Assembly: GCF_021699055.1 (NCBI RefSeq) | Contig: NZ_SSXC01000043.1 | Coordinates: forward strand, 1 to 34,700 | From: Blastococcus sp. MG754426 | GTDB taxonomy: Bacteria > Actinomycetota > Actinomycetes > Mycobacteriales > Geodermatophilaceae | Reading direction: 5' to 3' | Length of the DNA: 34,700 nucleotides | In this document: one piece after another, positions 1-34,700 of the stretch | Layout of the letters: the number at the start of each line of letters is the position of its first letter | Position numbering within the stretch: the stretch's first letter is position 1 | The notes under the pieces: model-generated | Database searches by the model: none | What the model was told of the DNA's origin: nothing | Seen by the model: only the letters and a program-made list of their open reading frames with translations | Program-made: the position numbers and the translations under genes

Positions 1-329
1 ACGGCCGGGATCCGGTAGGCGCCGGTGATGTTGCCGTAGCAGCGGTAGAGCGTGCTGGGCTCCGGCGGGCGCATGTAGGCGCCGACGTTGTCGACGAGGA
101 GCGGGGTCAGCAGCGCGGCGACGCAGTAGGCCGCGTAGCCGCCGGCCGCCAGCGCACCCGCGGTGCCGGCGGAGAAGCCGAACGCGGCGCGGAACTGCGG
201 CAGGTAGAGGCCGAAGCCGTACCGGGCGAGCCCGTAGGTGACGGCGATGACGGCGAGGCCCGCGCCGACCAGCGCCAGCGGCCGCACCTCCGGTGGCCCG
301 TCATGGGCGCGTAACGATCGTTTCGGCAT
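1..329 (-). CDS. MFS transporter N-terminus, apparently fused to a molybdopterin-hydroxylase-like segment (partial)
   Basis: The gene reads leftward off the window edge, with about 109 codons visible. Residues 15-78 look like the start of a major facilitator (drug or metabolite exporter): a first membrane helix, then the GLARYGFGLYLPQFRAAFGF stretch and a second helix rich in Ala and Leu. From about residue 79 the sequence changes character (DNVGAYMRPPEP, then STLYRCYGNITGAYRIP). That is not an MFS loop but resembles the large subunit of xanthine/CO-dehydrogenase-type molybdenum hydroxylases. The reading frame and GC-rich third positions are unbroken across the join. I chose ATG at 329. A GTG at 287 is an alternative and may be better, because 329 lies between two predicted operator sites. 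The gene is divergent from the TetR gene, which probably represses it. The MFS call is fairly safe; the fusion is an inference from remembered family motifs. Confidence 0.6.
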   Translation of the reverse strand, partial: MPKRSLRAHDGPPEVRPLALVGAGLAVIAVTYGLARYGFGLYLPQFRAAFGFSAGTAGALAAGGYAAYCVAALLTPLLVDNVGAYMRPPEPSTLYRCYGNITGAYRIPA

Positions 330-340
330 AACGGTCGTTA
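312..340. promoter_or_regulatory. Double TetR-type operator between the divergent MFS and TetR genes
   Basis: Two near-perfect palindromes of the form TAACGNNCGTTA lie 17 bp apart centre to centre: TAACGATCGTTT at 312-323 and TAACGGTCGTTA at 329-340. The second overlaps a TACCGT box at 339-344, which stands 6 nt before the TetR GTG start. This layout is typical of a TetR repressor that controls both itself and the divergent gene. The repeats are directly visible; the binding protein is inferred from position. Confidence 0.7.
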
Positions 341-350
341 CCGTAGTGCC

Positions 351-977
351 GTGCCCCGGACGCCCGCGACCCCGACGGCGCGGCAGCGGCTGCTCTCGGC
401 CGCGTCCGAGCTGTTCTACGAATCGGGCATCGCCGCGACGGGTGTGGACGCCGTCCTGGCGCGGGCCGGCGTCTCGCCGGCCACGATGTACGCCCACTTC
501 GCCGGCAAGGACGCGCTGGTGGCCGCCTACCTGGAGGAGCGGCACCACCGGTGGCGCGGTGTCTGGGACGAGGTCCTGGCCGAGTCCGGTGACCACCGCG
601 ACCGGCTCCTGTCGGTCTTCGACGCGCTGACGCGCTACCGCCGGCGGACCGGCGACCGTCGCGGCTGCGGGTTCCAGGCCGCCGCGACCGAGCTGCCGGC
701 CGGCCACCCCGGCCAGACCTGGCTCGCCGCCGACACCGCCCTCCTCTCCGGACGACTGCTCGAGCTCGCGCGCGCCGCCGGCGCGGACCGACCCGGCGAG
801 CTCGCCGCGGACCTGCTGCTCCTCTACGACGGCGCGCTCGCCGGGCTCGCCCGGCGGGCGGCCGCTCCGGCCGGGTTCGACCAGGACCCTCTCGGCCGCG
901 CCCGGGTGACCGCGCAGCTGCTCCTGGCCACCCGGCTCCCCGACGCGGGCAGCGCCCCCCGCCGTCCGCCCGCCTGA
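351..977 (+). CDS. TetR/AcrR family transcriptional regulator
   Basis: This 208-residue protein has the TetR N-terminal helix-turn-helix at about residues 10-55 (LLSAASELFYESGIAATGVD, then VLARAGVSPATMYAHFAGKD) and a helical ligand-binding C-terminal half. Its length is normal for the family. The GTG start lacks a Shine-Dalgarno sequence but sits 6 nt after a TACCGT box, so the mRNA is probably leaderless. It is divergent from the MFS gene, and the intergenic gap is filled by a pair of matching palindromes. It most likely represses the MFS gene and itself, and is released by a small molecule I cannot identify. A GC-rich hairpin follows the stop. Confidence 0.88.
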   Translation: MPRTPATPTARQRLLSAASELFYESGIAATGVDAVLARAGVSPATMYAHFAGKDALVAAYLEERHHRWRGVWDEVLAESGDHRDRLLSVFDALTRYRRRTGDRRGCGFQAAATELPAGHPGQTWLAADTALLSGRLLELARAAGADRPGELAADLLLLYDGALAGLARRAAAPAGFDQDPLGRARVTAQLLLATRLPDAGSAPRRPPA

Positions 978-981
978 CGCG

Positions 982-1018
982 GAGCGGGGCGGCCCCGGAA
1001 CCCGGGACCGCCCCGCTC
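982..1018. terminator. Bidirectional hairpin terminator
   Basis: A perfect 11-bp inverted repeat (GAGCGGGGCGG at 982-992, CCGCCCCGCTC at 1008-1018) with a 15-nt loop lies between the convergent TetR and TIM-barrel genes. There is no U-tract, as is common in high-GC actinobacteria. Confidence 0.75.
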
Positions 1019-1038
1019 GTGCGAGCGTGCGCGGTCTG

Positions 1039-1974
1039 TCAGCGGGTCGAGCAGGTGAGGTGCGCGAAGCCCTCCTCGGCCGCCTCGAACGGGTCGAACG
1101 CCACGTCGCCGAAGCGGGGGTCGTGCTCGACGACGTAGGACCGGGTGCTGCCTCCGGCCGCCCGGAAGATCGCCGCGAAGTCGATGTCCCCGCGGCCGAC
1201 GATCTCGATCCGCCGCTCCACGTCCTCGTTCAGGTCCTTCACGTGCAGCAGCCGGATCCGGTTGCCGTACTCCTCGATCACGTCGATCGGGTCGGTGCCG
1301 GCGTAGGTCACCCAGTACAGGTCGAGCTGCGACACCACGTGCCGCCGCTCGGTGTGCTGCATGAGGACGTCGAAGGCGGTGCGGTCGCCGAAGGTGGTCT
1401 CGAACTCCCAGTCGTGGTTGTGGACCATCAGCCACTGGCCCGCCTTGCGCGCCTGCTCCCCGACGGTGTCCAGGTACTCGGCGTAGGCGGTCCACTCGGC
1501 CTCGCTCTCGTACTGCGGCGTGCCACCGGAGCCGAAGTACGTGACGCCCAGGACGCGGTTGTCCGCGAGGATCTGCTCGATGTCCGCCGGCTCCTCGGGG
1601 GTGCCGACGTCGACGTGCCGCGCCGGGGCCTGGAGCCGGTACTTCCGGAGCAGCTCGGCGTACCGCTCGGCCGTCATCCCGCTGAGGGTGAAGGGCTCGA
1701 CGTTCCGGTACCCCATCTCGCTGAGGCTGCGGAGCACCTCCTCGTGCCGCGCCTGGGTGGCCGCGTCGGTGCCGAAGCCGATGTGCTCGGCGAAGGTCCA
1801 CAGCTGGACGGAGACCAGGCGGGCCGGCACCGGGCGACCGACGCACGAGGACTCCCCGCGCTCCTCGGTGGCGGGCGGGGCCGCGCTCGCCGGGCCGACG
1901 AGGCCGACGAGCAGCAGGGAGGACAGTGCGGCGAACAGCGCCGCCCGCAGGGCGTGGCGCAGGTTTCTCGACAA
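1039..1974 (-). CDS. Secreted sugar phosphate isomerase/epimerase-like TIM-barrel protein
   Basis: The protein has 311 residues from a TTG start. An N-terminal signal peptide (Arg/His-rich n-region, then hydrophobic AALFAALSSLLLVGLVG and an ASAAP cleavage region) precedes an AP-endonuclease-2/xylose-isomerase-like barrel. Recognisable barrel strands are LVSVQLWTF near the start, VHNHDWEFE in the middle, then QLDLYWVTYAG, LLHVKDLN and VVEHDP. They supply the acidic and His residues that usually bind a metal in this family. I chose TTG at 1974 because AGAGGA at 1983-1988 is well spaced and the signal peptide starts there. The same frame stays open upstream to 2118, but that extension looks non-coding. 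Substrate unknown. Export of this mostly cytoplasmic fold is notable, and a role on carbohydrates outside the cell is inferred. Confidence 0.82.
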   Translation of the reverse strand: MSRNLRHALRAALFAALSSLLLVGLVGPASAAPPATEERGESSCVGRPVPARLVSVQLWTFAEHIGFGTDAATQARHEEVLRSLSEMGYRNVEPFTLSGMTAERYAELLRKYRLQAPARHVDVGTPEEPADIEQILADNRVLGVTYFGSGGTPQYESEAEWTAYAEYLDTVGEQARKAGQWLMVHNHDWEFETTFGDRTAFDVLMQHTERRHVVSQLDLYWVTYAGTDPIDVIEEYGNRIRLLHVKDLNEDVERRIEIVGRGDIDFAAIFRAAGGSTRSYVVEHDPRFGDVAFDPFEAAEEGFAHLTCSTR

Positions 1975-2427
1975 AAGGGAGATCCTCTCGGGTGGGTGGC
2001 GAACGCGTGCCGCCGGCCGCCGACCACCCCACCCGCTGATCGCCGCCGGGGCCCGGTGGGCACCCGGCCGCCACGGGTGAGTCCGGGCCTGCGCCGAGGG
2101 CTGTGTGCTGCGCCACAAAAGCTAGCAACACTTCTGCACCACCGAAAGCGGAAGTCCGTTCACCGGCGAGCAGATGCCTGCGCGCGGAGCCGCCGGGTCG
2201 CGACCGCCCGGCTCACCAGCGCGGACGCCCGCAGACGAGCAGGTCGGCCCGGACCAGCACCGGCTCCGGCCACCAGCGATCCCCCATGGTGCGCAGCGGG
2301 CCGTCCCGCTCCCCCCGGGGTGCCCGGCGGACCCGCCGCCCCGTCGTCGGGCCGGCTGTCCGTGCGGGCCCGGGACGAGGACCGACCGCGGCACCGCGGC
2401 GCCGTTCGCGTTCGCCATCATGGCCCC
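1975..2427. promoter_or_regulatory. Divergent intergenic region with a candidate promoter for the TIM-barrel gene
   Basis: About 450 bp lie between the TIM-barrel gene and the small membrane-protein gene, with no convincing coding sequence. On the minus strand a TAGCTT box (2124-2119) could be a -10 element for the TIM-barrel gene, giving a leader of about 135 nt. An imperfect TGTG-N8-CACA repeat at 2102-2117 would lie near the transcription start. Both are weak, pattern-only calls. Confidence 0.3.
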
Positions 2428-2901
2428 ATGAGCACTCCGCCGACGCGCTCCGGCGCGTTCGCGGCCCTGGTCGGCGGGGCCGCCACCGCGGCCTGGTACG
2501 CCACGCCCGACCTCATCCCTTCCCGCACCGCGCGGGGCTGGGCGAAGGCCGCGATCATGGTCGCCTCCCTCACCGCCTCCGCCCCCGACCTGCGGGCCGC
2601 ACGGGTGGCCTTCCGCGACCTCCGCGAGGAGGTGCACCCCGCGGAGGCCTGGCGCGCACTGCCGCCGACGAGCAAGGCCGCCCTCGCCGGGGTCGGGAGC
2701 ACCGCACTGGCCGCCTCGGTTGCGGGCGTGGTCGCCGGCGAGCGGTGGGCGTTCCGCCGGGGACAGGCGCGGGCCGCCGCCGGCAAGCGGTGGCCGCACG
2801 CCGGCCCGGCGCTGGTGTACGGCGCGCTGGCGAGCGCGCTCTGGCTGATCCCTCCTCCGGGGGCTCCGGGCACCACGGGCGGGGACCACCCCACCGGCTG
2901 A
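2428..2901 (+). CDS. Small membrane protein of unknown function
   Basis: This 157-residue protein starts at ATG 2428. It shows three or four hydrophobic stretches: FAALVGGAATAAWYA near residues 10-25, KAAIMVASLTASA near 40, AALAGVGSTALAASVAGVVAG near 85-105, and ALVYGALASALWLIPPP near 130-145. They are joined by charged loops such as LRAARVAFRDLREEVHP. I recognise no enzymatic motif. Third codon positions are G/C-rich in this frame, which supports real coding. It is convergent with the GbsR/MarR regulator gene, 44 bp away. Function unknown. Confidence 0.7.
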   Translation: MSTPPTRSGAFAALVGGAATAAWYATPDLIPSRTARGWAKAAIMVASLTASAPDLRAARVAFRDLREEVHPAEAWRALPPTSKAALAGVGSTALAASVAGVVAGERWAFRRGQARAAAGKRWPHAGPALVYGALASALWLIPPPGAPGTTGGDHPTG

Positions 2902-2945
2902 GGCGCCCCACCGGCGGGTCGCCACCGGTCAGCCGGCGAGGCGAG

Positions 2946-3452
2946 TCAGCCCCGCCGGCGGCGCTCGCGCTCCTCGGGCCAGCGGACGACGGCGTCGGCC
3001 AGCACCTCGTGCAGGAACGCGAGGAACTCCCGGGTCTCGACGAGCCGTCGCCCACCCGGGCGGCCTGCGCCGAGCTGCTCGATGCCGGCCGCCACGACGT
3101 CCTGGAACCGCTGCAGGGCCTGCACCTCTGCGGTGACGAACCGGGTCCAGAGGTGTGCGTCGTCCAGGACGTACAGATCGCTGCGGGTGCCGGGCTCGCG
3201 CTCGCGCACGAGGAAGCCGATCTGCACCAGCTGGCGGACCGCCCCGCTGATCGCCGCCGGGCTCACCTGCAGCCCCTCGGCCAGCTCGGCGGCCGTGTAG
3301 CGGTCGGCGTCGTCGGCCAGGGCGTAGGCGAACACCCGTGCCGGCATGGGCTGCATGCCCGACTCGCGCAGCACCAGGGCGAACCGCTCCACGAAACGCA
3401 GGAGCGTCGCCCGCCCGGCGTCGATGTTCTCCGCGACCGTCACGTCGCCCAC
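2946..3452 (-). CDS. GbsR/MarR family transcriptional regulator
   Basis: This 168-residue winged-helix regulator starts at GTG 3452. The DNA-binding part spans about residues 30-90 (MPARVFAYALADDADRYTAA, ELAEGLQVSPAAISGAVRQL, then a wing with LVREREPGTRSDLYVL). It is followed by a helical C-terminal dimerisation region. The layout matches actinobacterial GbsR/MarR proteins that sit divergently beside ABC exporters. The gap to the ABC gene contains an inverted repeat overlapping the exporter promoter, so the likely role is repression of the exporter. The inducer is not evident. Confidence 0.85.
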   Translation of the reverse strand: MGDVTVAENIDAGRATLLRFVERFALVLRESGMQPMPARVFAYALADDADRYTAAELAEGLQVSPAAISGAVRQLVQIGFLVREREPGTRSDLYVLDDAHLWTRFVTAEVQALQRFQDVVAAGIEQLGAGRPGGRRLVETREFLAFLHEVLADAVVRWPEERERRRRG

Positions 3453-3482
3453 GGTACCCGACGTGTTCCGTCATCAATGAAC

Positions 3483-3511
3483 TTCACACTTTCGTGAATC
3501 GTCTGTAGCGT
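3483..3511 (+). promoter_or_regulatory. Promoter of the ABC exporter with overlapping operator
   Basis: A -35 like TTCACA (3483-3488), a 17-bp spacer and a -10 like TAGCGT (3506-3511) end exactly 7 nt before the ATG at 3519, so transcription should start at or next to the start codon. The inverted repeat TTCAC-N6-GTGAA (3483-3498) covers the -35 box and spacer and is the probable site of the divergent GbsR/MarR repressor. Confidence 0.65.
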
Positions 3512-3518
3512 GCCGACC

Positions 3519-4442
3519 ATGACTGCGATCTCCGTCTCGGGGCTGGTCAAGACCTTCGGGGCGACCCGGGCGCTGGACGGCCTGGACCTCGAGGTGGCCA
3601 CCGGCGAGGTGCACGGTTTCCTCGGCCCGAACGGCTCGGGCAAGTCCACGACCATCCGGGTGCTGCTCGGCCTGCTGCGCCCGGACGCGGGCCGCGTCCG
3701 GCTGCTGGAGGGCGATCCGTGGCGGGACGCCGTCGCGCTGCACCGGCGCCTGGCCTACGTGCCCGGCGACGTCACCCTCTGGCCGAACATCTCCGGCGGC
3801 GAGTCGATCGACCTCCTCGGCCACCTCCGGGGCGGGCTGGACGCGCGCCGCCGCGCCGAGCTGCTCGACCGGTTCGACCTCGACCCGCGGAAGAAGGCGC
3901 GCACGTACTCCAAGGGCAACCGGCAGAAGGTCGCCCTGGTCGCCGCCCTGGCCTCGGACGCCGAGCTCCTGGTGCTGGACGAGCCGACCTCGGGCCTCGA
4001 CCCGCTGATGGAGGCCGTCTTCCAGGAGTGCATCCGCGAGGTGCGCGCCGAGGGCCGGACCGTGCTGCTGTCCAGCCACATCCTGGCCGAGGCCGAAGCG
4101 CTCTGCGACCGGGTGAGCATCATCCGCCACGGCCGGACGGTGCAGAGCGGCAGCCTCGACGAGCTGCGGCACCTGACCCGCACCGCCATCACCGCCGAGA
4201 CGGCGCGCCCGGCGACCGGCCTGGAGTCGCTGGCCGGCGTCCACGACCTGCGCCACGAGGACGGCCGGGTGCGCTTCGACGTCGACACCGACGCCCTGGA
4301 CGGGGCACTGCGCCACCTCACCGGCTTCGGCGTCGTCAGCCTCACCAGCGCGCCGCCGACGTTGGAGGAGCTGTTCCTGCGCCACTACGGCGACGAGCTC
4401 GCCGAGAACGGCGCCGCTGCCCGGGAGCCGGTGCGGTCGTGA
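3519..4442 (+). CDS. ABC transporter ATP-binding protein (drug-exporter type)
   Basis: The protein has 307 residues from ATG 3519; a GTG at 3510 is possible but overlaps the -10 box. It contains Walker A (GPNGSGKST, residues 36-44), a signature loop in the variant form YSKGNRQK, Walker B with [13 protein letters not shown], and the H-loop LLSSHIL. A C-terminal extension of about 90 residues is typical of DrrA-like ATPases. It powers export with the permease encoded next. The stop overlaps the permease start in a GTGA sequence, implying coupled translation. There is no Shine-Dalgarno sequence, consistent with a leaderless mRNA. Substrate unknown. Confidence 0.9.
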
Positions 4443-5905
4443 GCACGCAGCTGTCCGAGGCCCCCGCCCGTCCCGCCGCACCGGTGCGGCCGGGCCGCTC
4501 CGCCACCACCACCGGGACGGCGGCGCTGTTCCGCTTCGCGCTGCGCCGCGACCGCATCCGGCTGCCGGTCTGGATCGCCGCCGGGACGGCGCTGATGGCG
4601 ATGTTCACCGTCACCCGGCACACCCGCGCCGACGAGGAGGCCGGGCGCACCGAGCTGCTCCGCTCCGCGCGGGTCGGCCGGCACGCGCCGATGCTCGCCG
4701 CCGTCCTGCTCGCCGGGCTGGCGTGCGCCGCGCTGGCGGTGGCGGTCGGCATCGGGGCCACCGCTACCGGCCTGCCGGCGACGGGCTCGTTCGTGCTCGG
4801 CGCCTCCTTCGGGGCGTGCGGCCTGGTGTTCACCGGCATCACCGCCGTGGCGGCGCAGGTGACCGGCCACACCCGGTCGGTGTACGGCCTGGTGGGCGGG
4901 TTGTTCGCGGTCTTCTTCGTGCTGCGCGCCGTCGGTGACATCGAGGGCAACTGGGTCGTCTGGACCTCGCCGATCGGCTGGGCGCAGGCCAGCCACCCGT
5001 TCTCCGACGACGCCGTCCTCCCCCTCCTGCTGTGCCTGGTGGCCGCCGTCGTCCTGGTCCTCGGCGGGTTCGCGCTGCTCGACCGCCGCGACCTGGGCGC
5101 CGGGCTCACCCAGCCGCGCCCGGGGCGCGCCACCGCGACGCCCTGGCTGCGCTCCCCGCTGGCCCTCGCCGTGCGGCTGCAGCGCGGCGCCTTCCTCGCC
5201 TGGGCGCTGGGCCTGGCGCTGCTCGGCGTGGTCTACGGCGCGCTGGCCGACTCCGTGGAGACGCTCATCGCCGGCAACGAGGAGGCGCTGGCGGTGTTCG
5301 GCGATCCGGACGTCGACGACCTGGTCGACGCCTACCTCAGCACGACGTTCAGCATCACCGCGCTGCTCGCGGCGGCCTACGCCGTCTCCTCGGTGCTCCG
5401 CGCCCGCACCGAGGAGTCCGAGCAGCGCGCCGAGCCCGTGCTGGCGACGGCGACGAGCCGGTCGGCCTGGCTGGGCAGCCACGTCGCCGTCGCGCTGGTG
5501 GGGTCGGCCCTCGCCATGACGGCCTCGGGCGTCACCACCGGCGTGGTCCGCGTGCTGCAGACCGGTGAGGCGGCTGCCTTCGGTCGGATGGTGGGGGCCG
5601 CGGTCGCCTACGTGCCCGCCGTGTGGGTGGTCGCCGGCCTCGCGGTGGCGCTGTTCGGGCTGCTCCCCCGCCTGGCGGCCGCGCTCGCCTGGACGGCCGT
5701 GGGGCTGTTCCTCGTGATCACGATGTTCGCCGAGTCGTTCGACTGGCCGGGCTGGGTCAGCGACCTCTCCCCGGTCAGCTGGGTGCCGCTCATGCCGCTG
5801 GAGCCGTTCACCGCCGGTCCGGTGCTGGTGCTCACCGCCATCGCCGGCGCCCTGCTCGCCGCGGGTTCCGCCGGCTTCCGCCGCCGGGACCTGGCGACCG
5901 GATGA
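4439..5905 (+). CDS. ABC exporter permease, shortened near the N-terminus
   Basis: This 488-residue multi-helix membrane protein begins at GTG 4439, inside the stop of the ATPase gene. It has the two-half organisation of large actinobacterial exporter permeases, with motifs such as [18 protein letters not shown] and VGRHAP in the first half and [18 protein letters not shown] in the second. Compared with what I know of this family, the stretch between the first helix (LPVWIAA, residues 42-48) and [11 protein letters not shown] (from residue 53) lacks roughly 70-80 residues. That stretch normally includes an extracytoplasmic loop and part of another helix. The frame is intact, so this is either an in-frame deletion, a divergent subfamily or an assembly gap. 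If real, transport may be impaired. Confidence 0.82.
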
Positions 5906-5914
5906 CCGTCCGGC

Positions 5915-5942
5915 ACCCCAGAACTAGGGGTCGGCCGACCCC
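5915..5942. promoter_or_regulatory. Overlapping inverted repeats upstream of the haem peroxidase gene
   Basis: ACCCC-N7-GGGGT (5915-5931) overlaps a perfect 16-bp palindrome GGGGTCGGCCGACCCC (5927-5942). It lies 10 bp after the permease stop and 90 bp before the peroxidase start. It could be a regulator site for the peroxidase gene (C/G arms of this kind resemble LuxR-type response-regulator boxes) or a hairpin ending the ABC operon. Confidence 0.4.
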
Positions 5943-6031
5943 ACGGACGCGTCTGCCCGCCGCCCGTCCCGCTGGCGACGCTGCTCCCGCAGCGGGCCGC
6001 GGGGTCCGGATCACGCGTGGAGGCGATGAGG

Positions 6032-7747
6032 GTGCAGGACTCCCAGGGAGCAGGCGGCGGGTGCCCGTTCAGCGGTGCCGGGCGGGAGCACGGGGTGGCC
6101 CGCCGCGGCTTCCTCGCCGGTGCGCTGGCGGTCGCCGTCGCACCCGTCGTCGGCGGGATCGGGGGTGCGCGCGCCGAGGTGGTCAGCACCGAACCGGTCA
6201 CCGACCCGACCGCCCCCGCGCCGGTGACCGAAGGCCCCGCGGAGACGGCCGCCCACGCCGTGGGCGACCCGCGGGGCGCCGAGGTCGCCGCGCGGATCGA
6301 CCGGAAGCTCGAGGCGCGCTTCGGCCTGATGTTCAAGGACCTGCCGCCCTTCGCCCCGACCGACGGCCTGCTGCTGTGGCTCGCGGCGAGCATGAACGAC
6401 GGCAAGGCGCCCCTGTCCGACGTCAAGGACAGCGACGTCGCCTTCGACAACCCGGGCATCCCGGCCGGCTACATCTACTTCGGTCAGTTCGTCGACCACG
6501 ACATGACGCTGGACAAGACGCCGCTGACCCACCGGCTGCAGGACCCGATGGCCATGAAGAACTACGACACCCCGTGGTTCGACCTCGGCAGCGTCTACGG
6601 CAAGGGCATCAAGGGCAGTCCCCAGCTCTACGACCCCGAGCGCCACGGCTACCTGCGGGTGTGGGAGCACGACGACCTGGTCGACCTGCCGCGCGACGAC
6701 GTCGGGGCCGCCTACCTGGGCGACCCGCGCAACGACGAGAACCTCATCGTCGCCCAGCTGCACACCGTCTTCATCCGGCTGCACAACAGCTTCATGGACC
6801 AGGGCATGACCTACGCCCAGGCCCGGCGGCAGACCCGGTGGCACTACCAGTGGCTCATCGTCAACGACTACCTGCCGCGCATCGTCGGCAAGCCGGTCGT
6901 GAGCAGCCTGATCAAGCGCGACGGCACGATCAAGTTCACCGGCACCCTCTACCAGCCCGAGCACCCCGATAACCCCTACATGCCGATCGAGTACTCGGGC
7001 GCCGCCTACCGTTTCGGGCACAGCATGATCCGCGCCGAGTACGAGATGCAGGACGGGCACACCGTGCCGATCTTCGGCGCCGACGGCTTCGAGGACCTGC
7101 GCGGGAACCGGCCGATCCCGGCCAACCTGTGGTGCGACTGGAACTACTTCTTCGACATCCCCGGGCTCGAGCCGCCGGACGACCGCAACATGGCCCGGCT
7201 CATCGACACCCAGATGTCCCTGCCGCTGTTCACCCTGCCCTCCACCGTCGTCGCGCCCACCAGCAAGGCGATCGTCGCCCTCGCCGAGCGCAACCTGCTG
7301 CGCGGCAAGCGGCTGGGCCTCCCCTGCGGCCAGGACGTCGCCACCGCGATGGGCGTCACGCCGCTCACGAACGCCGAGCTGGGCCTCAAGCAGCCGGGCT
7401 GGGGCGGCAAGGCCCCGCTCTGGTACTACGTGCTCAAGGAGGCCGAGCTGCTCGCCGGCGGACGTCGGCTCGGCCCGGTGGGCGGGCGGATCGTCGCCGA
7501 GACGATCCTCGGCATCATGGCCCTGGACCCCGAGTCCTACTTCAACCGCAAGCCCTCGTTCCAGTGGCAGGAGAAGAAGACCGTCGGCGACCTGATCCTC
7601 CTCGCCGGCGCCCTCGACCCGCGCTCGCGGATCGTGCAGCCCGAGGACGAGGTGGAGGAGACCGGCGCCCTCCCGCTGGAGCCCGACGAGGAGATCAACC
7701 CGGAGGCGACCTCCCCGGTCGACTCGGAGAACCTCCTCACCCCGTGA
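6032..7747 (+). CDS. Secreted animal-type haem peroxidase
   Basis: The protein has 571 residues. The N-terminus carries a twin-arginine-like signal (ARRGFLAGALAVAVAPVVGG). The body is a peroxidase/cyclooxygenase superfamily domain: FGQFVDHDMTLD with the expected distal His at residue 156, QLHTVFIRLHN, and AYRFGHSMIRAEY with the expected proximal haem His at residue 330. Such enzymes use hydrogen peroxide to oxidise halides or organic substrates, here outside the membrane. I chose GTG 6032 because GGAGG at 6019-6023 is 8 nt upstream; ATG 6026 and GTG 6017 are in frame but too close to it or upstream of it. The gene stands alone between an ABC operon and the polysaccharide locus. Natural substrate unknown. 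Confidence 0.88.
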   Translation: MQDSQGAGGGCPFSGAGREHGVARRGFLAGALAVAVAPVVGGIGGARAEVVSTEPVTDPTAPAPVTEGPAETAAHAVGDPRGAEVAARIDRKLEARFGLMFKDLPPFAPTDGLLLWLAASMNDGKAPLSDVKDSDVAFDNPGIPAGYIYFGQFVDHDMTLDKTPLTHRLQDPMAMKNYDTPWFDLGSVYGKGIKGSPQLYDPERHGYLRVWEHDDLVDLPRDDVGAAYLGDPRNDENLIVAQLHTVFIRLHNSFMDQGMTYAQARRQTRWHYQWLIVNDYLPRIVGKPVVSSLIKRDGTIKFTGTLYQPEHPDNPYMPIEYSGAAYRFGHSMIRAEYEMQDGHTVPIFGADGFEDLRGNRPIPANLWCDWNYFFDIPGLEPPDDRNMARLIDTQMSLPLFTLPSTVVAPTSKAIVALAERNLLRGKRLGLPCGQDVATAMGVTPLTNAELGLKQPGWGGKAPLWYYVLKEAELLAGGRRLGPVGGRIVAETILGIMALDPESYFNRKPSFQWQEKKTVGDLILLAGALDPRSRIVQPEDEVEETGALPLEPDEEINPEATSPVDSENLLTP

Positions 7748-7781
7748 ACCCGGCCGGCCCCGGGTCGGGCGCGGGCCGGGT
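7748..7781. terminator. Hairpin between convergent peroxidase and Wzz-like genes
   Basis: An inverted repeat ACCCGGCC (7748-7755) and GGCCGGGT (7774-7781) starts at the peroxidase stop and precedes the convergent stop at 7796. It is a plausible bidirectional terminator without a U-tract. Confidence 0.5.
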
Positions 7782-7795
7782 ACGCGGAGGACGCC

Positions 7796-8713
7796 TCAGC
7801 GGCGGCGCAGCGCCTGCGCCGCCGCCACCGCACCGCCGGCGAGCACCAGGCCGGCGACGACACCGACCAGCACGTTGCGCCGCAGCGATCCGTCCGCCCG
7901 CTCGTCCGGCAGCTCGGCCGCGCTGCTGACGTAGGCGAGCGCCTGCGGGTTCTCCATCACCCGCAGGTCGACGTCGAGGCTCGCGATCTGGGTGTTGAGC
8001 CGGCGCAGCTCCGTCTCCACGGGGTCGAGCTCCGAGCTCAACGTCCGCTGGATCGCCAGCCGCTGGTTGAGCAGCCGGGAGAGCTCGACGGGGTCGGTCT
8101 CCACGGCCACGGCCTCGTCCAGCGCGGCCACCGGCTGGAGGATCTCCTGCTGCCTCGCCTGCAGTGCGTCGCGGTCGCCGATCAGCAGGTCGCGCAGGGC
8201 CGCGGTCTCGGCGACGTCGCTCGCGTGACGCACCGCCACGTAGGTCTCCGCCCAGGTCTGCGCGGCGTCCTGAGCGGCTTCGGCAGAGCCGGCCTCGGCG
8301 ACGAAGACCAGCGCACTGGAGTCGGCGGTGCCGCGCACCTCGACCTCGGCCTCGTCGCCCGCGGCCTCGGCCGCGAGCCGCTGGAACTCGTCGCTCCCGA
8401 CGTAGACCAGCTCGGCGGCCGGTGAGCGGATCAGCGCACCGGCCGACGTGCCGCCGGTGCGCGGGAAGAGCTGGCGGCTGTCCTCGGTGCGGATCAGGAC
8501 CTCCGCGTCGGCCCGGTACACCGGGCCGAGCACGAACAGGGAGCCGACCGCCACCGCCAGCACGAGGAGGAAGGTGGTGAGCGCGAGCCACCAGTAGCGC
8601 CGCAGCGCGGCGAGGTACTCGGCCAGCCCGGAGCGCTCGGCCTCCGGCCGGTGGGTGCCGCCGGCGCGGTCCACGTTCGGGTGCGACGTTCCGTCAGGGG
8701 CGGTCTCCAGCAC
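7796..8713 (-). CDS. Wzz-like polysaccharide chain-length determinant
   Basis: The protein has 305 residues. A Wzz N-terminal domain opens with a cytoplasmic segment and a first helix (WWLALTTFLLVLAVAVGSLFVL, about residues 40-62), followed by VYRADAEVLIR. A long extracytoplasmic helical region follows, with coiled-coil character around residues 150-260. A second helix lies near the C-terminus (NVLVGVVAGLVLAGGAVAAA). It lacks a tyrosine-kinase domain, so it is the membrane half only. It probably sets the chain length of the polymer made by the neighbouring Wzy. The GTG start is preceded by TACCTT and 7 nt, suggesting its own leaderless transcript within the 48 bp after the upstream sulfotransferase gene. 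Confidence 0.82.
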   Translation of the reverse strand: MLETAPDGTSHPNVDRAGGTHRPEAERSGLAEYLAALRRYWWLALTTFLLVLAVAVGSLFVLGPVYRADAEVLIRTEDSRQLFPRTGGTSAGALIRSPAAELVYVGSDEFQRLAAEAAGDEAEVEVRGTADSSALVFVAEAGSAEAAQDAAQTWAETYVAVRHASDVAETAALRDLLIGDRDALQARQQEILQPVAALDEAVAVETDPVELSRLLNQRLAIQRTLSSELDPVETELRRLNTQIASLDVDLRVMENPQALAYVSSAAELPDERADGSLRRNVLVGVVAGLVLAGGAVAAAQALRRR

Positions 8714-8726
8714 GGCGGTGAAGGTA
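8714..8726 (-). promoter_or_regulatory. Predicted leaderless promoter of the Wzz-like gene
   Basis: On the minus strand a TACCTT box (8726-8721) is followed by exactly 7 nt and the GTG start at 8713. No Shine-Dalgarno sequence is present and no good -35 is seen. Confidence 0.45.
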
Positions 8727-8761
8727 CCGGCAACTCACGGGATCCTGTGGTCTCGGTCGCA

Positions 8762-9640
8762 TCACGATCGCCAGGCGCCGAGGGACCGGCCGAGCGCCGC
8801 GGCGAGGTCCTCGTTCGGTCCCGCGAAGCGTTCGTGCAGCGCGGCAGCGGTCGCGGGCGCCATGGGCGGGAAGGCCGCCGGCCCCTCGTTCAGCCGGTTG
8901 ACCAGGTGGCGGACGCGGTACAGCGTCCGGCTCGGCACCCGGGCGAGGAGCCGGCGTGCAGGGCTCCCGGGCCGTTGCGCGGCCAGGAAGGCCCGGGCGA
9001 ACGACGCCGACCGGGGGGACCGCCCCTCGTTGTGCCCTGCCGTCGCGTCCGGGACGTGCGGCGGGAGGCCGGCCAGGTCGAACAGCTCCGCGCAGATGCC
9101 CACGGCGTCCGCGCGCAGGTCGTCGGAGAGGTAGATGCGCAGCCGCTCCGGCGGCACCGTCTCCAGGAGCGCCCGCACGTGCGGCGCGTAGATGCCGTTC
9201 CCGACGTACTGCATGTCCCGGGCCCGCGGCGGTGCGCTCACCGCCCGGCCCGGCTCCCGCGCCAGGCCCTCCTCGAAGGTGGCCGCGTCCTCCCAGCCGC
9301 GCAGCCGGGCGTAGTGGAAGTGCGAGTACGCGCGCGGCACGGGCGCGCGGAGGACGGCGACCACGACTGCGGGCGTGGTGTCGGCGATGCGGCGCACCGC
9401 GGCCGGGTCGTACATGGCCATCGTGTGCTTGGCGAGCAGCGGCGCGTCCCCCACCGACGGCGGGAAGTACTTCTCGACCGCGTGCGCCCACCCCCGGGCG
9501 ACCTCCTCGCCCCGGCCGAAGAACGGCATCTCCCGGTGCACGTGGCTGCGCACGTCGGGGTGCTGGGCCAGGTAGTGGAACAGCGCCGTGGAGCCGCTCT
9601 TCGGCGCACCGACGATCATCAGCCTCGGGCCCGGACGCAC
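8762..9640 (-). CDS. PAPS-dependent sulfotransferase 1
   Basis: This 292-residue cytoplasmic sulfotransferase has the 5'-phosphosulfate loop APKSGST (residues 12-18) and the 3'-phosphate motif LRAPVPRAYSHF (97-108, with Arg98 and Ser106). Early His and Phe residues fit sulfotransferases that act on sugars or glycolipids. It should move sulfate from PAPS to a hydroxyl of a carbohydrate intermediate. The GTG start lies 7 nt after a TAGCAT box and has no ribosome site, so translation is probably leaderless. It heads a minus-strand pair with the Wzz-like gene and is divergent from the wzy-wzx operon, which places it in polysaccharide modification. Acceptor unknown. Confidence 0.85.
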   Translation of the reverse strand: MRPGPRLMIVGAPKSGSTALFHYLAQHPDVRSHVHREMPFFGRGEEVARGWAHAVEKYFPPSVGDAPLLAKHTMAMYDPAAVRRIADTTPAVVVAVLRAPVPRAYSHFHYARLRGWEDAATFEEGLAREPGRAVSAPPRARDMQYVGNGIYAPHVRALLETVPPERLRIYLSDDLRADAVGICAELFDLAGLPPHVPDATAGHNEGRSPRSASFARAFLAAQRPGSPARRLLARVPSRTLYRVRHLVNRLNEGPAAFPPMAPATAAALHERFAGPNEDLAAALGRSLGAWRS

Positions 9641-9653
9641 CCGCGGGATGCTA
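9641..9653 (-). promoter_or_regulatory. Predicted leaderless promoter of sulfotransferase 1
   Basis: On the minus strand TAGCAT (9653-9648) precedes the GTG start at 9640 by exactly 7 nt. The same hexamer and spacing recur before the sulfotransferase gene that starts at 16767. Confidence 0.55.
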
Positions 9654-9710
9654 GGGGAACCGGCCGGTGCGGCGGAACGTCCAGGGCTCCCGCAACCCGC
9701 TCCGCTGCGT

Positions 9711-9716
9711 TAGCCT
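9711..9716 (+). promoter_or_regulatory. Candidate -10 box for the wzy-wzx operon
   Basis: TAGCCT fits the TAGCNT pattern of other promoters in the window. It would give a leader of about 35 nt before a short coupled reading frame. No clear -35 is visible. Confidence 0.35.
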
Positions 9717-9757
9717 CGCCGACCAGCCGTCGCGGGACGGCGCAGGTCGGAGGTGCG

Positions 9758-9793
9758 GTGCGTCTCTCCCACGACGTGGTGGCGCGGTCGTGA
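9758..9793 (+). CDS. 11-codon leader reading frame coupled to the polymerase gene
   Basis: A GTG at 9758, preceded 4 nt away by GGAGG (9749-9753), opens a short frame encoding MRLSHDVVARS. Its TGA stop (9791-9793) overlaps the GTG start of the polymerase gene (9790-9792). The polymerase start itself has only a weak ribosome site. The short frame may therefore deliver ribosomes by coupling, or tune expression. It could also be chance in such GC-rich DNA. No homologue is known to me. Confidence 0.4.
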   Translation: MRLSHDVVARS

Positions 9794-11187
9794 TCGCGCC
9801 GCTGCTCGCCGTGGCCGCGTCCGCGGTCGTGTGGGCGCTGGTCTACCGCGCCCTCGTGCGCCACCCGCTCGACGCGATGGCGCTGGTCCTCTACTACCTG
9901 GCGCTGCAGCTGCTGTGGCGCCCGCTGCTGCTGGCCGCGGAGCTGGACACCCCCTTCCCCACCCTGCTGTTCCAGGACCGGGACACCGAGCTCCTCCTGC
10001 TGCGCGGCCAGGCGGTGGTCGTGCTGTTCCTGGTCGCCCTGTGGGCCGGCGCCCGGCTGACCACCCCGCTGGTCCGGCCGGTGTCGGTGCTCTTCCCGCA
10101 GCTGCGCGGTCCCCTGCCGCCGCGGGTGCTGGTCGTCCTCGCCGTCGTCCTGACCGCTGCCGCCGCGGCCGCCACCGTCGCGCTGTGGCTCCGGTACGGC
10201 GGCCCGTCCGGGCTGCTGCAGGCCTCGAAGGTGGACCGGTCCCTGGCCGACAGCCGCGCGCTGCGGACCCTTCCTCTGCTGGCCGCGCTGCTGGGCGTGG
10301 CGGCCTGGTTCTCGGTCCGCGGGGCCGGCCTGCAGCGCCTGCTGCTCCTCGCGCTCATCGCCCTCAACGGCTACCTGAGCTGGACGTGGGGCGCCCGCGA
10401 CGTGCCGGTGCTCTCGGCCGTCGCGCTGCTCGCCGGCGCGCTGATCTTCGGCCGGACCGGACGCCGCGCCGCCCGCCGCCCCGACGGGCAGTGGTTGCGC
10501 GACCCGCGCTGGCGCCTGCGCTTCCTGCTGGTGCCGGTGCTGGCCCTGGCGCTGGCCTTCACGCTCCGCGCCGCCCGCGACACGGTGCTCTGGGGCGACC
10601 TGGCCCCCACGATCGAGGGGCAGGGCACCGTCCGCCAGGTCGCGGTCGCCACGAACAACACGTTCTACGACGCCCTGCTCCTCTACCTCGACGACTGGCC
10701 GGACCGGTTCGACTTCACCGGCGGCGCCGACTTCGTCGAGGGCTCGGTCGCCGCGGTGCCCTCGGTGCTGGCCGGCCCGCAGGAACCCTTCGTCTCCCCC
10801 GCCGTGCAGCTGGCGCAGACCTACATCGACCGCAACAACGGCTTCCCGGCGACCCCGGTCGGCGACTGGTACGTGAACCTGGGCTACCCGGGCATCGTGC
10901 TCGGCGGTCTGCTCAGCGGCCTGGTCGCCCGGGCGGGTCAGTTCGCGTTCCGCCGGTTCCTGCGCGATCCGCTGGTCTGGGGCTTCAGCCTCGTGTTCAT
11001 GGTCCGGATCTTCCCCGGCGGCGTCTGGGCGACCTCGGCACCGAAGTGGGTGGCCATCGGCCTGCCGATCCTCGCGTTCACCGTGCTGGTCAACCTCTTC
11101 CTCCGGCGGTCCCGCGCCGACGACGAGGGAACGGCCCCGTCGGCAAGGGAGGGCGTCGCCGACGGGCGGGCGGTGGCCTCCCGGTGA
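9790..11187 (+). CDS. Wzy-like oligosaccharide repeat-unit polymerase
   Basis: This 465-residue integral membrane protein has about ten to twelve hydrophobic helices. A large extracytoplasmic segment in the C-terminal half (about residues 280-370, with FVSPAVQLAQTYIDRNNGFP and TPVGDWYVNLGYPGIVLGG) resembles O-antigen or exopolysaccharide repeat polymerases. The family is poorly conserved, so the call rests on topology, the GDWYVNLGYPG region and the flippase gene directly after it. GTG 9790 is the only sensible start in frame; the upstream extension contains no helix and looks non-coding. It would join lipid-linked repeat units on the outer face of the membrane. Its stop overlaps the next start (GTGA). 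Confidence 0.75.
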   Translation: MIAPLLAVAASAVVWALVYRALVRHPLDAMALVLYYLALQLLWRPLLLAAELDTPFPTLLFQDRDTELLLLRGQAVVVLFLVALWAGARLTTPLVRPVSVLFPQLRGPLPPRVLVVLAVVLTAAAAAATVALWLRYGGPSGLLQASKVDRSLADSRALRTLPLLAALLGVAAWFSVRGAGLQRLLLLALIALNGYLSWTWGARDVPVLSAVALLAGALIFGRTGRRAARRPDGQWLRDPRWRLRFLLVPVLALALAFTLRAARDTVLWGDLAPTIEGQGTVRQVAVATNNTFYDALLLYLDDWPDRFDFTGGADFVEGSVAAVPSVLAGPQEPFVSPAVQLAQTYIDRNNGFPATPVGDWYVNLGYPGIVLGGLLSGLVARAGQFAFRRFLRDPLVWGFSLVFMVRIFPGGVWATSAPKWVAIGLPILAFTVLVNLFLRRSRADDEGTAPSAREGVADGRAVASR

Positions 11188-12572
11188 CCACCCCGCTCAC
11201 CGGCGACCGGGGACGTGCGGGCGCACGCGGGTCCCTCCGCCGCGACACGGTCCTGGTCGTCGTCGGCCAGGTCGCCGCCGTCGTCAGCGGCCTGCTCGTC
11301 GCCCTGGTCGGGGCGCGTGTCCTGCCCACCGCCGAGTTCGGCGCCCTGTCGTGGGCCCTGAGCTGGCTGACGTTCCTCGCGGTCCTGGCCCAGTTCGGCC
11401 TCCCCCAGGTGGCCACCATCGCCGTGGCCCGGCAGGCCCGGCGCACCCACGCATCCCTGCTGCGGCGGCTCGTGCTCGCGCAGGCCGTCGGCGTCCTGGC
11501 CACGGCCGCGCTCTGGCAGTGGGCGGTGGGCCCGGCGGCGGTCGCGGCCGGCACCCCGGCGACGGCGTACCGGCCGCTGGTGCTCCTCGTGGCGCTGTGG
11601 CTGCCGGCCGCGGCCCTCTGCCCGGTGCTGGTCAACGTGCTCCGGGCGCGGAACCGCTTCGGCCTGGCCCTGGTGTTCGGCGAGCACGTCCGCCGGGTGG
11701 TGCTCGTGGTGGTCCTCCTGGCCGGCGCCGCCGGTGCCGCCGCGACCCTGTCGGCGCGGGCCGCGGTGGCGTGGACGGTGGCGGTCGAGACCGCGGTCGT
11801 CCTGCTCGCGCTGCTCCTCCTGGCCCGCGAGGTCGCGCCGGCCGGTCGGCACGCGGCCGGGCGCGCAGCGGACGACGGACCGGACGAAGGCACATCGGGG
11901 GACGGGCGGGACGGCGGCGGGTCACCCTGGCGGCTGCTGGGCACCGGTCGCGCCTTCGCCGTCGCCTCTCTCGCCTCGGTGACCCTGCCGCAGGCCGGGG
12001 TCTGGCTGCTCGCGGTGGTCGCCCCGGTCGAGGAGGTCGCGGTCTTCGCCGTGGCGGTGCGGATCGCCGTCCTGGTCGCCGTCCCGACGGCCGTCGGCGT
12101 GCGCACCCTCGCGCCGCGGGTGGCGGCGGCGTCGGCGGCCGACCGGCTGGGGGCGCTGGCGGAGCCGGTCCGCCGGTTCGCGGTGTGGTCGACGGCGGCG
12201 ACCGCCACGGCGGTGGTCCTGCTGGGCGCGACCGGCCCGGTGGTGCTCCCGGCCCTGTTCGGGCCGGAGTACGCGGCGGCCGTGGTCCCGGCCCTGGTGA
12301 TGAGCGCCGGCGTGCTGGTCAACGCCTGGACCGGCCCGTGCTCGGTCGTGCTCTCCCACGCCGGGCACCAGCGGGCCGTCGCGCTCAGCGCCCTGGCGGC
12401 GGCGCTGGCGTTCGCCGGGCTCGCCACCTGGTGGGGCGGGGCCTGGGGCGCCACCGGGGTCGCGGCGGCTGCGGCGGTGGCGATGAGCGCCCGCAACCTG
12501 CACCTCGCCCGCGCGGCGCACCGGGTCCTGGGGGTCCGCACGACCGCCCGCCCGCGCGGGGGCGGGTCGTGA
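11184..12572 (+). CDS. Wzx-like polysaccharide flippase (MOP superfamily)
   Basis: This 462-residue protein has about twelve to fourteen membrane helices. The N-terminal pattern LVVVGQVAAVVSGLLVALVG followed by ARVLPTAEFGALSWALSW is typical of polysaccharide flippases. It should move undecaprenyl-linked repeat units to the outer face for the polymerase encoded just upstream. A charged Asp/Gly-rich loop near residues 225-245 (DDGPDEGTSGDGRDGGG) separates the two helix bundles. Start and stop overlap with neighbouring genes by GTGA, so it belongs to a tightly coupled operon of polymerase, flippase, sulfotransferase and glycosyltransferase. Confidence 0.85.
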   Translation: MTTPLTGDRGRAGARGSLRRDTVLVVVGQVAAVVSGLLVALVGARVLPTAEFGALSWALSWLTFLAVLAQFGLPQVATIAVARQARRTHASLLRRLVLAQAVGVLATAALWQWAVGPAAVAAGTPATAYRPLVLLVALWLPAAALCPVLVNVLRARNRFGLALVFGEHVRRVVLVVVLLAGAAGAAATLSARAAVAWTVAVETAVVLLALLLLAREVAPAGRHAAGRAADDGPDEGTSGDGRDGGGSPWRLLGTGRAFAVASLASVTLPQAGVWLLAVVAPVEEVAVFAVAVRIAVLVAVPTAVGVRTLAPRVAAASAADRLGALAEPVRRFAVWSTAATATAVVLLGATGPVVLPALFGPEYAAAVVPALVMSAGVLVNAWTGPCSVVLSHAGHQRAVALSALAAALAFAGLATWWGGAWGATGVAAAAAVAMSARNLHLARAAHRVLGVRTTARPRGGGS

Positions 12573-13495
12573 CCGGCCCGCAGTTCCTCGTGATCGGCGC
12601 CGCGCGCTCGGGGACGACGGCGCTGTACCAGTACCTGGCCGAGCACCCCGGCCTGTTCCTCACCGAGCCGAAGGAACCGCACCACTTCGCGCTCGCCGGG
12701 ACGACGCCGGCGTTCACCGGCCCGGGCGACCGGCAGACGATCAACCGGCTCGCCGTCCCCGACCGGGGGGCCTACCTGCGGCTGTACCGGGACGCCCGCC
12801 CCGACCAGCTCCGCGGGGAGGCGTCGGTGTCGACGATGTACTACCCCGGAGCAGCGGCGCGCGTCCGGGAGATGGCTCCCGACGCCCGGCTCGTCGCCCT
12901 GCTGCGCGACCCGGTCGACCGGGCGTTGTCCGCCTACGGGTTCATGCGCACCCGGGGCTGGGAGCCGTGCGCCAGCTTCGAGGATGCGCTGGCCGACGAG
13001 CCGCGCCGGATCGCCGAGGGGTGGCACCACATCTGGCACTACGCCGCGATGAGCCGCTACGGCGAGCAGCTGCGCCGGGTGCTGGAGGTCTTCCCGCGCG
13101 AGCAGCTGCTGGTCCTGCGCCACGAGGACATGACGGCCGACCCCGATGCCGTGCTCGCCCGGGTCTACGCCCACCTCGGGGTGCCGCCGGTCCCCCGCAC
13201 CACCACCCCGGACCCGCACCGCTCCGGCGAGCCGCGCAGCCGGTTCATCGGCCGGGTGGTCAGCACCCACCACCCGCTGAAGAAGGTCGTCTCCCCGCTC
13301 CTGCCGACGTCGCTGCGCCGCGGGCTGCGCCGGCGGATCGTCGCCCGCAACATCGTGCGGATCGGCTACCGGCCGGAGACCCGGCGCGCGCTGGTGGCCG
13401 ACCTCGCCCCCGACCTCGACCTGCTCGAGCAGGTCACCGGCCTGGACGTGGCCGCATGGCGGTCGCCCGAGCGGCCGGCGGGCGGCGCCGGGTGA
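12569..13495 (+). CDS. PAPS-dependent sulfotransferase 2
   Basis: The protein has 308 residues. The PAPS loop ARSGTT lies at residues 12-17, and TEPKEPHHF follows at 32-40. The 3'-phosphate motif LRDPVDRALSAY spans 112-123 (Arg113, Ser121). FPREQLLVLRHEDM matches the usual late LRYEDL-type region, so the enzyme appears complete. It shares the EPKEPHxF region and overall build with the sulfotransferase at 15844-16767, suggesting related acceptors. It lies between flippase and glycosyltransferase genes with GTGA overlaps on both sides, so it is made together with the polymer machinery. It probably sulfates the repeat unit; acceptor unknown. Confidence 0.87.
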   Translation: MTGPQFLVIGAARSGTTALYQYLAEHPGLFLTEPKEPHHFALAGTTPAFTGPGDRQTINRLAVPDRGAYLRLYRDARPDQLRGEASVSTMYYPGAAARVREMAPDARLVALLRDPVDRALSAYGFMRTRGWEPCASFEDALADEPRRIAEGWHHIWHYAAMSRYGEQLRRVLEVFPREQLLVLRHEDMTADPDAVLARVYAHLGVPPVPRTTTPDPHRSGEPRSRFIGRVVSTHHPLKKVVSPLLPTSLRRGLRRRIVARNIVRIGYRPETRRALVADLAPDLDLLEQVTGLDVAAWRSPERPAGGAG

Positions 13496-14667
13496 CCGGC
13501 GGGGCCGGGCGCCTGTTCATGACCCTGCGGCTGCCCGACCGCACGGGTGCGGCCAAGATGGCGCTGGAGTTCGCCCGGGCGCTGCGCGCCGACGGCTTCG
13601 ACCTCACCCTCGTGCACGGCGCCGTCCCACGGCCGAGCATCCTCCCCGACGTCGAGGCCCTCGGCGTCACGACCGTGCTGGAGCCGCGGCTGGAGCGCCC
13701 CTGGGACCCCCGCCTCGTGCCCGCGCTCGCCGATCGGGTGCGCCGCGACAGCGGGCGCTGCGTGATCGGCGTGAACCAGCGGGACCGCGCGCCGGCCCTG
13801 CTCGCGGCCGCCCGCGCCGCGGTGCCGGGGGTGCTGATGGTCCAGAACCAGCACCACTTCTGGGGGCCGCGGCCGCTGGCGGCCCTGAAGCGGCGCGGCT
13901 ACCGGGCCGTCGTCGCCCGGTCGACCACGCTCGCGGTCTGCACCTCCGCCGTCGTGCAGGAGGAGATGACCGGCTTCGGGGTACCGCCCGGGCGCACCGT
14001 CGTCCTCCCCAACGGCATCGCCGTCCCGCCGCCGGTCCGGCTCGCCCCGGCCGAGCGCGCGCGGCTGCGGGCGGAGATGGGCGCCGGCGCCGACGACCTG
14101 CTGCTGGTCAACGTGGGCCGGCTGGACCCGCAGAAGGGCCAGGACGTCCTGCTGGCGGCCCTCGACGGCCTGCCCGCACCGGTGCACGTCGCGCTGGTGG
14201 GTTCGGCCGGGGACTCCGTCGCCGCCCGCCGGACCCGGGGCTACGCGTCCGCCCTGCACCGGCAGGTCCGCGACCTCGGCCTGGAGCGCGCCGTCACCTT
14301 CCTCGGCTGGCGGGACGACGTCGCCCGGTTGCTGGCCGCGGCCGACGGGTACGTGCACACCGCCCGGTGGGAGGGCCCCGCCCTGCCCCTCGCGGTCATG
14401 GAGGCGATGGCGGCCGGCTGCCCGACGGTGTTCACCGACTGCTCCGGCCGGCCGCCGGTGTTCGAGCCGGGCCGGGACGGGCTGCTGGCCGTCAGCGAGG
14501 ACCCGGCATCGGTCCGGGAGCGGATCGCGGAACTGGCGGCCCTCCCGCCGGCCGAGCGCGCGGCCATGGGCGCCGCGGGCGCGGCGCTGATCCGCGCGCA
14601 CTACCGGGTCGAGGACCTCGGCCGCACGTTCAGCCGGCTCGTCCGCGGAGTCCTCGACGGCGGCTGA
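13492..14667 (+). CDS. GT4-type glycosyltransferase (last gene of wzy operon)
   Basis: This 391-residue cytoplasmic GT-B enzyme starts at GTG 13492, overlapping the previous stop. The N-terminal Rossmann half carries LPDRTGAAKMALEFARAL. The C-terminal half has the classic GT4 features NVGRLDPQKGQDVLLAAL, FLGWRDDVARLLAAADGYVH and WEGPALPLAVMEAMAAG with the donor-binding E-x7-E. It should add a sugar from a nucleotide donor to the lipid-linked intermediate. Its last 38 bp overlap the tail of the convergent glycosyltransferase gene. Donor and acceptor cannot be told from sequence. Confidence 0.88.
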   Translation: MTGGAGRLFMTLRLPDRTGAAKMALEFARALRADGFDLTLVHGAVPRPSILPDVEALGVTTVLEPRLERPWDPRLVPALADRVRRDSGRCVIGVNQRDRAPALLAAARAAVPGVLMVQNQHHFWGPRPLAALKRRGYRAVVARSTTLAVCTSAVVQEEMTGFGVPPGRTVVLPNGIAVPPPVRLAPAERARLRAEMGAGADDLLLVNVGRLDPQKGQDVLLAALDGLPAPVHVALVGSAGDSVAARRTRGYASALHRQVRDLGLERAVTFLGWRDDVARLLAAADGYVHTARWEGPALPLAVMEAMAAGCPTVFTDCSGRPPVFEPGRDGLLAVSEDPASVRERIAELAALPPAERAAMGAAGAALIRAHYRVEDLGRTFSRLVRGVLDGG

Positions 14668-15847
14668 CCCGGTCGCGTCTCCGCGCCAGCAGCTCGTCGT
14701 AGAGCTCGACGTGCGCCTGCACCATCCGCTCCGGGGCGAAGTGCTCGACGAACCGCCGCCGTCCCGCCGCCCCGAGCCGGGCGGCGAGGTCCGGGTCGGT
14801 CAGCACGCGCACCAGGTCGCGGGCGAGCCCGTCCACGTCGCCCGCGGGCGACAGCAGCCCCGTCTCCCCGTGGACGACGACCTCGGGGATCCCCTCGACG
14901 CCGAAGCCGACCACCGGCCGGGCCGCCGCCATCGCCTCCAGGTTCACGATGCCGAACGCCTCCCAGCGCGACGGCAGCGCCAGCACGTCCACCGCCCGCA
15001 TGACGTCGGCGAGATCGTGCCGCCAGCCGGTGAAGCGGACGTGATCGGCGACCCCCAGCTCGCCGGCCAGCGCCTCGCACTCCCCCCGGCGCGTGCCGTC
15101 ACCGACCACGACGACGTGCGCCCGCGGGACCTTCGCCAGCACCGCGGGGACGGCGCGGATCAGCAGGTCGACACCCTTCTGGTCCTCGATCCGGCCGACC
15201 AGCGCGACCAGCGGCGCGTCGGGCGGCACCCCGAGCTCCCCCCGCAGACGAGCCCGGCCGGACGCGGTCCCGTCGCCCACGGCCATCCGGGCGGCGTACG
15301 GGATGACCGTGCAGTCCGCGCGCCGGAAGAGGCGGTTGCGCACGCCGACGTCGCGGATGAACGCCGAACCCGCGACGTAGTGCGTGGTGACCAGCCCGAG
15401 CACCCGCTCGACGAGCCGGTACAGCGAGCGCTTCGGCTGCCGCACCCCGGCGTGACCGGCATACGCGTGCAGCATGTGCAGCCGGACCGGCGTGCCGGCC
15501 GACCAGGCGGCCACCCGGCCCATCGCCCCCGCGACCGAGGTGTGCGTGTGGACGACGTCGTACCGGTGCCGGCGGAGGTGCGCCCGGATGCGCAGGAACT
15601 GGCGGAGGAGCTCCACCGGGCCGTCCGGCGTCGCCTGCTTGAAGTGGCCGCTGCCGTGCGACGGGGCGTAGTCCAGCACCGGCAGGCCGCTGCGGCCGAT
15701 CTCCTCGTCCAGCGGGCCACCGCCGGAGAGCGCGATCGCCACGTCGAACCGGTCCCGGGGCAGCAGGGTCGCCAGCTGCAGGAGGTGCTCGGCCGAGCCG
15801 CCGACGGTGATGCCGGTCAGCTGCAGCACCTTGACCCGGTCGCTCAC
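14630..15847 (-). CDS. GT4-type glycosyltransferase (minus-strand operon)
   Basis: The protein has 405 residues from GTG 15847, whose GTGA overlaps the stop of the upstream sulfotransferase. The N-terminal half shows VLQLTGITVGGSAEHLLQLA and DVVHTHTSVAGAMGR. The donor-binding half has ALVGRIEDQKGVDLLIRAV, VRFTGWRHDLADVMRAVDVL and LPSRWEAFGIVNLEAMAAAR with the E-x7-E motif. The layout is that of complete GT4 enzymes of polysaccharide loci. The Arg-rich C-terminal tail overlaps the convergent glycosyltransferase gene by 38 bp, so the two 3' ends are antisense to each other. Confidence 0.88.
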   Translation of the reverse strand: MSDRVKVLQLTGITVGGSAEHLLQLATLLPRDRFDVAIALSGGGPLDEEIGRSGLPVLDYAPSHGSGHFKQATPDGPVELLRQFLRIRAHLRRHRYDVVHTHTSVAGAMGRVAAWSAGTPVRLHMLHAYAGHAGVRQPKRSLYRLVERVLGLVTTHYVAGSAFIRDVGVRNRLFRRADCTVIPYAARMAVGDGTASGRARLRGELGVPPDAPLVALVGRIEDQKGVDLLIRAVPAVLAKVPRAHVVVVGDGTRRGECEALAGELGVADHVRFTGWRHDLADVMRAVDVLALPSRWEAFGIVNLEAMAAARPVVGFGVEGIPEVVVHGETGLLSPAGDVDGLARDLVRVLTDPDLAARLGAAGRRRFVEHFAPERMVQAHVELYDELLARRRDRVSRRRGLRGRAG

Positions 15848-16767
15848 GAGCGCCCCCTCACGTGCTCGGCGGTCGGCCACGCGGTCAGCCGGCGGCCGAG
15901 CAGCTCCTGCAGGGCTCCGACGTCGTCGGCGAAGGAGTCGGCCAGCCGGCTGCGGGTCGCCGGATCGATGCCCGCCGGGTCCAGGTTGGCCGAGCGGATC
16001 CGCTCCCGCTGCCGGTGCGGCACGGCCGCGGTGACCAGGCGCCGCAGCGACCGGGAGCGGCGCAGGGTGTTCAGCGCGGAGGTCACGGCGCGGCTGCGCG
16101 GCAGGCCGGAGGCGTTCACCCGGCGGGACGGGTCGATGTCGACGCCGGGGTCCACCTGCAGGAACTCGAGCACCCGCCGCAGCTGACCGGTCGGGTCCGC
16201 GGCGAACTCCTCCTGGACGACGACGAGCAGGCGGTCCCCGAACGCGGCGGCGAACGGCGCGAGCTGCCCGGCGTAACGGCTGAGCCCGGCGAGCTGCCAC
16301 ATGTGGCTCCACCCCGCCCGCGTGCGCTCCTCCTCGGCGGCCAGGCACTCCTCGAAGGTCCCGGCGTCGTAGCCCCGCGAGCGCAGGTACAGCCAGCTCG
16401 AGAAGGCCCGGTCGACCGGGTCCCGGAGCATGACCACCAGCCGGCACCCGGGCGCGCAGCACCGCTCGATGGCGGGGATCGCGGCGTCGGGGTGGGCCAG
16501 CGTGGTCACCGACCCCTCCCCGAGCCGCGCCTCGGCGCGTCCCTCGAACAGCGCCCGCCACGCCGCCTCACCGCGCACGGCGGTCCGGTTGACCAGGTCG
16601 TCGTCGCCGAGGCCGGTGAAGCGCGGGGCGCCGTCCGGGAAGGCGAGGAAGTGCGGCTCCTTCGGGGTGGACACGAAGACGTCCGGGTGCTCGCCCAGGA
16701 AGGAGGTGAGCGCGGTCGTCCCGCTCCGGGCTGCCCCGATGACCAGGAAGTTCGCGGCTGCCCCCAT
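15844..16767 (-). CDS. PAPS-dependent sulfotransferase 3
   Basis: The protein has 307 residues. The PAPS loop ARSGTT is at residues 13-18, TPKEPHFLAF at 34-43, and the 3'-phosphate motif LRDPVDRAFSSW at 114-125 (Arg115, Ser123). DRLLVVVQEEFAADPTGQLR matches the late family motif. It is similar in build to the sulfotransferase at 12569-13495. ATG 16767 is preceded by 7 nt and a TAGCAT box, so it is probably leaderless; the frame is open further upstream but reads through promoter DNA. It forms an operon with the following GT4 gene. A 20-bp element shared with the multicopper oxidase gene lies about 45 bp upstream of the start. It probably sulfates the same polymer. Confidence 0.88.
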   Translation of the reverse strand: MGAAANFLVIGAARSGTTALTSFLGEHPDVFVSTPKEPHFLAFPDGAPRFTGLGDDDLVNRTAVRGEAAWRALFEGRAEARLGEGSVTTLAHPDAAIPAIERCCAPGCRLVVMLRDPVDRAFSSWLYLRSRGYDAGTFEECLAAEEERTRAGWSHMWQLAGLSRYAGQLAPFAAAFGDRLLVVVQEEFAADPTGQLRRVLEFLQVDPGVDIDPSRRVNASGLPRSRAVTSALNTLRRSRSLRRLVTAAVPHRQRERIRSANLDPAGIDPATRSRLADSFADDVGALQELLGRRLTAWPTAEHVRGRS

Positions 16768-16780
16768 CGCCGGGATGCTA
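16768..16780 (-). promoter_or_regulatory. Predicted leaderless promoter of sulfotransferase 3
   Basis: On the minus strand TAGCAT (16780-16775) stands exactly 7 nt before ATG 16767. No ribosome site is present. Confidence 0.55.
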
Positions 16781-16812
16781 GCCGCGCGCGGCCCCGGGTG
16801 GCCCGGTTGCGC

Positions 16813-16832
16813 CACCCCACGATTTGGGGGGT
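16813..16832 (-). promoter_or_regulatory. Conserved 20-bp element, copy 1
   Basis: Read on the minus strand this is ACCCCCCAAATCGTGGGGTG. It matches 18 of 20 bases with 20411-20430 upstream of the multicopper oxidase gene, in the same orientation relative to the downstream gene. It is partly palindromic (CACCCC-N9-GGGGTG) and is centred about 56 bp upstream of the predicted start of transcription of sulfotransferase 3, a usual place for an activator. It could also serve the divergent sugar transferase gene. Confidence 0.6.
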
Positions 16833-16912
16833 GGGCGCCCCCCACGCGTGGACCTGTCCCCGGCACCACCACCCACCGAGTCTGTGCGCACGACGACGGA
16901 GACGGGGGCGCG

Positions 16913-18403
16913 ATGACCGAGGTCTCGTACCAGGAGGGGCGGGCCGGGCTGCCCGGTGTCCCGCGGCCGCGGTCGCACGTCGACGCCCGCACCGCGCCCT
17001 CGTGGCGGGGCGCAGCGGGGGACCTGCACCTGCCCGAGCGGGAGCTCCGCGACCGGACGGCGCCCGTCCGCGCCGGCCTGCTCGCCGTGGACGCCGCCGC
17101 ACTGGCCCTGCCGATGGCGTGGCTGGGCGGCGCCGGCGCCGTCTTCGCCGTCGTCGCGCTGCTGGTGCTGGCCGCCACCGGCGCCCACCACCCGCGGATC
17201 ACCCTCTCCGTCCTCGACGAGGCCCCCCGCCTCCTCCCCCGGCTGGGCGTGGCGCTGCTGCTCGTCGCGCCCGTCGCCTCCTCCGCCGTGGCGGGCGTGG
17301 CCGTCCACGCGGCGTGGGCGGTGCCGTGCCTGGTGGTGGGCCGCGGCCTGGGCTACGCGGTCGTGCGCGGCGCGCGCCGCCGCCGGGCCGTGGAGGACCC
17401 GACCCTCGTCGTGGGCGGAGGCCGGCTGGGCATGGAGCTGCTGGCGACGATGCGGGAGCACCCGGAGCTCGGCCTCCGCGGCATCGGCTACCTCAGCGAC
17501 GGCAGCCCCCTCGACGAGCGGGAGCCGCTCGGGCGCCTGGACGACCTGGACCTGGTCCTGGACGCCTACGGGGTGCGCAAGGTCGTCGTCGCCTACGGCC
17601 CCACCCGCGAGGCCGGACTGGTCGACCTGGTCCGCAGCGCCGCGCTGCGCGACATCGAGGTCTACGTCGTGCCGCGCTTCTTCGACGTCGGCATGGCGCC
17701 CGGCGGCCCCGACGTCGAGGACCTGTGGGGCATCCCCCTGCACCGGGTCCGCCGGGCCGCGCTGCGCCGCGGCGCCCGGCGGGTGAAGCGGCTCATCGAC
17801 GTCGCCGTCTCGGGTGCCGCGCTGGCCCTGCTCGCGCCGGTGCTGGGCCTGCTCGCCCTCGCGGTGCGCGTCAGCAGCCCCGGCCCGGTGCTGTTCCGGC
17901 AGCCGCGCACCGGGCAGGACGGCGCCCGGATCGAGATGCTCAAGTTCCGCACCCTGCGGGTCGCCGCGGAGGAGACGCCGGTGGCGGCCGGCTCGACGCG
18001 GAGCACCATGCACGCCCGGCAGGTCGACGTCGAGCAGCGGCAGACCCGCATCGGGACCGTGCTGCGCCGCACGAGCCTGGACGAGCTGCCCCAGCTGTGG
18101 AACATCCTGCGCGGCGACATGTCCCTGGTGGGCCCGCGGCCCGAGGAGTGCGCGTACGCCGCCCGCTTCGCCGACTCGGTGCACGGCTACCGCGACCGCC
18201 ACCGGCTGACCGTCGGCCTCACCGGCTGGGCGCAGGTCCACGGCCTGCGCGGGGACACCTCCATCGAGGAGCGCGCCCGGTTCGACAACGCCTACATCGA
18301 GCAGTGGTCGCTCTGGCGCGACGTCGTCATCCTGATCCGCACCGTGGCCGCCGTGCAGAGGCAGGCCTTCCGCACGGCGGTCCGCACGGTCGCCAACTGC
18401 TAG
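16913..18403 (+). CDS. Polyprenyl-phosphate sugar-1-phosphate transferase (initiating glycosyltransferase)
   Basis: The protein has 496 residues. The N-terminal half has about four membrane helices (residues 48-150) and a Rossmann-like segment (LVVGGGRLGMELLATM, near residue 165). After a fifth helix (IDVAVSGAALALLAPVLGLL) comes the bacterial sugar transferase catalytic domain: SPGPVLFRQPRTGQDG, LDELPQLWNILRGDMSLVGP with the conserved Asp390-Glu391, GPRPE (407-411) and LTGWAQVHGLRG. This enzyme starts polymer synthesis by placing a sugar-1-phosphate on undecaprenyl phosphate. ATG 16913 has a GGAG 11 nt upstream. The insertion between KFRTLR and RIGTVLRRTS (about residues 350-375) is normal for this subgroup. 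The gene is followed by the secreted beta-helix gene 53 bp later. Confidence 0.92.
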   Translation: MTEVSYQEGRAGLPGVPRPRSHVDARTAPSWRGAAGDLHLPERELRDRTAPVRAGLLAVDAAALALPMAWLGGAGAVFAVVALLVLAATGAHHPRITLSVLDEAPRLLPRLGVALLLVAPVASSAVAGVAVHAAWAVPCLVVGRGLGYAVVRGARRRRAVEDPTLVVGGGRLGMELLATMREHPELGLRGIGYLSDGSPLDEREPLGRLDDLDLVLDAYGVRKVVVAYGPTREAGLVDLVRSAALRDIEVYVVPRFFDVGMAPGGPDVEDLWGIPLHRVRRAALRRGARRVKRLIDVAVSGAALALLAPVLGLLALAVRVSSPGPVLFRQPRTGQDGARIEMLKFRTLRVAAEETPVAAGSTRSTMHARQVDVEQRQTRIGTVLRRTSLDELPQLWNILRGDMSLVGPRPEECAYAARFADSVHGYRDRHRLTVGLTGWAQVHGLRGDTSIEERARFDNAYIEQWSLWRDVVILIRTVAAVQRQAFRTAVRTVANC

Positions 18404-18456
18404 CCGCATCCGCGCGCGCCGGCGGCGGCCGGCGCACCGTCCGAGACGAGAGACCC

Positions 18457-20058
18457 ATGCGCCACCACCACCCCGACGCCGGGGCCCCCGGCACCACGGA
18501 CACCCCCGCCCGGCCGGCCGGTCCCTCCCTGAGCCGGCGAGGGCTCCTGCTGCTGGGCGGCGCCGGCCTGGCCTCCCCGCTGCTGGCCGGCCTCACCTCC
18601 TCCGGGTCGGCGCCGGCCGGCGCACCGGCGCTGGTCCCGCGCGGGGACGACGACGACGTCCTGGACGCGCGGGACTACGGCGCCGAGGGCGACGGCCGGG
18701 AGGACGACACGCGCGCCCTGCAGCGCCTGCTCGACGCCTCGGCGCGGCGCGGGCGCGTGGCCTACGTCCCCGCCGGCACCTACCGGTGCACGGCCGGGCT
18801 GCTGCTGCGCTCCGGCGTCGACCTGCACCTGGCCCGGCGTGCCCGGCTGGTGAAGGACTGGGCCGCGCCCCCCGGGATGACCGACGCCTTCCTGCGGAAC
18901 GCCGACTTCGCGGTGAAGTCGAACGAGGTGCGGATCACCGGGCCGGGAACGATCGGCGCGCGGGACCACGGCATGACCGGCGTGGTGCTCGCCCTCTACG
19001 GCGACGACGTGACGATCGCCGACATCACCATCGACACCTACGCCGGCGGGCAGGCGGTCATGTTCGCCGGCGACCGCGGCCGCATCGACGGGATCACCGT
19101 CCGCGGCAGCGCCCCGGAGTTCGGGACCGGCGGCATCAGGGTCATCGGCGGCGCCGACTTCCTCGGCACCGGCTGCCACGTCGAGTCCGGCGACGACTGC
19201 CTCCAGTTCGTGCCGATCGGCAACCCGGAGGCCGAGCCGACGCTCTACAACCAGAGCATCACCGGCGGCCGCTTCGTCGGGTGCACCGGCGCGAGCTCGG
19301 CCAGCCGCTTCATGGTCGCGCTGCTCGAGTTCACCGGCGGGGAGCCCGGCACGACCGACATGGACGCCTCGGTGGTGGACTGCTCGTTCCAGGACTGCCA
19401 CGGCTCGGCCGTCAACCGGGGCATCGTCGTCAAGAACACCCACAGCCGGGGGGCGATCGAGCGGCTCTCCTTCACCGACTGCACGATCGACATGTCCCAG
19501 GCCGCGGACGCCTCCACCCAGGAGATCCGGGTGCAGACCGACCCGGCGTCGCGGGGCGCGATCCGCGACGTGACCTTCACGCGCACCGACGTCATCGACG
19601 CCGTGAACAGCCCGGTGCGGGTGGGTGGCCCGAACATCAGCCGGCTGACCTTCGACGGCTGCACCTTCACCGCCCCGTCGGGGGCCGCACCGACGAGCGT
19701 CGTGGTCGACGGCACGGACCAGCCGCGCTTCCACGACTGCACCTTCGTCGGCGCCCCCGGCAAGCGCCTGCTGGTGGTCGGACCGGCGAACCCGGTGACC
19801 GCGCTGTCCGTGGAGGACTGCCGGTTCACCGACCTCGAGAGCCTCTGGGCCCTCGACCTGCTCGGCGTCGCCGGGGCCCGGGTGACCGGCTCGGTCTTCG
19901 AGGACACCGGCGCCGCCTCGACCGCGCGGGCGATCCGGGTGTCGCCCACCGCGACCGACGTCGTCATCGAGGGCAACGACTTCACCGGGATCAGCCACCT
20001 GGAGCCGGTGACCGACCGCGCGTCCGGCGCCGCTCTCGAGGGCAACACCGGCGCCTGA
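18457..20058 (+). CDS. Secreted right-handed beta-helix protein, pectate lyase/GH28-like
   Basis: The protein has 533 residues. A twin-arginine signal (LSRRGLLLLGGAGLASPLLAG, about residues 26-46) precedes DARDYGAEGDGREDDTRALQ, the start of a pectate-lyase-3/GH28-like fold. Repeating parallel-helix rungs follow (VTIADITID, GRIDGITVRGS, LTFDGCTF, LSVEDCRFTDL and others). VESGDDCLQF resembles the catalytic Asp pair of polygalacturonases. The gene lies directly after the initiating transferase gene, so a role in trimming, releasing or modifying the locus polymer outside the cell is likely. Lyase versus hydrolase activity cannot be settled. ATG 18457 has only a weak ribosome site (GAGAG). Confidence 0.82.
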   Translation: MRHHHPDAGAPGTTDTPARPAGPSLSRRGLLLLGGAGLASPLLAGLTSSGSAPAGAPALVPRGDDDDVLDARDYGAEGDGREDDTRALQRLLDASARRGRVAYVPAGTYRCTAGLLLRSGVDLHLARRARLVKDWAAPPGMTDAFLRNADFAVKSNEVRITGPGTIGARDHGMTGVVLALYGDDVTIADITIDTYAGGQAVMFAGDRGRIDGITVRGSAPEFGTGGIRVIGGADFLGTGCHVESGDDCLQFVPIGNPEAEPTLYNQSITGGRFVGCTGASSASRFMVALLEFTGGEPGTTDMDASVVDCSFQDCHGSAVNRGIVVKNTHSRGAIERLSFTDCTIDMSQAADASTQEIRVQTDPASRGAIRDVTFTRTDVIDAVNSPVRVGGPNISRLTFDGCTFTAPSGAAPTSVVVDGTDQPRFHDCTFVGAPGKRLLVVGPANPVTALSVEDCRFTDLESLWALDLLGVAGARVTGSVFEDTGAASTARAIRVSPTATDVVIEGNDFTGISHLEPVTDRASGAALEGNTGA

Positions 20059-20175
20059 CCGCCGCACCGGGAGCCGGCCCCGACCGGCGGCACGGTGCAG
20101 GCCGTCCCGGCCGGTGCGCGCGGGCTGCCCGCGGACCCCTCGGCCGGGCGCCGGCCCCTGCCGGCACCATCCCGG

Positions 20176-20197
20176 ACAATTCCGGAACAATTCCGGG
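20176..20197. repeat. Tandem 11-bp repeat with internal inverted repeats
   Basis: ACAATTCCGGA (20176-20186) is followed at once by ACAATTCCGGG (20187-20197). CCGGAA-N3-TTCCGG (20182-20196) forms an inverted repeat across the join. The spacing of one helical turn suggests a multi-site operator; a role in ending transcription of the beta-helix gene is also possible. Confidence 0.55.
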
Positions 20198-20410
20198 CCA
20201 CTCGTTCACACCGGTCGATCACTTTTCGTCCATCGATGGCGACGATCCGTCACGCCATTTCCCTGTCGAACCCATTCGTCCGGAAGGGCGCCCGGGTCCG
20301 CCCTGCAGCGGTCGTCACCGCTGGTCAGGACGTCGGGCGTCGCGCAACACCCCACGCAGGGGCAGGTGACGACTGCAGTCGGTAAAAGGTCCCGGGCGTT
20401 TCCGCAATGG

Positions 20411-20430
20411 ACCCCCCAAATGGTGGGATG
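20411..20430 (+). promoter_or_regulatory. Conserved 20-bp element, copy 2
   Basis: ACCCCCCAAATGGTGGGATG lies 88 bp before the multicopper oxidase start. It differs at only two positions from the element upstream of sulfotransferase 3 (16813-16832, minus strand). Confidence 0.6.
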
Positions 20431-20518
20431 CTCCTCCCCCTCGCTTCGGCTGTGGCGGGTGTGGCCGCGCGAGAAGCATTTCCGCCGAACACAGCGGATC
20501 TGCCGAGGAGCGGTACCG

Positions 20519-22519
20519 ATGGAAACGCCCAGCCTGAACCGACGCGACGTCCTGAAGCTGTCCGCGGCCGGCGCCGCCGCGATGGCCCTCCCCCTGCAGG
20601 GGGTCGTGTCGGGTGCCTCCGCGTCCGAGCTCGACGAGAGCAAGATGCCCACGCCGTACACCCGGGCGTTCAAGGCCCCGCCCGTGCTGGAGCCGGCCGT
20701 CCGGGACGACGTGCGGAGCAACGTCTTCGGCCACGTGCCCGACGACTACGTGCAGGTGCCGGGCAACAGCCACTACCCGGGCGAGCCGATCCTCGGGACG
20801 GAGTACCTGGGCACCGACTACTACCGCATCACCCAGACCAACGTGCAGGTCCAGCTGATCCCCGGCATGTGGACCAAGATGTGGGGCTACAACCGCTCGG
20901 TCCCCGGCCCGACGATCCGCACCTACCTGCAGCCCGATCCCGACAACCCGGGCCGCAAGATCCCCCGGCGCACGGTCATGCAGGTGCTCAACGAGCTGCC
21001 CCGGCGCCACCCCACCCTGAACTACGTCCCGTGGACCTCGACGCACCTGCACGGCTCCCCCTCCAAGCCGCAGTACGACGGCTACGCCGGCGACCTGACC
21101 AACCCGGGCGAGTGGAAGAACTACCAGTATCCGAACAGCTGCACGCCCCGGACGCTCTGGTACCACGACCACGGGGTGCACCACACCGCGCAGAACGTCT
21201 ACATGGGTCTCGCCGCGCAGTACCACGTCGTCGACGAGGAGCTGGAGAAGAGCCTCGGCATCCCGCGCTGGGACCGGCAGAAGGCCGCGGAGGGCAAGCC
21301 GCAGTACGAGTTCCCGCTGATCCTCAGCGACGTCATGTTCACCGAGGACGGCCAGCTGCTGTTCGACGACGACAGCGAGTCCGGGGTCTACGGCGACGTG
21401 ATCCTGGTCAACGGGGTGCCGTGGCCGAACATGAAGGTCGAGCCGCGCAAGTACCGGTTCCGGATGCTGAACGGCTCACTGGCACGCGGCTACCGGCTCC
21501 GGATGAGCAACGGCATGCCGTTCAAGATCATCGCGACCGACGGCGGCTTCATGCAGTTCGCCCAGACCGTCACCGAGTTCACCATCGGCATGGCGGAGCG
21601 CCTGGAGTTCATCCTGGACTTCAAGGACCTCAAGGGCGCCAAGGTCCAGCTGCTCAACGACGGCGTCGAGAACGCCCGCGACTTCGACCACACCGGCAAG
21701 ATCATGCAGTTCGAGGTGGGCCGCGGCGTGACGAGCTTCGACGGCAACCTCTCCCCCAACGTCCTCGGGGCGCCGCACCCCGTGATGACCCTGAAGGCCG
21801 CCGACCGGTCGGCGGTCCGGAAGATGGAGCTGGACCGGGGCAACGGCCTGTGGCAGATCAACGAGAAGACGTGGGACGACGTCGTGCGGTCCAACTACGA
21901 GCTGCTCTTCGCCTCGGTGGAACGGGACGCCATCGAGATCTGGGACGTGGAGAACGACTCCGGCGGCTGGTTCCACCCGCTGCACATCCACCTGATCGAC
22001 TTCAAGGTGCTCAGCCGCACGAACACCGAGACCGGCGTCACGGCGCCCCCGCGGCCCGAGGAGCGCGGACCCAAGGACGTCGTCTACGTGGGCGAGAACG
22101 AGATCGTCCGGCTGCTCATGCGCTTCGAGCACGAGGACGGCCGGTACATGATCCACTGCCACAACCTCTCGCACGAGGACCACGACATGATGGTCCAGTA
22201 CCAGGTGGGTCACCACGACATCGACTGCGACTCCATCCGCACCGATCCTCCCCAGCCGCTGCCCGCGCCGCCGCTGGTGCCGCAGGAGGCGCCGGCGGAG
22301 GAGCCCGTCGCGCCCGAGACCACGGAGACCGTCGAGACCACCGACACGGTGGAGACGACGACCGAGCCGACGGCCACGACCGAGCCGGCGGCCACGACCG
22401 AGCCGGCGGCCACGGCGACCGCGGAGCCGACGGCGACGACGGAACCGACCGCCACCGGGTCGGCCGCGTCCACCACCACCGAGCCGGCCCCCACGGGCAC
22501 GACGGACGGCACGCCGTGA
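20519..22519 (+). CDS. CotA/bilirubin-oxidase-type multicopper oxidase with Thr/Glu-rich tail
   Basis: The protein has 666 residues. A twin-arginine-like signal (LNRRDVLKLSAAGAAAMALP) precedes three cupredoxin domains. All four copper-binding motifs are present: STHLHG (His176, His178), WYHDHG (His216, His218), HPLHIH (His486, 489, 491) and HCHNLSHEDHDMM, with Cys547, His552 and axial Met557 spaced as in CotA. It should oxidise phenols or metals with reduction of oxygen to water, outside the membrane. Residues from about 590 to the end form a low-complexity tail of Thr-Glu-Pro and Ala-Thr-Thr repeats, which may be a wall-spanning or glycosylated linker. ATG 20519 follows GAGGAG at 20505-20510. 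The stop overlaps the next start. Confidence 0.93.
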   Translation: METPSLNRRDVLKLSAAGAAAMALPLQGVVSGASASELDESKMPTPYTRAFKAPPVLEPAVRDDVRSNVFGHVPDDYVQVPGNSHYPGEPILGTEYLGTDYYRITQTNVQVQLIPGMWTKMWGYNRSVPGPTIRTYLQPDPDNPGRKIPRRTVMQVLNELPRRHPTLNYVPWTSTHLHGSPSKPQYDGYAGDLTNPGEWKNYQYPNSCTPRTLWYHDHGVHHTAQNVYMGLAAQYHVVDEELEKSLGIPRWDRQKAAEGKPQYEFPLILSDVMFTEDGQLLFDDDSESGVYGDVILVNGVPWPNMKVEPRKYRFRMLNGSLARGYRLRMSNGMPFKIIATDGGFMQFAQTVTEFTIGMAERLEFILDFKDLKGAKVQLLNDGVENARDFDHTGKIMQFEVGRGVTSFDGNLSPNVLGAPHPVMTLKAADRSAVRKMELDRGNGLWQINEKTWDDVVRSNYELLFASVERDAIEIWDVENDSGGWFHPLHIHLIDFKVLSRTNTETGVTAPPRPEERGPKDVVYVGENEIVRLLMRFEHEDGRYMIHCHNLSHEDHDMMVQYQVGHHDIDCDSIRTDPPQPLPAPPLVPQEAPAEEPVAPETTETVETTDTVETTTEPTATTEPAATTEPAATATAEPTATTEPTATGSAASTTTEPAPTGTTDGTP

Positions 22520-23178
22520 GCACGGCGGCGGTGACCGCGGCGCGGCCCGCGGTGGTCTCGCCCCCGGGGCGGGGGCACGGCCGGCGGGTCGCGCGGTGGC
22601 TGCGGGCCGGCGCGCTCGGGGCCGCGGTGGCCGGCGGCCTGCACCTCGTCGCCGCGGTGGACCACCTGGAGGCCGGCGAGCTGGCGGTCGGCTTCTTCCT
22701 GCTCACCGGGCTGGCCCAGCTCGGGCTGGCCGCATGGTTGCTGCTGAGCAGCTGGACGGACATCCGGCCCGGCCCGCGCCTGGTCACGCTGGCCCTGGCC
22801 GGCACCGTGGGGCTGATCGGGCTCTACCTCGTCGCCCACACGACCAGCCTGCTCGACGCCTTCGCGGTCCACGATCCCGCGGCGCACGGCGGGCACGGCG
22901 ATGCGGCGCACCTTCCCGGGTTCGACCCGGTGACCGGGGTCGACCTCTCCGAGGGCGTGGCGATCAGCACGCCCGGTCCGGTCGCCATGGACGGTGAGGT
23001 CGGCGGGGCCCGGCACGCTCCGGGGTTCGTCGGCCAGGCCGCCGTCGCCGCAGAGCTCCTCCTGGTCGCCGCGCTCGCCGCCCTCCAGCCGGCCGCCTGG
23101 CGGAGGCGCACCGTCGACGCGGTGCTCGTCCTGGGCTGCCTCGCCTGGGTGCTCTGGTTCACCGGCGTCCTCGCCTGA
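22516..23178 (+). CDS. Membrane protein with His-rich loop, coupled to the multicopper oxidase
   Basis: The protein has 220 residues from GTG 22516, within the stop of the oxidase gene (GTGA). About five hydrophobic helices are seen: AGALGAAVAGGLHLVAAV, LAVGFFLLTGLAQLGLAAWL, LVTLALAGTVGLIGLYLVAH, VAAELLLVAALAALQPAAW and VDAVLVLGCLAWVLWFTGVL. The central loop (about 115-165) is rich in His and Asp (DPAAHGGHGDAAH). Coupling to a copper enzyme suggests copper handling or anchoring of the oxidase. I recognise no named family. The His residues could bind metal, but that is inference. Confidence 0.75.
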   Translation: MSTAAVTAARPAVVSPPGRGHGRRVARWLRAGALGAAVAGGLHLVAAVDHLEAGELAVGFFLLTGLAQLGLAAWLLLSSWTDIRPGPRLVTLALAGTVGLIGLYLVAHTTSLLDAFAVHDPAAHGGHGDAAHLPGFDPVTGVDLSEGVAISTPGPVAMDGEVGGARHAPGFVGQAAVAAELLLVAALAALQPAAWRRRTVDAVLVLGCLAWVLWFTGVLA

Positions 23179-23194
23179 TCGCCGTCGACGCCCA

Positions 23195-23247
23195 CCGCCG
23201 GCAGGGGCCCGTTCCCGAGCGGGGACGGGCCCGCTCGGTGCCGGCGG
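23195..23247. terminator. Strong two-part hairpin terminator
   Basis: An outer stem of 9 bp (CCGCCGGCA 23195-23203 with TGCCGGCGG 23239-23247) encloses a 12-bp inner stem (GGGCCCGTTCCC 23205-23216 with GGGGACGGGCCC 23221-23232, one G-T pair) and a GAGC loop. It sits between convergent genes and should work on both strands. Confidence 0.8.
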
Positions 23248-23248
23248 A

Positions 23249-23734
23249 TCAGACCCGGTCGGTGTCGTGGCGGAGCACGAACTCCGCGCGCTCCTCCGGG
23301 GCCATCCGCTCACCCCGCGCCAGGGTCTCGAAGTACTCCTCGCGCGGCCCGCCCGGCGCGAACATGAGCAGCATCGTGGCGTGCGCACCGCCGCGGAACC
23401 CGTGGATGCCCCCCTCGGGCACGTAGAGGAAGTCCCCGGCCTCGGCGTCTCTCCAGGACCGCCCGTCGTAGAGGCTCACCCGCCCGGAGAGCACGTGGAA
23501 CTGCTCGGAGACGGCACGGTGGACGTGGGCGGCCGGGCCCGACTCCTCCTGCCCGAAGGTCCACCGGTACAGGCCGAACCGCCCACCCGTCTCCGCCCCG
23601 GTGGCGAGGAACTCGCACGTCACCCCGTTCGCCGAGGTGGTGTCGGGCTCACCGCCCGCGGGGCGCAGCCAGGCGCTCACCTCGCCCGTGGTGCCGCGGT
23701 CGAGGTCCGGTGGGTAGTGCCGGTGCAGCGACAC
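23249..23734 (-). CDS. Cupin-domain protein
   Basis: This 161-residue single-domain cupin starts at GTG 23734 with AGGAG 6 nt upstream. The first cupin motif is seen in AAHVHRAVSEQFHVLSGRVSLYDG and the second in DFLYVPEGGIHGFRGG. The conserved His and Glu residues are suited to binding a metal. Proteins of this build include quercetin-dioxygenase-like enzymes and small sensors. The gene lies 73 bp after the phospholipase D-like gene on the same strand, with the strong hairpin after its stop. Substrate unknown. Confidence 0.85.
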   Translation of the reverse strand: MSLHRHYPPDLDRGTTGEVSAWLRPAGGEPDTTSANGVTCEFLATGAETGGRFGLYRWTFGQEESGPAAHVHRAVSEQFHVLSGRVSLYDGRSWRDAEAGDFLYVPEGGIHGFRGGAHATMLLMFAPGGPREEYFETLARGERMAPEERAEFVLRHDTDRV

Positions 23735-23787
23735 GGTGGCTCCTGTCTCCCGGTGCGGGGCCGGCCGCCGCCGGTCACGACGATGCG

Positions 23788-23816
23788 GTGCCTCAGGCGC
23801 GTGTGCCTCAGGCGCG
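23788..23816. repeat. 15-bp tandem duplication over the end of the phospholipase D-like gene
   Basis: GTGCCTCAGGCGCG occurs at 23788-23801 and again at 23803-23816, a 15-bp period. The second copy holds the stop codon of the phospholipase D-like gene, and the first copy would encode the same ending again, so it looks like a recent slip duplication. Confidence 0.7.
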
Positions 23817-25367
23817 GGTGCGGCCGCGCGGGCGCCGGCGGCGGGCGAAGAACCGCTCGACCCGGCGCCAGCGGTTCGGCGTCTTCTCCGGGTCCATCAC
23901 CTCCGACTCCCCGAGCGCCCGGTCGGCGGGGCCGAGCTCGGGCGGCTCGAAGGGCACCAGCGACCGCCCGCTCGGCCGGCGCAGCTGCTCGATGCCCCGC
24001 ACCAGCGAGCCGGTGCCCTGGATCGCGGCGGCGACCTGCTCGGCCGTGCAGCCGAGGTGCTCGGCGAGCAGCCGGTCCCGGAAGCCGCTGATGGTGGCCG
24101 CGATCCCCTCGGCGCCCGGCTCCCCCTCCACCGCCTCGATCGCCAGGTCGCACTCGGTGTCCAGCCCCATGGAGCGGTTGTTGACGTTGCTCGACCCGAT
24201 GCGCAGCAGGCGGTCGTCGACCACGGTCACCTTCGCGTGCACGTAGATGTGCGCGCGCTGCTCGGTCACCGGGGTGTACAGCCGGAACCGGTCGTGCACG
24301 TCGGCCTCGCGCAGGATCTCCAGGGCAGCGGCGCGTGCGGTGCCCATCGCCTTCTCCGAGAGCCACCCGTCGGCGGTCCACGGGTTGACGACGACCACGT
24401 CCGGGCCGTCGGCCTCGCGGAGCCGCTCGGCGACGGCCTCGGCGATCCGCCGGCTGGCGAAGTACTGGCTCTCCACGTAGAGCGACCGCCGGGCGGCGGC
24501 GATGACGGCCAGCCACAGCAGCTCGACCTCGTGCACCAGGGGCGTGCCACCGTGCTCCGGCCGGGTGCGCGAGATGGCCACGTCGACGTCGGTGAGCAGC
24601 GGCTCGACCCCCTCGGGCCAGCAGTCCGGCACCTCCTCGAGCTCCTCGAGCCGCTCCCCCGTCCCGCTCTCCCACCGCTCGCGGGCCAGCTCGGCGACGG
24701 CCCGGGCGGCGGGGCCGGTCATGATGCTGGTCGCGTCGTGCCACGGCCCGGTGGGCCTGCCGGTGCCGCGACCGTTGACGGGGCGGCACCGGTCGGGGTT
24801 GTCGTCGGCGTGGTCGGAGGTGTCCCAGCGGTCGGCGGTCACGTCGATGCCGCCGGCGAACGCGAGCGAGTCGTCGATCACCACGATCTTCTGGTGGTGG
24901 GCCCCGCCCACGGGGTGGTGGGTGTCGACGGCGAAGGTCAGGCGATCGGGGGCGCGCCGGTCCAGCAGCACGATCGGCGCCAGCCCCCGGCCGAGGGCGC
25001 GCAGCATGCCGAGGTCCCACTGCAGCACCCCGATCTCCAGGGCGGGGTTGCGCTCCACCGCCCGCTCGAGCACGGCACCCAGGCGGTCCTCCTCGGGCCG
25101 CCCGCCGCCGAGCGGGTCGAGCCGGATGCGCGGGTCGAAGTCCCAGCCGATGAAGAGCACCCGGCGCTCGGCGCACAGCACCGCCCGCTTGAGGGTCGCG
25201 AAGTACCCGGCCGCGTCCACGAAGATGGCGAACCGGGTGGCGCGCTCGATGCGCCAGCAGGTCTCGCCGGGGATCAGCAGCGGTGCCCCCGGTGCCGTGC
25301 TCCCGCCGTCCCCGTCCGGCTCCGGGAGTGCGATGCCGGGATCCGTGCTCGCCTCGCCGCCTCTCAC
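23808..25367 (-). CDS. Phospholipase D/cardiolipin synthase-like protein
   Basis: The protein has 519 residues and two HxKxxxxD catalytic motifs: HHQKIVVIDD (His158, Lys160, Asp165) and HAKVTVVDD (His377, Lys379, Asp384). Both are followed by the usual Gly/Ser/Asn residues (GGIDVT, GSSNVNNRS). A GxLQWDLG strand and VESQYFAS also fit the superfamily. It may hydrolyse or exchange head groups of phospholipids, or act as a nuclease-like phosphodiesterase. No signal peptide or strong membrane helix is seen, so it is probably cytoplasmic or peripheral. The C-terminus is very basic (RRVERFFARRRRPRGRTRA) and may touch membrane lipids. A 17-bp inverted repeat abuts the GTG start. Confidence 0.88.
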   Translation of the reverse strand: MRGGEASTDPGIALPEPDGDGGSTAPGAPLLIPGETCWRIERATRFAIFVDAAGYFATLKRAVLCAERRVLFIGWDFDPRIRLDPLGGGRPEEDRLGAVLERAVERNPALEIGVLQWDLGMLRALGRGLAPIVLLDRRAPDRLTFAVDTHHPVGGAHHQKIVVIDDSLAFAGGIDVTADRWDTSDHADDNPDRCRPVNGRGTGRPTGPWHDATSIMTGPAARAVAELARERWESGTGERLEELEEVPDCWPEGVEPLLTDVDVAISRTRPEHGGTPLVHEVELLWLAVIAAARRSLYVESQYFASRRIAEAVAERLREADGPDVVVVNPWTADGWLSEKAMGTARAAALEILREADVHDRFRLYTPVTEQRAHIYVHAKVTVVDDRLLRIGSSNVNNRSMGLDTECDLAIEAVEGEPGAEGIAATISGFRDRLLAEHLGCTAEQVAAAIQGTGSLVRGIEQLRRPSGRSLVPFEPPELGPADRALGESEVMDPEKTPNRWRRVERFFARRRRPRGRTRA

Positions 25368-25384
25368 ACGGGCAGTGTGCCCGT
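25368..25384. promoter_or_regulatory. Inverted repeat next to the phospholipase D-like start codon
   Basis: ACGGGCA-GTG-TGCCCGT is a perfect 7-bp inverted repeat directly upstream of the GTG start at 25367. It occupies the place where a ribosome site would be, so it may be an operator or an RNA hairpin limiting translation. Confidence 0.5.
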
Positions 25385-25495
25385 CGTGCCCCGCGGGGAC
25401 CAGCGCCCCACCTCCTCCCGGGTGGCGTGTCCGGCCGTCGGGCAGCGGTCAGCGGCGGGCAGGGACGGCCGTCGCGGCCGCCGAACCCCACCCGG

Positions 25496-26224
25496 TCACG
25501 ACGACCGGCGTCCCGAGTCGGTCGGGACGGCGCACCCGCAGCCGGACGGCCCGCGGCCGCCGGTGAGCTCCTCGACCGGCACGGCGGCGACTTGTGACCG
25601 GACGTGCCGGGGCGTCGGGCCGTCGACGACCTCGCGGGCGCGCCGCCCCGCCCCGTCGCGCAGCGGCCCGGTGTTGTCCGACTTCCAGTGCTCGACGTCC
25701 TTGACCAGCCCGCCGGCCGCGGCGGCCCGCCCGGTGACCATCTCGTCGGTGCACGGGAGGCCGAGGTCCGCGCAGAGCGCGGCCGGCGCCGCCTCCGCGA
25801 CGGCGCACAGGCTCGCCACCACGTCGACGCCGTCGCGCACGACGTGCACCACCTGCGCGCCCGGCACCAGCTGCTCGACCAGGTCCAGGGCGTAGAGGGT
25901 GGCCGGGGTCTTCTCCACCCACGTGTCCGCGCCCCGCTCGCGCGCGGCGGCGTCGGCCATCGCGACGAAGGCGGCGCCGTGGCCGCGCACCGTCGGGAGC
26001 ACGGGACGGCGCCGGCGGGTGCCCAGCCAGCCGGCGACGTCGTCGAGCCGCCGGCTCGTCCCGGCCGCGGCGAGCCCCACCGCCCGCCGGACCCCGCCCG
26101 GTGTGCGGAGCTCGTGGAAGACGTGCGTCTCGGGCAAGGAGTGGACCTGCGGGTGCGCCGCCAGGAACGACTGCAGCAGCGTGGTGCCCGACCGCGGGCA
26201 GCCCACCACGAAGACCCGCCGCAC
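25496..26224 (-). CDS. Sulfotransferase 4, apparently internally shortened
   Basis: The protein has 242 residues from GTG 26224, with GGGAGG well placed upstream. The PAPS loop GCPRSGTT (8-15) and the 3'-phosphate motif VVRDGVDVVASL (128-139, Arg130, Ser138) are present. The C-terminal DVEHWKSDNTGPLRDG (176-191) also matches family members. Between them, around residue 145-150, the part that normally has ARWNR and VRYEDL-type motifs is missing, about 55-60 residues. LCADLGLP follows directly, which normally comes after VRYEDLVADP. The frame is kept. It is therefore probably an in-frame deletion and the enzyme may be inactive. It is more distant from the three sulfotransferases of the polysaccharide locus. 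The acceptor could be a glycolipid. Confidence 0.75.
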   Translation of the reverse strand: MRRVFVVGCPRSGTTLLQSFLAAHPQVHSLPETHVFHELRTPGGVRRAVGLAAAGTSRRLDDVAGWLGTRRRRPVLPTVRGHGAAFVAMADAAARERGADTWVEKTPATLYALDLVEQLVPGAQVVHVVRDGVDVVASLCAVAEAAPAALCADLGLPCTDEMVTGRAAAAGGLVKDVEHWKSDNTGPLRDGAGRRAREVVDGPTPRHVRSQVAAVPVEELTGGRGPSGCGCAVPTDSGRRSS

Positions 26225-26337
26225 CGCGCACCCTCCCGGTTCCCGTGCCGTGCCCGTCGCGGGCGGTCGGTGGAGACGCTCGAGGCCACGACCTGGCCAG
26301 GCGGCCGGGCTCCGGCCGACCGGGACGACGTCGCGGG

Positions 26338-27306
26338 TCAGCGCAGCAGGGCAGCCAGCGCGGCGTCCGAGGCGGCCAGCGCCGCCCGGTCGTAGGTCGC
26401 GCCGCTGGCGAGCAGCTCGTCGGCGCCCGTGCGCTCGGCGAGCTGCTCGAGGCGACGCCGCACCGACGCCGGCCGGCCGGCGGTCGCGGCCGCGAGGCCC
26501 TGCTCCACCCGGCGCGCGTCCAGGTCGTCCCAGCGCCGCCCCCGGATCTCCCCGACCGGCTCCAGGACGTCGAACACGCCGGTGCGCCGCGAGCGCACCA
26601 TCGCCCACACCTCGGGCAGCGCCAGCTCGCGGGCCTCCCGGTCGGTGTCGGCGACCAGGACGTCGAGCGAGACCGTGACGTGGGGGCGGCTGTCACCGTG
26701 CGGGCGGAAGTCGCGCCGGTAGCCCGCGAGCACGTCCGCGAGCTCGGGCCGGTCGAGCACGGGACCGCCCAGCACCAGCGGGAGCCCGAGCGCGGCGGCG
26801 ACGCCGACGCCCCGGCCGGTCGCCAGCACCGAGAGCGGGACCGGCTCTCCCGTGACCGGCCGGGCGGTGACCTGCCCGGTCCGCTCCAGGTACCCCCGCA
26901 GCTCGGCGACGTCCTCGGCGAAGGTGTCGGGCTCCTCGCCGGTGCGGCGCAGCGCCCGGCGCACCGGCGCGGTGAACCCGAGCGAGCGGCCCACCCCGAG
27001 GTCGACCCGGCCGGGGTGCAGGGCGGCCAGCACGAGGAACTGCTCGGCCACCACGAGCGGCTGGTGGTTGGGCAGCATCACCCCGCCCGACCCGAGCCGG
27101 ATACCCGACGTGGCCGCGCCGACGGCCGCGAGCAGCACCGCCGGAGCGCCCGAGGCGATGCCCGGCACGCCGTGGTGCTCGGCCACCCAGAAGCGGTGGT
27201 AGCCCAGCCGTTCCGCCCCGACCGCCCGCGCCACCGTGTGCCGCAGCGCCGCCGCCTCGGGGTGGCCGGCACGCGTCCGGGAGCGGTCGAGCAGCGAGAG
27301 CCTCAC
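26338..27306 (-). CDS. LLM-class flavin-dependent oxidoreductase (MsnO8-like)
   Basis: The protein has 322 residues from GTG 27306, whose first residues (VRLSLLDRSRTR) match the usual start of this group; a TTG at 27318 is in frame. The bacterial luciferase-like TIM barrel is clear: GYHRFWVAEHHGVPGIASGA, RLGSGGVMLPNHQPLVVAEQ, FLVLAALHPGRVDLGVGRSL and VPLSVLATG. Such enzymes use reduced FMN or F420 to oxidise small organic molecules. It is embedded in a minus-strand run downstream of the acyltransferase gene (37 bp gap). Substrate unknown. Confidence 0.88.
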   Translation of the reverse strand: MRLSLLDRSRTRAGHPEAAALRHTVARAVGAERLGYHRFWVAEHHGVPGIASGAPAVLLAAVGAATSGIRLGSGGVMLPNHQPLVVAEQFLVLAALHPGRVDLGVGRSLGFTAPVRRALRRTGEEPDTFAEDVAELRGYLERTGQVTARPVTGEPVPLSVLATGRGVGVAAALGLPLVLGGPVLDRPELADVLAGYRRDFRPHGDSRPHVTVSLDVLVADTDREARELALPEVWAMVRSRRTGVFDVLEPVGEIRGRRWDDLDARRVEQGLAAATAGRPASVRRRLEQLAERTGADELLASGATYDRAALAASDAALAALLR

Positions 27307-27343
27307 GCCGGGGTGCAACCGGCGACCACCCGCCCGGCTTCCG

Positions 27344-28387
27344 CTACGCCCCGGCCGCGCCCTGCTCCGCTGCCGACGTGGTGGCGACCCATGCGTCGAT
27401 GGTCTCCCACCACCGGTAGAGCCAGTCGACCTGCTCGGCGGCGTCGCGGGGGATCTCCGCGGCCGGGACGAACCACCAGCGCAGGTGCAGGGTCTTGTCG
27501 AGAGGGAGGCCGCGCCAGACGTCGCGCGGGGTGTTCAGGTGCTCCAGCCCGGTGTGCGCCACGAAGACGACGTCGGCGTGCGGCGCGGCGCCGAGGGCCG
27601 CGGCCACCCCGGCGGGCCGGGGCGGCAGCACGTGCCGCATCTCCTCGGCCCGCCGCACCGCCGCCAGCAGCCCGCGCTCGCGCAGCCGGTGGATGGCGCG
27701 GCTGCGGCGGCGGGTCGTGAAGTTCGCGCCCTCCGGGAAGATCAGCAGCGCGTCCTCCTCGCCCAGGTCACGGGCCAGGTCGCCGATCGCCTGCTCCGAG
27801 CTGTAGCCACCCGCCTGGTCGGCCGGCACGAAGTGGTTGGGCAGCCGGTTGAGGTAGACGTCGATCACCGGGTCCAGCTGCAGCACGTCCTTGAGCACGA
27901 TCCGCGGCCGGCGCAGGTGGTCGCGGTCCATCAGCGTGTGCACGAGCAGGAACGAGTCGCCGGGGCCGGCGTGCCGGGACAGCACCACCATGGCGTTGGT
28001 CGAACCGGGGAGCCCGTCGTCCAGCGGTGACCACGACTCGCCGTCGGTGACCAGCCGGAGCGCGAGGAGCCGCCGCGCGATCCGCATGAACCCGTCGAGC
28101 AGCAGCCGCAGCACCGTGTAGTGGGCCGCGCGGGACCACGGGCCGCCCAGCCGGCGACCGAACCCGCTGAGCACCCAGAGCGCGCCGGCGGCCACGAGGC
28201 CGGCGACCTGCAGCGCGAGGTAGGCCAGCGCCAGGCAGAGCAGCCGCAGTCCGCGCCAGTGCCCCGGTAGCCACAGCGAGGCGACGGCCGCCACCGGCAC
28301 GAGCACGGGCAGCAGCAGGACGGCGGCCACGAGCGCGACGACCAGCAGCGGACCGGTGAACCGGCGCACCCGGCGCGGGGGCAGCAC
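27344..28387 (-). CDS. PlsC-like 1-acylglycerol-3-phosphate acyltransferase
   Basis: The protein has 347 residues. Two N-terminal membrane helices (residues 13-40 and 48-75) precede an acyltransferase domain with the HX4D motif (RHAGPGD, His139-Asp144), RPRIVLKDVLQLDP, NHFVP and FPEGANFT. The last is the usual phosphate-binding FPEG. It should transfer an acyl chain to a lysophospholipid or glycerol phosphate at the membrane. The GTG start is 1 bp after the patatin stop, so translation is likely coupled. With the patatin, acyl-CoA ligase and WS/DGAT genes nearby it suggests a neutral-lipid module. Confidence 0.88.
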   Translation of the reverse strand: MLPPRRVRRFTGPLLVVALVAAVLLLPVLVPVAAVASLWLPGHWRGLRLLCLALAYLALQVAGLVAAGALWVLSGFGRRLGGPWSRAAHYTVLRLLLDGFMRIARRLLALRLVTDGESWSPLDDGLPGSTNAMVVLSRHAGPGDSFLLVHTLMDRDHLRRPRIVLKDVLQLDPVIDVYLNRLPNHFVPADQAGGYSSEQAIGDLARDLGEEDALLIFPEGANFTTRRRSRAIHRLRERGLLAAVRRAEEMRHVLPPRPAGVAAALGAAPHADVVFVAHTGLEHLNTPRDVWRGLPLDKTLHLRWWFVPAAEIPRDAAEQVDWLYRWWETIDAWVATTSAAEQGAAGA

Positions 28388-28388
28388 C

Positions 28389-29246
28389 TCAGACCGTCCC
28401 GGCGCCGGCGCGCCCCAGGTACTCCCGCGCCGCCGTGTAGGCCCGCTCGATCCGCGAGGGGACGGCGGAGAAGTCGCGGTAGCGCAGGTCGGCGGTGCCG
28501 AACGGTGCGGCTCCGCCCGAGGGCAGCACGTGCGCCGTCACCCCCGGGGGCAGCGCGGCCAGGTCGGCGGCGAACCGGTGCCGGCGGGCGATCTCGAAGG
28601 CCACCAGCCCCACGTCCCACGGGCGGGCCGGGGGCCGCAGCGGCCGGTCGATCCGGCCGACGTGCAGCACGTAGATCGTCTCGGCCCCGAGAGCGACCGC
28701 CCGGCCGACCGGGATGCTGTGCACCAGCCCGCCGTCCAGGTAGTGCTCCCCGTCGATCTCGACCGCCGGCAGCAGCCCGGGGACGGCGCAGGAGGCGAGC
28801 ACCGCATCCACCAGCGGGCCCTCGGTGAACCAGTGCTCGGCGGCCCGCTCGATGCTCGAGGCGACGCACTGGAACGGGATGGTGAGCTCGCCGAAGCTCC
28901 GCACGGGCAGGTGCTCCTCCAGCAGATCGCGCAGCGGTTCACGCGGGTGCAGGTGGGTGCGGGTGCGCACCAGGGTGCCCAGGCGGGCCAGCACCGACCC
29001 TGCGAAGACACCGCGCTCGGCGACGTCCTCCCACACCGCGCGCAGCCGGCCCACCGCCCCCGGCGTCGGGTCGGCGGCGAGGAGCGCCCCGTTGATCGCG
29101 CCCACCGACGTCCCCACCACCAGGTCGGGCCGGATCCCGGCCTCCACGAGCGCCTGCAGCATGCCGACCTCGGCCGCACCCAGCACCCCGCCGCCCCCGA
29201 GGACGAACGCCGTCCTCCCCTGCCCGGCGGTTCCCGGCGATGCCAT
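28389..29246 (-). CDS. Patatin-like phospholipase
   Basis: The protein has 285 residues. It has the Gly-rich oxyanion loop GGGGVLG (17-23), the nucleophile elbow GTSVG with Ser47, and LDGGLV with catalytic Asp171, so the Ser-Asp dyad is complete. No signal peptide is present. Patatins hydrolyse acyl esters of lipids; a role in freeing fatty acids for re-esterification fits the neighbouring acyl-CoA ligase, PlsC-like and WS/DGAT genes. ATG 29246 lies inside an inverted repeat (CGATGCC-N5-GGCATCG, 29238-29256). Confidence 0.9.
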   Translation of the reverse strand: MASPGTAGQGRTAFVLGGGGVLGAAEVGMLQALVEAGIRPDLVVGTSVGAINGALLAADPTPGAVGRLRAVWEDVAERGVFAGSVLARLGTLVRTRTHLHPREPLRDLLEEHLPVRSFGELTIPFQCVASSIERAAEHWFTEGPLVDAVLASCAVPGLLPAVEIDGEHYLDGGLVHSIPVGRAVALGAETIYVLHVGRIDRPLRPPARPWDVGLVAFEIARRHRFAADLAALPPGVTAHVLPSGGAAPFGTADLRYRDFSAVPSRIERAYTAAREYLGRAGAGTV

Positions 29247-29256
29247 GCCGGCATCG
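29238..29256. promoter_or_regulatory. Inverted repeat across the patatin start codon
   Basis: CGATGCC (29238-29244) and GGCATCG (29250-29256) with a 5-nt loop enclose the ATG of the patatin gene. It could be an operator or an RNA hairpin that masks the start codon. Confidence 0.4.
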
Positions 29257-29342
29257 TGTCACCCGCACCCCGCCCGTGGCATGCCGGCGCCGGGCCCTCC
29301 GCCGTGCACGGCCCACCGGCCCCGCAGGCGGGCGCGCTCCGC

Positions 29343-29681
29343 TCAGCCGCTGCGGCTGAACAGGCGCCGCCACCACCCGCGGGTTCCCGTCCGCGGCGCC
29401 GGCCGGGGCCCTTCGCCGTGCCCGTCGGTCCCGGCGGGGCGCTGCGACCGCTCGGACGGCGCGGACCGCTCGCGGTGCCCGGGCCGCTCGGCGTGGGTGA
29501 GCCGCTCGCGGGCCAGGTAGTGCTGCAGGACGTCTGGTGCGGCCCGGTGGCCGCGGGCCGCGACGTCGTGCCGGGCCTCCCACTCGGCCACGCGCTTCTC
29601 GTGCTCGGTCATCTGCAGCGGATCGGTGTCCCGCCGCCGACGGGGTCCCGACGCCTGCGGCGACCCGCTCGCGGTGCTCAT
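29343..29681 (-). CDS. Small charged protein of unknown function
   Basis: The protein has 112 residues from ATG 29681, with GGAGG just upstream; the frame is open further upstream but without coding character. The sequence is hydrophilic. A helical central part (MTEHEKRVAEWEARHDVAAR, then APDVLQHYLARERLTHAERP) is followed by a disordered Arg/Gly/Pro-rich region and a short amphipathic basic end (GWWRRLFSRSG) that could touch the membrane. I recognise no family. It is divergent from the acyl-CoA ligase gene and leads the minus-strand run of lipid genes. Confidence 0.65.
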   Translation of the reverse strand: MSTASGSPQASGPRRRRDTDPLQMTEHEKRVAEWEARHDVAARGHRAAPDVLQHYLARERLTHAERPGHRERSAPSERSQRPAGTDGHGEGPRPAPRTGTRGWWRRLFSRSG

Positions 29682-29833
29682 CACGCCTCCCCGAGGCTGT
29701 AGGTGCGCTCCACGGTCGGCCGCAGCGGCGGCCCGCGGGAGGGCGCAAGGTCCCCCCGCCCGGGGCCACCGGTCCCACCCGGCCGCGGGCCGGCCCCCTC
29801 CGGCACGACGAGCGCGTGCGGTACCGGGCCCGA

Positions 29834-29847
29834 GGGCCGGAAGACCC
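29834..29847. promoter_or_regulatory. Possible DosR/DevR-like box upstream of the acyl-CoA ligase
   Basis: GGGCCGGAAGACCC has the symmetric GGG-x-C/G-x-CCC framework of actinobacterial dormancy-regulator boxes and lies 81 bp before the ligase start. The match is loose and such patterns are frequent in GC-rich DNA. Confidence 0.25.
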
Positions 29848-29928
29848 ACCCCTCCACCGCCTTCCGGCCGATGCCCGCCTGCCTCCGCTCCCGGACAGTC
29901 GGACCCAGGCCCCGGCGAGGAGGAACCC

Positions 29929-31452
29929 ATGACCCTGAACCTGGCACTCGTGCTCCGGGAGGCGGCCCGCAGCTTCCCCGGCAAACCCGCCCTGCTCCTG
30001 GACTCGGGCCGGGTGACCTACGCCCAGCTCGACGCCGCGTCCGACCGCCTGGCCGCCGGCCTGCGGGCCCGGGGGCTGGCTCCCGGGGACCGGGTGGCCC
30101 TGCAGCTGCCCAACGTGCCGCAGTTCGTGATCGCCTACTTCGGCATCCTCAAGGCCGGCGGTGTCGTCGTCCCGGTGAACGTGCTGTTCAAGGCCGGCGA
30201 GGTCGGCTTCGTCCTCGGCGACTCCGGCGCCCGGACGCTGATCACCTGGGCCGGCTCCGCGGAGGAGGCGGCCAAGGGAGCGGCGGACGCCGGGGTCCAC
30301 GAGCTGTTCGTCCTCGACCTGCCGGGATTCCCGCCGGCCACCGCGGGCCGGCCCTTCGACCAGCTGCTCGCGACGCCGGTCGAGGGGCGGCCACCGATGC
30401 ACCAGGGCGATCCGGGTGACACCGCCGTGATCGTCTACACGGCGGGCACGACCGGCCGGCCCAAGGGCGCGGAGCTCACCCACTTCCAGCTGTTCATGAA
30501 CGCCGACACGCCGGGCCGGTTGTTCGGCATCCGCGACGACGACGTGGTGCTGGTCGTGCTCCCGCTGTTCCACGTCTTCGGCCTCTCCAGCATCCTCGAC
30601 GTCTGCGTGCGGTTCGGGGCGACCATGTCGCTGGTGACGCGGTTCGAGCCCGCGAAGGCGCTCGAGGTGATGCAGCGCGACCGGGTGACGATCTTCGAGG
30701 GCGTGCCGACGATGTACGTGGCGCTCCTGCAGCACCCCGGGCGCGAGGCCTACGACCTCTCCGCCCTCCGCGTGGGCGTCTCCGGCGGCGCGCCGCTGCC
30801 GGCGGAGGTGATCGACGAGTTCGAGCGCGAGTTCGGCGTGGTGATCCTGGAGGGCTACGGCCTGTCGGAGACGGCGTCCACGACGACGTTCAACGTCAGC
30901 GCCGAGGAGCGGCGGGTCTACAGCGTCGGCAAGCCGATCTACGGCGTCGAGGTCGAGGTCCGGGACGCCCAGGACCGGCCGCTGCCACCCGGGCGGGAGC
31001 ACGTCGGCGAGATCGTCGTCCGCGGCGTGAACGTGATGAAGGGCTACCACGGCCACCCGGAGGCGACCGCGCAGGCGATGGCCGGCGGCTGGTTCCACAC
31101 CGGCGACCTGGGTTACGTCGACGAGGACGGTTTCTTCTTCGTCGTCGACCGGAAGAAGGACCTGATCATCCGCGGGGGCTACAACGTCTACCCGCGCGAG
31201 GTGGAGGACGTGCTGTACGGCCACCCCGCCGTCGCGGCCGCGGCGGTGGTCGGCGTGCCCGACGAGCGGCTCGGGCAGGAGGTGAAGGCCTTCGTCGCCC
31301 TGCGTCCGGGCCGGCGGGCCACCGAGGAGGAGCTGGTCGGCTGGGCGAGGGAGCGGCTGGCCTCCTACAAGTACCCCCGGTCGGTCGAGTTCCGGGACCA
31401 GCTGCCGGTGAACGCCACGGGCAAGATCCTCAAGCGGGAGCTGACCCCGTGA
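29929..31452 (+). CDS. Long-chain fatty-acid-CoA ligase (AMP-binding)
   Basis: The protein has 507 residues from ATG 29929, with a strong GAGGAGGA ribosome site. Adenylating-enzyme motifs are in order: YTAGTTGRPKG (170-180), EGYGLSETAS, WFHTGDLGYVDEDGFFFVVD, RKKDLIIRGGYNVYPREVED and the catalytic Lys in NATGKILKREL near the C-terminus. It should activate fatty acids to acyl-CoA in the cytoplasm. The stop overlaps the start of the WS/DGAT gene by GTGA, so the acyl donor enzyme and the acyltransferase are made together. Confidence 0.93.
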   Translation: MTLNLALVLREAARSFPGKPALLLDSGRVTYAQLDAASDRLAAGLRARGLAPGDRVALQLPNVPQFVIAYFGILKAGGVVVPVNVLFKAGEVGFVLGDSGARTLITWAGSAEEAAKGAADAGVHELFVLDLPGFPPATAGRPFDQLLATPVEGRPPMHQGDPGDTAVIVYTAGTTGRPKGAELTHFQLFMNADTPGRLFGIRDDDVVLVVLPLFHVFGLSSILDVCVRFGATMSLVTRFEPAKALEVMQRDRVTIFEGVPTMYVALLQHPGREAYDLSALRVGVSGGAPLPAEVIDEFEREFGVVILEGYGLSETASTTTFNVSAEERRVYSVGKPIYGVEVEVRDAQDRPLPPGREHVGEIVVRGVNVMKGYHGHPEATAQAMAGGWFHTGDLGYVDEDGFFFVVDRKKDLIIRGGYNVYPREVEDVLYGHPAVAAAAVVGVPDERLGQEVKAFVALRPGRRATEEELVGWARERLASYKYPRSVEFRDQLPVNATGKILKRELTP

Positions 31453-32870
31453 CCGACCGGATGAACCCCCTCGACGCGGCCTTCCTCGAGGCCGAGGACG
31501 AGGAGCCGGAGGCCTCGCTGGCCATCGCCTCGATCGCCGTGTTCGAGGGCCCGCCCCCGGGGGCGGGCGAGTTCGAGCGGATGATCGCCGGCCGGCTGCC
31601 CCTGGTCCCCCGGTACCGGCAGAAGGCGCGGGAGGTGCCGCTGGACCTCGGGCCACCCGTCTGGGTCGACGACCCCGGCTTCGACCTCGGATACCACCTG
31701 CGTCGCACCGCGCTGCCCTCCCCCGGTGGGGACGAGGAGCTGGCCGTCCTCATGGGCCGGGTCATGTCCGCGCGCCTGGACCGCGACCGGCCGCTCTGGG
31801 AGTACTGGCTCGTCGAGGGGCTCGCCGGGGACCGCTGGGCGCTGATCTCCAAGGTCCACCACTGCATGGTCGACGGCGTCTCGGGGACCGACCTGTACCG
31901 GGTCATCCTCGACCAGACCCCGGAGCCACGCGCACCGGTCCCCGACGACTGGCACCCCGCACCGGAGCCCACGGCGCTCGAGCTCACCGCCGCAGCTGCC
32001 CTCGACGCCGCGCAGCTCCCGCTGCGGCAGGCCCGTGCGCTCACCGCGGCGCTCCGCCACCCCACGGCCGTCCTGCACGCCGCCGGTGCGGCGGCCAGGG
32101 GGTTGACCGCGCTCGCCGGGGCGCTCCGGCCCGCTGCCGCGTCGTCGCTCTCCGGGCCGCCCTCCGCCCACCGGCGGTTCGCCTTCGGGCGGGCCAGCAC
32201 CGAGCAGGTCGGCGCGGTGCGCGCGGCGCTCGGCGGCACGTTCAACGACGTCGTGCTCGCCGCCGTCACCGGCGGCTTCCGGCGGCTGCTGCTCTCCCGC
32301 GGGGAGCTGCCCACCGAGCACGCCGTCCGGACCCTGGTCCCCGTGTCGGTGCGGCGGCCCGGCACCGAGGACGTTCGGGACAACGAGGTGTCGCTGCTCC
32401 TGCCCGAGCTGCCGGTGCACCTCGCCGACCCGGTGGAACGGCTGGTCGCCGTCCGGCAGCACCTCGACCGGGCCAAGGCCGAGCACGAGGCCGAGGCCGG
32501 GGCCGCGGTGCTGCAGGTGGCGCAGCAGCAGCCGTTCCCGGCCGCCGCCCTCCCCGTGCGCTGGGCAGCCCACCTGCCGCAGCGCTCGGTGGTGACCGTG
32601 ACGACCAACGTGCCGGGGCCCCGGACCCCGCTCTACGCCCTCGGGCGGAGACTGCTGGAGATCGTCCCGTACGTGCCGATCGCGTCGACGCTGCGGACCG
32701 GTGTGGCGATCTTCAGCTATTGCGGCCAGGTCACCTTCGGGGTCACGGGCGACCTGGCCGCCGGCGACGACGTGTGGACCCTCGCCCGCGGCATCGAGGA
32801 GGCCCTCGGTGAGCTGGTGACCGCCGCCGGGGCCCACCCCGCACGACGCACCACGACCGACGGCACCTGA
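31449..32870 (+). CDS. WS/DGAT wax ester synthase/diacylglycerol acyltransferase
   Basis: The protein has 473 residues. The active-site HHxxxDG motif is at His137-His138-Asp142 (KVHHCMVDG). The N-terminal MNPLDAAFLEAE, PLWEYWLVEGL, and late motifs NDVVLAAVTGGFRRLL, NVPGPRTPLYALG and the C-terminal FGVTGD are all typical. It esterifies acyl-CoA to diacylglycerol or a fatty alcohol to make storage lipid. Translation is coupled to the ligase (GTGA). The gene is followed without a gap by a nitroreductase-like remnant, an arrangement that recalls mycobacterial tgs1 next to an Acg-type nitroreductase. Confidence 0.92.
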   Translation: MTDRMNPLDAAFLEAEDEEPEASLAIASIAVFEGPPPGAGEFERMIAGRLPLVPRYRQKAREVPLDLGPPVWVDDPGFDLGYHLRRTALPSPGGDEELAVLMGRVMSARLDRDRPLWEYWLVEGLAGDRWALISKVHHCMVDGVSGTDLYRVILDQTPEPRAPVPDDWHPAPEPTALELTAAAALDAAQLPLRQARALTAALRHPTAVLHAAGAAARGLTALAGALRPAAASSLSGPPSAHRRFAFGRASTEQVGAVRAALGGTFNDVVLAAVTGGFRRLLLSRGELPTEHAVRTLVPVSVRRPGTEDVRDNEVSLLLPELPVHLADPVERLVAVRQHLDRAKAEHEAEAGAAVLQVAQQQPFPAAALPVRWAAHLPQRSVVTVTTNVPGPRTPLYALGRRLLEIVPYVPIASTLRTGVAIFSYCGQVTFGVTGDLAAGDDVWTLARGIEEALGELVTAAGAHPARRTTTDGT

Positions 32871-33290
32871 CCGCTGCGCCCTGTCCTCGATGCCGGCCGC
32901 CCGCCGGTGGCCGGTGGGCTCCCGGCGGCTCTCGTGGCGGGTCTCCGGGAGGCGGCGGCCGCCGAGGAGGCGGTGCTCCTGCCCGTCCCGGCGCACCGGC
33001 CGGTGACCGCGGGCGGAGCGGCGCCCGCAGGCCAGGCGGCAGCCGACGGCACTCCGCCCGGGGAGGCGTTCTTCCTCGTCGCGACGCGCACCGACGACGC
33101 GCTCGCCCGGATCAGGGCCGGGGAAGCGGTGGAGCGGGTGCTGCTCGAGCTCGCCCGCACCGGGTGGACCGGCGCGTTGCTCCCCGACGCGCCGCTGGTC
33201 CGCGCCCGCGCACGGGCGACCGTCTGCGCGGACGACCACCCTCAGGCGCTCGTCCGCGTCGCGCTGGACGCACCACCGCCCGGCTGGACG
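32871..33290 (+). pseudogene. Remnant of an Acg-like nitroreductase
   Basis: Directly after the WS/DGAT stop, in the same frame, about 140 codons with strong coding character read through to about 33290. FFLVATRTDDALARIRAGEA followed by VERVLLELARTGWTGALLPD, then PQALVRVAL, resembles the C-terminal part of Acg/Rv3131-type FMN nitroreductases. The N-terminal FMN-binding half is absent, the middle is short, and no stop is reached before the frame runs into antisense of the P-type ATPase gene. GTG 32907 could start a product, but it would end in nonsense sequence. Best read as a decayed gene; boundaries are approximate and the family call is moderate. Confidence 0.45.
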
Positions 33291-34700
33291 GCCGGCACGT
33301 CGCCGGCGCGGGCGACGAGCTCGACCAGCACCACGGCGGGGACGGCGACGGCGGCGGCGACCAGGACGACCTGCAGGGACGGGTCCAGCAGCACGATCCC
33401 CTCGCCGAGCGGCGGCACCAGCACCACCACGGCGGCGACGCCGGCCATCGCGGCGATCAGTGCGGTCTTCGCGACGGTGAACGGCCGGGCCAGGACGACG
33501 AGGGTCCACAGCGCCACGGTCACCACCACCAGCGTCGCCGTCGTCCGCGCCCCGGCGACGCCCGCCCCCGGCTCCAGCCAGCGGGTGGCCGCGTAGCCGC
33601 CGTACGCGGCGGCACCGGTGACCAGCCCGACGGGGACCGAGAAGCGGAGCACGCGGCGGAGGAAGCCCGGCACGTACCGCCGCCGGTTGGGCAGCAGGGC
33701 GAGGAAGAACCCGGGGATCCCGATGGTCACCGTCGAGATCAGCGTCAGCTGCACCGGCGCCAGCGGGTACGCGGTGAGCGTCGCAACCGTGATCAACGCC
33801 ATGACCAGCGAGTAGACGTTCTTGACCAGGAAGAGGTTGGCCGCCCGCTCGATGTTCGCGATCACCCGACGTCCCTCGGCCACCGCGGCGGGCAGGTGCG
33901 CGAACCGCCCGTCGAGGAGGACCAGCTGGGCGACGGCGCGGGTGGCCGGTGAGCCGTTGCCCATGGCCACCCCGATGTCGGCGTCCTTCAGGGCCAGCGC
34001 GTCGTTCACCCCGTCACCCGTCATCGCCACCACGTGCCCGCGCCGCTGCAGGGCCCGCACCATCGCCCGCTTCTGGTGCGGCGTCACCCGGCCGAAGGCG
34101 CTCGCGTCCTCCACCACCGCGCCCAGCTCGTCGACGTCCTCGGGCAGCGTCCGTGCGTCCACCGCGTCGGCGGCCCCCGCGACCCCCGGTACGCCGACGG
34201 CGGCCGCCACGGCGCCGACCGTGCGCGGGTTGTCCCCCGAGATCACCTTGAGCGCGACGCCCTGCGCGGTGAAGTACCCGAGCACCTCCGCTGCGTCCTC
34301 CCGGACGTGCTCCGCCATGACGACGAGGGCCACCGGTGCGAGTTCCCCGGGCAGCGCGGCGTCCTCCCCGGAGACGACCGGCGCGGCGGGCGAGCAGGCG
34401 AGCAGGAGCACCCGCCGTCCCTGCGCGGCCAGCTCGTCGGCGCGCGCCCGCGCGGTCGCGGCCGCGCCGGGGCCCGCGGAGGGGAGCACCATCTCGGGCG
34501 CGCCCAGCACCCAGGTCGCCCCCGCCTCCGTGCGGGCGGCCGACCACTTGCGCGCGGACGAGAAGGGTACGACCTGCACCGCGGCCGGGCCGGGCGGGAA
34601 CGCCTGGGCCAGGGCGACCGCCGTCGCGTTGGCGGCGTCCGCGGCCACCAGGGTGCCCAGCCCCGCCCGCACGGAGGCGGGGGCGACCTGGGTGCTGGGC
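33242..34700 (-). CDS. P-type cation ATPase, CtpE-like (C-terminal part, runs off the window)
   Basis: About 486 codons are visible; the N-terminal membrane part and the DKTGT phosphorylation site lie beyond the right edge. Seen here are the nucleotide-domain VPFSSARKWSA and WVLGAPE, the P-domain motifs SGDNPRTVGA, VTPHQKRAMV and TGDGVNDALALKDADIGVAM, and six C-terminal membrane helices. The FSSARKWSA and GAPE motifs and the IGIPGFFLALLPNRRRY segment fit the CtpE group, known in mycobacteria for calcium transport. A GTG at 34672 is internal, since coding continues upstream. The last 16 codons overlap the nitroreductase-like remnant on the other strand. Substrate assignment is by analogy only. 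Confidence 0.85.
   Translation of the reverse strand, partial: PSTQVAPASVRAGLGTLVAADAANATAVALAQAFPPGPAAVQVVPFSSARKWSAARTEAGATWVLGAPEMVLPSAGPGAAATARARADELAAQGRRVLLLACSPAAPVVSGEDAALPGELAPVALVVMAEHVREDAAEVLGYFTAQGVALKVISGDNPRTVGAVAAAVGVPGVAGAADAVDARTLPEDVDELGAVVEDASAFGRVTPHQKRAMVRALQRRGHVVAMTGDGVNDALALKDADIGVAMGNGSPATRAVAQLVLLDGRFAHLPAAVAEGRRVIANIERAANLFLVKNVYSLVMALITVATLTAYPLAPVQLTLISTVTIGIPGFFLALLPNRRRYVPGFLRRVLRFSVPVGLVTGAAAYGGYAATRWLEPGAGVAGARTTATLVVVTVALWTLVVLARPFTVAKTALIAAMAGVAAVVVLVPPLGEGIVLLDPSLQVVLVAAAVAVPAVVLVELVARAGDVPAVQPGGGASSATRTSA

Follow-up and report, generated by a model that had tools for sequence, protein, structure and literature searches.

Closest described systems

Most known sulfated polymers come from animals, algae, or cyanobacteria. 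The heparan-sulfate sulfotransferases of animals are Golgi membrane proteins that act on formed chains. Two recent papers state that, among bacteria, sulfated polysaccharides are known only from cyanobacteria (PMC8205485, PMC13390465), the second adding an actinomycete prediction; as far as the available records go, structures and gene clusters have also been published for sulfated polysaccharides of Vibrio and Cobetia from the sea, and sulfate has been reported in an exopolysaccharide (EPS) of Streptomyces (PMC9911575). The cyanobacterial case is the synechan xss cluster in Synechocystis sp. PCC 6803 with its regulators XssS/R/Q (Maeda et al. 2021), for which the accessible text reports sulfate shown chemically at about 2 per 8 sugars, a ratio that matches the enzyme count of two sulfotransferases (STs) and eight glycosyltransferases (GTs) (PMC8205485). 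The actinomycete case is wps-1 of Actinoplanes missouriensis (Tezuka and Ohnishi 2026), a Wzx/Wzy cluster for which a sulfated EPS was predicted (PMC13390465).

The window, by which we mean the whole 34,700-nucleotide stretch of Blastococcus sp. MG754426 DNA that was analyzed, contains a ten-gene cassette that we read, with a probability of roughly 0.8, as a Wzx/Wzy-type locus devoted to making a sulfated polysaccharide, either extracellular or on the cell surface. It resembles xss in having Wzx, a priming transferase, STs, a candidate Wzy, and a candidate polysaccharide co-polymerase (PCP) in one cluster; however, in the text available, the cyanobacterial cluster has eight GTs and two STs (PMC8205485), whereas the window has three sugar-adding enzymes and three STs. 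It resembles wps-1 in being an actinobacterial Wzx/Wzy cluster with STs and a predicted sulfated EPS; one of the STs in wps-1 is of heparan-sulfate type, and a sulfate adenylyltransferase/APS kinase gene adjoins that cluster. On the other hand, wps-1 as described in the accessible text has a gene content and order of its own (GT2, ST, WecG (GT26), DUF4262, GH26, methyltransferase, Wzx, ST, kinase-like, O-antigen-ligase-type Wzy, long PCP; PMC13390465), whereas the window has a PF02397 priming transferase, two GT4 enzymes, a TIGR04370-like Wzy, three putative heparan-sulfate-type STs, and a beta-helix protein. Neither content nor order in the window follows the wps-1 type (GT2-ST-WecG-...-Wzx-ST-x-Wzy(O-antigen-ligase)-PCP).

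Judged by titles and the beginnings of abstracts, the literature on Blastococcus and sulfotransferases held no paper on such a locus, and in the accessible records on sulfated actinobacterial EPS we found only wps-1 and the one Streptomyces EPS (PMC13390465, PMC9911575). The idea of a sulfated actinomycete EPS is thus already in print, which weakens the rarity in actinobacteria claimed in the initial annotation; the window locus differs from wps-1 in organization.

Gene content and layout of the cassette

Pfam and NCBIfam profile searches were judged against curated gathering cut-offs, and gene models came from codon statistics. The cassette spans 7796-20058 exactly, from the stop codon of Wzz (7796) to that of the beta-helix protein (20058), and all ten genes have open frames:

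7796..8713, minus strand: Wzz-like PCP; PF02706 24.1 bits, below the cut-off of 25.5
8762..9619, minus strand: putative sulfotransferase ST1; PF13469/PF00685; P-loop GAPKSGST, REMPFF, RAPVPRAYS
9790..11187, plus strand: Wzy-like repeat-unit polymerase; TIGR04370 17.2 bits, below the cut-off of 40
11184..12572, plus strand: Wzx flippase; PF01943 31.7 bits, cut-off 28.2
12569..13495, plus strand: putative sulfotransferase ST2; PF13469 75.3 bits; GAARSGTT, KEPHHF, RDPVDRALS
13492..14667, plus strand: glycosyltransferase GT4a; PF13692/PF00534
14630..15847, minus strand: glycosyltransferase GT4b; PF00534 141.8 bits
15844..16767, minus strand: putative sulfotransferase ST3; PF13469 58.9 bits; GAARSGTT, KEPHF, RDPVDRAFS
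16739..18403, plus strand (start uncertain, 16739 to 16913): priming polyprenyl-phosphate hexose-1-phosphate transferase; PF02397 200.5 bits, TIGR03025 344.7 bits, cut-off 295.55
18457..20058, plus strand: Tat-exported right-handed beta-helix protein; PF12708 55.1 bits, PF13229 28.2 bits; SRRGLL signal

The PF13469/PF00685 matches bear out the original description of three PAPS sulfotransferase genes interleaved with polymer genes. Among the other assignments, Wzx, the priming transferase, both GT4 enzymes, and the beta-helix protein held, whereas Wzz and Wzy fall below their curated cut-offs. Of the components of a Wzx/Wzy pathway, the priming transferase and the Wzx flippase are over their cut-offs; the former contains the priming-transferase motifs KFRT, DELPQ, and VGPRP in six of six genomes (the window genome and five relatives). 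The PCP gene is co-linear in all five relatives. Wzy matched no Pfam family; a crude count gave 7-9 hydrophobic segments, and TIGR04370 was matched by each of the five Wzy homologues scanned, with E values up to 1 (best 6.9e-5). By an ad hoc motif pattern, E-x7-E is present in GT4b in six of six genomes and in GT4a in none of the six.

Read directly from the sequence, GTGA overlaps join Wzy to Wzx (11184-11187), Wzx to ST2 (12569-12572), ST2 to GT4a (13492-13495), and, on the minus strand, ST3 to GT4b (15847-15844). Two of the three ST genes, ST2 (at both ends) and ST3, are therefore coupled to flippase or glycosyltransferase genes, as had been noticed at the outset.

Wzx/Wzy products can become ligated to the cell wall or to proteins, and it is a serious, if lesser, possibility that the cassette makes no released EPS but a sulfated polymer of the wall or capsule, or the glycan of a glycoprotein; this would be compatible with the rest of our reading. 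In its favor, the Pfam/NCBIfam matches of the PCP include no kinase domain, and the same searches recognized no ligase among the ten cassette genes; however, the exported, enzyme-like beta-helix protein, possibly a polymer hydrolase, lyase, or epimerase, fits polymer processing outside the cell, without deciding the matter.

Sulfotransferases

All three STs reach the gathering score for PF13469/PF00685, ST1 barely so (22.4 bits against 22, and 29.7 against 27). Across the 4.7-Mb genome each of these models has four matches, all on the 34.7-kb contig; ST1-ST3 are three of them and lie within 8,006 bases, and the fourth is gapped internally. This grouping exceeds chance, because all four matches share one contig and the gene order is kept in five relatives, the latter ruling out that the STs are neighbors by chance.

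By phmmer, the relatives of ST1 are 3rnl and heparan-sulfate (HS) 3-O-sulfotransferase 3A1, and ST2 matches the solved relative 3rnl and heparan-sulfate STs. In the structure listing, 3rnl is titled merely "Sulfotransferase". Among solved relatives with known acceptors, heparan-sulfate 3-OST and NDST (E values of 1e-23 and 1e-16) precede StaL (3e-5); StaL, Teg12, and CurM are weak matches only. The P-loop, the second PAPS motif, and the Glu of [K/R]E[P/M] occur in 18 of 18 sequences (three STs in six genomes), and this Glu is invariant in an alignment of 15 of them. It also aligns with a Glu of 3-O-sulfotransferase 3A1, presumably the catalytic base in 3-OST. Animal 3-OST/NDST and bacterial 3rnl thus share with the window STs a sequence family, the PAPS motifs, and the aligned Glu. 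With homology over most of the chain, both PAPS motifs, and a Glu at the catalytic position, ST1-ST3 are, by sequence, putative PAPS-dependent carbohydrate sulfotransferases of the heparan-sulfate type. In contrast to the animal enzymes, they are predicted to be soluble and cytoplasmic, and they are encoded beside Wzx and GT genes. Given the start codons used, the P-loop starts within residues 4-11 and the proteins show no hydrophobic segment; sulfation of a cytoplasmic lipid-linked intermediate would therefore be the natural reading.

The acceptor of an ST is unreadable from its sequence, and bacterial relatives, including the weakly matching StaL, Teg12, and CurM, sulfate many things. The STs might serve another acceptor, such as the glycolipids, sulfolipids, or small molecules that are sulfated in mycobacteria or by glycopeptide producers, with the EPS genes as mere neighbors. 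We consider this very unlikely: the genes of ST2 and ST3 overlap those of Wzx and GT4 enzymes, the three STs and these polymer genes stay together in two genera, and polysaccharide STs (3-OST, NDST) rank ahead of small-molecule STs among the solved relatives of known acceptor.

In the tree, which carries a long-branch warning, ST1, ST2, and ST3 each form an orthologous clade of their own (100/100 for ST1), which rules out recent duplication of one ST; the joining of ST3 with two Nocardioidaceae sequences at 89/91 may be false.

Conservation and selection

The ten-gene order recurs with all three STs in five named relatives, namely three Blastococcus, Geodermatophilus sabuli, and G. ruber. Order was taken from tblastn tables because the gene caller missed ST2 in locus L015 and some Wzx, PGT, or ST entries; the first comparison of relatives left out GT4 matches below 45% identity, and the second left out GT4 matches below 35% overall and everything below 55% in L019-L023. 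Wzy was found in 5 of 112 Geodermatophilaceae genomes, each with all three STs in place, so the conserved wzy-wzx-sulfotransferase order that had been suggested as a check is present in every Wzy-bearing relative. At 5 of 112 genomes, the cassette is ruled out as a widespread trait of the family. An order-level sample of 397 genomes (four candidates per genome scored among the matches listed, inclusion of both Geodermatophilus genomes not being evident) returned the window genome, two Blastococcus genomes, and one marginal match of 18.9 bits. The exact 4-base overlap is not universal: it is found in four of five relatives for ST2/GT4a and in three of five for ST3/GT4b, and the distance from Wzx to ST2 comes to -1 to +3 bases in the four of five where it was measurable; these figures vary with the start codon taken.

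Of the 112 genomes, the five with Wzy are also the ones that encode the beta-helix protein at 60% identity or above; counting any match, it occurs in 14. Two exported enzymes flank the cassette and are conserved with it:

6026..7747, plus strand: Tat-exported animal-type haem peroxidase; PF03098
20519..22519, plus strand: Tat-exported multicopper oxidase; PF07731/07732/00394

The peroxidase adjoins the cassette in all five relatives and, within the genus, its matches of 90% identity or above are confined to the three cassette genomes (any match, 5 of 23). The oxidase flanks it in four of five; the examined stretch of G. sabuli (L022) stops 383 bases past the second beta-helix match.

ST1-ST3 are under purifying selection: their median dN/dS is 0.29-0.30 (ST1 0.30), similar to Wzy (0.32) and the GT4 genes (0.23-0.25), calculated per gene from the best piece over 55% identity only, with a partial Wzx in the relative KM273128 and the multicopper oxidase from five of six genomes. 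These values bear on a further explanation, that in the window strain the cassette is silent or undergoing decay. A UDP-glucuronate decarboxylase gene that adjoins Wzz in the five relatives is missing there, the fourth ST is internally gapped, and the Wzx match of KM273128 is split over two frames (a frameshift). However, the ten cassette genes are open, the ST motifs are conserved, all 12 genes compared between the window and KM273128 have dN/dS values of 0.10-0.30 (KM273128 Wzx partial), and a decarboxylase homologue of 71% identity is encoded elsewhere in the window genome. We consider decay or silencing very unlikely.

PAPS supply

The PAPS-synthesis genes expected for a sulfating strain are present in the genome: CysD, CysN (read in part), and APS kinase all score over their cut-offs, and a CysQ-like match lies below its own. 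The APS kinase gene is on a different contig from the cassette. With up to 30 candidates scored per genome, APS kinase was found in 108 of 112 Geodermatophilaceae genomes; because these include ST-free ones, it is consistent with a sulfated polymer but non-specific, and we rejected it as specific support.

Proposed product

Under our preferred reading of a sulfated-polysaccharide locus, the priming transferase would put the first sugar phosphate onto undecaprenyl phosphate, the two GT4 enzymes would lengthen the lipid-linked sugar, and the three soluble STs would add sulfate to this lipid-linked oligosaccharide on the cytoplasmic side, ahead of flipping, each presumably at a separate acceptor position. 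Wzx would then flip the sulfated unit, Wzy polymerize it, and the PCP govern chain length, with the exported beta-helix protein trimming or modifying the polymer outside the cell. We infer a product with sulfate esters; the conserved order, the position of the ST P-loops, and the lack of a hydrophobic segment support the early suggestion that sulfation is built into repeat-unit assembly. Counting against this reading are the rarity of the cassette, the sub-cut-off scores of Wzy and Wzz, an APS kinase that is non-specific and encoded on another contig, the decarboxylase gene missing beside Wzz, and the uneven keeping of the overlaps. Judged by the number of enzymes, with an ST for every sugar-adding enzyme, sulfation could be dense and approach one sulfate on each sugar, and the decarboxylase gene in the relatives suggests that the repeat unit includes xylose.

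More tentatively, and rather doubtfully as a whole, the locus may represent a second actinobacterial sulfated-polysaccharide lineage independent of wps-1, with a repeat of about three sugars, probably including xylose, and up to three sulfates added before flipping by three non-redundant heparan-sulfate-type STs; such a polymer would form a matrix of very high charge, similar to glycosaminoglycans and inherited together with the exported peroxidase and multicopper oxidase. These bacteria live in soil, desert, and stone, and, if this is true, the two oxidative enzymes might cross-link or protect the matrix in such desert and stone bacteria. With as many STs as sugar-adding enzymes, the locus could also offer a way to make heparin-like polymers of dense sulfation in bacteria, using soluble sulfotransferases. 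The locus is conserved in strains with deposit numbers (e.g., G. ruber DSM 45317), so direct testing is possible.

At other loci of the Geodermatophilaceae, STs stand with Wzx or Wzy and sulfate-activation genes. One of the family's loci, L029, follows the wps-1 order with one extra ST, unlike the window locus.

Gene content and layout

Codon-statistics gene calling on the window, a complete contig of 34,700 bases in a 4.71-Mb genome of 224 contigs, placed ten genes across 7796-20058. These genes, hereafter the cassette, and three other features of the contig are as follows.

Cassette gene 1, minus strand, chain-length protein (PCP/Wzz), score under the curated cut-off
Cassette gene 2, minus strand, sulfotransferase ST1
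Cassette gene 3, plus strand, polymerase Wzy, score under the curated cut-off
Cassette gene 4, plus strand, flippase Wzx
Cassette gene 5, plus strand, sulfotransferase ST2
Cassette gene 6, plus strand, glycosyltransferase GT4a
Cassette gene 7, minus strand, glycosyltransferase GT4b
Cassette gene 8, minus strand, sulfotransferase ST3
Cassette gene 9, plus strand, priming sugar-phosphate transferase
Cassette gene 10, plus strand, exported beta-helix protein
6026-7747, cassette flank, Tat-exported animal-type haem peroxidase
20519-22519, cassette flank, Tat-exported multicopper oxidase
25499-26224, minus strand, fourth sulfotransferase match (PF00685/PF13469)

The domain matches of Wzz and Wzy both score under curated cut-offs; the two proteins were named by position and hydrophobic segments and, for Wzy, by a weak TIGR04370 match common to 5/5 members. 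The Wzy-Wzx, Wzx-ST2, ST2-GT4a, and ST3-GT4b junctions each consist of a GTGA overlap; thus, the coupling of two sulfotransferases to flippase or glycosyltransferase genes claimed in the initial annotation is read directly in the window.

Conservation in relatives

Wzy is found in only 5 of 112 Geodermatophilaceae genomes, the window genome counted. Across 397 genomes sampled at order level, it was detected in the window's own genome, a further two from Blastococcus, and one marginal case (18.9 bits). A scan of species genomes with the ST2 alignment, keyed to a pair of short conserved peptides, gave 10 loci, of which five are orthologous at 76-95% identity (Blastococcus sp. KM273128, VKM Ac-2987, and CPCC 205250; Geodermatophilus sabuli; G. 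ruber), and the remaining five, 33-44% identical, belong to Nocardioidaceae (two), Geminicoccaceae, Gemmatimonadales, and Rhodopirellula. The wzy-wzx-sulfotransferase order, which the initial annotation proposed to look for in related genomes, holds there: each of the five orthologous loci has the ten genes in the same order, ST1, ST2, and ST3 included. With the starts taken, 4-base overlaps recur for ST2/GT4a in four of the five relatives and for ST3/GT4b in three, and Wzx and ST2 lie -1 to +3 bases apart in the four relatives other than KM273128. The KM273128 Wzx (L014 9590-10776) matches in two different frames, which reads as a frameshift or sequencing error. G. sabuli has an extra GT4a copy. 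The beta-helix gene is in tandem duplicate in CPCC 205250 (L021 17776-19257) and G. sabuli (L022 19081-20541), and in G. ruber a 34-residue remnant follows it (L023 17720-17818).

The flanks are co-conserved: the peroxidase lies on one side in 5/5 orthologous loci, and the multicopper oxidase on the other in 4/5, where the fetched stretch reaches far enough. Among 23 genomes of the genus, the peroxidase occurs at ≥90% identity only with the cassette (3/23), and any match in 5/23.

The three sulfotransferases

Motifs were read in 18 sequences (three sulfotransferases from six genomes), 15 of which made up the alignment and profile. With the starts taken, the P-loop begins at residue 4-11 in all 18, too close to the N-terminus for a signal peptide to precede it; by a crude count, none of them has a hydrophobic segment. 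The second PAPS motif, R-x-P-V-x-R-A-x-S, is likewise present in 18/18, as is the Glu of [K/R]E[P/M], invariant across the 15 aligned. The best profile match was the bacterial structure 3rnl (nearly full length, E 1.6e-80), followed by heparan-sulfate 3-O-sulfotransferase 3A1 (1.3e-23) and NDST1 (1.4e-16). With the profile, and with ST1 alone, this Glu aligns with the Glu of 3-O-sulfotransferase that we take to be the catalytic base. The proteins form separate clades (ST1 100/100, ST2 97/99, ST3 100/100), with a long-branch warning on deeper joins. Median dN/dS from our own Nei-Gojobori script was 0.30, 0.30, and 0.29 for ST1, ST2, and ST3, compared with 0.32 for Wzy, 0.23-0.25 for the GT4 genes, and 0.50 for the beta-helix protein.

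Proposed polymer and PAPS supply

PAPS is cytoplasmic and the sulfotransferases lack a signal; we therefore place sulfation before Wzx, so that the unit would be sulfated in the cytoplasm and then handed to the flippase. Enzyme counting suggests a repeat unit of three sugars, which the priming transferase and two GT4 enzymes would assemble, with up to three sulfates, which the three sulfotransferases would add; genes outside the cassette could add further sugars. Such counting fitted synechan, the Synechocystis sulfated polysaccharide, in which eight glycosyltransferases and two sulfotransferases match eight sugars to two sulfates (PMC8205485).

In 5/5 relatives an extra gene sits between the peroxidase and Wzz. 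Among solved structures, the KM273128 copy is closest to UDP-glucuronate decarboxylases (E 4e-101), and no NCBIfam name for the gene reaches its cut-off; G. sabuli has an additional nucleotide-sugar dehydrogenase gene. The window lacks this decarboxylase gene between the peroxidase stop (7747) and the Wzz stop (7796), and a homologue with 71% identity lies on another contig of the genome (C160:18687-19616). These decarboxylase-like genes suggest UDP-xylose as a possible precursor. The beta-helix protein bears a Tat motif, occurs at ≥60% identity only in the same 5/112 genomes as Wzy, and matches solved structures only weakly, including glucanases, alginate epimerases, and iota-carrageenase; our guess is that it trims or modifies the polymer.

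The PAPS-synthesis genes proposed as a check in the initial annotation are present in the genome: cysD, cysN (partial read), and a CysQ-like gene are grouped at one locus (L039), and an APS kinase gene lies on another contig. They are consistent with sulfation but not specific, because 108/112 family genomes have APS kinase. A separate cysH adjoins a gene that by eye resembles sulfite reductase.

Other sulfotransferases and candidate sulfation loci in the family

Genome-wide, PF00685 and PF13469 have four matches each, all on this contig: ST1, ST2, ST3, and the fourth at 25499-26224. Such a concentration exceeds what chance would give. The fourth match lacks ~45 internal residues relative to a full-length relative with 45% identity (L038 8375-9175) and is probably non-functional or mis-assembled. 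Some PF13469 protein is encoded in 71/112 family genomes; thus, sulfotransferases as such are common, whereas the cassette is not. An ST2-like sulfotransferase with 40% identity (L037 7807-8784) has GT4-like genes nearby, and the called genes of that 16-kb locus include no flippase- or polymerase-like membrane protein. The single PF13469 matches in many other family genomes may be this same gene.

No published account of the window locus was found in the open-licence literature, among the matches listed. The nearest precedent is wps-1 of Actinoplanes missouriensis. According to its report (PMC13390465, June 2026), wps-1 is predicted to make a sulfated EPS, normal sporangia require both of its sulfotransferase genes as well as a neighbouring sulfate adenylyltransferase/APS kinase gene, and the sulfated polysaccharide, by the authors' own statement, awaits verification.

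Among the matches listed, at least 11 genomes of the family have an APS kinase within ~20 kb of a sulfotransferase match (G005, G019, G021, G023, G037, G060, G063, G071, G074, G104, and G111); we retrieved the neighbourhoods in six (G005, G019, G021, G063, G104, and G111) and in G035, G046, and G105. Domain checks of the G021 locus (L029) identified CysQ-, CysD-, and CysN-type domains with APS kinase, and polymer genes for GT2, sulfotransferase, WecG, sulfotransferase, Wzx, sulfotransferase, an unassigned 409-residue protein, Wzy_C, and PCP. Compared by gene order alone, this is the arrangement given for wps-1, except that L029 has one sulfotransferase where wps-1 has DUF4262, GH26, and methyltransferase genes. 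Judged solely on gene lengths, starts, and partial matches, loci L030, L031, and L035 resemble L029. The G063 loci (L033/L034) hold fused CysN/C, CysD, sulfotransferases, and Wzx, and the G005 locus (L032) APS kinase, sulfotransferases, and Wzy_C. From the contents of L029, L033/L034, and L032, linkage of sulfation genes with polysaccharide genes therefore occurs more than once in the family. Judged from sequence, the window locus is an architecture distinct from these other loci, and KM273128 appears to carry both kinds, the cassette (L014) and a wps-1-like locus (L030). In L029 and L030, sulfate-activation genes adjoin a multi-sulfotransferase polysaccharide locus.
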